Of a stretch of DNA of 64,000 nucleotides, positions 1-64,000 are shown in pieces. How positions within the stretch are numbered: position 1 is the stretch's first letter; each line of letters starts with the position of its first letter. The DNA is from Terebella lapidaria (lineage: Eukaryota > Annelida > Polychaeta > Terebellida > Terebellidae), in NCBI GenBank assembly GCA_949152475.1, contig OX424570.1, positions 9,660,181-9,724,180 of the forward strand, in the 5' to 3' direction. Both the position numbers and the translations under genes were made by a program. The notes under the pieces were generated by a model. It searched no databases. It was not told where the DNA came from and saw only the letters and a list, made by a program, of their open reading frames with translations.

Positions 1-480
1 TAGTTGATGTCATAACTACTCACCAGATAGTAAGCGATGTCTTTCAATAAATGACGAAAACTCTGGCTCCATTGAATATGGCGTGCCTCAAGGTCTGACC
101 TGTTGCAGCTGCTATTCATCATTCAAACGATGTTCATAAACATGTCGGTAAATTCAAGGCCACTTTGTATGTGGATGATATGCATCTTATTTTGCATCTA
201 AACACTTCAAGTAAATTCAAGCAGTCTTACAGGATGGAAAATGTTCACAAATGGTTAAAAAATAAATTTTTAAGGCCAAAAAAAAGTTATGATTAGGCAC
301 GCGTCGCTTCAAACCCCGCGCATCACTCATTTTTTTAAAGCAAAAAACATCTCCGCATCTTTTATGGTAAATTGACACCCGTACATCGATTTCGAGGAGA
401 TTATGATCGAGTAAAATGACTAGGTGTAATGGTATTGATTATTTTCCACTCTTGATGATGAATATATGAAATATCAAGGG
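1..480 (+). mobile_element. LINE reverse-transcriptase fragment (decayed)
   Basis: Broken reading frames contain pieces of a non-LTR reverse transcriptase: a GVPQG-like turn near 70-95 and a YVDD-type catalytic box (usually YADD) near 165-185, followed by the downstream linker. There is no continuous ORF. The same stretch recurs with high identity at about 44821-45260, where more of the RT lies upstream, so both come from one CR1/Jockey-like family. The left end runs off the window. Confidence 0.7.
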
Positions 481-1719
481 TATAATAATTCCATTCATCT
501 TCTGTTCTATCCCAGGTAAGATAAAGACAAGCAACAAACGACATGAGCCTACTGCAGCCACATATCACCATTGGTATGACATTAATTTAAAGTCCTAGTA
601 GCAAGGTACCATTATATGATTTTATTCCTGCTGAGATAAAGACAATGTAGACATATGGTAATAAATAAAAAAGATGTTCGCGTTAATTGGTAAATAATAA
701 CAGCGGCATGGACTCGAGTATATTGAGCCAGTATCACAATTGCCTTCTCATGCCGATGAAAAAACTAACTTCGGCAGTTTCCGTAATCGTGACGTCAGTT
801 GAGGCAAAATTTGCTTTGATGGCTCACCAGAAACGTAAAATACGTAATCCGGTGGCCAGCTCAAAGATGGAAAATCTCTCCAAAACGCATACGATTCAAC
901 AGAAAACACGCTAAAACCAGCAAATACTGGACATCTTGCATTTCAACAAACCTACGTTCTGGGTGAATAAATAGTACTGATTCTAAATACCAAGAAAAGA
1001 AATGCCGTATTGCCATCATCTTACTTTTTCACTTGAATTGTCAAACATACACCAGTGGAATGAATAAATGTGTATGCGAAATGCAATTTACCTTGCTGGC
1101 TACATGTACATTCAGTTCAGCCTCATATGACGTCAACAACCGCGTGAAACGTCAACAATCAGGTTCAAAATTTTCGGCAATTTACAGGAGGGGTGCCTAT
1201 TTTATTCAATATCTCGAAACCAATTTTTTGTATTTGTAAAATTCGTTGGAATTTATTGAACACTATTCACAATAGACTAAATAAAAAGCACTTTTATCGG
1301 CATGCTACAAGGTCTTTGATAAACATACATGAAATGTGCATTCTGTACAAGTGAAGTTAGATATATACATTTAAATATACAAATGATCGGTGCGAACTAT
1401 ATATATAGTTTGCATCGATCCCTGCAAATCTATCCGAAGTGTATCAGAACATTTCAAGATATGGTATTCACATGTACTGTGGATAAATACGATACATATG
1501 TACGGGTTTCTACCATAAAGTAATAAGAACTTCGAACAACATACCATTCACATCGAATCAGACTGTACACCCACTACTATGATGAATACATTGGTCCATT
1601 CTTAAAAGTACAATGGTTTCGGTAGATAGGTACGATGATCTTACAAAACAAAGGATGAGGAGCTATCGGAAACATTTCTATATTAGTTACAAAATGTTCT
1701 GATACAGCCGTTTGATATT
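481..1719. other. No gene seen; AT-rich 3' flank
   Basis: Only short random ORFs and AT-rich DNA. It lies downstream of the minus-strand lectin pseudogene that ends at 1720 and would hold its 3' untranslated region. I see no splice-supported exon or recognised repeat. Confidence 0.5.
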
Positions 1720-4404
1720 CTACTCTTGCAGCTTGTCATATACACTTGGTTTTTCCACAAGGTTGATGTAGTTACTTGGTTTTTCATATGGATTGTCATT
1801 CACTACATTCTGACCCGCTTCCATGTCATGTCTGACGGTATCAGGGTCATCGTAGAGAACAGTTTGATTTCTGGGTGGACCACGTGATGCATCTGCTGAG
1901 GAACTAGTGACGTCTTCATACTCGAGCACAGCAGTACTTGATGACGTCGTTGTTTCGTGTGTCTGCTTGCCCATCTGAAGATTTTCTTTGCTTTCATTCC
2001 TTGAATCCAAACGGCCCCTAAGATTTGGAACAATATTGTGCACTTTTGTTCAGCCTGCATCGTTTTGGAAGTAAGTTTGTAATCATTACCTGAGTACATA
2101 TCCTATGCCTGTTCCAACACCTAATGTAACCAGACTGACGACCACGAGGACAATAATAGCTGAAAAATAGCCACACTCATATCTACCAAGAAAACATGTC
2201 AGGATATGACACATGTTCAGGATACATTTCATAAACCGGTTTTTCTCCACACCTGTGTCAGAGAAAGTTTTGTCCGTTTCAGATTCTTGACAGTTGACAA
2301 AGCAGGCTTTTGGGCAGTTAAAGGTAGTTGTCAACATTGCAGTCGAGTCTGACGTTGAACCAAACTCGACATCCCCAGTTTTACTTTGAGTTTTCTCGGC
2401 CGGACTGCTGGTAGTGGTCGTGGCAGTGGATAATCTGTTCTCCTCTGGACAGTTGTGTATTTATATGTACCATACATCCATACATAAACTTTAGCATTAC
2501 ATCAATCTACTTGCGTATTCTATAGAATCAAATTGAATATATACAATGGTGTCGAATGACAACAGAGCCATCTCAGGCATGCATATTCCTCATGTGGAAC
2601 TGTATTTCAGAGTCGAATTATTCATCCCAGGAAACAACGCATTATATAATACACATTCAAGTTGATAGAAATGGTAGTGGACTTTAATGAGCCAGCATGA
2701 CATGTGTATACGTACGATATTGGCACAGAAAATAGTTCAGTCTCTGAGATGAACCAGCACTTTTCCACTTGAACCGGTAACGTGGATCAAGACTGACCAA
2801 CATAAGACTGTTTCCAAAGAACTCATCGCCAGGAGTCCACATCATCGGATCCCATGCAAAGTACCTCACTGAACAACCTGTTTACATTTGTCATGATTAT
2901 ATGAAAAGTTGTGAATTCCATGAGATGAGCAATCCGCATAAGATGTGGTAATAGTTTGTTCTAAAAGTTATTTTGTTCTAAATGCGTTTCTATATAAAAC
3001 ACAAACTGAATACATGAACGCTTCTATTATATAGAACAGACTATATAATAGTATTATAAATTACTATTGTATATTAATTATGTTACTATATAATTACTAT
3101 ATATTACTATTATAATTATATATTAATTAAAAAAGTCAATGAACAATAATAAAATATAAAAAATTCCTGACATTCGTCTACAAGAACATTTTGAAAGATC
3201 CCAATCTAATGCCCAACCAAAGGTTATCAAGAATTCAATCTTGTCATTCGATCACAAATGTATCTTGTCTTGTCTTTCCCAAAATGGTGGATATGCACGA
3301 AGAAGATAAACATACCAGTAGAAGATATGAATTTCCCATTTCCATGGGTGTCTATGAATACCGATCCACACGAAGCGATTATATTTCGTTATGATCACTT
3401 CTTGTAGAGTTGTATTGCTGATGTGTGTATAAGCCAGGTCCCCACCGAGCTCATTGTGGCAGAAAGTTTGGGCGTCATATCAATCAAGTCCCCTGGGTAT
3501 GTCGCTATGGACGTAATAACAAGTGTCAGAAAATAGGAATCCTGAGTTACCGGCGACAGTACAATTATCATCTGTAAAATTATATCACAAAAAACATTGA
3601 GATAATTATATCACAGAAGAACATTTCGATCATATATAGGCCGAGAGTAATGCATGTCAAAAAACCAGAGCGTACTTCACAACGATGATTAGTCAATTAT
3701 TTTACATGTACATGACAACTACCTTCGTATCTCGGCAAGAATTGACAAAGTATGTAGCTCCTGCTTCTTGATTCATCACAGTTGTCCCCACGTAATGTGC
3801 CATCTACACATATGTAGGCGCAATCATGTCCGTTACCTTTTTCTAATATCTGGTTAGCATCTGTAGGGGGGAAACATTTTTTTCTGTAATAACTTACTAA
3901 CACTTTTTCTGGTTTTAACTTACTAACACTGTTTGAACTGCAAATGTGATTATTCACCTACCAGAAAGAGGTGATCCATCAAGCAGCCTCCATGTATCAT
4001 CTTGACTTCTCCGGCCACCGACCCACACCCCGTCTGACCCTGGGACATCTTTTAACACAGGGACATTCTCTAAAACAGCCTCCACCTGTGACTGTACAGC
4101 CGGGTCTGGGATTGACGCAAGGGCGGCATTCACACTTTTACATGCCTCTCTACTCTGATCCCAGGTGATACCCTCGGTCTGATTGGTGCCGTACACAACC
4201 AGACAGAATCCAGTAGAGTTACATTGTCTATTAACGGTATATATCCCAACGACATTTCTGATGTGTGAAACTGTGATGAGAATGAATGAACAATACATAC
4301 AATAATGTTAAACAAATGCACAATATACCATGTCAATATATGACATTTCATGTCTTACACTCACCAATGATAAATTGACAGACCAGTATTATTCTCACGT
4401 CCAT
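1720..4404 (-). pseudogene. Dual-CTLD transmembrane receptor with ITAM tail (copy A1), nonsense-mutated
   Basis: Exons in order: signal 4365-4404 (MDVRIILVCQFIIG), CTLD1 3962-4270 and 3723-3860, CTLD2 about 3316-3571 and 2716-2877, Thr-rich stalk 2253-2444, transmembrane 2090-2159, tail 1720-2017. All have GT-AG borders, and ectodomain introns are phase 1. CTLD1 shows the WVGG core. The TM has no charged residue and a GVGTGIG glycine repeat. The tail ends in YINL-x6-YDKL, a consensus ITAM, preceded by YEDV, YDDP and YEKP tyrosines. Two lesions: the conserved GDW tryptophan codon in CTLD2 is TGA (3480-3482), and the donor after that exon no longer keeps phase 1. The protein would stop inside CTLD2, so I call it a pseudogene or null allele; an assembly error at one base cannot be excluded. 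Confidence 0.82.
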
Positions 4405-6075
4405 ATTCCATTCGACCGACATGTCGTCTAACGAATCCAACACACGTTCTCCGTTTGGTTACGTTTCTGTTTTGAATAGTTTCCCACACGCAACTACCAA
4501 GTTGCACACATGATACAAGTATCCGACCCAAATACAAACCAGCTCAACAGACTTTGCCAGTCAAGTCTGCCACTGTATTGAAGTCCCCCTCACGCCCCGT
4601 CACACGACATGCTCCAGGACCAGGAAGTGAGTCTCACCAGAATGAACATTGAAGTGGAGTTCGTGATCATGTTTCGGCCCTTGGCATAGCAGTAGGAAAC
4701 AAATTGAATATACCTACATTGTATATCAGTTTTCTATTTATTTTCCTGTTTTCTTTGTATTTTATTACATTCGGTAAACTTTTTTTGGAGCATCATGTAC
4801 TAGTTGACTTCTAAATAATTCTCCATAACGGTGTCAATATTGCCAATATTGTCAATACAGCGTGTTAAAATGTCCTGTGGTTACCACACTCAACCAACAA
4901 TAGTCATACATTGTGACATTATGATGTTCGACATGGTAAGCATACCTCATAATCTCTAGTGTGGTCTAAGTGTGCTCTTCCTTTTCACGCCACTAACATA
5001 GACTACTATCATTCACAAAATGTGGAATGGGTTGATTATGTCCGAATCTGCTCGAAAAACACACAGGAACGACCAACAGCATAGACACGGAAACGGAATG
5101 AATAAAAAACACGTCACAATTTGGGTAGAACTAGGTTGTTTTTGTATGGATAATTTCCACATTTCATTATGGTACATACGGTATGGTACATGACTAGGTA
5201 ATGTAAACCCAAGCGACAACTACCTGTTACCTGTTACGATACCGATAGAAAATATACGGTTGGTGTTTTATTGAATGGTTTTACCGATTTGACATACACA
5301 GAAAATGAACGTGTTTTTGAATGCATACAAGAATTTATTACAAATACCAATAGAATGAAAAAGAGATGTTCATAAACTATTATGAATGCACTCGAAATAT
5401 TGTGTATATATGTTATTTGCACACTTGAGGCTGTAGACGATCCTCGTTAAAGAAATACATTGACAAGCAACAAACCCAATAAGGTGTCAAGCATTCACCT
5501 ATTACCATTATTATGGCATCAACATAATGTACATAAATAAAATGTGTATCATGTACATGTAAATATACTCATTGAATTATACGTACATATCGGTACATAT
5601 AAATCCTCGCAACACTGTTAGAAGTGTTTTGAATGATTATAATAATGTAGAACATTTACAAAGTCGTGTTTTTAGTAGACAGACATGATCAACAATTACT
5701 ACCAATACAACCAGACCCCGACAGCAAATCCAAAGCAATTGATATCTTTTCAACAACGTACCAGGAATAAACGTGGAATCAATACCTAGTAATATGTATT
5801 CCAAGCAAACAAAACGGTCCGTTATCCAATCTCATAGTCCGGGGACAGAAAGTCATATCAGGCATACGAAGTGAGAGAAAACAAAATTGATAGGGAAACT
5901 CATGAACCCCCCAAAAAGGCCGTTAGGTGGTGAAATCAGGTGTTCCGGAAAGAGTAATATTTATTGAGTCTATGGAGTAGCATGACACATATATGGTTTC
6001 TGACGACAAGTAGGAAGGATTAGGTAATAACGGATACATTTGAGACAATGGGTACATAGACAACCATTGTATATT
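4405..6075. other. Upstream region of copy A1 with a segment shared between receptor copies
   Basis: About 4540-4960 resembles the upstream DNA of other receptor copies (about 9540-9790, 25500-25680 and, mirrored, 28005-28440). The shared part includes a decayed version of the short ORF at 25555. This suggests whole gene units with promoters were duplicated. The remainder (about 5000-6075) shows no gene. Confidence 0.5.
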
Positions 6076-8693
6076 CTACCCCTGCAGCTTATCGTATACA
6101 CTCGGTTGTTCCACTATGTTGATGTAGTTACTCGGTTTCTCATAGGGGTTCATTGTTGTCATGTAGTCATTTGCTACATTCTGGTCTGCTTCCGATTCTG
6201 TCAGGTCATGCCTGACAGAATCAGGATCATCATAGAGAACAGTTTGGCCTCTGGGAGGATCACGTGATGAATTTGCTGAGGAGCCAGTGACGTCTTCATA
6301 GTCAAACACAGCAGGATTTGATGACGTCAATGTTCCTTGTGTCTGTACGCCCATATGGCGATCCTGTTCGCCTACATTTTGCGGATTCTTTCGTCCCCTG
6401 GAAACATTTGAATAGCAAATCCTGTAAATTTCTGTGGTGGCCGAGAGGGGAATATCAAGTCATATAGTGATTGAAGTATCTTACCTAATCATATATCCAA
6501 TACCTATTCCAGCACCCAACATGGCCACACTGACGACCACGAGAACTATCACAGCTGGAATAGGAACACGATAAGACCACAAATACAACAGTATAAGGCC
6601 CAATTTGTCCACCAGCATAATTGTACAAGATGTGAAAAATGAATGGTCAAACGTCATAGAATATCAAACAATGAACCTGTGACAGAAAAGGTCTGAGCAG
6701 AAGCATTTCCTTGACTGTCAAATGGCTGGGCTGTTGTTGGGGATGGTGAGGCTTTTGTGGATTCATTACTCTCAGTTGGACTTTGAGTTGTCAGGGCAGT
6801 TGTGACACTTTCACTTTTGCTGTGTGGTATCGTGGTCGGGAACAGCTGAGTCATCATCTAGGAGAAGATGTGCCATAAAAGTGTTTGGTTGTAGTCTGGG
6901 AATGGCTCGCTAGGAATGGCGAATTATTGTGAACAATAAGAGACTGTTTTATTACGTACAGTATTGGCATAAGACGTAGTGAAGTGTAGACGATGACTCA
7001 GCAATTCTCCACTTGAATTTATTGCTGGAATCCCGACTGATGAACATCCGATTATTTCCATAAAATTCACCGTCAGATGTCCACATGATCTCATCCCAGA
7101 AATAGTACCTCACTGATAGGACTGGAAATGGAAATATATAAAACTACTCCATTTGAGAACAGATGAAATGTGTGCACGGCACAAAACGCAAAACTCTCTT
7201 CCTCATTGGAACAACGATAGATATGTGAAATAACATTGATGATCATGTAATATTATACCTGTTATTCATGCTATCGATCATTTTAATTTTCTGTGCAGAC
7301 ATCTTCCAATGTATTGCTTTGAATGTGTTAATGATAAGTACTCTGACTTTTACTCATCCATTATACTAATAAACTATATATCTTTCATTCAATATATACC
7401 CATTAGTTAATGCTAGTAATTTGTCTTTTGTTGCAAGGAAAAAATCAGTTGGACTGCAACAATTGAACAATACTTAACAGTAATGTCCATAATTTGGCCA
7501 GATTAATATACCCATCTATCACCCCTACTCATCCAACCAGTTGTTGATGTACTGGAAACAAAATATAAAGACGGCATACCTCTGCCCCATTGCCAAGGAT
7601 ATCTAACAAGCCGGATCCATAGCTGGTCACTCGAAATAGAGATCATCGCCAATAATGAGGAATTATTCATGTGTCTGTAAGCCAGGTCCCCGCCAAGCTG
7701 AGTGTACCAGAAAGTTTCGGCGTCATACCAGTCACCTCTCCCAGGAATGGTGTTGTGGAGGTAATAACACGTGTCAGAAAACCTGAATCCTCTATAAGTG
7801 CCAGTATCGCAGGTCATGCCAACTACAAACGTTTGAGATGAATTTATTACATTGAAGTAGTCATACACATGACAAATATAACTTGGCATATACATCGTAC
7901 TAGCATAAATTTCTATATTCAGGAATTTATAGACCCTATGACATATGATAATATTTGTGATTTTAGCTATGTCCATGCACTCTCATTATTCATTTGTACG
8001 ATCGAAATCGGTATTTAGGAAACTCCCAATTTGCATTGAGCGCAATATGCATACATAGAACACACCATGACTAATAACTTGACTTCTTATCACAATGACT
8101 TGGTTAGTACGACTGTAAATTTGTAACATTTGCTCACCATTTAGAGCAAATGGTGAGCAATACCTTGTTCCCCAAATGGAAACTGACAGAGAGGATAAAT
8201 GTTATTATGTGTTTCGTCACAGTTTTCGGTATTAAAGTTTCTATTTTGATCTAATCGGATGCAGTAACCCGGGTCCGGTTCTGATATCAGTACACTCCCT
8301 GTTGAAAGAGACATATATAATTCTTTGATTCGGTTTTTTTTTAAAAACTGAATTGAAAATCCAAAATCAATGGCCATATCTCTCTTGCACAACATATACC
8401 TATCAGGTAGAAGTGATCCATCAAGCAGCCTCCATGTGTCACCCTGTCTCCTCCTGCCACCGACCCACACCCCGTGTGACTCCGGGACATCATCTAACAC
8501 AGGGACAGTCTCCAACACAGCCTCCACCTGACTCTGGGTAGCGGGGTCTGTTATGGATGAGAAGGCAGCATTCTCTCTGACACACGCTTGTCTACTCTGA
8601 TCCCATGTGATACCTTTGGTCTGGTTAGTGCCGTACACAACCAGACAGTATCCAGTGGAATTACATCTTCTGTTAACAGTATATATCCCAGCG
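6076..8693 (-). pseudogene. Dual-CTLD receptor with ITAM tail (copy A2), signal exon lost
   Basis: Recognisable exons: CTLD1 8404-8693 (5' end missing) and 8164-8298, CTLD2 7580-7822 and 6960-7121, stalk about 6654-6858, TM 6485-6554, tail 6076-6397. The tail ends YINI-x6-YDKL, a consensus ITAM. Lesions: the first CTLD exon is cut off at 8693, where a Helentron-like copy begins, and no signal exon is found; the donor after CTLD1 exon one reads AT instead of GT (8402-8403); a conserved CTLD2 cysteine is Trp (TFW for TFC); the stalk frame set by the preceding exon hits TGA after about 15 codons, while another frame reads on to the TM. Several independent defects make it a pseudogene, though its ITAM is unchanged. 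Confidence 0.82.
8130..8160. repeat. Perfect 13-bp hairpin beside a splice donor
   Basis: The arms at 8130-8142 and 8148-8160 are exact reverse complements with a 5-nt loop. The hairpin starts three bases inside the intron after copy A2's second CTLD1 exon, so in RNA it could mask that 5' splice site. It may be chance or a remnant of a small insertion. Confidence 0.5.
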
Positions 8694-9497
8694 AAAAAAA
8701 AAACTGTCTGATCAGATTTGAGATTTTTGTTTCGAAAGATTATCTTTGTACCTCTGTGATGTGTATAAGTTTGATTGCCCTTTAATCGCCGGTCTGCGTA
8801 TGGCGGTTTTCGGCCCATCGCATTACTATCCATTTTGGGCCGTTCCTAGACAAAAAATTGTTTTCACCCTCTGAAAAAAATTGTGGACTTTGAAAATTTT
8901 TCTTTTTCCCTTCATAATAGGAGCTGTTAGGACTGTACTCATAGAACGCTTGAAGATAGAGCTTAGAAATTGGCACTTTCAAATGGGAAGTCATATATGG
9001 CGAATTTTGGTGACCTCATATATGGTGACCTTGAATTTGACCTTGGATGACCTTGAAAGGTCAAAAACAGCCATTTTGGGGTCAAAAAATGCCCAGATTT
9101 GCCTCTGTAGACGAAATGCTTGTAGATAGAGATTATGTTTGCATTATGAACATATGAGAAGTCATATATGGCACAACTAATGATGACATTGAACTTGATG
9201 TCAGATGACCTTGAGTGGCAAATGTCTGACTCGGAATGCGTAAATTGACCTGAGCGGCCTAAACGATTCCATCCAGATATATCTTTGTATTTTGAACATA
9301 TAGGATATCAAATGTCGCACACATACATGTAATGGTGACATCGAATTTCACACGGATGGCCTTGATTAGTAAATCTCAATTTCATATGTTCACACTGCGA
9401 ACCTTGATTGGTAAATCTCAAGGTCTGTTACCTGCCAATGCTGCCATGGCCAAACCAAAATTGTCCGGTAACCTATCTAGCCTTTGGGCTAATTTTC
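8694..9497 (+). mobile_element. 5'-truncated Helentron-like element (copy C)
   Basis: The sequence matches the middle and 3' parts of the elements at 20191-22586 and 31611-34181, including the TGACCTTGA-rich repeat DNA. It ends with GTCCGGTAACC and the near-palindrome TAGCCTTTGGGCTA before TTTT, like their 3' ends. It begins abruptly inside the first CTLD exon of copy A2 and replaces its 5' part and signal exon. Confidence 0.7.
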
Positions 9498-10133
9498 TTA
9501 TTTTGAAATCTATATTGTGAAGTTCATGAATCTACTACTGGGCTCATTATTTGTTTGTGCATTATATGCTCCTTCATAACGTTGTCAATGTAGTCATAAC
9601 GTGTTCAAATGTTATGTGTGGTAATATACATATATATATATATAATCAAAACTAGCCACCAATAACCGTACATTTTGATTTTCGATATTGCGCCCAAAAT
9701 ATGAATGTGATTATTACATTATGACACCATTATCACAATTGGATAATTATCTGGACTATCTCAATATTTAGACAAGAAATCCCATATTATTTTATGTCAT
9801 ATGTTATATAATTATGTCATTTTATTATATAACATTCTATCAGAATTCGATTCAATGCAGTCGGTAGCGCATGACAGTGACAATAGCCAAGTGAATCCTA
9901 TTTTCCGTGTCCAACTATGAAAGGAAGTCATGAGGAAAACAAGGGAAAGTTTGGCTTAATGACTTGTTTGATATGTTGGTCGTTTATTATTTCTTTTTAT
10001 AGTTTTCCCATTCGTAATTCAATCGTCACGCTTCAGCTAGAAAGTAAAATCACATCGACCACACGTTCTCATGGCGTAGTGTTGAGCACACATACTTCGC
10101 CAGACATACGATTTCATTCTAGCCAAATATATA
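9498..10133. other. Duplicated receptor upstream DNA and segmental-duplication edge
   Basis: About 9540-9790 is a diverged copy of the upstream region of receptor copies A1 and B1, so it is the original 5' flank of copy A2; the missing signal exon should have been just downstream of it. From about 9900 a different block begins that recurs near 13190. No gene seen. Confidence 0.5.
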
Positions 10134-10142
10134 GTAGAATCC

Positions 10143-11003
10143 TATGGAAGCCCATAGGTGACATGTGCGGGGAAAAAAATAGGTGTTTTTCTAGTAAAAA
10201 CCTTGCACGTTCGAACGTAGAACGTTCAAAGCTACCACGTTCGCACGTGTAAGCATTAAGCGCTATCACGTTCGCACGTGTAAGCATTAAGCGCTATCAC
10301 GTTCGCACGTGGTAACTTTGAAACTTTTCACGTTCGCGCGTAGAAAGGCTTTAGGCTTCCACGTTCAAACGTAGAAAGTCCAAAGCTACCACGTTCACAC
10401 GTAGAAACAATATATGCTTTCACGTTCGCACATAGAAACTTTAAAACCTATAACGTTCGAACGTAGAAAGATGTAGGTTTCCACGTTCACACGTAGAAAG
10501 TTTCAAAGCTACCACGTTCATACGTGGAAACATTATATGCTTTCACGTTCGAACGTAGAAACTTTAAAACCTACCACGTTCGAACGTAGAAAGATGTAGG
10601 TTTCCACGTTCACACGTAGAAAGTTTCAAAGCTACCACGTTCACACGTGGAAGCATTTATACCTTTCCACGTTCGCACGTAGAAAGATTTAGGTTTCTAC
10701 GTTCACACGTGGAAATATTCAAAGCTACTACGTTCACATGTGAAAGCATTTGATGCTACCACACCCAAATCTTTGCACGTGCGAACGTGGTAGCTCCTGA
10801 AGTTTCCACGTGCGAACGTGGAAGCGTTGAATGCTTCCACGTGTGAACGTGGTAACCTAGGACTTTCCACGTGTGAATGCAATAGCCTAAACTGTTTCCA
10901 CGTGCGAACGTGATAGTGTTAAATGCTTCCACGTTCGAACGTGCTAGCTTTTTGCTGGAAAAGACATGGTAATTTTTTATGCGCATGTCACCTATGGGCT
11001 TCC
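10143..11003. mobile_element. Foldback transposon filled with a palindromic array
   Basis: The ends are inverted repeats of about 85 bp sharing the core GGAAGCCCATAGGTGACAT, flanked by a 9-bp direct repeat GTAGAATCC (10134-10142 and 11004-11012). The interior has about 25 units spaced 30-31 bp apart, each centred on a near-palindrome such as CACGTTCGAACGTAG. Units run one way to about 10750 and the other way after, so the whole element folds on itself. There is no coding capacity. Long TIRs plus a 9-bp duplication are typical of Mutator-like elements; that class is inferred. A paralogous block near 13190-13560 lacks the insertion. Confidence 0.72.
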
Positions 11004-11012
11004 GTAGAATCC

Positions 11013-14000
11013 AGATATTTTGAGACAAACAACATACAACACACTCATGCTATTATTAACAGCCAAAGGCTTAAAGTGGTGTCTTTTTGCTTCACTTAGA
11101 TTCTCATGAATAGCCGTATAGAAATCATTTTATTGAATGTTTACATGTTTGCTGAATACATTTTCCTCTGGCATTTAATATGTTTATACTGAAACCCGTT
11201 ATGTATAACACTCCATTGGTAATAATAATAGGCCTGGTCCTGTCATCATTCATTTACTGCACGCATTGAAATAAGATTGTATAAGATATTTGCTTCATAC
11301 CGGTCACACCAGTAATACTCTTTAAAACCTAGTTCTACACGTATTTATGTACTGGGCACTCTTAGACATAAAATTTTCTACAGGACAGATCCTATTCAAA
11401 TGTAAATGAGGTGAAACCCTACACGCAACACTTGCCGGACGCTTGTGTATTTGCATATGATAATTTCATATGTTAATTAATATGAATGTCGGACTTTGTT
11501 TTTTTTTAAAACAAATTTGTCTTTTGGTTTCTTCTAGTATCATTAACATCTTGTCGTATTGGTGACGCCAGTGTGCCTTCCGATATGAATGTTTTGTCGG
11601 GCTTTGTCGACGTTACATTTGATATTGGAATCATCAAAATCTTGTTCTAACGGCGCTAATGTGCCCTTGAATATGGTCTGCGATGTGCCCTTGAGTATGT
11701 TCTGTGGATTTGCTACTATTCCAAAACTCTTGGGTCTATGTTTTCTATTGGTGACAATCAAATTTGGTCAGGCGCGCCCGCAGATAGAAGCACTGGAAGC
11801 ACGTGCTTCCAGTAAATTTTTGAGAAAAAAATTATGGTAGAGCTCTTCTGATTGGATTAATGATATGGTAAATAATGACTTTATTCTCATATGACCCCGA
11901 TATGGTGTATTCGAGATACAAAACAAAATCATAACGAGCATGACCATAGACAACAGCAATATAACAGCGGCAATATACCCAGAAGATAGATATCATACAT
12001 GTGTAAACAATACAATAATATTTCAATGGCACGGTTACAATAGTAATAGTATCTGAAAAGACATACCGAATTTGCTTGCTACTCTTAGCAATCATACCAT
12101 GCAACGCCCGTTTTGGTTGAACATGGTGAAAACTGCTAAGCTTTCTGGAAATAACCGTGGTGCCATCATCAAATAATGAAATGAGTGGATAATAACTCGA
12201 GCAATTGTTTACTGTAACGGCATACCGGTAAAGCTCTTGTTTATGAACCCTGAAGATGAAAACTCAATAATCACTTTATCAAATCATTTAAAATCAGTTG
12301 AATAGATCAGTGAGCCGATAAAATAAAGGATCTGATATAACTTCCTATTTAGGTGCTCCTTAAATATTGATAAGATTATCCATTTTCCCGTGTTTATCAT
12401 TAAAGCTAAATCATTTTATTATGGTAAATGTTGTGGTAACCAGGGTTTTACAACAATCTATCTACAATGATAATCTACAACGGTTATATCTAGGCCTATA
12501 CAAAAATTGTAAAATTGTAACTGTCGAACCGTGTCGCCATATACTATGAAGTATTTTGCTTGACCGACTTCATATTTGAAATATATGTTGTGGACAAAAC
12601 CTATGGGTTCAGGCGACATAATCAGGGTCTCAATATACAAACAGAGCCCATTACAGAGCACCTAGTATTATGACCGCCAGCTTCTGGGACCCTGGGCGGG
12701 CCCCAGGCCCCACGCCAATATATCCTGTCCCAATCGCGTTGGTCCTTTGTGCTTCCAGTTTTTCAAATCCTGGGGGCGCGGCTGAATTTGTTTCTATTAG
12801 TGGTAATAGTTCGAGACATACATGTGCCTTGAATTTTGGTCATTTGTGTCCAATCAGGTTATTATACGAAGGCTTGGTCTATACAGATCGATACTTTCAT
12901 GTTCTAAAAAAAGCTTTGATTTTCAGCAAAAAGACCCGCTGAACTTATTCGTGATCAACAGATGTCGCTGCACTGGTTGCATTATATATTTGTACATGAT
13001 GTATACGACGAGAGAAAAATAAAGCTTTTCTCTCGTCGCATTTCTAAGGTTTCGTGCTGTCACGTGAAGTATAGGAACAATATACAGTACTGTTCCGTAT
13101 GATGGAAGCTACATACGCTCGCGTTTTCTAAAATGCAATCCTTAAGTAGTCAAATGTATACTCTTTTCGTTATTCAAACGCACGCGTGTATCTAACCAGG
13201 AAGTCATAAGGTCACATGAGGTTTATTGATTTGTTTAATATGTTGAGTTTATTTTAGATTTTTTGGGGTAGTTTTCACATCCGTACATCACTCAACATGC
13301 TTCAGTTAAAAAGCGACTATACGTCACACTGTATATTAAGCATTCATACTTCACTAACAATTTTATTTTAGTTTTTTTTTTTTGGCAACACAATAGAACG
13401 CACCTTCAGGTACACGCTATTATGAACAGCAAGATGCTGGTAGGCTTAAAGTGGTGTGTTATTTGCTTCACTTTAGGTTCTTATAGATAGCCGTATGAAA
13501 GGTATGCTCATTGAATGCATTCCACTGGCATACGGTATGAAAATTAATATATCTATCTGTTAAATAACACTCCCATTCATTGGTAAGAGCACTTGACCTT
13601 TGCCTGGAGGTATCATTTCGTCATTTTTGTCATATATCGAAAGTGGAGTGATTTTCTTGTTCACGTCCGCATACTAAAAATATTTCACAAAACATATTTT
13701 GCCTATATATAAGTCCAAATTTTGCTACACAACGACAGGACACATCATATTTACATTTGGCTGAAGGGCACCCTACACACAACACTTGCTTTACAAAAAC
13801 AGACTTGTCATATTTGTCATGAGTAACAAGCATTTTCATAGTTAAAGGCAAAAATCTATTGGACGAGCCGTTGAGCATAGGCCATTCCTGTTTAATTGTC
13901 TGTTTCTCGTCCTTTGGAAAATGGAAAGCTAGGAGGGAGGGTGGACAAAACAAACGAACCCTCAAATAAAAAACATACATCTTGCAATGAATCTCTCAAT

Positions 14001-14263
14001 ATAAACGATATTAGAGTATGCATTTGAGCATCTAATAATGTCCCACAAAGTTATATATTATTCTTAGAATTCTATATGGATAAATGAACGAATGATACTT
14101 TATTCACAAAGGGACTTCGGCCCATATGCTGAACACACATGTACGATTTCACTAGTGAATACCATGAACGCTGGATACATGAATAAATTATGCAACATAC
14201 ATGTATCAAATCAGTACTTATTATAGACATCCTACCATGGGACACATACGCCGCCAGATGTTC
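11013..14263. other. No gene seen; contains a segmental duplicate
   Basis: Non-coding DNA. About 13190-13960 is a diverged duplicate of about 9900-11600 without the foldback transposon, joined by the shared phrases AGGCTTAAAGTGGTGT and ATAGCCGTAT. The ORFs here have no recognisable domain or splice context. Confidence 0.5.
13006..13038. repeat. Perfect 13-bp stem hairpin
   Basis: CGACGAGAGAAAA at 13006-13018 is exactly reverse-complemented at 13026-13038 with a 7-nt loop. No neighbouring gene explains it, and there is no T-run after it to suggest an RNA polymerase III terminator. Confidence 0.5.
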
Positions 14264-16129
14264 AACAACACTGTAGGAACCCTACTACCGTAACGCGGCG
14301 TTACGGTAGTATGGGACGATGGCGGTAGGCGAGTGGTTCGATTGGTTTTTTTGAGATTATCGTTTATAGAACACATGTCACTCTTCTCCGATGGTGTGCT
14401 TTGATGCCTCTTGAAGTTTCGCATCTATTGTCGTATTGTTTTTTTGGAATATTGCTCTTAATTAGTCAGAAAATGGAAAATGAAAATCAAGAGAATACTA
14501 CGGTAACGTCAGATCAGTAGCTGCGGGGTACTACCGTAACGCCAAGCATGTACTACCGTAACGTTAACCTTGGTCTCACATTAGGTCTTTCGTAATATGT
14601 CTTTTGCATCTTTTCAGATAAAAATTTCGTATATAAGGAGCTTGCATATACGAAATTGATTTCGAGGTACAATTGTTTTTATATTATACAACTGATACTG
14701 TATGGTGTCATGTAAAATGACGAAATGTGGTGTTTTGGGACGTCTATAACTGAACATATTACACGGGTTGTCGAAGAAGCAGAAAGTGAGCAAGCAAATA
14801 AGCAATTTTTTAACATTGAATAATGACATTTTCGAATGTTACCCCAGCGTAGGAAATTTAGTTGTACTAATTTTATGATAAGGTATGAGTGAGAAAATAA
14901 TATTGACAAGATACTCTTATTTTAACGAAGATAATGATGTTGATGTTCTGATTTATTTCAATGCCATACATTGTTGTCGTATTAATATATAAAATGTTAA
15001 GATACATTTGTGTATTCCGAGCCGTATAATGTATGCAGACGTTGACCGTTGCACAGTATTTACACACTCGTCTGAGGAAAAAGCAATGACGTTCACAACA
15101 AGATTTAATTGGCATCAATTATTAGTACAGATTCGCACAGTGATATGCATCAGATGGTATCTTTTTGACATTCGATTTTTCATCGACGTCTGTGAAATCA
15201 TATCAAAAGATAATGCATACTTTGAGAGAGTGAATCCTTTTTTATGCACAATGTTTCGTTTGGTGTCAGTCAAACTTTGAAACGTACGGTATAAGGTAAA
15301 CTTCAACTTTGAGGTGAACTTGAAGATAAGGTCGCCACTGGTCCAACCGCAATGTATCCACGGAAGAACCGCAAAGGTTTCCTCTTAAAACGTTTATACA
15401 CTGTCCCCAAAAAAATCGTCAGAAGGCTGTAACGATTATTGAATTTCTGTCAGTATATCAGGTATTCATTAATTACAGTTTTATGAGTGTCTGGGGTCAA
15501 AATCGTACCAGGACCTAAAGCCTTAAATTCCTTTCCAAAGTGAACGGAACGCCCTGAATCATTACCAGATTCATCGTCTAGAAATCTGAGACTGATGCTA
15601 AAATGAAACTCTGAATGATGTTAAATAATATGCACTAAAGTTCTGTTTGCCGAATGGCTGGTCAACGGGCAGTAATATGTATCCTGATGTATTTTTCACA
15701 TAGGCTACATATATGCATGACGAATTCCGAAACTCTATTGTCCCGATTATGATCATCGATCTACAACAATATTTGTACTATTTATCGATAACGAAAATCC
15801 TAAACTAGAAGCTTCCGGTCGCCTACGACCGCTTGGGTGTATCCCCCGTAGCCCTATCATCTCTGTTGCCCCAAATATTTCACTGTCAAGTGTGAAAAAC
15901 TAGAGCAAGGGCTAAAAAAGATTACCAGAGAAATGTTAAATCTCAAGTCACAACTGTTTTCTTTTCCCCACCAAAATTGCTGCACTGATTTTCCGAGGTT
16001 ATTGAAGGTCGAATTCAAAATCACCACTGAAATCTCTTTATATGAATTTCCATTCGACATGTTTGATAAAATAACGAAAATACAGATAGATCAATCTTTT
16101 CACCTATTTATATTTCAACTCTGAATATT

Positions 16130-16910
16130 TTACAAACTTGGTTCCAAGTTGAAATTCAAAGTAAAATTTGACCAAAAATGCATTTCAAGATGACGAAATT
16201 GGAGCCAGATTGAACTTCTCACCACAAGTTATATTTCGACTCATAATACATGTATGTGCCAAACATGGTTTCAAGGTGAAATTCAAAGTAAAATTTGACC
16301 AAAAATGCATTTCAAGATGACGAAATTGGAGCCAGATTGAACTTCTCACCATAAGTTATATTTCGACTCATAATACATGTATGTGCCAAACATGGTTTCA
16401 AGTTGAAATTCAAAGTAAAAGTTGACCAAAACTGCATTTCAAGATGACGAAATTGGAGCCAGATCAAACTTTTCGCCATGAGTTATATTTCAACTCATAA
16501 TATGTTCCAAACTTGGTATTAAGTTGAAATTAAATGTAAAAGTTGACCAAATCTGCATTTCAAGATGACGAAATTGGAGCCAGATAGAACTTTTCGTCAT
16601 AAGTTATATTTTAACTCATAATATGTGCCAAACTTGGTTTCAAGTTGAAATTCAAGCTAAAAGTTTACCAAAACTGCATTTCAAGATGAAGAAATTGGAG
16701 CCAGATCGAACTTTTTATCATAAGTTATATTTTAACTCATAATATGTGCCAAACTTGGTTTCAAGTTGAAATTCAAACTAAAAATTGACCAAAACTGCAT
16801 TTCAAGATGACGAAAATGGAGCCAGATCGAACTTTTCACCATAAGTTATATTTTAACTCATAATTTGTGCCAAACATGGTCTCAAGTTGAAATTCAAAGT
16901 AAAAGTTGAT
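16130..16910. repeat. Tandem array, 121-127 bp unit, six copies
   Basis: The marker GATGACGAAATTGGAGCC recurs with small changes at 16189, 16316, 16443, 16564, 16685 and 16806, giving periods of 127, 127, 121, 121 and 121 bp. The array lies inside the CACTG-ended transposon. The change of period suggests a short indel in the founding unit before further amplification. Confidence 0.9.
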
Positions 16911-16912
16911 CA

Positions 16913-17680
16913 ACGTTTTCATAAAAAGCTATTGTGATCAATAATAGACTTAACTAGCAAAAAAATAATGTTAACTTATTTGATCACAGCCATGAAATCT
17001 CTACTGGACAAAGCCTTCACCTTGTTGAGCCCAATAATAAATATTTCTTGTCTTAACTATTTTTATTGAGGTCAACAATAGACGTAACTAGCAAAAAAAA
17101 AAGTTAACTTATTTGGTTACAGACATAAAATGTCTACTGGACAGAATCTTTACCTTGTTGAGCCCAATAATAAATATTTCTTTCCTTAACTATTTTTATT
17201 GTGGTCAATAATAGACTAAACTAGTAAAAATAATGTTAACTTATTCAGTACACCCATGAAATCTGTACTGGACATACTTTCACCTTGTTGAGCTTAATAA
17301 TAAATATTTCTCATCTTAACTATTTTTATTGTGGTCAATAATAGACTTAACTATTTTTATTGTGGTCAATAATAGACCTAACTAGTAAAAATAATGTTAA
17401 CTTATTCGGTTACACCAATGAAATTTGTACTGGACAAAACATTTACCTTGTTGAGGTTAATAATAAATATTTCTTGTCTTAACTATTTTTATTGTGGTCA
17501 ATAATAGACTTAACTATTAAAAATAATGTTAACTTATTCAGTTACACCCATGAAATCTGTACTGGACAAAACCTTTACCTTGTTGAGCTTGATAATAAAC
17601 GTTTCTCGTCTTAACTATTTTTATTGTGGACAATAATAGACTTAACTAGTAAAACTAATGTTAACTTATTCAGTAATATT
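16913..17680. repeat. Tandem array, about 131-bp unit, five to six copies
   Basis: The marker TCTTAACTATTTTTATTG recurs near 17051, 17184, 17314, 17477 and 17609. One interval is longer by about 33 bp because a small internal piece is repeated. It directly follows the 121-127 bp array and is unrelated to it in sequence. Confidence 0.85.
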
Positions 17681-17916
17681 GTCCTGTTTTCACTGAAAAC
17701 TTCAGTTCTCCATTCTGAACAAGAAACCAGTGTCATTACCTTCCATTGTACAGGCTATTGGAATGATCGTACATGTCAAAATGGATATTTCAAAATTCTG
17801 TAATAAGTTAGGCTGTTAACATATTAATATTTACATGATCATTCTAAAAAACGATTGGTTTCGTGTGACAGCCCTTCCCAACAACACTTCCAAATATTAT
17901 CGAGATTTCTCAAAAA

Positions 17917-18450
17917 TTGCCATCTGTAGAGCGTTCACAAGCCATGTGTCTCAAACAGGCTGTTTTCAATGCAAAATGTGTCCCCAAACGACCAATTCAG
18001 TTGCCACGGCAACCAAAATCGATTGGTGTCGGGATCTTACCATAATATATGTGCCTGCAAAAAATAATGGTGATCGGGTGAGAATTGCGGCCTGTAGCGC
18101 GTTCACAAGCCATGTGTCTCAAACAGGCTGTTTTCAATGCAAAATGTGTCCCCAAACGACCAATTCAGTTCCCACGGCAACCAAAATCGATTGGTGTCGG
18201 GATCTTACCATAATATATGTGCCTGCAAAAAATAATGGTGATCGGGTGAGAATTGCGGCCTGTAGCGCGTTCACAAGCCATGTGTCTCAAACAGGCTGTT
18301 TTCAATGCAAAATGTGTCCCCAAACGACCAATTCAGTTGCCACGGCAACCAAAATCGATTGGTGTCGGGATCTTACCATTATATATGTGCCTGCAAAAAA
18401 TAATGGTGATCGGGTGAGAATTGCGGCCTGTGGCGCGTTCACAAGCGTCT
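17917..18450. repeat. Tandem array, exact 168-bp unit, three copies plus a partial
   Basis: The marker GCCATGTGTCTCAAACAGG occurs at 17941, 18109 and 18277, exactly 168 bp apart, with almost identical copies, so amplification was recent. Because 168 is a multiple of three, a frame stays open across the array (17835-18581), giving a 56-residue repeat with CFQCKMC. I treat that as a by-product of the period and not a gene, since it sits between non-coding satellites inside a transposon. Confidence 0.88.
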
Positions 18451-19073
18451 CTGCGGACGCGGACGCGGACGACGAAGCCAAATCCATAGTATCCGCCGAA
18501 CTTTGTTCGGGGGATACAAATATTATCAAAATCCAAGTTTTACATCATGTTAATTTCTTATATATGCAAGCGTTACGGTAGTACTTGAAATCTGGAAATT
18601 GGCGTTACGGTAGTGGGCCGCTAACGTTACGGTAGTAATCGTCGCATATTTCAAACCGTTTTTTCTCGCAAATCAATCAGATTCACAGTTTAATTATATT
18701 GCCACACTATAAAGCGTATCTAGACAATTCGCCTTATGTAGATGTTATGTGCGAAACCTACCTAATACCCAGTTTATCGTGAAAAAACTTTTCGAAGCTA
18801 ATAACCTTCCGCCATCGTTTGGACTACCGTAACGTCGCGTTACGGTAGTAGGGTTCCTACAGTGAACAACGTATGATTTTCACTAGACATTATGCTTTTG
18901 AAATTTTCAATCGGATTCATAACATTATTTATATATTTACTCAAATGCATGTGTCTAATTTCAGAATATGAAGGGCATACCAACAAATAGTGAAACCATA
19001 GACCTATCTATACAAGATGGTAAAACCCGAGGGACATTTTGTAGTTTGTCATTTTGTAGTTTTTATACCCATT

Positions 19074-19439
19074 TCATTTAGAATTATCACATAGTTCTAA
19101 ACATGCCATTTCTGTTTTGCCACATGTAGCTGGCGCTGTTTGAATGTATGAAAATAAAAATGATTTGCCAACACTCTGTTGAAGCCACACATCACCAAAT
19201 CCATGTCTATACAGGGAATATTCTATATCAGATACCCAGTTTTTATTTCCATTATCTGAGAAAGTCTTCAAACCACTGTGCAGAGAATTTCGTACCCTAA
19301 CGTTATTGTCATGGACTGTTGGCAGCCAAAGTTTGACAAACCTATCAGATAAAAGCAATTTTCCCAGCTCACCAAGGTTGTGGTTAGTGCTGTGATTCCA
19401 CGATGAATGAGCGTGGCAGAGATTGGCGGATTTTACCAT
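19074..19439 (-). pseudogene. LINE ORF C-terminal fragment
   Basis: A 121-codon open frame whose pattern (NWVSDIE, then HGFGDVWLQQ about ten residues later, then a basic Cys-containing end) looks like the region after the reverse transcriptase in CR1/RTE-type LINE polyproteins. No upstream RT or endonuclease is joined to it, so it is a truncated remnant. Flanking DNA (18870-19073 and 19440-19846) shows no gene. Confidence 0.45.
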
Positions 19440-19846
19440 GTCAAAACCGCATTTATTTCCACGATATAATATTTATTTTGTTTGTTTTTTCGCACAATTT
19501 CAACAATAGCTAGGCGCGCGTGGACGAGAAACAGAAAATTAAACAGGAATGGCCTAATATCATTTTTACTATTTTCCGGCCAAAATATAGACTGCCGATT
19601 AAACGGAATATCTACAGTGATATTCTGAATATATGTATGTAGCTTACGAGCGTAAGCAGGGCAAGCACTGTAATGAGCTCAATATCGTTGAGTATAGCGC
19701 ACTTGTGATTGCATGTATGCAGACACTTGCAATCCAATTAATACACACCATATTCAACGAGCAGTATGCATTTTTTCACAAAGTTCAGCAGTATTTCAGA
19801 GTTCATCAATGACCACCAAAGAAAGTACTCCAAGCAAGGAATGAAT

Positions 19847-22800
19847 TCATAGGACATTCTTCATGGACACTGCATAAATATCCCCAGTAGGCGCCTCCAC
19901 ATGTGCTACGTCTGCTCTGGTAACCTTCTTGGCCCCTTTCAGTTTCGGTTTAGCTGTCTTGATACTTGGTTTTTTGCTGGCACCAGTCGAGGTTTTCTTG
20001 GGTTTGTTTGGCTGAGCGTAGATCGCTTTCTCCTGATCCTGTTTAGTATCCTCAACACCTGGTTGGTTACTTTGACCTCCAGCTATAAACCGACACACGC
20101 ACGAGCAATTCATAATGTATGTACAGTGTATACAGATAGGTTAACAATTTGATGGAGATGGAGACGGACATGGAGCGTGATTAAATAAGTAAAAATTAGC
20201 CCAAGGGCTAAGAAAGGTTACCGGACAATATATATTTTAGTATTTTGTCCCGTGACCTTGAAAATAAGGTCATTGGTCAATTCCAGGACACAATCATATT
20301 CGGCATATGTCATTTCTGGTATGTCCACAATTGATTCCTAAGCTGTAAAGTCGATAATAGCCGAGATATTAGCCATTATGTCCAGTGACCTTGAAAATGA
20401 GATCAAAGGTTGAATTCAAGGTCATAGCAATATTCAGCATATATAATTTCCTATATGTTCATAATTGATTCCTAAGCTGTAAAGTCGATAATAAGCGAGA
20501 TATTAGCCATTTTGTCCTGTGACCTTGAAAATGAGGTCAAAGGTCAAGTTCAAGGTTATGACAATGTTCAGAATATATCCTTTTCTATATGTTCACAATT
20601 GATTGCTAAGTTGTAAAGTCAATAAAAAGCGGGATATTAGCCATTTCGTTCTCTAACCTTGAAAATGGGATCAAGGTCAAATTTTTGATCACCAAAATAT
20701 TCAGCATACATCCTTTCCTATATGTTCACTATGGACTCCTAAGCCGTAAATTCGATAATAAGCGAGATATAAGCCATTTTGTATTCTGACCTTGAAAATA
20801 AGGTGACTGACCTTGAAATTTAGGTCAAAGGTCAAATTCAAGGTCATGAAAATATTCAGAACATATCATTTTCTATCTGTCCACAATTGACTCTAAAGTT
20901 GTAAAGTCGATAATAAGCCAGATATTAGCCATTTTGTTCTTTGACCTTGAAAATGAGGTCAAAGGTCAAATTCAAGGTCATCAGAATATTCGGCATATGT
21001 CATTTCCTATATGTCCACAATTGGTTCCTAAGCTGTAAAGTCGATAATAAGCAAGATATTAGCCATTTTGTCCTGTGACCTTGAAAATGAGGTCGAAGGT
21101 CAAATTCAAGGTCACGAGAATATTCAGCAAATATCACTTCCCATATGTTCACAATTGATTCCTAAGCTGTAAAGTCGATAATTTTTGTGCGATATCAAGA
21201 AATTCAATTTTCTTTGAATGTAAAATTATCGTAAAATAGGCCCAAAGAATTCAAGCCACTCCATCTTTTATTATCTTTATGAGAAGTTACTGAGCGAAAC
21301 AGATGGGTGCGATATAAAATAGGTGGACTGTATTTGTGTTCTATATAGGGGTGGCAGCAGGATTCCCTCGCAAGCGGTCTGACCTCCCTGAGAGGGGGTC
21401 TAAAATATGTACCCAAATCGCTACTGAGCAAAGCTCCAGAGCCAAAGCCTTTGGTGTTCCGAGGTTGATTCTGACCCCTGGCTCTTGACCTGGTTTCCAT
21501 TCTCCGGACCTGGTTTCCATTCTCCAGATTCCATAACTTTTTGAAAATATTATTTTGACTTTATTTTGATCATTCAGTGATTGAGACCATAGAGATCTTG
21601 TTTATTTTGCTTGGTTTCTTCTACACAAAGTGTGTGAATTCTTACTTCTTGGTTTCATGTAAACGAAATAGACCTAAACAGAAAACATTTTTGGAAAATT
21701 CAGACAGGGTTCACGATAGAATCATATATTTCTCAAGTTTTAACCAATGAAATTTAATTTTTTGTACAATTTTACTAACGGGGATGTGAGGGTAGGCCTA
21801 TATAGCGCACCCTGACCACCGCCTCACCGTAGAGTAGTCCAATCGAAGATCTACTGATTTTTCATTTGTTTATATCGTTGTTAGTTGAGTCAGGTTTGGA
21901 AAATCTCCCGCGATTTAATAACCGGAATGATTTTCTCAGTAGATCCATTATGCATCGTCCATGAGTTTCTGAGACATGTGAATTTTCATTCAAATAAATG
22001 AAATTTTTTGGAAATGTGTACTATATATAATGTTTTAGAGTCGTATTCGCGATCTGTAGTTCCATGCCAAAAAAAAAATCGCGAAAATCTGGGGGGGGGG
22101 GGGGGGGCAAATATACTCGAGTTCCCGCTATCAAAAAAGTGAGGGGGCTCGGGCCCCCAGAGCCCCCCCGGTTCCGACGTCAGTGCTTCGAGAACATGAA
22201 AATGGCCGCCACACGCAGACCGGCGATTCAGGGGCAACGAAACTTATACATATCACAGAGGTATGTGAGAGCAATCTTTTGAAATAAAAATCTCAAAACT
22301 GTCTGAACAGTTTTTGAGAAAATGGCCGCCAAAGTGAGAAAATGGCCGCCAAAGTCGGAAATTGGCTGTGTTTTTGCGAAAATGGTCGCCATCTTGACAA
22401 AAAAGCGAAAATAAAAAAAAGAACCTCCTCTTGAAATATTTTTAGGTATTTTTGTGCAAAATTTCAGAAAGATCCGATCGTAAACTTTAAAGATAAAAAT
22501 GTGGACGGACGCCGCCGACGACGCCGGACGACGGACGCAGCGCCATGCCAATAGGTTATCGGACCAAAGGTCCGGTAACCTAAAAATGAACTTGAAACCA
22601 TCACTCACCTTTCATGAACGCCCCTTGGAAAAGTCCGCTGACTCTGTTCTTGAGTCTGGCAGCTCGGGATGGACCTGGGGAGAACTCGCCGTAGGGTTGT
22701 ACTAAGTCGTCCCTGCTCTCGTATTGAGGGTTGTCCACGACATAGGAGTAGCCAGCTTCTGGAGTGTCATCAGGAGGGTGGCAGGTGGATGCATAGGGAA

Positions 22801-25460
22801 CAGGGTCGTCTAATGAATGGGCTGGTTGGGTCTGAGTTGTAGATTTCTCATTCTTTCTTTTTCTGGTAAAATGTCGGGAGATACGAATCCGCTTATAAAT
22901 GTATATCTATGAGCACTCATGAGCACTTGCTTCAGATCAGACAAGCGGTCTCGTGCGATTTCTTCCATCATTATGAAATTGCAACTCTAATGTACAGGGT
23001 ATTTATATAAGTTATGTTACCTTAGCATTATGATCACAACAACGATAAGCACCACAACTACCACAACAGGCGCTACAGAAGCAGCTACAGCTGGAAAACA
23101 AACGGTCACACCTTATTGTTTTTTTCAGGAGGCTAAATCCATAACTCAATGCATGTACGTGCATGTATGTGAATGGTTGACGCATACACTAAACTTTTTG
23201 TAGTGTATAAGGCAAATACATCTGGTATGGACTATGATGATTATACATTACATGATTACTGATCATGAATGGCAGCCATGCAAAATATATTTATTTCACC
23301 AGGATACCCCATTGTCATGGCCACGATAGGGATACCCTCGGGAATCTTTGTACATACATGAACCAGTGATGACTATGATAGACTCACCTACAACTGGAAA
23401 GGAACCTTCGTTCATTCCTGTCGATGTATCCATGCGTTTTGTTGTTGTGTCTGGTCTCGTATTAACAGATGGTATTTCGGCTGTTGCATTCTGTGTGGTT
23501 GTATTTGATGTGTCTGGAGTGCTTTGTATAATACTTGTGGTTGTGAATGGGGGTTGGAGAGTTGGTGCGCTCGTTTCTGATGGGTAGCTGTCATTTTCTT
23601 AGAGAGTAACAACACATAAGTTATTTTACCTGAAAAGACTGATATTTCTACTATTGTAGGCCTGGATCAACGTACAGTAAAAATGAAACCACATTATATA
23701 TATAATATCATAGTATGAGTGATGTGATCAGCGCATTTATCAAATTCACTACAACTGAGGCTATCGGGACGGTGTGTGGTCGGGTGATGACCCCGGATTA
23801 TTGTAAATGGGGAAAACCTATGTAGACTGTTGTCTTACGTACGATATTGGCACAAGAAGTAGTGGAGTGTTGATGATGGCTCAGCATTCCTCCACTTGAA
23901 TTTGTTGCTGAGATCCAGACTGATCAACATCCGGTTATTTGAATAGAATTCAGCGTCATATGTCCACATCTCCTCATTCCAGACATAGTGCCTCACTCGT
24001 GCCCCTGTGGTTATCACATCAGTCAATATTTACATGCGTGTCTTTCACAAGAATAAGCTTCTTGGTATATGTTTGCGTGATGTCGGGAGGGGGAGGGGGG
24101 GGGGACTCATCTGACAGACGTGCTGATGGCCACTTATAAACTGTTCATTGTTTAGTGATTGAATTGAATCTTGTTTTTAATTTAAATCAAACCGGTTGTT
24201 AGACGTAGTAGAAGCAAAATATGGCGTACCTCCATCCCATTGCCAAGGATATCTAACAACTCCGATCCATATTTGGTCTGAGGAAACATCGACCATCGCC
24301 AATAATGAGGTATTATCAATGTGCCTGTAAGCCAGGTCCCCGCCCAGCTCAGTGTGGCAAAAAGTTTGTGAGTCATACCAGTCACCTCTCCCGGGGATCG
24401 TGTTGTGGACGTAATAACACGTGTCAGAAAACTTGAAGCCTCTATAAGTGCCGACATCACAGGGCATGTCATCTATAAAGGTATAAACAGAGATAATCAC
24501 AATATAACATAGACGTACACATCCCTAAAGTATACATCAATGTATAGACCCTGCATGATCCCATCATACCGGTCTAAGATCTAGGAATACAAACTAAATT
24601 AAGTGAAATGCATGACCGGTTATAAATAGTATAGGAAATATATCACGCTTGCCCAGATTGCATCGATCGCAATATGAATGCATACTATACACCAGTATGC
24701 ATTCATGTTTTGACTGTTGTACAGTCATGATAATACTAGCATCGGGAGGTATTGTAAAACGGTGATATTAGTGTGATGTACCTGTTGCTCCTGGTAGAAA
24801 CTGACAAAAGGGATAGATGTTGCTTATTTGGTCGCAGTTGTCGGCGATAAAGCTTTCATTTTCATCGATTCTGATGCAGTACCCATCCTCCGGTTGGGAT
24901 ATCCCCACATCCTCTGTCGTAAGGTTTATATATAACTGACTGAGTAGGTCTTCCATGGAGAAGGAAGCAACCAAAAATACACGACACATCCGCATTATCA
25001 CAGTTGTACAACATTCACCTACCAGGTACAGGTGACCCATCAAGCAGCCTCCACGTTCTATCATCAATCCTCCTGCCACCGATCCACACCGCGCGTGGCC
25101 ACGGGACATTTTCTAACACAGGGACAGACTCCAACACGGCCTCCACCTGAGACTGTACAGCCGGGTCTGGGATTGATGCGAGAGCGGCATCCTCACGTCT
25201 ACAAGCCTCTCTACTCCGGTCAGAGGTGATACCCTCGGTCTGATTGGTGCCGTACACAACCAGACAGAATCCAGTAGAGTTACACCGTCTATTGACAGTG
25301 TATATCCCATCGACATTTCTGAGGTGCAAAACTGTGATGAAAATAAACACATAAAACAATATATGATAGTGAACAGTAGAACAATGTCAATCATGTTGAT
25401 CCCGTGTAGCAAACACTGACCAATAATAAATTGATAAAGCAGTATTATTTTCATGTCCAT
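19847..25460 (-). CDS. Dual-CTLD transmembrane receptor, tail type B (copy B1), intact, 551 aa
   Basis: Nine exons join in frame (1656 nt): 25421-25460 signal (MDMKIILLYQFIIG), 25023-25331 and 24782-24913 CTLD1 (aa about 29-160), 24230-24472 and 23843-24004 CTLD2 (161-295), 23388-23597 Thr/Ser stalk, 23021-23090 TM (Ala/Val-rich, uncharged), 22609-22862 and 19847-20082 tail (389-551). Ectodomain introns are all phase 1. CTLD2 keeps the CTLD cysteines, GGDLAY and WIG core, but I see no EPN/QPD or WND calcium-sugar motif, so ligand binding is probably non-canonical. The tail has a DNPQY site (PTB or endocytic type), IYAQP, and the end APTGDIYAVSMKNVL shared with copy B2. The last intron is almost filled by a 2.4-kb Helentron-like element. 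Ligand and signalling role are unknown. Confidence 0.85.
20191..22586 (-). mobile_element. Helentron-like element (copy A) in the last intron of receptor B1
   Basis: Read on the minus strand it begins TTTTTAGGTTACCGGACC and ends GTAACCTTTCTTAGCCC plus a hairpin TTAGCCCTTGGGCTAA followed by TTTT. Short subterminal inverted repeats, a 3' hairpin and internal tandem repeats (about 130 bp, 20220-21180) are hallmarks of non-autonomous Helentrons (HINE/DINE type). The repeats carry nuclear-receptor-like sites: perfect AGGTCAAAGGTCA at 20534, 20822 and 20956, and many TCAAGGTCA half-sites. A poly-G run lies at 22090-22108. Replication proteins are absent. It sits in sense orientation, about 22 nt from the splice donor. 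Confidence 0.72.
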
Positions 25461-25554
25461 ATTCCATTCGACAGACCAGTCTCCCAAAGAATAATCCAAT
25501 ATTCCTTATCAATATGCGAGAGCGCCAAGGCGTACACAGAGAAAGGTGTCTGGC

Positions 25555-25800
25555 CTAAATACAACCAGCACGGCAGAAGTTGTCAGCCAAGTCTGTCACT
25601 GTATTGAAGCCGCCCTCACGCCCCGTCACACACGACATGCTCCAGAACCAGGAAGTAATGCCTGGGTCACATTTGTACAGGTCGCCGGCCGATATGGGGA
25701 CATCCATAGTATTTAACGATTTTCCGGCCGCCGGTGATAGTTTGTCAGGCATCTTTCCCATATCTTTCGAGTGGCAATGAAACCACCAGGCATTGTCTGC
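25555..25800 (-). pseudogene. Unrecognised exon-like ORF upstream of receptor B1, repeated in other copies
   Basis: An open frame rich in Trp and Cys (KCDPGITSWFWSMSC, then DLADNFCRAGC) ends at 25555, just upstream of the B1 start. Diverged copies sit upstream of A1 (about 4545-4630, with a stop) and, in the opposite orientation, at about 27955-28050. Its 5' side is cut by the transposon inserted at 25827. I do not recognise a domain. It may be the last exon of a neighbouring gene captured in the duplicating unit, or conserved promoter DNA that happens to be open. Confidence 0.3.
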
Positions 25801-25826
25801 CGGTGAATGCTATAGTCACCAACGAT

Positions 25827-27611
25827 CACTGTAGACAAGCGGTGGCGCGGTGAAATAATTTCGAACGGTTGGTGATCAATTTCGAACGGTCCACACATTA
25901 AGGTAGGTGAAAAGTATATTTGTCTGTTGTTTATGTCACGAATATCTATATTTACCACCTCGGTGAAACTTCACTGACAAATGGAATGCTTTTGAAGCAC
26001 GACGAACTTCTTATTATTCTTTATTAAATAGTTTTGAGATGCGAGAAGCACTAAACATGTCATTAATATGTAATATCGTTTTTATTGTGTGCTCAAGTTT
26101 GATGGCAGTGTAAAATTGATTAAATAAATATATATTGAACATCCAGTCACCCCCCCCCCCCTCCTCTCTAAGTACATAGGGTGATCAGTCTAGTGGTACG
26201 GTTGGGTGTTAAATATATCTGGACAAAACAACATTGGTATATGCAAGCATTGAGTCACAATCCCGCATTGAAATGTAGCTGTATGCATGAGGTAAAGAAT
26301 ATATATGCACATTACAGGTCAGCATGCAAAAACGTTACATAGACTAGGGTGAATTGTACAATGTATCCCGGCGTGGCGGACCAAGCTTATTTCGGTCCTC
26401 CATATAAAAACACTAAGAAAATATAAATGAAGGCGCTATCGATGAATGTGACAATATATCCAATGCGCATTTAACTGTTAGGAAATTTTCCACCTTCAAC
26501 CAGCATAAAAAGGCGCTATCGATGAATGTGAAAATATATCGAATGTGCATTAAACTGTTAGGAAATTTTCCGCCTTCAATCAGCATAAAAGCGGTTTGAG
26601 TGGACACTGATGTCACATCTGTTCCCACAAAGTCGTAGTCACCACCATCTTCATCCATTGGCGTTGGTGCATCTTCGAACACCATTTTCTCAGACGCATC
26701 TGGCTTTTCTGGAGGTTGACGAATACCGTAATTTGTTTAGGTATTTTTTTCGAGGGACTTTCTGTGTCTAAAGTCTTTTGTCTGTTTATCAGTCGACCCT
26801 CTTCAACCGAGCAAACATCGCTTGGCATATCCTTTGCCATACATTTGTAGTGCAAGGCTTTATTCATAGCCTTCATTATCTTTGCACATTATGCTAAGTC
26901 TCATTCCCGCGTGTTCTTCCTTATATTGGTCCAACACCTCAGCTATGTCATCATAAAAAATCTTACAGAGGTAGCACATAAAACTGGCCATGATTACTTT
27001 GTTTGGTACCTATAGAACACATAATACAAGATCAATACATTATTTTTTTAACGTTCGAAATTGATTGCCTATGAAAAATAGCACCGCCCGTTCGAAATTG
27101 ATCGCTTATCAATATTATTCTTATCACGGTGATAGCATCTTCACCCTTCGATCTTCGAAAACAACACCGCCCGTTCGAAATTGATCGCTTATCAATATTA
27201 TTCTTATCACGGTGTTAGCACCTTCACCCTTCGATCTCCATACTTCAATTTTTAGTGATAGGTTTCGGGCAATATGTGCTTTGAAAACCATCAATATACA
27301 GTGATGAAATTGATCTATATATTACGCAGATTGTCAACAAACTGGAATCATCAGGAAATACAAGATCACTTGTGTTTCCACATCGGTTTGTCTCTACCTG
27401 CGAAACCCTCAAAAACTTACAAATGACTTATGATCATTTCTTGGTGCCAAAATTGAAATGTTATGTCTATGAATTTGAAATTACTTCAAAATTTACTCAC
27501 TCTTCACCCTGCCTCAGTGTGCGGACCGTTCGAAGTTGATCGCTAACCGTTCGAAATTGATCACCAAGCTGGTTCAGAATTATTTTACTGCACCACCGCT
27601 TGTCTACAGTG
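25827..27611 (-). mobile_element. 1.8-kb CACTG-ended transposon with 5-bp target duplication
   Basis: The ends are inverted repeats sharing CACTGTAGACAAGCGGTGG and then about 60 bp of imperfect match, flanked by ACGAT on both sides (25822-25826 and 27612-27616). The motif CGTTCGAAATTGATC repeats subterminally at both ends. It has the same end type and duplication length as the element at 14269-18864, so both probably used related transposases. It contains a fragmentary protein-coding segment and an 81-bp tandem duplication (26430-26590). An approximately 100-bp direct repeat lies at 27080-27230. Confidence 0.75.
26413..26991 (-). pseudogene. Broken zinc-finger-like ORFs inside the CACTG-ended transposon
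   Basis: The first ORF starts at 26991 with MASFMCYLCKIFYDD and a spaced His, resembling a single C2H2-type finger. It stops after 43 codons, and two overlapping frames continue (26876-26613, then 26685-26413) with an acidic segment PMDEDGGDYDFVG. The frame jumps suggest indels in a once continuous gene. It could be an N-terminal transposase or captured host fragment; no DDE/DEDH catalytic core is visible. Confidence 0.4.
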
Positions 27612-28479
27612 ACGATGCCCTACCGAAGTTCGCATGATACCCTACTGATACCTGCTCGGTGACCGTCTGATATATACAAATCCGACATTCATCGGCGCCC
27701 AGTAGGATACCCTGCGGTGATCGCCTGGTGAGCTACCCACATTGGTAGGCCGAAAAATTTGTTTGATTCCCTCGGCACCTGGTGGGCAGCAAGCGGGCTA
27801 GCGATTCACCACTGATGTCATTTTTTCCACCGGTCGCCGCAAGAAAATAACTCGGCGTTATTTTCTTCCGATGCCTCCACCCACGTGTCTACGATGTCCG
27901 ATTGTTGTGCGATGGTCACGGATGATCTTTCCGCGCTCGGTGGGTGATAAGCCGAAATGGCCAAAATGCCTTTTCATGCACCGTGTTCTTATCGGCGTAG
28001 GCATCGGTGCAAGTGTGACCTAGGCATAAACCTCACCAGAATGAACATTGAAGTGGAGGTCGTGATCATGTTCTGGTCCTTCACAAAGCAGCATGTAACA
28101 AATATATGCTGCTTAATATATTTAGTTGAGTTGTCTATTTATTATTGCCTGTTATCTTTGTATTTTGATATATATATTGGTAACCTTCGTGAGACTGCTA
28201 TTGGGAGTATTATGCTTTCGTGTTTTAGTTGACTGCTCAAAACTTCTTCGAAACGTTGTCATTATTGTCACAGCGTGTTAAAATATCATGTGGTTACATT
28301 CGTGACATTATGATATTCAACATGGTATCACAATATGAATCTGTTACTGATATTACGATACCATTCTTGCAATTGCATAATTATTTGGAATAATTTAATA
28401 TTCAGACAATACATTCCATATCATGTTCATTACATGTCACATTATTTCTGATACATAGAATTCTCTATACTTCAGATTT
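27612..28479. other. Intergenic; mirrored receptor upstream DNA
   Basis: 27640-27960 is more GC-rich with no recognised gene. About 27955-28440 is the receptor upstream block in the opposite orientation to that before 25500, consistent with a head-to-head arrangement of copy B1 and the plus-strand pseudogene. Confidence 0.5.
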
Positions 28480-29452
28480 TGATTCTAGGATCAGAGCCGA
28501 TATGCTTGTATAGGAGAGAATGCGGTCCTAGCATCAATACCGAGATTCAGCTGTACAGTTCCTGGTGGAGACTGTATTGGAGTCTGTCCCTGTGTTAGAT
28601 GATATCTCGGAGTCATACGGGGTGTGGGTCGGTGGCAGGAGGAGTCAGGATGATACATGGAGAATGATTAAAAGTACAGCCAAGTACTGCCTGGTAGATT
28701 TACATATACAAACATTGGAGGGGACGCATACAATACATACCACATGTTCTCCACCTAATAGTCAGGTGAGAATATGCCAGTAGAGTGGATAATATGTGGT
28801 CACATGAATGTAGATGAAAACATTTATGTGGACAACATTGATGAAACAACAGGCAAAATATACGCGCTTTGTCACTAATTACAATCGGGTACGCAGCGTC
28901 ATGTATGCGCTGTTTGAGTAGTTTTATATTGGTGACATGGTTGGATTTCATGCAATTTGTTTTACTATATAATCCCGTTACAGATAATACTTACATCGTC
29001 CACAAAAACACCGGATTCCTTTTCTCTGATCATATGTTCAGAGAGGTGACTGGTATGACACTCAAACCTTCTGCCATACCAAATTCGGTGTAGATCTGGC
29101 CTAAGATACTTTAATATACTTTAATAACATATGGTATCCATAGCGGATGTATGTCATGTAGAAAAAATCTGAAATGAATCAGTGTATGAATCAGTGTATT
29201 GTGTGTTTCTTCCTAGCTGAAGGTCAAGTTGATCAATCAAATACTGACGATACTGCACAGGACCATGTGAAGGCATTCTTCACTCTTCCAAACATATCCA
29301 AGTGAAACTAGGTTGGTCCCAGCAAAAAACCAAAAATCAACGGCTAAGCCTACATTGAAAGGAGCCAGGAAAGCTGCCAGACCAGACGTGGCACACGTGG
29401 AGGCCCCTACTGGGGATATCTATACACTGTCTACAAAGAATGTATCTCGACA
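28480..29452 (+). pseudogene. Collapsed dual-CTLD receptor with tail type B
   Basis: Remnants lie in gene order on the plus strand: CTLD1 first exon about 28490-28676 (frameshifted, then VWVGGRR), CTLD1 second exon about 28797-28880 (MNVDENIYVDN, closest to copy B2; a cysteine is Ile), CTLD2 first exon 28982-29098 (GFLFSD, then a deletion to GDWYDTQTFCHT), and the last tail exon 29218-29452 (in-frame stop, then AHVEAPTGDIYTLSTKNVS). Second CTLD2, stalk, TM and first tail exons are missing. No signal exon was found. The tail marks it as a type B gene diverging from copy B1. Confidence 0.8.
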
Positions 29453-30501
29453 TTGGTTCTCCAGAGTTTTCCACCATCATTTGACCACATATAATGCTGA
29501 TTTAAGTGACCACATATTAAGCGCGATTTACAATTTCTTCATATTTTATATTATTTATATATGGCTATAAGGGGGTGAAAAATGTGTCAGGGAATAAGTG
29601 AACATTTCCACCAACACGTGCGACCCCCTCATTGATTCTGAAACCTTATGCTGTATGATATCCGTCAAAGATTCTGTGTACACATTGAATATTAACTAGT
29701 ATATATGGCTTGTATATTAACTTTACAGCATATCTATCGCAAATATTTTATTACATGAAACAAAAATAATAAAAAGCGTACTAAATCTTATGTCACTGGG
29801 TGAAGCACACCTCCATTCATTGCATCACAGCACATGGTGAGCGGTGAAAATGCTCCGTTTTTTAAGTAAGTTAGTTCATATTATTAGTTCAAGAAAGTAG
29901 ACAAAAACAAGAACGATTCGGAATAACATTTTTGGATGAGGAAGGAGCAATGTTTCTATGCAGAAAACACATGAGACATGGCGCCGATGATGTGCTCTAG
30001 CTCTGAAGTGTGCTTTACGGGTGGCTAAGCTTTCGTTTTGCTTATTCGGTTTATATCATGTGGCAATAAATTCAGTAGACTCGGTGTTTTGCCTGTGTCA
30101 AGTGTATCTAAAACGAGCGTTGATAGTTATTTTAGGGCAAAGAATGTGTCAAAGATGTGGTTCCTTCTGAATTTCTCTCCAGTAGTGGGTCTTCTTGATT
30201 ACATCACCAAACACTCCAAATTTTTTTTTTGCTGAAATGACACCATAAACTCTGAGATAAATCTACCTGTTTTTGGCACCTTGCTATGTGCATGAGGGCA
30301 TGAAGATGTATGTCTTCTTCTAACATTTAAGCTTGTCAGATGTTGTCACTAGGTTTTAGATGTACAATTTGCACCGTACTCTATAACGAAACCAAATTAT
30401 GCATACTTTTGTGTGGGCTGTTCCACATGATTATCAACTATGAGACCACATTCTCTGCTACAACTTGCAATTGGGAAGATATATGTTGCTGTATCTGAGC
30501 A
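29453..30501. other. Intergenic with an unclassified dispersed repeat
   Basis: About 29930-30190 encodes in broken frame NKFSRLGVLPVSSVSKTS, the same phrase as on the minus strand at 46586-46822, so both are pieces of one unidentified repeat. The rest is AT-rich and would hold the promoter of the receptor starting at 30502. Confidence 0.45.
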
Positions 30502-33500
30502 ATGGGTTTGAAGCAAATTTTCCTTTACCAAGCACTTATCGGTGAGTATCATGGATTTGGTCACATATTTGCTATGTATGGTAACCATGGTAACCATATC
30601 ACAACTTTATTGATCTATGTAGATTTCTCTGTGTTTTCTGGGATATTTGACTGAGCACGTGTTGTATGTATGTTGTAGGTCACTCACCCATATATTGTTG
30701 ATGTACATGTTTGTATATTGTATATATTGTGGAGTTTGGCATGTAGCCTAGAAATCTAACAGGAAAAATCAAAAGGGATGTTGTATATTATATACCAATT
30801 ATAATATTTCAAACAATAATGTTCCATATTCTCGAGCTTTATCTCTACTTAAAAATGTTGTATTTTATGTTTGTTATTGGGATCATCTAGATCTGGTTGT
30901 ATTGGTGGTAACTAGTTGATACTTTAATACCTTTGACAGCTCTTCAGTTCAGGGAAGGACAGAGCATGTACATCGTTAATAGACAATGTAATTCTACTGG
31001 ATTCTGTCTGGTTGTGTACGGCTCTAACCAGACTAACGGCGTCACCTGGGATGAGAGTAGAGATGCTTGTATAGGAGAGAATGCTACCTTCGCATCAACC
31101 CCAGACGTGGCTGCACAGTCTTATGTGGCGGCTGTTTTGGAGAATGTCCCGGTGTTAGAAGATGTCCCAGGGTCAGACGGGGTGTGGGTCGGTGGAAGAA
31201 GCATACGGAGATCGTTTTGGTTGCTGATCGATGGATCACCCCTACCTGGTTTGTGTGTCTACTAACTTTTATTTTGTTGGCAGTTAACTGAGATTTAAAA
31301 ATATGTTTCTCTTGATTTGATTTTCTGCAAATGTGTCACGTCATGAGTTGTATTTATTACAACAGCGACGAAAGGAAAAGAATAAAAATGCAAATTAATG
31401 ACAGTAATTGTTCCAGATGGTGTGTCAGTAGAGAGGGATTCTGGAGATTGCGTCCGACTCAGTCAAGACAGAAATTTCTCATCTATCTATTGTGATTGGA
31501 TATACGACAACTTATATCCTATGTGTCAATTTCCCATTGGACCTCCAGGTACAATCACTTTCTAGTATATCATGATTACTGACGGTTTAATACAGGAGAA
31601 TGTGGCCGGGTTTTTAGGTTACCGGGCTTTTGGTATACTGTAGGTCCAATAACCTATTGCCGTGGCGTTGCGTCCGTCGTCCGTCCGTTCACATTTTCAT
31701 CTTTAAAGTTTACTATGGAATATTTATGAAATTTTGCACAAAAATACCTAAAAATATTTCCAGGAAAGGTTTTTTTAGTTTTCTGATTTTCGAATTTTTT
31801 TCAAAATGGCGGCCGTTTTCGTTGGAAAATGGCCAATTTTGGACTTTGACGGTCGTTTTCTCAAAATCTATCGGGTAACTTTTTTTCTTATTGATGCGTA
31901 ACACTCCTCATATGTACCCCCTGTGACATGTATAAATTTCTTTGCCCTTGAATCGCTCGAAGTGGGCCATTTTGGGCCCAAACTCAGCCCAAATGGGACT
32001 TTCCCATGTTAAATTCTCCTATGCTTTCTAAGTCTAATATCTCACTCAATATTGAGATTAGAGACAAGAAATCAATTGTGGATATATAGGAAATGATATA
32101 TTCTGAATATTCTCTTGACCTTGAATTTGACCTCTGACCTCGGTTTCAAGGTCACAGCAGCCGTTTCCATCGAAAAGTGCTCAATTTTGGACTTTGCAGT
32201 CGTTTTCTCAAAATCTGTTCAGTATTTTTTTTTCTTGTTGATGCATAACACTCTAATGTCTAATATCTAAATATTAATAACATAATATCTATATATTAAT
32301 AATAATAGCTTATTATCGACTTTACAGCTTAGGAATCAATTGTGGACATATAGGAAATGATATATGCCGAATACTCTGATGACCTTGAATTTGACCTTTG
32401 ACCTCATTTTCAAGGTCACAGGACAAAATGGCTGATATCTCACTTATTATCGAGTTTACAGCTTAGGGATCAATTGTGGACATATAGGAAATGATATATG
32501 CTGAATAGTCTCGTGACCTTGAGTTTGAATTTTGACCTCAGTTTCGAGGTCAGAACACAGAATGGCTAATATCTCGCTTATTATTGACTTTACAACGATC
32601 AATTGTGTACATAAAGGAAATGATATATGCCGAATGCTCTGATAACCTTGAATTTGACCTTTGACCTCATTTTCAAGGTCACCGGACAAAATGGCTAATA
32701 TCTCGCTAATTATTGACTTTACAGCTTAGGAATCAATTGTGGACATATAGGAAATAATATATTATGAATGGTCTCCTGACCTTGAAATTGACCTTTGACC
32801 TCAGTTTCAAGGTCAGAGCACAAAATGGCTAATATCTCGCTTATTATTGACTTTACGGCTTAGGAATCAATTGTGGACATATAGGAAATGCTATATACCG
32901 AATTTTCTGATGACCTTGAATTCGACCTTTGACCTCATTTTCAAGGTCAAAGGACAAAATAGTTTATATCTCGCTTCTTATCGACTTTACAGCTTAGCAA
33001 TCAATATGAACATATAGGGAATGATATATCCAGATTATTGTCATGACCTTGAGTTGACCTTTGACCTCATTTTCAAAGTCACCGGACAAAATGGCTAATA
33101 TCTCATTTATTATTGATTTTACAGCTTAGGGAGCAATTGTGGACATATAGGAAATGATATATGCTGAATATTCTCGTGACCTTGAATTTGACCTCTGACT
33201 TCACTTTCAAGGTCAAGAGCACAAAATAGCCAATATCTTGCGTATTATAGATTTTACAGCTTAGGAATCAATTGTGGACATTTAGGAAATGATTTACGCC
33301 GAATATTCTGATGACCTTGAATTTGACCTTTGACCTCTTTTTCAAGATCACAGGAAAAGTGGCTAATATCTCGCTTCTTATCGACTTTACAGCTTAGGAA
33401 TCAATTATGAACATATAGTAAATTATATACCTCATTATCAAGATCACATGACAAAATAGCTAATATCTCACTTATTATCGATTTTACAGCTTGGGGATCA

Positions 33501-36195
33501 ATTGTGGACATATAGGATATGATATATGCTGAATATTCTCGTGACCTTGAATTTGACTTCTGACCTCAGTTTCAAGGTCAGAGCACAAAATGCCTAATAT
33601 GTCGATTATTGTAGTATTTACAGCTCAGGAATCAGTTGTGGACATTTAAGGAATGATATGCACCGAATATTCTGATGACTTTAAATTTGACCTTTGACCT
33701 CATTTTCAAGGTCACAGGAAAAAATGTCTAATATCTCGCTTCTTATTGACTTTACAGCTTGAGAACCAATTGTGGACATATGGAAAATGATATACACTGA
33801 ATATTCTGATGACCTTGAATTTAACCTTGACCTTATTTTCAAGGTCAGAGCACAAAATGGCTAATGTCTTGCTTATCATCGACTTTACAGCTTAGGAATC
33901 AATTGCGAACACAATGGAAATGAAAGATGCTGAATATTCTCATAACCGTGAACTTCACCTTTGACCTCACTTTCAAGGTCAGATCATGAATGGCTAATAT
34001 CTCACCTCTTATCGACTTTACAGCTTAGGAATCAATTGTGGATGTACTAGAAATGATATATGCTGGATATTCTCGTGACCTTGAATTGACCAACGGCCTT
34101 ATTTTCAAGGTCATGGGACAAAAGGATAATATCTAAAATATATATGGTCCAGTAACCTTTCTTAGCCCTTGGGCTAATTTTCTATTTGTTTACGTTTTAT
34201 ATATGAATTCCTTTATTACGATTTCAATAATATTTGCATGCGATTGAGGTAAAATTCGGGAGCAATAAACAAGTATGTTGTAAGTAATAAAGAAGTATGT
34301 ATTTGATGAATGCTCCTGATTAACTTTCCGGGGTACTGTTCTTCAACACTTTGACCAAAAGTTACTGCCAAAGTCCTTTTTTTAGGCCAGTAGTAAATAC
34401 ATATCATTCGATGGTTTTGCAGCTGCAGCATGCTCTATCAACGACTACTCGGGCTTCCTATTTTCTGATACCTGTTATTACGTCCACAACACCATTCTTG
34501 GGAGAGGTGACTGGTATGATGCCCAAACTTTCTGCCATACTCAATTAGGCGGGGACCTGGCTTATGACCACATTGATAATGCCACATTGCTGGACATGGC
34601 TCTGTCCTCAGGCAATGGTTCATTATGGACTGGAATTATCAGACAGCCTTGGCAGTGGGAAAACGGTATAGAGTTATTTTTTAAAAAAGTATATAATTAT
34701 TTGTATAAGATTATTTTGTGTGTCCATGTGTCGTACAAACGTGAATATTAAACACATGTATTTATCTTTCTTCAAAATAATATTTAGATGATGAATGCTG
34801 GTTCACTCTTAATTGCCCTTTGAAACACATCTATTGTGTGACGTTGTTAGAGAACAGGCTAACACAATATCACTTTGTCAGATGATTTAGAAGTGTGTGG
34901 GTAATGATTTGTTGACAACCACGGTGTCAAATTACATGATATCCCACATTTCTGTTTGAATTTTGAATTTGAGGAACTGACGTGGCAGCATGGCCACCTC
35001 CTGAACAATTAGGTAAGTCTACATGAAATCGTCCTACATGCCAATGCTTCATTATTGAGTAATTACACGTACCTAGGTTCAACCCTGAGGTACTTCACGT
35101 GGGATGACAGCATGTGGAGGAGTTATGCCTCCAGCTCGTATGATCAACTTTGGATCAATCTACTTGCACGCCAGAAGAAGTTCAGATGGCGTAGTGCTGG
35201 ACGACACACAACACTTCACTACTCATTGTGCCAATACCGTAAGTAAAACAGGTCGCCATACTTATCCATACAACTTGTCACTAAATACTTGTCATGAAAG
35301 AACTAATACCAATGGTTGATTGAAATGACTTATGCGTATGTATGTTCGTGAATGCTAAAATGGCCATGGATTGGGTTTATAATGGTGACGGTTTGGTTTT
35401 TGCATCAATTGATGCCGTATTATTTCACATATAATCTCAGAGTTAAACCACACACATATGTTTCTAGAGGATGATAGTGACAGGAATGTTTCAACCACGA
35501 CTACTACTAGCACACTGGCAGCACGAAGTATAACTGGAAGCTGGCAATCTAGTTCCAAATATAATACGAATACCATGATGACAACAAACCCGACTCCCAT
35601 CACAACAGCTTGTATTCAATGCAACCAGGAAGTAACTGAAACTTTTCAGCTATTCACAGAGAGGAGTGAGTTGATTTTATTCAAGTTCATGTGTATTCTC
35701 TGACATCTGTAAGTCATATATCCTTCAATTGTCATACCATTTGTTATCGATGTTGTATTGCAGCCATACTTGTTCTCGTGGCCATCGGTTTGGTAACCTT
35801 AGGTGTTGGAATATGCATTGGATACTTGATCAGGTCAGTGAATGTCAGTTCAGTCTAAAAACATTGTCTCTTCTATCACAGTTTTTCCCATATTTCAAAG
35901 CTATTTCAGGTCACTCAATAATCTCACGTATAAACGTAAAGAAACACGGATGAGAAACACTCAGGGACCACCAGAAGCGATGACGTCATCAAGTCCTGCT
36001 GAGCATGAGTACGAAAATATCACCAGCTCACCAGATTCATCACGAGACCCAGCTACAAGCGAAACTACTAACTTTGATGCAGTCGCCAATCAAGATTTGG
36101 ATACAGGACATTATGCAACTTACATTCACGAGAAACCAAACGAGTACGTCAACATGGTGGCGAGGTCAAGTCCATTCGACAGGCTGCAGGAGTAA
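30502..36195 (+). CDS. Dual-CTLD transmembrane receptor with altered ITAM tail (copy A3), intact, 479 aa
   Basis: Eight exons join in frame (1440 nt): 30502-30541 signal (MGLKQIFLYQALIG), 30940-31248 and 31417-31548 CTLD1 (aa about 29-160), 34423-34665 and 35077-35238 CTLD2 (161-295; GRGDWYDAQTFCHTQLGGD is the family core), 35468-35665 Thr-rich stalk, 35764-35833 TM (GLVTLGVGICIGYLI, uncharged), 35910-36195 tail. The start ATG is fixed by the 40-nt signal exon that all intact copies share. The tail matches type A, but the C-terminal ITAM position reads Y464-VNM-x6-F474-DRL: the second tyrosine is Phe and the first box became YVNM, which fits PI3K (YxxM) and Grb2 (YxN) SH2 sites. It is the only intact type A gene here. 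A Helentron-like insertion fills most of intron 3. Confidence 0.87.
31611..34181 (+). mobile_element. Helentron-like element (copy B) in intron 3 of receptor A3
   Basis: It begins TTTTTAGGTTACCGGGC and ends GTAACCTTTCTTAGCCC with the TTAGCCCTTGGGCTAA hairpin before TTTT. The interior from about 32030 to 34130 is a tandem array of about 131-134 bp units. Most units contain TGACCTTGAATTTGACC followed by TGACCTTTGACCT, which is a perfect DR1 on the other strand (near 32392, 32655, 32790, 33055, 33328 and 33688). No coding capacity. It lies in the sense direction of its host gene, as copy A does in B1. Confidence 0.75.
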
Positions 36196-36803
36196 AATGA
36201 TGAATAGAAAATTGCATGTAGCAGGCTACACGAGTAGAATCATGGCCAGAAAATTGTAAACTTATCACGACGTTTCAAAACAGAAGCAAATCCTTTTGCA
36301 GACATTATGATATATGCATGTACACGTTGATGTGTCATATACAGGATATAGGCGTTTGTTGTTCAATTCTGTTGCATTTAATGCTGAATCACTTTTTTTC
36401 AGGTGTCATGTTGAAAACGATTTATATCATAAATATTTACATGTAGATATTAGTAATGCAGGGAGTTCGTTGGTTGTAATTTAGTTACATGTGATAAAAC
36501 GTGTCTTGTGCTCTTTAAATCAGTGTGTTTTATTTAGATGCATGTGTTTTATATTCAACCACACTACGTGTTCATCTATGTAATGACGAATGTGAAATGT
36601 ATCGAAATGTATTAGATGATAGGAAGGATGCAATTATAATTAATATTATCCCAAAATGTTTGTAATGTTTTATTCTGATACCTTTTTGGCGCATCATTCT
36701 TCTTGTGTTCATAATTGGAATGCATATCCGCTCCAATTGTCATTTTATAAATGTCCAAGATGTCAGTGACACGAGAATCTGGAGAATCATGGATGATCTG
36801 TTA

Positions 36804-37038
36804 ACACCCCAAACGTGAATCTGCTGTGAATCGTTAATCATCCATGAATCGCGAAATCGTGAATACTGAAAAAATATCCTCGAACCATGAACGCATCTCG
36901 TAAACTTTTGTTCACGTTTCGAGGGATATTTTATTCACTATGTGCTGCAATATCATCAACGGTTGGCGGATATTCACGTTTTGCAATTCACGGTTCAAGG
37001 ACAATTCACGATTTGCAGCAGATTCACGTTTGGGGTGT
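36804..37038. mobile_element. 235-bp foldback MITE
   Basis: The ends are inverted repeats starting ACACCCCAAACGTGAATCTG, and the interior is built from further inverted pieces around TTCACG and CGTGAA. A clear target duplication is not visible, so exact ends and class are uncertain. Confidence 0.6.
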
Positions 37039-37608
37039 CCACATGGTCTCACAGTACGTATGATTGGTCACTAAGTTATTGTGGTAACTAAGTTATGATG
37101 GTAATGTTTTTTGGTTGTGTATATTTGTGTTTTCGTGTATTTTTCTGTAAAAAATCAAATGTATGATTTTGTTTGTTGTCCCACTTGTCATATGGAGAAA
37201 AAAATGCTGGCGAAGCAGTGAAGTTAGTTAAAAGACAAGAAACTATAAAAAATGATATCAAGAAGAATTTATCAACTTGGTGAGAATTGCACAAATCGTT
37301 GCTTAAAAAAACCTCGAAATAGTGTTTATTTTGAACTTATTGATAGAAAGTAAAAGTCATCGTATTGCACGGGAGAAGTCTACTACATAGTCAGGCAAAT
37401 GAAGAAAAAAAAATAATATCAAGGAGAATTTGTCAAGTCGGTGAAACTTGCACAAATCGTTGCTTCAAAAAACCGAGACTCTTACTCTCTACCAGAAGAA
37501 GGATCAAGAGACACCCTTTCCGCGCTATATGGGGTTGAAACTGCGTGTAAATGATAACCAGAACGACATCATCAACAGTGTATCAACACGTTCCATGCAT
37601 TAGGTATA

Positions 37609-38605
37609 GGGCTGGAAAGCGGAAGTATGATCGGTGATGATTTCCAATGAAATATTCGTAAATAAGGCGTCGCCGGGGATAAACCCAATTATTGCCCATT
37701 TCTAACAACGTCAATAAGACTGCACACCTGGGTTAGAAGGCCCTATATAAATCAATGTAAATTGTCCCACTCCGGACCCTCTTATCTCTATGAAAGGGGA
37801 AGAAACTCAACATATTGTTCATTGTTTCTGATAGCTACATCACTGGGCAGTAATACAAAGGTGGATTCGTCATATGGTCACACGCTCGTTTTTTCGCTAT
37901 GTCCAAATGAAAAAATCACCCGTTTCCGACCGTCTTCCCGATGAGCCTCTGACAGCTCCGAGTCCCTCGAAACACGTGTTTCCGGCGTAGGATTATCAAA
38001 CATCAGAATTTCTGTTTACAAATTGGCATTGCTCTATAGTTCGTCAAAACAACATGTACTTTCATGTTTGAAGCTTTGTACATCCCAAACACCAATAATT
38101 GTATGCAGAATCCACTAAGACTGCAGACATGTCATGAAAACTGAGGTTTTTTAGGCACTATTTGATTGGGTACACGGATGTTCATCGGAGGGATCCCAGG
38201 TGTGATACCTTAACTGCTGAAATAACATATCTTGTGTCAAATAACTTTAGCGAAAGTACAAAGCAGGTATTTGTGTCAAAATTCATCAGAATAACAAGCC
38301 GTCTGCCGGCAATTTTGCTAGAGCAAGGCTTTATTCGAAGTGCCGTTTTTTTCAGTGCCTCTTCGAAGCTTGGATATGTTGTGGAATTGGACAATTTTTA
38401 TCTTTTACAACAGTTTTTGTATATCTTCATCGTGTATGGATACTATAATACACTAAAGACATCGTTTATATACTTAAAATCACCATATTAAATGCCCCCC
38501 CATGTTAAAAGATAGGGAGGCGTCTGGTGTTTATCCCCAGTCCGAATAAATTCATTGGAATTTGTCATCGATCAGTACTTCCGCTTTCCAGCCCTTTTTC
38601 AGTCT
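37609..38605. repeat. About 80-bp inverted repeat pair spanning 1 kb
   Basis: GGGCTGGAAAGCGGAAGTA at about 37609, followed by GGGGATAAAC-type sequence, is present in reverse complement at about 38530-38605. The arms could be TIRs of a 1-kb non-autonomous element. No target duplication was confirmed. Confidence 0.45.
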
Positions 38606-38619
38606 CATATTACAGAGTC

Positions 38620-40873
38620 ATGGATACCAGAAAAACACTTGCTCTGGTTGTGTCGAAGTGCTTTGCTGAGGATGGAGTCGTTATTCCGGCAAATATGATG
38701 CGCGAAGTCTTCACGACTGGAGGATTTGATAACATCGTCTGGTCAGGTTGAGCTCCATGGTACTACTATCTCGTTAGAAAAACCATCTCACACATGACAA
38801 TATGGTGGTGGATGATTCACTTCTCAAGTTGGGTGTTCCTTCTGAAGGCACCACTGTAAAACTTCCTAATGGCATTGTGCCGTACATCGATGACTATGCT
38901 GTAAAAATTACTCTGTCGTCAATACTAAGTGGGGTGGCCACACCAGCATTCACTGACCAACTGCAAACATGTGTGCCCGAGGAAGCATGGCTCATCTGTT
39001 AAAAGGATGGTCTGCTTCAAAACACTCCAGTTTGTGAATCCTGGTCAAGTCCCAGTCATTGAAGGTGACTGTCCTCTCTACATCAAACAAAAATAAATGT
39101 CAGTTGGTGTTCCCCGACGAGGTCGGTGAATCCAAGTTATGATGAGATTGATGTTATTGATGAGATTCCTGCATATCGAGATAGTATCTCGAGAATGACG
39201 TGTTGGTGAGCTCTTGGTCGGATCTGACTGGAGTCAGATGTTCTCCCTCGCCATTATCTTCACCCTGGCATTGCTATGCATATCAGCTCACACGCTATGC
39301 ATAGTATACGATATGCATATCAGCTCACAATGGCATGGCTACACATACTCAAAGAGCAGGCTTATCGCCAGTATTGCAATGAGGGATATGGACCTCACGA
39401 ACCCAGCAACATTTGTGAGAAGCAACTTACATGTATAAGCAAAATGCCAACAATTTCCTACTGCTGTTGTTTCGTTTGCGGTCAGCGCATGGTGAATGGC
39501 CGTTGACTCTCAAAGTCTGTAATGATATGTGCCCATGGTTTTCGCATTTGGACACAAACGATTCCAGATGGATGCAAGTTTACTTGCTTGGCATGGCAGG
39601 GACTTTCAGAGACTTATCCGTCCATTCATCAGGCTTTCATGGAAGGGAAGTTCGTTGTTCAACGTGGCAACAAGAAGTTTTCACTGATGGCCCTTGATCT
39701 GAGTGTAGCAAAGGGCCTATATGGTCAGCAATTAGCTGAATTAGCTACAACACCATTGTCTGACATCGTTCCGAGGGCCACCATGGTCACATTTGCCATC
39801 ACACTACCTGTAGATTCGAAGAAGGGTGGTAAAAAGCTGGGCACTGCTAAAAATCATTTTCTACTATTTGCCAAGTATACTCATTCTGGTCGATCGCCAG
39901 CTGCAAAAGAAGCATCCGTGGTTGTTTATAATATGGCAGCAGCTATACATATGCGGAGATGTGCGTGCAAGTGTGTTTGGGAGTACACACATGTACCGTT
40001 GTTGCTATATCCGCGAAGCCAGATGACGGACAAAACCATTGGACGCAGTCTGGGACACAAACAAGTAGACGGGCCTCAAGTCCCAAACTTGAATCAAGCG
40101 AGGTGGGACTGTCACACGTCGGACACAAGTCTCAGCCCAGACACCACTATTCAATGGCATCCAGTGGCAGGCATTCCTGAAAAATTATAAAAACAAAAAC
40201 GAGCTCTTCAATTCATAAGTCAGGAACTTCAGAGAGATGCGACTGTTGGCGAACATGAAGAAGCTGACACTCGTATGATGCTTCACCTTCTCTATGCTGC
40301 ATGTAGGCCTTATTAGGGTCATAATAAGGCCTACCTCAGGACGATGGATAGTGATTTGGTTGTGCTCGCTATCGGCTTCTTCCAAGTACTAGGCCTTTAA
40401 GAACTGTGGAATGGATTTGGATCAGGAAGAACATATAAATATCTCCCAATCCACTTCATCTCGCAAATGCTGGGTCCCAAACGCTGCCAAAAACTCCCGT
40501 TTTCCATGCATTCACGGGGTATAACAGTGTATTACAATGTAGCAATGGGAAGAATACCATATGGAATGCATGGATTGCCTTTCCTGAGATTACTGACACC
40601 TTAGTTGCCATTCCATCGGAACCGATGGCAGCATTGATTATCTTCACATGCGACCTCTTGTGTGTTGTACTGTACTCATGTACAATAAGAACTGTGACAT
40701 ACATTCAGTGTACGAAGAAAGACCTGGCCAACGTCAGTGAGGCGTTCTCTTTGCTCCTTCATTGTGGTTGTGCTGTTGCCTGTAATGGAAACTGCAAGTG
40801 TAGCCGAGCCAGACTACGCTGTAGCCAGCTGTGCAAGTGTGGAGGGGATAGCACTAATAATGATATGGACTAA
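38620..40873 (+). pseudogene. Decayed copy of a high-copy invertebrate repeat gene
   Basis: Pieces in order but different frames: FTTGGFDNI (38700s), SSHAMHSIRYAYQLT with a Tyr/Gln-rich helix (39290-39380), AFMEGKFVVQRGNKKFS (39630-39690), DTRMMLHLLYA (40270s), ELWNGFGSGRTYKYLPIHFI in broken frame (40400s), and a C-terminal Cys cluster CNGNCKCSRARLRCSQLC (40780-40840). I know this order from a multi-copy protein common in cnidarian, lancelet and mollusc gene sets, probably transposon-borne. The longest open piece (39522-40190) is only part of it. A perfect 13-bp hairpin (40303-40334) sits between two conserved blocks. Confidence 0.5.
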
Positions 40874-42149
40874 TCTTGAATCTCTATTCCTGGTTGTTTT
40901 ACAGGCCCTTGACAAAATCTTTGTCAATCACAAAGTTATGTTATTCGGATATAGGAATAACTTTTGTTGCATTATTTGTCATTCATTATAATACCAACTA
41001 TATATGAAAAATATATGATATGGAAAATAAAAAAAATGAAAAAGGAAAATCACAAAAAAATTAAGGCTAAGACTCATGGACCATATACTATTATTACATA
41101 AGGTTCTGTTGAAATTTCCTATTTTTTTCTGATACTAGGCTAATAGATATTTGGTAATGACCTCAGTTTTGATCATCTGGAATGCTCCATAATTTGTATT
41201 TATTCCACTCCTATATGCATAGGGTCTCGGGTAATATTCATAAATCATTTAGTTTCAATTGTAATGTGGCGATTTTGCCCAAAGATCGCGGCAGGAGATT
41301 TGTTATTAACACTATTCTTGTTTTGGCCGCTTCTGTTCGAAGCTCGTGAGTTGTCATGGCGACTCACCGTCCTTCTCTCTATTCACTATACTGGACACTG
41401 GCCTCACGTCATCTCTCGTGCTCTTGGCTGTGGTATAAATACCACCGCCGCGCTTTCTTAGTTCGGAGTTGTCTCAGAGCTAGCAAAGCGAGAGTACGAC
41501 AGGTGAGCTCGGCCATGAGCTCCTTAACCCTTTTCTGCTAGGCTGTAAGGCCTCAGGGAAGATTCTCAATTGGGGGCCCAGGAGGGGGACCGTGCTGATT
41601 CGGGGCTCGTCGCTGTGATCACTAGTTCCTCGCCCTGGGATGGTGCGACACAGGCTTTGGCAGACCGTCAGGCTGTCCAGGGTTCTATCCCTGCGGCAGT
41701 GCCGTCGGCGAGGCTGGTCAGCAACATGCCCACGTGCGCGAGTTCGGTGGTGCCACTCTCATGGCATCTCAGGCTCCACATACGGCTACATCACCATAAC
41801 CGATGTATAATATATGTTGTATGTCTATGATGTGATGTATGACAGCCGGATTCGTCCGGACGGACTGTTATGACGCCCGCCGCGTGCGCCCTGTGTACGT
41901 CAAACGTTACAGTAAGGTTTCTGCGAATTTCAAATTACGAACTGCACTGTCTTCATTAGGATATTCTAACAATTTCATCATAATTTTGTGGGGTTCGTTT
42001 TGGATTTGTAAATTATTCTTACATCGTTGTTGGACAGTTGTGTACTAATTCCATCAGGTATACAGTAGAAGCAACTATATGCAATGCCTGTACCGAAGAA
42101 GCTGATGTAGAGTTATGATGTACATATAAAAATGTTCCATGATGTTCAT
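40874..42149. other. No gene identified; GC-rich island
   Basis: About 41440-41800 is clearly more GC-rich than its surroundings and has open frames without an identifiable domain; it could be a gag-like retroelement piece. The rest is AT-rich with nothing recognised. Confidence 0.4.
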
Positions 42150-43120
42150 GAAAAGGTTATTACCCTCGCCCCGATAGGGGCAGAGGGTATTGCAATTGGG
42201 TCTGTCCGTTTGTATGTTTGTTTGTTTGTTTGTTTGTCTGTCTGTCCGCGCGCATATCTCAAAGGAAAATGGTCCGATCAACATGAAACTTATAGGGATG
42301 AAGCGGTATCTCAGTGGCTCGGTCCACTGTTAATATTAAAACAATTGTGATCATGGTATCTGTTGCCATGGCAACGGAAAATGTAAAAATCAATAATTGA
42401 CCATAACTTCGGTTCTATTCAAGATAAATTTTTCTAACTAATTTTGTATTTTTCTATGGCCAATTCCTGATCATCTGATATATGGCCCGTGGTCGTACGA
42501 CCAAAACTTTCTATTATCGCCCGATCTCGAAAAATTGGGGGTCACGGTTTCAATTTTTTTTGGCCAGCGACGTTTCAGTGCAAATGTCTGCGCTCATAAC
42601 TCAAAAGCAAACGGTCTGATCGATTTGAAATTTATAGGGCTGGAGTGCTATGGTAGTGGCTCAGTCCCTTTCAAATTTTGCCAAAATCGGGTGAAAACGG
42701 TTGCCATGACAACGGAAAAAAGAAAATCACATAATTGGCCCGTTGTCGAAAAATTGGGGGTCACGAATTCGGTTATATTTGGCCAGTGACGTTTCCGTGC
42801 AAATGTCTGCGCTCATAACTAGAAGGCAAACTGTACGATCGATTTGAAACTTATAGGGCTGGAGTGCTATGGTAGTGGCTCAGTCCCTTTCAAACTTTGC
42901 CAAAATCGGGTGAAAACGGTTGCCATGGCAACGGAAAAAAGAAAATCACATAATTGGCTATAACTCCGGTTCTAATCAATATGAAATTTTCAACTTATTT
43001 TTGTATTTTTCTTTGGCCAATTCCCAATCGTATGGCGTACAACCGATGGTCTTAAGACCAAAGCTCTCAATTATCGCCTAATGTTAGTTACTAAATCTGA
43101 AGGGCGAGGGTCTACAATCT
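42150..43120. mobile_element. Non-autonomous repeat with CCTCGCCC ends and internal tandem units
   Basis: It starts ACCCTCGCCCCGATAGGGGC, followed by a TTTG/TCTG microsatellite, and ends near AGGGCGAGGGT (about 43100), giving short inverted ends. Inside, a unit of roughly 220-240 bp (CGTTTCAGTGCAAATGTCTG at about 42570 and 42790) is repeated. A fragment with the same CCCCCTATCGGGGA end is at about 58540-58640. Confidence 0.55.
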
Positions 43121-44281
43121 CTGATTGTCTCGTTAATGGGGTACATTATCGAACGGTACAAATTGTTTGTGCCTTCTTGTAAATAGACCCACGTTGCCAT
43201 ATAAAGGCATTCCAATTTTCACAGTTTAATCATGCATGACTAAATTAATCGATATTCATAGGACATGGTCGGTGCTGACCAGTAAGGCAACTAAAATTTG
43301 TCAACAATACTAACTTTGTTATGCATGGAAGGTTTTCCCAGAAGAGGGCATTAAATGCAACGTGGGTCTTTACTGAAAGACTTTATGAATTTGCAACTGG
43401 CGTAGGTACCCCATTTCTGGTTTCCTGATAATTCCTCATCATAATTATTGGTAATAGGTCAATACATACATTGATCTCTTAAATATGAATTGGCATTGAC
43501 GGCGAATCTAAATCTGTAGAAAATTTCCATAAATGAATTCATTTTCCGAAAATAAAAAAAAGTGGTACAAAGAACGATTTGAAATCAGGATACGAGAAAT
43601 GAGGTTAAGAGTTCATGGCAGGCATATTGGATTTATACAGGACTTTACAAACAAAGAGATTACAAACTCGGTTTTGATCATCACCTGGTCTGTTTTATAC
43701 TCCTTACTGTTCCTATATCCATGAGCAGAGGGTCCTGTGTAAAATGTGTGTGTCATTTAGTTTCAATGTTATGTTTTCGAGTAATTTTCGGTATTATTTT
43801 GGCTAATATTGCCCCAAAAAATATCGATTGACCTTGTTGGCGACCTTGAAACTGTAAAACGACTTCATAAATGGATTTCTCGTGCCAAAAAACATAGGAA
43901 AGTTGGTATTACAATAGACTCTCTTTCAAACAGAAGCCGAGATATGAAGTTTTATTTGTTTGATGGCGGCCATATTGGATTTTGCGCAAAACGGCCACCA
44001 GGGGGCTATGCCAACTTGTTTGCGGTGGTTTTTGAAATCTCCATACCAATACCTTATAGCATGCCAAATTTCAAAAACTTGTCACCAAGTGCACGATTTT
44101 CATGAATTCCTTCTACGCTATATAATCAATATAACTAATCGTTGGCATTTGAATATGAATGTGTAAAAAAAGCATTTCATTCAGATGGAATATCAATCAC
44201 AGATGATCTATTTGATCAATGCAAACATTCGAGAAATAGAGTAACTAGAATAAAATACTAAAAGTCCGAGTACTACAGCAA
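43121..44281. other. No gene seen
   Basis: AT-rich DNA with short ORFs only. Two related phrases containing GGCATATTGGATTT and GGCCATATTGGATTT (about 43618 and 43967) hint at a further old repeat. Confidence 0.4.
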
Positions 44282-45870
44282 CTTATGTAATTCGTGAAGC
44301 ATTCTTTTTCAGACAAATAATGGTCCAGAGCAGTCCAGAGATATTACAAAAACTGGAAGCTAAAATACGATATGACATGGAAGGTATATCCTCAAGAATG
44401 ATTAAGGAAGCGGCCTGATTTATAGCCTGGCCTCTAGCCACACTAGGTAATATATCTCTGTTAACACGCGAGCTTCTCGACAATTGAAAATCAGCCAAGG
44501 TTTGTCCTCTGTAAAAGGACGGTTCTGTCATGGCCACCTCGAATTATAAACCCATATCATTACTATCGGGTTGCTACAAACTGTGAGAAGATTGTTCACA
44601 TGCAATTTTATAATCACCTGATAATCAATGGACTTTTAGTCTTCATCAGTTTGGTTTTAGACTATCACATTTCACTGTCAAAGCCCTTATAGGCGTAACA
44701 AGTTATATACTGAAAATTAAGGTTTATACACAGGTGCCCTATTCCTAGTCTTAAAAATGGCCTTTGACTCGGTTGATGTTACTCATTTGTTGGATACCTT
44801 TCCAGCGAGGGGCAAGGATCATAGTTGATGTCATAACTACTTACCAGATTGAAAGCAATGTCTTTCAATAAATGACGAGAAATCTGGCCACAGCTCCATT
44901 GAATATGGCGTGCCTCAAGCTCTTACCTGGGGCAACTGCTATTCATCATGTATGTAAACGATGTTCATGAACATGTCGGTAAATTCAAGGCCGCTTTGTA
45001 TGTGGATGATGTGCATCTTTTTTGCACCTAAACTTTTAAAGTAATTTCAAGCAGTTTTACAGGATGGAAAATGTCCACAAATGGTCAAAAATAATTTTTT
45101 AAGGCCAAAAAAAAGTTATGATTAGGCCCACGTCACTTCAAACCCCGCGCATCACTCGTTTTGTTACAGCAAAAAAAAATCGCCGCATTTTTTATGGTAA
45201 ATTGACACCGGTACACCGATTTCAACGAGATAATGATCGAGTAAAATGGCCCCGAGTGTCTTTGACATTGCAAAATATGGTGTATGGCTGGCCAAATTCG
45301 ACCGGATTAGTCGGACAAAGACACATCAATTATGTGTCTTTGACATTGCTAAATATGGTGTATGGCTGGCCAAATTCGACCGCATTAGTCATCAACAGGC
45401 CGTTTTAGCGGATAATGGTTGATCAAATGGGCCATATTCACCAGACCATTTAACAACAGCCAATATTATGATAGAAAAAAAAAGAAAATCACATCGTCAT
45501 ATCACTTTTTCGGGGACCCCAATAACCAGAACCATAATAATTTTTTTGGCCTAACCTAGAATATTAAAACAATTGTGATCATGGTATTTGGTTCCCGTCC
45601 AAAAAGTTTCCCAAGGTCTTTTGGACTATATGTAGGTGATGCACTTAATAATGATAGAGAATGTGCCAACTTTTAAATATCTTGGGCTATGGTTTGACCC
45701 CAGTCTTTCTTTGGAATCACATATAACTAAAACTTGTAATAAAATCTCTCAAAGATTTGGCATTATTCCTCCCACAGTCCACTGCTCAAATGCTTGTTAA
45801 ATTTGTTGTTTTACCACTTTCCGACTACAGAAGAGTGATTTATAAAGGAAAATCTGCTTCAAACCCAGCC
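44282..45870 (+). mobile_element. LINE reverse-transcriptase remnant, second copy
   Basis: In broken frames on the plus strand come RT landmarks: an NYxPISLLS-like block (about 44545), KIVHMQFYNHLI (about 44590), an FxLKKAFDSVDH-like block (about 44755), GVPQ-like (44905), a YVDD box (44995) and the downstream YLGLWFDPSLSLESHI (about 45680). About 44821-45260 matches window positions 1-440. Many stops; inactive. A short 60-bp repeat (GTGTCTTTGACATTGC type) occurs twice at 45255-45385. Confidence 0.7.
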
Positions 45871-46585
45871 CTAAGATTCAGCAACGGATATCTTCGCGCA
45901 AAAGTTGGAGCAAAGAATGTCGTCTAATACGGTTTGTATGCATGTCAACAAGCTCACACAAATTATGTATCCTATGTTTTCGTAACATAATCCTATGTGG
46001 TTGTAAATCTAAAAAAAATCTACTGACAATATCTGACAAGCATACGTAACGACAAAAGACAAAATATATCTTCATGCCCTCATTAACATGGCTGAGTGCC
46101 AAACACGGGTAGAATCATCTATCTGGTAAACACTTATATGTGTTCTTTATTATATTTGGGAGATATTATCACATCATGTTGATTGGTACTTGTAGAGTCG
46201 TTATTATAACCTAACTATGTCCTTCATCTCGATGGCATTTATTTTGGATATCACAGTGGGTGTCGCATGCGAGGCAAGAGAAGCTTTACTCTTACTGGTA
46301 CACCTGATCTCACATTTGGCTTCGCCGGATGTCTGTGATATTCAAATTGCTCGGACCTTGATCACCAATTTTGAATTTTTGTCCAACCTTAACATACCGA
46401 TTGTGTAAATTTTGTCCATGGATTTTGAGTTTAGTCTTGCGGATTGTTTGGTGTTTGGTATCATACTTGTATTTTATGATGTCGTTTCAGCAAAAACTTA
46501 CTTTAGAGGGAATGTTTGGTGGTGTATGATGAATATATATCAACAACCCAGCAATCCCCTTTGATGGAGTATAATTCAGCAAGTA

Positions 46586-46822
46586 TCATATCTTTGACGC
46601 ATTCTTTGCCTTAGAATAACAATCGGCGCTCGTTTTAGATACACTTGACACAGGCAAAACACCGAGTCTACTGAATTTATTGCCATATGATGTAAACCAA
46701 ATAAGTAAACCCGTACTACCCGTATAGCACGACTTCAAAGCTACAACATTATCAGCACCATATCTTATGTTTTCTGCATAAAGATGTTGATCCTTTCTCA
46801 TCCGAACAATATTCTGAATCAC
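46586..46822 (-). repeat. Fragment of the unclassified repeat also at 29930-30190
   Basis: A 78-codon open frame includes NKFSRLGVLPVSSVSKTS, matched on the plus strand near 30060. Upstream both share a FYAEN/LYAEN phrase. The family is not recognised. Confidence 0.4.
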
Positions 46823-47588
46823 TCTTTTATTCGTTTATTCTTTAAATTTTAAACTTCACCAGAGCGTTTCATATGAAATGACTATTTTTAAAACGCCTGT
46901 TCTCAAAACTTCGAGTGGTGAACCAATGGAAGTAAGTGGCACATGAGATTTAGTGGGTTTCTGGATGTTTGTGGCCATGATAGCGAATTGAAAATACAAC
47001 TCACATATAACAGCTACTATTTGAATCATACACCAATTCTATGATGAATATGCAGCACAAGATTCGTAATTATTGACGGGTGCCACATGTGGGGAAGGAA
47101 ATGCTCATTCTTTTCCAAACACCTGATTTCACCTCCCTATGGCCATATGTGTGTGTCGGGGTGGGATGGGGGTGTAGAGGGGCTTCATACATAGGTGCAA
47201 TGGATGACAGATGATACACAAACAACATTTGAGGACACATAAACACACAAAAGTCTGCAAAGGTCGAGCTAGTTTATTTCGAAATAATTGGCCACCAGCT
47301 AATGTGATGCATGTATGCACAGTAAGCTACTGAAGGCTATTATATATGTTAGGTAAATCAGCAATATGTATGTACTGGTCAAATGTAAGCACATGTATCA
47401 ATTGTTACGTAATCACAATAGCAACATGTTCATGACGAAAATATAATTGACGGGCATGTGAAGAAAATATAAAAGAAAAGCACTCAATAAAATATGGTTA
47501 CAACCAGGTGGAATGCAAATCATGGTATTTGAGATTATTTATCAACTGATTCTTGACAATGGTAGATGTCTCCGAAGAACGAAAACAA
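46823..47588. other. No gene seen
   Basis: 3' flank of receptor B2. About 47075-47120 (GACGGGTGCCACATG) resembles a piece at about 59965-60010, another dispersed repeat fragment. Confidence 0.4.
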
Positions 47589-50500
47589 TCAAAGCACATT
47601 CTTCATGGACAGTGCATAGATTTGCCCAGTAGGGGCTTCCACGTGTGCTACGTCAGGTCTGGCAGCTTTCCCGGCCACTTTCAGTTTCGGTTTAGCCGTC
47701 TTGATTTTCGGCTTTTTGCTGGGACCAGCGAAGTTTTTCTTGGATGTGTTTGGTACAGTGTAGAATGCTTTGACATCATCCTGTGTGGTATGGTCAGTAT
47801 TTGGTTGGTCAGCTTGAGCTTCAGCTAAAAAAGAACACACAATACACTACCGGGTGATTCAAGAGTTTGAGCAAAATCTCTCTACAAGATACGAATGTAC
47901 CACGTATTGCATATATGTGACAACTATATGTTACTTTTGTGTTACCCAACTTTAACAATTCTTCAAGAGTAATAAATGAGCACAAATTTATTCCTCACCT
48001 TTCCAGAAAGCTCCTTGGAAGAGTCTGCTGACTCGGTTCTTGTGTTCAGTAGCTCGGAAGGGACCTGGAAAGAACTTGTCGTTCGGTTCTACCAGGTCAT
48101 CCTTACTCTGGTACTGAGGGTTGTCCACAACAGAGGAGTATCCAGACTCAGGGGTGTCCTCAGGAGGGTCGGACGTACAGAGAACCGGGTCATCAAAGGG
48201 GTTGGATGATGGGGTCTCAGTTGCGGACTTTCCAGCTTTCCTCTTTCTGTGGGAAATGTTAACCATTGTGAATTTGGAACAGTTATACATTGAAATCTAT
48301 CTTGTATATATGTTAATTAGATTTCATTTATTGATTTGTACAGCACTCGTTATTATTTTAAAAGAAAAATTCAGTGGCGCTCCACATCTGATTTCAGTCA
48401 GAGATAACATGGGTAATATATAATAAGACCTGTTGCCTCAATCTGACAAACTCATGATGATGATAAGATTCATTTAGACTATGTTTTTCAACTTCTGTTA
48501 CCTGAATACTATGACCACGATAATGATGACCATCACAATCACCACAGCAGCCGCAACTGAAGCAGCTACAGCTAATAAAACGGAATTCCACAAAAAATAA
48601 ATTCAATTTCTCCAATACAACCCCATTACACAACACTTAGATGTTTAAGATCGAGTATGTATAGTGAACTGGTATGCTGTTATTGTAGTTTATACATTAG
48701 TTATATGTGGTCTCATACGTACTCACCAACCATCGGGAAGGACCCCTCATCAGTATGCATCCCTGAATTTTTATCCCTGGTAGTGTTTTGTCTGGGCTTG
48801 TGCGTGATCTCGGCAGTTGTTGTGCTCCATGAATCATCAGCTTGCATTCTTGTCGATGTGGTCTCAGTTTGTGTCGCGCCATTTTTTGTTCTCACAGGTG
48901 TACTCTGTGTTGTTGTTGTTTCTATTGATGATGTGATTGTTGTTGTGATTGAAGTATTTGCTATGGTTTGTTCACTTATCCTTGTTGTGGTTCCTGCCTC
49001 TCCTGGATAGCTATCGTCCTCTGAAAGAGCAAACTAATATAACAAGCCATGTTCGTAGTGATTTCCTTGTGAGCACTTCACAGGATGCAGATTGGTTGTT
49101 CTAAGAAAACGACTATCACCGACTTCAGTTTCCACAGCAAACGGGTTTTTACAGTGGCTGATTTATGCCATAATGAGTATTCACTCTACACTATAAAATA
49201 CGTGAATAGTTTTCGTGACGAATTTAATTGTAGGGACCAAAATTTTTTCTCGGCAGTGAAAACATTATCGCCGCGACCAAAACATTCTCGTTGCTTCGAA
49301 AATAATTGTTGTCGCAACTAAAACATTCTCGCCGCAGCGAAAATTGTTGTTGCCGCGACCGATACATTTCTCGCTGCAGCGAAAATCGTTGTTGCCGCGA
49401 CCGATACATTTCTAGTGCAGCGAGAATAATTACCACCGCGGCGACGATTGCACTCAGCTCTGAATATTTGCCGCAGCGATGATTGCAATAATAAATAATT
49501 TTTTCTCTTTGAGGTGTTATTCTAACAAGCATGGCCATTCTAGCCGCGGCGACAATCGTTTTCGCTGCAGCAAGAATGTTTTGATTGCGGCTATAAGTAT
49601 TTAAATCACGGCGAGAACAATTACGCTGCAGCGAAAATGATTTTAGTCGCGACAATAATGTTTTTGCCCAAACAAAAAGTATCAAATTCGTGGCGATAAT
49701 ATTTCCGCTGCAACGAAAACGATTCAAACTATTCCAGTCATCACATTCAAATTCGCAACGGAAACTGTTCAGGAAAAACGCATTATGGCATGAATCAGCC
49801 ACTGTAGGTTTTGGTGTATTTGGCATACTGTTTTACCTGCATTATCGTCATTCATTTAGTTACATGTGTATACTATTTGGAACCTCCTATAAACCATGTG
49901 TATTCCAACGATAATATTTAGGGATTGGGTATTTCGCAAACACCTGAGCTGTTCTCAGCACGGGACGATCAGGCACCAATTGACCACTCCACGTATTTTT
50001 TTTTGTATAAACTTTATTCAATGATTCCCAAACAAGCAATAGCTTATGTGAATGGGTCTCAACATTTTTATAGTGTGGAGTGAGTATTTTTATAACAATG
50101 CATCATAACGAATATTTCCATAACAATTCCGCAACAGCATAACGCAATTCCAGTGTCCTTTGCACTTGTAAAGTTAAGAAACAGAATAGAAGAAGGTTCC
50201 TCATATTTGTTTGAATGATTCATCTCAGATTCAGAATTGATTCTTGAAACATGCCAATATGAAATATGCTACAATATGTGTGTCCTTACGATATTGGCAC
50301 AGCAAATAGTGCAATCTCTGAGTTGAAGTAGCACTAATCCACTTGAATCGATTGCTGGTATCTAGACTGATCATCATGCGATCTCTGCGCTCATGAGACG
50401 CGGCATCAGATGTCCACATCCCCGGATCCCAAGCAAAGTGGCTCACTGGTGAACCTGTGTAATATGGAAAGTTCTGCCAAGAGTGCAACAATACAACATA

Positions 50501-52471
50501 GTATAACCCAAAACAGTAATACTAGTACAACAATTGTCTTCCTGTTTCCATCAACTTTTTTTTCAACAGATACTTGTGGTGGAAATAATACACTAGACGG
50601 ATCTAACAAATCCACTCTAAAAATCACAATGATTTTCAGTGTAGTGAAATATCATGAAAAAACACATACCATTTTCCCAACTCCATGGGTACCTAACAAT
50701 CCCAATCCACACCTGTCGGTTGTATCTTGTTATGACTCCTCTCCTGAAAGTTATATTGTTGATGTGTGTATAAGCCAGATCTCCACCGAGCTGAGTGTTG
50801 CAGAAGGTTTGAGCGTCATACCAGTCACCTCTCCCAGGTTTGTGGGTATATACGTAATAACACATGTCAAGAAAGAGGAATCCAGTGTAACTGCCGATGG
50901 TGCAAGTATTATCTGTTGAGGGATTACAAAGTAAAAAAGCTGCAGAATATCCAACCATGTCACATGAAATACTTCTGAAAAAAACTCAAACATGACACTT
51001 CTTACCTGGTTGTATATATTGACAAAGTGCAGAGATGTTACCCCTTGTTTCATCACAGTTGTCTGCATAAATATTCTCATCTACATTCATCGAGCCACAA
51101 AATTGTCTAATCTCCTGGTCTGTTCTCAGTTGAGGACCTGTTTGGAGAACAACATGTGGTTCATAATGCTAAAGGCTTGCCCCTCCAATATTTGAGTATG
51201 TAGTTAAAACCTACCAGACAGGGATGTTCCATCAATCATTCTCCATGTTCCAATCTCACTCCTCCTGCCACCAATCCACACCCCGTGTGTATATGGATCA
51301 CCATTCAACACAGGGATAGTCCCCAACACAGCCTCCACCTGAGACTGTACGACCGAGTCTTGGATTGATGCAAGGGCGGCATTCTCTCCTATACATGCCT
51401 CTCTACTCTGATGCCAGGTTATACCTTCTCTATTGCTCGTGCCATACACAACCAGACAGAATCCAGTAGAATTACACCATCTGTTAGCTGTGTACAACGC
51501 CTTCATTCCAGCAAAGTGAAAAGCTGCTGAAAGACGACACAAAACAAGAGTCGTTTTGAACGATGAGGCGGAAGTCTCTATTCATGAACTTAATGGAGAG
51601 CAATTTTCGGTTTTATGACATTCAACATGAACTTCTTGAGTTTGAATGTTCAGCATGATGTACATTTTCGAATGTTAGGAGGTTTCATGATTGACCAGCG
51701 TGGTTGAGGAATCAGTCGGCCATTGATGGAAGTTGAAAGTGAAACAGGTAAGGAAACCCTGAAAAATTGTATGTCTTGAAGATATTGTGAAGAAGTGCAT
51801 CTGTTTCTCTGTGTACAAGAGGCCTTGCAACCTCTCTCGCTCTGCATCCCAATGCCAAAATATTGTATGAATGAGCCAACAGTGGCATGGAACCTAAGAT
51901 TTTCTCCGGCAGTGAATAGCAATAGTTTGTATTTTTGGTGGCCTACGATACCTAATGTCCCATGTTAACAAATCATTGAGTTCTGACCCATCTCATGCTG
52001 TTACACCGAACTGCCCGATTGTGTCTTTTTCATCAATGATCATTCAAGATAACCGGAAACTCCCTAGCCCCTCCGTCCCGATGAAAGAATCATTTGATAC
52101 ATGATACATTTGATACATGATACATTGATTATCATCTATGCTCAAGATACATACACTATATACCTCCCTAGACCAACGGAATTTACGAATAATTCCCAGG
52201 AATGATTGAAGCATTCCCCGGCACCCCAGACCCAATACCTCGGATCCAATTTTCTCTATTTCCCGGATCTACCCCTGTAATTATGCTAAGCACTGATGTT
52301 TTTTCAGAAAATCTCACAGAACAATTGCAGATGGCAACGATATAACTCTAGTTTAATAGGCTACATGACCACTATGATGACATAATAGAGTAGACAGTTC
52401 ACATTGAAAAAACATTCACCGAGGTACTCACCGAGAATAGATTGATAGAGGACTACATTCTTCAACTCCAT
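47589..52471 (-). CDS. Dual-CTLD transmembrane receptor, tail type B (copy B2), intact, 578 aa
   Basis: Nine exons join in frame (1737 nt): 52432-52471 signal (MELKNVVLYQSILG), 51215-51523 and 51006-51137 CTLD1, 50670-50912 and 50290-50454 CTLD2, 48727-49020 long Thr-rich mucin-like stalk (aa about 297-394), 48502-48571 TM (395-417), 47999-48246 and 47589-47824 tail (418-578). CTLD1's first exon has a NAGNAG acceptor, so one residue may be optional. The tail has SNPFDDP (an EH-domain NPF type), DNPQYQS, FYTVP and the end APTGQIYALSMKNVL, closely matching B1. The conserved CTLD tryptophans and cysteines are present. The stalk intron holds a 653-bp MITE. Function as a cell-surface recognition receptor is inferred from architecture. 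Confidence 0.86.
49152..49804. mobile_element. 653-bp TA-flanked MITE with CG-rich internal repeats
   Basis: The ends are inverted repeats CAGTGGCTGATT(T/C)ATGCC, each bordered by TA (49150-49151 and 49805-49806), as in mariner-like MITEs. The interior repeats a motif like GCCGCAGCGAAAAT in both orientations, much richer in CpG than the surrounding intron of receptor B2. The long minus-strand frame across it (49224-49826) follows from this repetition and is not a gene. Confidence 0.72.
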
Positions 52472-53409
52472 TGTTAAAACACATCAACTGTACGTCTCTG
52501 GCTACAACTGTTTGCAATGTTGTGGATACTTCACTCCATATTATATACACTCCATCTAATATACAAACAAAGACCTCTAAGAATATATGTTGAATACCTT
52601 GACGGTGGCCCTATTTATTTTTAAACTAACCTGAAAGTATTCTCTGTCTGATGCTGGTGATATGTGGTGGTATGAGCGCTGGTGCAGTAAGTACACCAGT
52701 GATAAAATACTTTTAATTTTTAACCTGTTATAATTTTTAACCTGTTACCTAAACATGTTTTGAATAAAAAACATGACTAATGTTGACATAGTACATATAA
52801 ATCACGACAGGAGGGCAGGCGTCATAATGCATTGCTGTAATTTATTTCAACATAAACCAGACAGTGTAATTGTTTCCAAATAGTTAAAATGTGTACGTTG
52901 TTAAAATGTCCAGATGAGACGTATATTGTCATGAAATGCCACGAAATCAGCTAGATCTAAGAAGAGTATCAGCAATATTATTGGGAATAACACAAAAAAG
53001 CTGTATATTCAAAAGCAAGTAACTATGACCAAAGAGCAAGAAATATACAACATTATGAAGTTTTTATCATCCGTCCTGTAGTAGCATTGATGTAGGCATG
53101 CCCGACATATTTTTGGTTATCATTTCACAGTAACTACATGTATGATTCAATCATTTCAGGCACAAAAACAAAATCATAAATCTACTCACTTTGGAAACTC
53201 TTGCTGTATGACATTTTTGAAAGTATATAACAATAGTTGTTCAGAAATATATGTGTGAAAATTCCAGTGATACATATCTTCATGAACACATCAAAAGTAA
53301 CAAAATTCAATGAATAAGCATTGTTGTTATGATAAGGTCATTGTCCCAAATTCAGCCATTGTACAGCAACATAATGTCATCTGGAATATTCTATATCTAG
53401 AGTCGTCAA
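52472..53409. other. Intergenic between receptor B2 and the Ig-like receptor
   Basis: AT-rich and without ORFs of note. It should contain the B2 promoter and the 3' end of the next gene. No block shared with the other receptor upstream regions was found here. Confidence 0.45.
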
Positions 53410-56400
53410 TTACTCAGGTGTTGTACCCTTCGTCTCCTCGGCAGATTTAGTGGTGATGTACTCGCTGTCAGGTTCGTTCTGTGCTATCCGTCTCAGCCGG
53501 CCATTGACGTACTCCGAGTCCCTCTGTGCAAATCTTTGCACGTCAGTGATCAAGTATATATCCCGTATCATGCTGGATGCATGACGCATTGAAGTCTCCC
53601 CACGCTTGTCACCCCCATCATGTGTGATATATTCATCAGGCTTCTCTGCTATCGGCGCTTTGATTTCTATCCTGGGCACGGCTGCCCGTCTAGCCCTGCG
53701 GATGCATGCTCTGGGGGTGGATGGTGATGATTGAAGAAGTGGGGACGTTTTCCCAGGTCGCGTAGCATGGCTGATAGTGTGCTGGTTTGCATGTATGTTG
53801 AAACGTGACACTTTCGGGCTACTCGATTCCTTCGGCGTCTAGTAATAGAAAGTTCTAATATAAATATATTTATATTTTGAATGTAAATAAATTGACAAGC
53901 TGTGATCTGATTTCGAGAGGTTTTGATTGACAACCTGTGATCTGATTTCGAGAGGTTTTGAATTGATGCTTCTTTCAAACAGGGTAAGGCAAACAAGGTT
54001 TACAAAGCCAAGGTCTCCGAGGTTCATGCAAAGATTTTTATATCAATATGCGAATATATTTCAGTTCATATTATTTGCCCTGATTTCAAGCATATGCCTA
54101 CAATTAGTCCAGGCACATGCCTTGTAGTGTATACTCACTAAGTATCCAGCCTGGTCGTTTAAGGCCACAGCGATCTGCTCCGGGGAGACCTCCATGGAGG
54201 CCATGATCTCCAGATATATTGTGTCATCTCTGTCCTGAGTCCCATTCTGGGGTGGATTGGGCAGGGTGTCACGTGATGATGATGGCAACGGTGGCTGTGT
54301 CTCTTCCGGGCTACTCTTTTTGAATTTTGGGCCACATTTCTCGGGGAGCTTGCAGACTTTTGGTTCCATTTCGTAGATGGATACATTGTCTGTCCGTTCT
54401 CGAAATTTCCGTCGTTTTCTAATTTAATTTTGAAGAGAACAAATGTATCCCTTGACCTAATGATTATGATTGTATGATAGTTGTGTACCATTTACATGAG
54501 ATGATGCCAATGCTACTCACGTGATTACACAGACCAAGATATTCACAACGCCTATGAGGAACACGATAGTACCGACTGTTGCCAAAGCAACCACCAGCGA
54601 GTTTCCACCTGCACGTGGTAGTATCAAATACACTAGATGCGATGATACCAGAGAAAAATTTTTTACTGCACAAGGGACTAGCTTATGATGTGCATAGACA
54701 AGGCTGTTTTATTTTATTAATATATCATAAAAAGTCCTTAGTTATTCATTGGTAGTGTCCACGGTTATTAGTGGTACTACCCATTTTCACTAGGCCTTTT
54801 CTTCGATTCACGTGGGGCAGGCGTTCTTGACATGCCTTAACAAAATGAGGGTTAAAAAATAGCATATATATGTTCACAACCATAAAAAAGATTCGAAAAT
54901 GACAAAATGCTAACGAAAAATTATCAGTGTATAATACCAATTGTTTTAGTTATACCTATTTCTTGAGTAGTCGTGTTGCTATATTGGCTTATCTCACTAG
55001 CTGGCATCGGTGTCAGCAGGTCTGCGTTTAGGTCACAGGAGTTGAAATATACTCTTGTATACTGTCATGTTTACTGTAATGTTTACTGTAATGTTCAGTT
55101 TAAATTCCACCCCAGCTATAATCAATAACCACTGGATCCTCCCCTCACCTGACACTTCTTGAGACCACTCAACCATTCCTTGAGAGGCGAGCTTCTGACT
55201 AGCCCCTTGTTCCAAGGCCGAACAGGCATACTCCGCACTACAGTCCTCTTTGTACACTGGGGACACCTTCAGCTCCGAACCCTCTACTGTGTGATGCTCT
55301 ACCGTGATATCTGTCAGGTTAACGCCCGATCTGTATTGATTGTCAAATAAAAATGATTGTTGTTAGTGGATATTATGATGAATTATTCCATGCAGTGAAG
55401 GCTAGTAGGCTTGTGTGGGTACTTGTTTGATGGTATTTTGTTCACAGTTCACCCCATATACTAGATGATGACCACCAGAGCATGAAATTTGTAATAATGT
55501 AGCAGTTGTAGCACTGTCAGGCTCGAAGAGTAATTTTCGAGAAACTACAAGAGTGTTGTGAGCCTCCGTTTGCACCAATGTTTACATTGATGATGTCTTT
55601 GGATTTCCGCCTGAAAAGGCCTTTTATAAATCATTTGTGTTTTGCCACAGAATGCGTATTGCTGTTGTGAAGATTACCTGAACCAGGAGTACTGAATTGG
55701 CAGCCTATCCTGGGCCGGGAGAGATGTAGAATTGGAACGACAGGTCAATCTTAGATTTTGGTGTGTGACTCCCAGGTCAAGAGTGATTTCAGGAGTCGTT
55801 GGTTGTTCTACAATACAGAATCCTCAGGTGTTCAAGACTATATCGAGACGAGTGATATGTATTCTGATTGCTATAAAACTAAATTTATCTCGCAGTATCA
55901 TATATGAAGACGACAAATCTGACATGAGAATCGCTTACATATGCCGCTTACAACATTATGATATTTTACAGTTATGTTATTTGCTAAATTTATCATCATG
56001 TCACCATCTCACAGCTCTCCACTAACTATAGATGAAAAGCCGAATGGCGTCCGAAGTGATGTTGCTAGACGAACAACATCTAAACTCTACTCTGGTCTCG
56101 TCATCTTTCACGTCCTTCAACGTCAATGTCGCCATTTTGGTTTGGGGATCAAACGTGCAATTCTCCAAGCTGATACCATATTCTGTTGTCATCTTGCAGT
56201 CCCCATGCCCTGTGGTGTCTACCATTGTGGCAAGGAGATGTGGCTCTCCAGCAATCCCGAGACTTGCATTTTCAAGATCGAACACGTAAAATCGTAGAAT
56301 GCCTGTGACGTCACTTCGAAGAGTCCACGTGAGTTGCACGAGAGTAGTGTTTGACACTCTATGCAATCGAACTGAACCTGCATGTGTGTTCAACAGTTGT

Positions 56401-56738
56401 ATGATCGGTATAATATGGATTTCTTCGAAAATCATGATTCCAACATATTAAGTAATGAGACTTAATTTGAATCACACAATGATTATAACACAAATATTAA
56501 TATTAAATGTTGATGTTATCATTTCGGAATAGGAATATATTTTTACACTATATACTTGTAGCTGAGAGTGAAGAAAAATTCGTAGTAATATTTGTTAAAT
56601 TAATTATTAAATTGATTTGATTTTAAAATATACATCGTAAAAATATACATCGTACGAATATATGAATGTTTGTACCATACCTATTAACAGTACCAACTCG
56701 CTCACAACCAGTAAATCAAATAGTGCCCTTTTATCCAT
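53410..56738 (-). CDS. Ig-like transmembrane receptor with multi-tyrosine tail, intact, 477 aa
   Basis: Seven exons join in frame (1434 nt): 56681-56738 signal (starts MDKRALFDLLVVSELVLL), 56027-56377 Ig-like domain (aa 20-136; LTW, paired Cys, TLTLKDVKDDETRVEFRCC like an Ig F-strand), 55149-55310 short Cys-containing domain, 54956-55021 stalk, 54521-54608 TM (uncharged), 54139-54418 and 53410-53838 tail (242-477). The tail has a Pro-rich stretch, TIYLEI at about 308-313 (fits the ITSM pattern TxYxxV/I), then DEYIT, DIYLI, SEYVN and SEYIT. The exon 3 acceptor was chosen at 55310 because it keeps phase; a stronger-looking AG 21 bp upstream does not. The fold assignment is tentative, but the receptor architecture is clear. 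Confidence 0.75.
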
Positions 56739-57680
56739 GGTGCCCTGGCAGCCTGGTTGCTTCATGTGGAACATTGACATGTTCCAAGCATGGTGAACAG
56801 GACCATGCACATATATGTATCCACTAATGTACCAATCATTCCAACGACTTATATTAGAATTAAGCCTAAAACTGTTGTGCCCTGTATAGTCCTAAAGACA
56901 TGAAACTTGCACTCCTTGTATGCACACGAATCGCGCCTCATGGCAGCCTTCCATATATGTTGTGTTTGTCCAGTAATTATATGTCATTTCTTCTCCTACA
57001 ACGCTGCAATATGTTAAACTGTTTACTGCGCTGTCACCAAGCTATTTTGTGTGACCTTGATGACACAACTGACTTATGAGGGAAGTAAATACCATATATG
57101 TTTGTCTTGTGTTTTGTAAGCAATATAACTTGGCGAAATATGGACACAGTGATATTATAATTGTGCTGTAGTTTATTTTTGGTACTCTTGTATATACATG
57201 CACATATTCATCATATACTGTATCCTCTAAATATCCATCTATAATCACATATTTTATTCTCCATTGCTCTCGACTCGTTTTCGCTTTCTTCAAGTAGTCA
57301 CTTTTCAAAACTAAATTATCAGATGGATTGGTAAACTTAATTACCAACTCATTTTAAATTACTATGAAATCGAATGGATTTATCAATGATAATATATAGT
57401 AATTGTTAATATTATATCATACTGACACCAGCAACACAAGACTATCATAAACCGCTGTAGCAATGTGACGTGTTTTAGCAAACAAGTAGTGGCACCACAG
57501 TTATAACACAAATGTGCTTATTCGTGTGGTCGCCGAACTTTAGTTATTGGCGTAGCTTTCAAGCTTATGACCTTTTATGTCGGCGTCGGCCCCCGCTGTT
57601 GACACAAGTCATTTGTGAGCTTATATAGATGCTTTCAAGAATTTATATGGACGTCATCACAATCTGGTTGATAAGTAGAC
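56560..57680. repeat. Tandem duplication unit 1 (signal exon and upstream of the Ig-like receptor)
   Basis: This block matches about 58620-59940 at a spacing near 2.1 kb, including the signal exon region, the phrase GGTGCCCTGGCAGCCTG, and upstream DNA to GGCGTCGGCCCCCGCTGTTGA. Here it carries the real first exon of the 53410-56738 gene. Confidence 0.75.
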
Positions 57681-60233
57681 ATAATCTGGGATCAACTTGA
57701 CCAGACTGATATGGTTGAACGGTGGCATACAGTTGACACGTGTTGTTTGTTAACACAGACAACATGTTTACTTGAAATTTGATTTGAAGCAATACATCTG
57801 CAGTACGTGATGAACTGTCTGCCAGGGTATTGCCAGGAACAAAGGAAGAATTGTTAATTTTCAAATTGTATTGACACTGTGATTCGCACACAGAAAATCA
57901 ATTCCAATCACTGATTAAAATTGTTAAGATTATTTCTTACCGGGTCTGTGTCGTATTCTGTCCAAAATATCTATACAGCATAGCCTAACTATAAACAAAA
58001 TGTTAAGGTTAAGGTCAAGCTCTAGTGAGGAACCCACTCAGAGAGGTTAAAATGTGAAATTGATTTTTTTAGGACTTCCAACTCATCATCAACATGTCAA
58101 TGTTTCTACCATACATCTGATGGAATTGGTATACAACTGGCCAACATCCTAGGGAAATAATTTAGAAATCCGAAATAAACCACCTGGAATAGATGTATGC
58201 CAGGTAAATAAGTACCTGATTACATGTCAAAAGGCTACTGATTTCATGGTCAGACCTTTTGCCATTTCACCTACTGTCTGACCTCAATCCCGCCTGTAAT
58301 ATATATTACGTTTGCTATTACGATTCCTTTATTATTGAATATTGGTCGTAGGACCATCTGTTGTACACCACACGGTCGCGAATTGGATTGGCCAAAGTAA
58401 AATACAAAATATTATTGAAAAACTAATATCAATTAGAACAGGAGTTATTACCAATTTCCTTTTTTATGTGATTCTCATCATATCAATTGTTCAGTCGATC
58501 GGATCATTTGTTTTCGAGTTATGCATGTTGACAGACAAACAGGGAGACTGACAGGCAAACAAACGGACAGAACCAAGTGCAATACTATCTCCCCCTATCG
58601 GGGAGATTATACCCTTTCCCCCTCATTGGGTGCTTTATTCACAATGAATATAACACAAATATTAGTTGATGTTTTCATTCTAGAATAGGAAGATGTTTTA
58701 CACCATATACTCATAGCTGAGACTAAAAAATCACAAGAATATTTGTTGAATTAATTATTCAAGTGAAGTAAGAAAGCATCTTCTCATTCGGTGTTGAAAG
58801 GTTTGAGTAAAATATACATCGTACGAATATATGAATGCCTGTACCGTACCTGCTAATAGTACCTGCCAGAAAAGCAAATAATGTCCTTGAATCCATGGTA
58901 CCCTGGCAGCCTGACTCCTTCGTGTGGAACATTGAAATATTTCAAGCATGGTCAACAGAATCATGCACATTCATGCATCCAATATTGTGTACCCATCGTT
59001 CCAACAACTTATATTAGAATTGAGCCTACAACTGTTGTGGTCTCTGCAGTTTTAAATACTTGAAACTTGCTCTACCCGTGAGCTCGTGAGTCGTGCCTCA
59101 GAGCAGCTTTCGATGTAGTGCTTGTGTTTGTCCAGTAATTTGTCCAGTAATTTGTTCAGTAATTACACGTCATTTCTTCAGCTACCACGCTCGAATATGG
59201 TAAACTGTTCACTGCGCTGTCACCAAGCTATGTTGTGTGACCTTGATGACACAACTGATTTATGAGGGAAGTAAATACCATATATGTTTGTCTTGTGTTT
59301 TGTAAGCAATATAACTTGGCGACACATGGACACAGTGATATCATAATTGTGCTGCAGTTTAGTTTTGGTAGACTTGTATATACATGTACATATTTTTCAT
59401 ATATATATTCTCTAAATATCCATTTATAATCATATATTTTGTTCTCCATTGATCTCAACACTTCGCTTATTCAGGTACTCATTTTTAAAACTATATTATC
59501 AAATGGATGCGTCACATTAATCACCAACTCATTTTTAGTTAATCTGAAATCGATTGGATTTACCAATAATAATGTACAGTAATTGTTTATATTGTATTAT
59601 ACTGACACCAGCAACACAAGACTATCAAGACTATCGTCAATGTGACGTGTTTTAGCTACAAAAGTAGTGGCAACATAGTTATAACACAAATGTGCTTATT
59701 CACTTAGACATGTAAGAATATCGGTGGCACCCCAGTAATCGGGTGTACACCTTTATCGTGGGGTCACCAAAACTTTATATTGTTGCTGTAGTTATCGAGC
59801 TAATGACGGTTTTATGTTGGCGTCGGCCCCCACTGTTGACGCACATCATATATGAGCTGTGTAACTGCTTTCAAGAAATTCTATGGATATCATCACAATG
59901 TGGTTGAAAAGTACACAAAATATTAACAGTATGCAATAGAACCTGTTTGCATGTTAATGTTTTGGAATTCATGGCGGGTGCCACATGATGGGCAGGAAAG
60001 GCTCACTCTTCCAGGAACTTTGCCTGACAATGGACTCTGATATTGCATAATTACTCGGTTTTTTTCGCTCAGAATACTTACCAGTACTTGGGTACTGGTT
60101 CCATATCCATCATTCTGCTGCTCTCTGACCACAGACAGGTAAAGCACTTCTCTGGGGCACTCAAATAGGAGATCAACTTGAGAGAATATTTCATGCATTT
60201 TTTTTTCAATGCACAATGTCGTATTGGTGATTG
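57643..60233 (-). pseudogene. Possible Ig-like ectodomain exon pair, incomplete gene
   Basis: Exon 60082-60233 (acceptor TTCAAG, donor CTG|GTAAGT; contains FECPREVLYLSVVREQQND) ends in phase 0, and exon 57643-57876 (acceptor AATCACAG) continues in phase 0 to a stop after INQIVMTSI. Together they give about 129 residues with five cysteines and N-glycosylation sites, like a secreted or truncated Ig-like domain. No signal exon in phase was found upstream: the ORF ending near 60641 has a hydrophobic start but no ATG. It may be a remnant of a second Ig-like receptor. Confidence 0.35.
58620..59940. repeat. Tandem duplication unit 2, with a second signal-exon copy
   Basis: Diverged copy of 56560-57680. 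At 58896 on the minus strand it has MDSRTLFAFLAG followed by a usable GT donor, the counterpart of the Ig-like receptor's first exon but shorter by several codons. No in-phase exon follows before the next copy, so it may serve as an alternative first exon or be dead. Confidence 0.65.
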
Positions 60234-60245
60234 CTTGAAAGTCTT

Positions 60246-62378
60246 AAAACAATCAAAAGACATTTTTAGCTCCTCTATGTGGGCCCCTCACTAGGGCTTG
60301 TCCTCACTACTCTTTTTTCAACAATAGAAGAAATGAATCCTATTAATCTGATTCCAGTCTATTTATCATGACGGCACTCTGAATTTACCAGTTTCTCGCC
60401 CGTCTGCTGACATTTCCCATCATGTTATTGATGGCCGCATACTGGAGCGGTAATGATCAGTATTTATTACAATCGTTTGCCTGCGCAGACCTGCATTATT
60501 ACAATAGCAAATCTTCCGGGCACACAAACACCATCCATGACTGAGCACCTCGTCTTCATCAGTAGCCCGGGCATCGAAAAAGTCTATAATCAAACACAGG
60601 CAAAGAACACAAATAGATTGACGCACCGCCCGCTGGTTCAATAAAACAACCTCCTATGTGAATGTGACATATTGTCCTCCGTAACAAAAAAAATAAAGCT
60701 AATACATGAATGTTACATATTATCCTCCATAACAACACTTACCTTGATCTTAAAAACTATGCACCGCAGAAAATGAGCTCGTTTTCTAAATTTGTGGGTT
60801 TGTCTTTTGTAGTTCAATCGGTAAGACAAAGATTGAGTTTGAGTTCTGATACTTCTTAGATATTATTAATTATGTGTGTAATTTACAAAATAGTTACAAC
60901 AATTTCGTGGTCTCAACCATAATATCTTATGAAACACGATATGTGTGCATATCACACCAAAATAAATCAATGAAATTATTCATTGAGCACACTTGATGAG
61001 AATAGAGTCATGAATTCCATATTAATATTAGTATGTTGATTCTGATTTGCAGGGATAATTTACATGAACTAAGACAAGCACACAATTCAGATTTATCTGC
61101 ATGTACAGTGAGATGATCGGTACATACATAGACATGAGCCATTAGTATAATCCATTTCGTCGGCATTCGAGTTCCAAGATTTGTGATATTTCTCTCCACT
61201 TGGGCCACCATATAATAACCATCGGCCACATGTGCACTTTAAATTTTGTATGGTGAAAATGTTTAATCAAATGTTATAACTTGAAATGATTTGCTCGATT
61301 ATGTCAGTCATTTTATGTGAGTCCAGATACATAGGTAATAATTAAACCAGAAATCATGTCTGATGATAAGGGTCAATATTTATTGACAATGGAAATATTA
61401 TTATAAAATGATAATGTAGATAATATAAGATATGATATACAGAAAAGAAATACATCAGACATGTACAGAATAAATTGATATATAACATAATATAGTGATA
61501 ATTATACGATACAATGAATAGAAGTATGAATAAACTTATAATTTCACAGTATTGAACAAATATATGAACACAATATATTTTTACGTAGATGGGGTATGAA
61601 TAAACTTATAATTCACAGTATTGAACAAATATATGAACATAATATAATTTTACGTGGATAAATACCATAGTATAGTGATAACTATACGATAATGAATAGA
61701 AGTATGGATAAACTTATAGTATTGAACAAGTATAGGAACATAATATAATTTTACGTGGATAAAGTAGGTCATAAAGTAGGTGGAAAGGAACAGATACAAT
61801 TAACGGAGGTGAAATGGGGACGGACGGTGGGTCATTTAACAACATGAACAGAACAACATGTATTCGTTAGTTGTTGAAACATATACGATACAATTGGTTA
61901 TAAGTGCATATATGAGTTTTCAAGTACTACTGCATCAATGAAAATACGTGAGCAAAATATATATCCATGAGATAAGATACTTTACTTCAACCATGGAAAA
62001 GCTACAAAAAGTTTTTCAACACATGCATAAACTATTCTTCACACTTTAAAGCATTAGCATAGACGTGGTTTTTGTGTCCTTTTTTGATGTCTATTTAATT
62101 TATGCCCCCGTATACTAATAAAATTCCCCCGTATACTAATAAAAGTGTTCAACTAGATACTATGTACATATGAAATCTCACCAGTATGAAGCATTCAATA
62201 TCTACAAACTGTTCCAAACAAAAATTTGTGAATTGTTGAACCATTTACAAATGCTTGGTATGTGCTCAAATTCAATGGTCATTCTTTATGAAATGATGAA
62301 TTTTCACCAATGAATAATAGATACACCATGGACAGTGTATGCAGAGATTATCATGTCCTGGTTCAATAATCCGATATT
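60246..62378. other. No gene seen; AT-rich with a tandem repeat
   Basis: Low-complexity AT-rich DNA. About 61500-61760 holds three imperfect copies of a unit containing AACTTATAATTTCACAGTAT and TTTTACGTGGAT. Nothing coding was supported. Confidence 0.5.
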
Positions 62379-63050
62379 CTACCCCTGCAGCTTGTCATAT
62401 ACACTCGGTTGTTCCACGAAATTGACATAATTACTTGGTTTCTCATATGGGTTGTCATTTTCTACATTCTGGCCTGCTTCCATGTCATGTCTGACAGTAT
62501 CAGGATCATCGTAAAGAACAATTCGGCGTCTGGGTGGATCACGTGATACATCTACTGAAGAACCAATCACGTCCTCATATTCAGTCACTGCAGGACTTGA
62601 TGACATCATTGTTTCATGTGTCCTTTCGCCTATCTGACAATTTTCTCTCCCTGCGTTATCCGAAGCCAATCGTCCTCTAGAAACATTAAAAATTATACTG
62701 TAATTTCCAGTACTTAGTGCTGGAAAATCTTACCAACTCTCATCTCTTACTAGATCTAATGTCTTACCTAATCACATATCCGATGCCCTATTCCTGCACC
62801 CAACATAACCAAACTGACAACAACGAGAACTATTATAGCTGAAATAAGACCAAAATAACATTACAAACACAAAATATAATGTCCAAGTTTTTCGCCTATA
62901 TAATCCCCCACGATGCAATAATGAAACACCAAACTTCAGAGAATAACAAACAAAAATACCATCATACCTGTGTCAGGAAAGGCGTCATCAGTGGTCGCCC
63001 CTTGGTGGCCATCTAGGTGGGCTGTTGTTGGGGATTGGAAGGCTGTGGTA
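62379..63050 (-). pseudogene. 3' part of a dual-CTLD type A receptor (copy A4), frameshifted
   Basis: Tail exon 62379-62676 (298 nt, same size as copy A1), TM exon 62768-62838 and stalk exon about 62968-63050. The tail ends YVNF-x6-YDKL, an ITAM with Phe at the first +3 position, and keeps YEDV, YDDP and YEKP. The TM exon is 71 nt where all other copies have 70: an extra base in GGGCATCGG shifts the frame and gives TAG at the exon end. No CTLD exons are found up to the window end; a Tc1/mariner element begins about 310 bp upstream. Upstream exons may be outside the window or deleted. Confidence 0.75.
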
Positions 63051-63360
63051 AAGCAGATATATCTTTCGGTGCGGAACCAAATTTAATACCCTCAGTTCCA
63101 ATTTGGAACTTAAAATACCTTAATTATTGTATGCTACATTTTGGTTAATTATGTATGCTTCATTATGCTTCATTATGATTAACCCTGACACGGGCGAATT
63201 AACCATGACACGGGTGAATGTAAACAATAAATATTGTTGTGTTACGCAATGAATATGTTACTGTTATTCAAACTGATCAACACCTGTTTCTTTGTAAAAA
63301 AAAAAAATCAGCCTAAGGTGCCTACATTCATTATCGGAGACATAGTAATGGAGGTTATGA

Positions 63361-64000
63361 AGTACACTGGTCAAAAAAAAATAAGACTCAAGAAATATTT
63401 TTTTGAATTTTCAACCAAATTGAATTTTTTTCTCTTCTTTGTTATATCTACACTTTTATTGTTTCTTCAACTAAGCTATTGGGTGTGTTTGGTTTGTCAA
63501 GATCTCTTAGTTTTTGTGCAACAGACTGGAGTGTGGGATTCCCACAAAATCACCGTTCACATGCCACAAATCATAAACATGTTTTTCTTCAAAAACTACT
63601 TTATTGGAAAAAATAATGACTCAAATTGTTCACTAGTAATGGGTAGATGCATCATTCAAGTTTACACATTCCAGACACCGTCTCCGCATCGAAACAACAG
63701 TGTTCCGGATCACCGCTCGAGGAATGTCGTTCCACTCCTCCTGGAGGGCTGTGGTTAGGGTTGCAACGTTTGTTACGGCGGGATTGCGGTTCCTGACCCT
63801 TGTCCCCAACATTGCCCAAATGTTTTCTATGGGATTAAGGTCAGGAGACATCGCTGGCCACTCTATCCGCTGGATATTGTTGTCCTCAAGGAACGTCGTA
63901 ATGATCCTGGCTCTGTGTGGAGCAGCGTTGTCGTCCATAAGAAGGAACCTGTCACCCACACGGTTTCTCAATGGTAGCACAATGGTCTGAAGAACACTGT
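63361..64000 (-). mobile_element. Tc1/mariner transposon, 3' end, running off the window
   Basis: The minus-strand frame 63633-63980 encodes the transposase C-terminal half: DDNAAPHRA with one catalytic Asp, then SPDLNPIENIW with the final acidic residue of the DDE triad region, then the usual C-terminal helix. A probable TIR, TACACTGGTCAAAAAAAA, starts near 63362 at a TA. The N-terminal part and other TIR are beyond 64000. The frame is open as far as seen, so the copy may be young. Confidence 0.8.

Follow-up and report, generated by a model that had tools for sequence, protein, structure and literature searches.

The locus raises the question whether an annelid, Terebella lapidaria, encodes receptors in which two CTLDs and an ITAM are joined in one polypeptide, as the first-pass annotation had proposed for three copies, A1, A2 and A4. 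The window, i.e. the whole stretch of 64 000 nucleotides analysed here, corresponds to C17:9660181-9724180 of the 761.6-Mb genome. The string YINL-x6-YDKL, assigned to the tail of A1 at 2017-1720, is indeed present on the minus strand, where the open reading frame 2049-1720 (-) terminates in NPYEKPSNYINLVEKPSVYDKLQE, followed by a stop codon. Upstream of it the exons of A1 are arranged, in the order of the minus strand, as signal peptide, CTLD1 (two exons), CTLD2 (two exons), Ser/Thr-rich linker, transmembrane (TM) segment and tail:

1720..2017, minus strand: A1 cytoplasmic-tail exon, including the stop codon at 1722-1720
1729..1770, minus strand: A1 ITAM-consensus codons, YINL-VEKPSV-YDKL
2090..2159, minus strand: A1 transmembrane exon, uncharged, AIIVLVVVSLVTLGVGTGIGYVLR
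2253..2444, minus strand: A1 Ser/Thr-rich linker exon
2716..2877, minus strand: A1 CTLD2, second exon
3316..3571, minus strand: A1 CTLD2, first exon, with an in-frame TGA at 3482-3480
3720..3860, minus strand: A1 CTLD1, second exon
3962..4270, minus strand: A1 CTLD1, first exon (Pfam Lectin_C)
4363..4422, minus strand: A1 signal-peptide exon, MSVEWNMDVRIILVCQFIIG, donor border approximate

The TM exon carries no charge, as had been claimed. The A2 tail likewise reads as annotated (YINI-VEQPSV-YDKL at 6126-6085), while the A4 string, YVNF-VEQPSV-YDKL at 62429-62388 (-), is present but has Phe at the +3 position and is thus not a strict ITAM. Three further genes of the window, B2 on the plus strand and A3 and A5 on the minus strand, had been overlooked. 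The other features are:

6076..8703, minus strand: A2 copy (tail 6397-6076, TM 6554-6485, CTLD2 7822-6961, CTLD1 from 8703)
22604..25475, minus strand: A3 gene, A-type ectodomain family, other TM, DNPQY (NPxY) tail, no ITAM
28489..29101, plus strand: CTLD1/CTLD2 fragments of a decayed copy
30948..36192, plus strand: B2 gene, two CTLDs, linker, TM, tail YVNM-x6-FDRL
47991..51523, minus strand: A5 gene, A-type ectodomain family, DNPQY (NPxY) tail
62379..62838, minus strand: A4 tail and TM exon, frameshift near 62791

The CTLD exons of A4 lie outside the window. Repeats are interspersed with these genes: two arrays of an AAGGTCA-rich tandem repeat of ~134 bp (20242-21182 and 32308-34134) run in opposite orientation and are 79-82% identical, the second lying within the B2 intron between CTLD1 and CTLD2, and units of ~31 bp (CCACGTTCACACGTAGAAA) occupy 10197-10950 with inverse-orientation units directly after them. 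Beside the A4 tail, at 63636-63998 (-), there is a transposase-like ORF (DDNAAPHRA...SPDLNPIENIW), by eye of the Tc1/mariner type.

To place the window in its surroundings, the genome was searched with single exons. The A2 tail as query gave 13 tail matches, every one of them in the minus strand of C17:9.633-9.899 Mb. The CTLD1 exon gave at least 61 matches, so that the following group counts are lower bounds: among the matches listed, 21 show at least 66% identity, all at C17:9.63-9.91 Mb, 25 show 30-44% identity at C17:8.92-9.39 Mb and 15 are found in other places. The region C17:8.92-9.39 Mb thus appears as a second, more diverged array with at least 25 CTLD1-like exons. Three of its loci (L049-L051) were interpreted by their reading frames only; L049 has a near-ITAM tail, YVNV-x8-YLTL, and the C-terminus YVNS-x5-YDRL, and in L050 (C17:9166000-9170500) a gag-pol-like retroelement frame lies within or just behind the CTLD receptor gene.

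The copies were assessed with a spliced protein-to-DNA aligner run across the array. A1, A2 and A4, by implication working receptors in the first-pass annotation, are all three damaged. In A1, TGA replaces a conserved Trp of CTLD2 (3482-3480), and the first CTLD2 exon measures 256 nt, compared to 243 nt in the neighbouring copy g3, with 13 surplus bases preceding the donor. The reading frame of A2 shifts in the linker exon, and no signal exon was found upstream of its CTLD1; A4 combines the TM frameshift inside the window with a TGA in CTLD2 beyond it. Because of these lesions the three copies are, judged by their reading frames, probable pseudogenes, whatever the family does, and other haplotypes of them may be intact. 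Altogether, seven of the 13 A-type copies are broken (A1, A2, A4, A4b, g9762, g1 and g2, the last two with no recognisable first CTLD1 exon) and two were left unassembled (g9872 and g9899, the latter with TAA at the position of the first tail tyrosine). The whole array might accordingly have decayed, its ITAM tails being relics on pseudogenes with no working ITAM receptor left, and the broken copies together with the stop in the g9899 tail would fit such a course. We nevertheless consider it very improbable, as g3 (C17:9645088-9641591, 15 kb off the window) is open over eight exons, among them a signal-peptide exon, with GT-AG at all junctions, as g9824, g9841 and g9857 show no lesion from CTLD1 to the stop codon (with uncertain borders of the linker exon), and as dN/dS is low (see below). 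The ATG of A1 is TGG in g3, where the start would be a Met five codons later. A search for the signal exons of g9824, g9841, g9857 and A5 found none, and one stop was called in g9857, in the 5' part that lacks a resolved signal exon. For the remaining genes, no lesion was called in the eight exons of A3, in A5 from CTLD1 to the stop codon, or in B1 and B2 (no stop or frameshift in B2; signal exons excluded from both readings); g9793 has one frameshift call, in the linker, and B3 has a TGA. The claimed combination thus exists in an open gene, g3, whose product would carry two CTLDs, an uncharged TM and, in cis, a tail of ITAM consensus; two Lectin_C stretches were detected in g3 (E 1.4e-15) and in g9824 (E 1.2e-19). 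From their exon layout the genes of this tandem array with fast turnover are predicted type I membrane receptors, composed of signal peptide, two CTLDs, Ser/Thr stalk, uncharged TM and tail.

How much does the motif itself tell? The strict ITAM, YxxL/I-x(6-8)-YxxL/I, is found in 10 of the 13 A tails, including that of g3; three A tails (with Phe), three B tails and eight tails of a further type, D, do not conform to it. Both ITAM tyrosines are present in all 13 A tails. A simple scan of the window for ITAM strings listed mostly chance matches. Six-frame translation of the window yielded 18 strict strings in 128 000 codons, and shuffling produced a strict ITAM in 340 of 200 000 (g3) and 486 of 200 000 (A1) tails. 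A single match is therefore uncommon yet possible by chance. The earlier argument that conservation in three paralogs speaks against chance does not hold as stated, since the three are related duplicates, and damaged ones; in its place we tested the codons of the 13 A tails and set these tails against more distant ones. In this test, which used copies from a single genome, broken ones among them, pairwise dN/dS was 0.11 in the 14 ITAM codons and 0.10 in the last 23 codons, compared to 0.60 in the rest of the tail and 0.42 overall, which points to purifying selection over the ITAM. On the tree, 11 synonymous and 7 nonsynonymous changes were counted for the ITAM, against 57.3 and 132.7 in the remaining tail (Fisher's test on rounded counts, p 0.015); the last 24 codons gave 21 and 14 (p 0.0009), these counts on related copies being partly non-independent. 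The dN/dS of three CTLD exons, compared among eight non-B copies, was 0.31-0.40. At each of the two ITAM tyrosines, the A-tail tree records a single synonymous codon change and no replacement, which is little for one site; among these paralogues a dN/dS near 1 at the tyrosines is not what we see. The other three of the five tail tyrosines are also kept, save for one stop, so the ITAM pair is not singled out. Taken together, the codon changes among the copies indicate constraint on the last ~24 codons of the A tail, and conservation across 13 tails with low dN/dS is stronger evidence than the motif match.

The comparison with distant tails changes what appears to be conserved. When the last 33 residues of A2 were searched against the genome, the 13 A tails came back together with nine more, the D tails, at C17:8.93-9.09 Mb with 58-67% identity. 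Eight of the nine are readable; they end in NTYEAPSVYVNTVETPNVYDKLQ (two with NLYDKL, one with TIETP), and their first site is YVNT (YVNT-x6-YDKL), with Thr at +3 in all eight and both tyrosines and the spacing retained. For six of the nine, a listed CTLD1 exon with 30-35% identity to the A1 exon lies 2-5 kb upstream, and from this position we infer that D tail and upstream exon form one gene. The comparison thus covers 24 tails (13 A, 3 B and 8 D). Invariant in all 24 are the Glu and Pro before the first tyrosine, this tyrosine itself and the Asn at +2, and so are three residues of YD[KR]LQ, namely Asp, Leu and Gln. In 21 tails the second tyrosine is present, and in the three B tails it is Phe, i.e. 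B1-B3 (YVNM-x6-FDRL) have Met at +3 and have lost the second ITAM tyrosine. The +3 residue itself, which defines YxxL/I, is Leu or Ile in just 10 of the 24 tails. The ITAM was therefore not sustained as the conserved unit: given an invariant Asn at +2, which we take to be the signature of a Grb2 SH2 site (pYxN), and a variable +3, it is a special case of a pYxN...YDKL module. By this alignment the deeply conserved unit is a predicted Grb2-type pYxN site plus YDKL, and the full ITAM consensus is confined to one subfamily.

These observations bear directly on the possibility that the tail serves adaptor docking, with pYxN as a Grb2-type site, YDKL as a separate YxxL or sorting (YxxPhi) signal and the ITAM of the A subfamily as incidental. 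The Asn at +2 persists in 24 of 24 tails despite a change between the codons AAC and AAT, the +3 position wanders (I 9, L 1, F 3, M 3, T 8), and the C-terminal module is kept from A to D while synonymous sites are saturated: in five of 13 A and four of eight D tails compared, the last 23 codons gave pN 0.214 and pS 0.889 (saturated), and the rest of the tail pN 0.528 and pS 0.712. Against it, the distance of 10 between Tyr and Tyr (or Phe) is constant in 24 tails, which separate sites would not need, although shared descent also explains it, and Ile is found at +3 in all four A copies without lesions between CTLD1 and the stop codon (g3, g9824, g9841 and g9857). Phe at +3 occurs solely in A4, A4b and g9899, all of which carry lesions; Ile is only weakly tied to intactness, however, as four broken copies (g1, g2, A2 and g9762) have Ile as well. 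On balance, adaptor docking with an incidental ITAM seems to us a possible but rather doubtful account. The reading that we prefer, and which we would call an even bet, is that the A-type tail of a two-CTLD receptor serves as a platform for docking at phosphotyrosines, with an ITAM pair that recruits SYK or SHARK and a first site that is also of the Grb2 type.

The partners that this requires were identified from joined exons of the genome. At C3:48125500-48134000 lies a SYK gene, whose tandem SH2 region matches SYK chains (E 2.5e-41) and then ZAP-70, with PLC-gamma as best match outside SYK/ZAP-70 (about 1e-15). At C15:11748700-11757500 we found two SH2 domains, ankyrin repeats and a kinase. 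The top chain for this kinase domain was an EGFR entry (matched twice), with ZAP-70, a JAK-type entry (matched twice), an SRC-ABL ancestor and SYK behind it within a few bits; the kinase domain alone leaves the family unsettled, and it is the order SH2-ankyrin-SH2-kinase that assigns the gene to SHARK, which is described as unique to invertebrates in PMC10253181. Taking the C15 SH2 pair for a plain SYK was ruled out by the ankyrin repeats once the whole locus was read. Kinase matches were also obtained on the small contigs C25, C110, C305 and C365, which have many in-frame TAA/TAG and few TGA; they look like contigs from an associated organism, a ciliate or another with TAA/TAG reassigned, that entered the assembly. 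A SHP2-like gene is located at C1:52.91 Mb (E 1.3e-57), a second SHP-like SH2 pair was noticed by eye ~50 kb from it, and three more SH2 exons lie at C8:14.27 Mb.

The phosphatase genes lend some weight to an inhibitory tail, in which LEYEDV/TEYEDV, SNYINI and SVYDKL would act as ITIM/ITSM-like sites recruiting SHP2-like phosphatases. The consensus of such sites is [SIVL]xYxx[ILV] or TxYxx[VI], and three sites of the tail match it. Two tyrosines 10 residues apart are, on the other hand, the spacing of an ITAM, tandem ITIMs usually being wider apart, and both SYK and SHARK are in the genome. Drosophila provides a precedent, Draper-II using an ITIM and Corkscrew according to PMC4503800. All in all we regard an inhibitory tail as improbable.

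If the A-type tail is the docking platform proposed above, ligand-driven clustering would lead a Src-family kinase to phosphorylate Y[IV]NI together with YDKL, whose tyrosines lie ten residues apart; SYK or SHARK would then bind the phosphorylated pair through its tandem SH2 domains and start activating signalling, by analogy with Draper and Shark. Both the ligand and the cell type of the receptor are presumed in this scheme. Given the invariant Asn at +2, the first tyrosine may double as a Grb2-type site; this function is probably the older one, to which the A subfamily would have added (or in which it would have kept) Ile/Leu at +3, giving the full ITAM consensus. Similar ectodomains would be linked to uptake/PTB or to PI3K/Grb2 outputs in those paralogues that have NPxY or YVNM tails. 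The suggested 'immune-type system' is likewise a putative role.

Three tail types, ITAM, NPxY and YVNM, thus occur in the array, and they do not follow the ectodomains. A3, A5 and g9793 share the other TM, and all three have the DNPQY (NPxY) tail. However, g9793 is identical to the ITAM-tailed copies A4/A4b in the CTLD1 exon (100%) and very similar in the first (99.2%) and second (84.9%) CTLD2 exons, with 1.9 kb at 95.5% identity, and yet has a different tail. In trees of three ectodomain exons the NPxY copies do not group, and their monophyly was rejected by AU tests (p 4.2e-4, 9.6e-5 and 3.1e-7; one set of identical sequences was left unconstrained in the first test). On the ectodomain trees the NPxY label has to change two or three times, which means that tails and ectodomains recombined at least twice. 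ITAM and NPxY tails on near-identical ectodomains speak for exchanged tails; the route may have been either tail exchange or ectodomain conversion. The blocks containing A4 and A4b (C17:9720001-9735000 and 9738000-9755000) are 99.97-99.98% identical over >13 kb and represent either a tandem duplication of very recent date or a haplotype left uncollapsed.

Ca-dependent sugar sites of C-type lectins are marked by the motifs EPN/QPD and WND. Neither EPN nor WND is present in any of the six spliced products inspected (g3, g9824, g9841, g9857, B1 and B2). Of these, g9824 and g9841 have a QPD, which falls in the stalk and in the stretch joining the domains and not at the CTLD sugar site. We therefore do not claim sugar binding, and use 'lectin' as the name of a fold. 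A hemITAM is a single YxxL with an acidic patch (DEDG), whereas the array tail has two tyrosines ten apart, and g3 is without a tri-acidic run before YINI/YDKL. Most receptors of the Dectin-1/CLEC-2/Dectin-2 type have a single CTLD, and the ectodomains of Draper and MEGF10 consist of EGF repeats; the domain search of g3 returned Lectin_C only and no EGF-type ectodomain. In vertebrate paired receptors (KIR, Ly49, Siglec), near-identical ectodomains are combined with differing signalling tails in a tandem array. The array presents the same joining of near-identical ectodomains to differing tails, but its tails are ITAM in cis, NPxY and YVNM, compared to ITIM versus charged TM with DAP12 there.

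The closest precedents come from the oyster, whose CgCLec-TM1 and CgCLec-HTM are reported in PMC13027682 and PMC12842671 to bind LPS and to signal via hemITAM, Syk and ERK. They are likewise invertebrate CTLD receptors with a tyrosine tail and Syk, CgCLec-HTM having a C-terminal TM; unlike the array, with its two CTLDs and two-tyrosine ITAM-consensus tail, both use a hemITAM, and CgCLec-HTM is listed among the single-domain lectins. Genes for putative ITAM-bearing dual-CTLD receptors outside vertebrates are found here, while the idea is not wholly new in view of these lectins (PMC13027682, PMC12842671). Draper signals through its ITAM to Shark for the wound response, has a separable NPXY function and recruits Corkscrew through an ITIM isoform, and thus also has an NPxY (PMC4503800). 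With Draper, CED-1 and MEGF10 the array shares a receptor that bears an ITAM in its own tail, alongside a SHARK gene in the genome. The array differs in having CTLDs in place of an EGF-type ectodomain, and in placing ITAM and NPxY on separate paralogues. In vertebrates, C-type lectin receptors of the Dectin clusters are described as reaching Syk via a tail hemITAM or the ITAM of the FcRgamma chain in PMC11624271, which also speaks of 'CLRs with ITAM domains' in its introduction and of 'ITAM-coupled CLRs' in a figure. Dectin-1, CLEC-2 and Dectin-2 thus resemble the array in linking CTLD recognition to Syk and differ in the use of a hemITAM or adaptor ITAM, CLEC-2 being type II (PMC11624271). 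Our search of the open-licence PMC literature turned up no description of a complete ITAM on an invertebrate receptor with several CTLDs. What is new is the variant, i.e. a two-tyrosine tail in cis with two CTLDs together with tail exchange; signalling from a transmembrane lectin to Syk has been reported before, from oysters.

More tentatively, and with the balance of probability against it, the array may be an invertebrate paired-receptor system, in which one dual-CTLD ectodomain family has been recombined with ITAM, NPxY and YVNM tails (for SYK/SHARK, uptake and Grb2/PI3K, respectively), so that the ITAM and NPxY of Draper would be split between genes, and in which the ITAM would have arisen within the array from pYxN plus YDKL by a change at +3 from Thr/Met to Ile/Leu. 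The sister tails YVNT and YINI/YVNI offer a natural one-residue experiment on the origin of the ITAM. An array of like ectodomains with ITAM, NPxY or YVNM tails would make it possible to study directly how ITAMs arise, and whether the logic of paired receptors evolved beyond the vertebrates.
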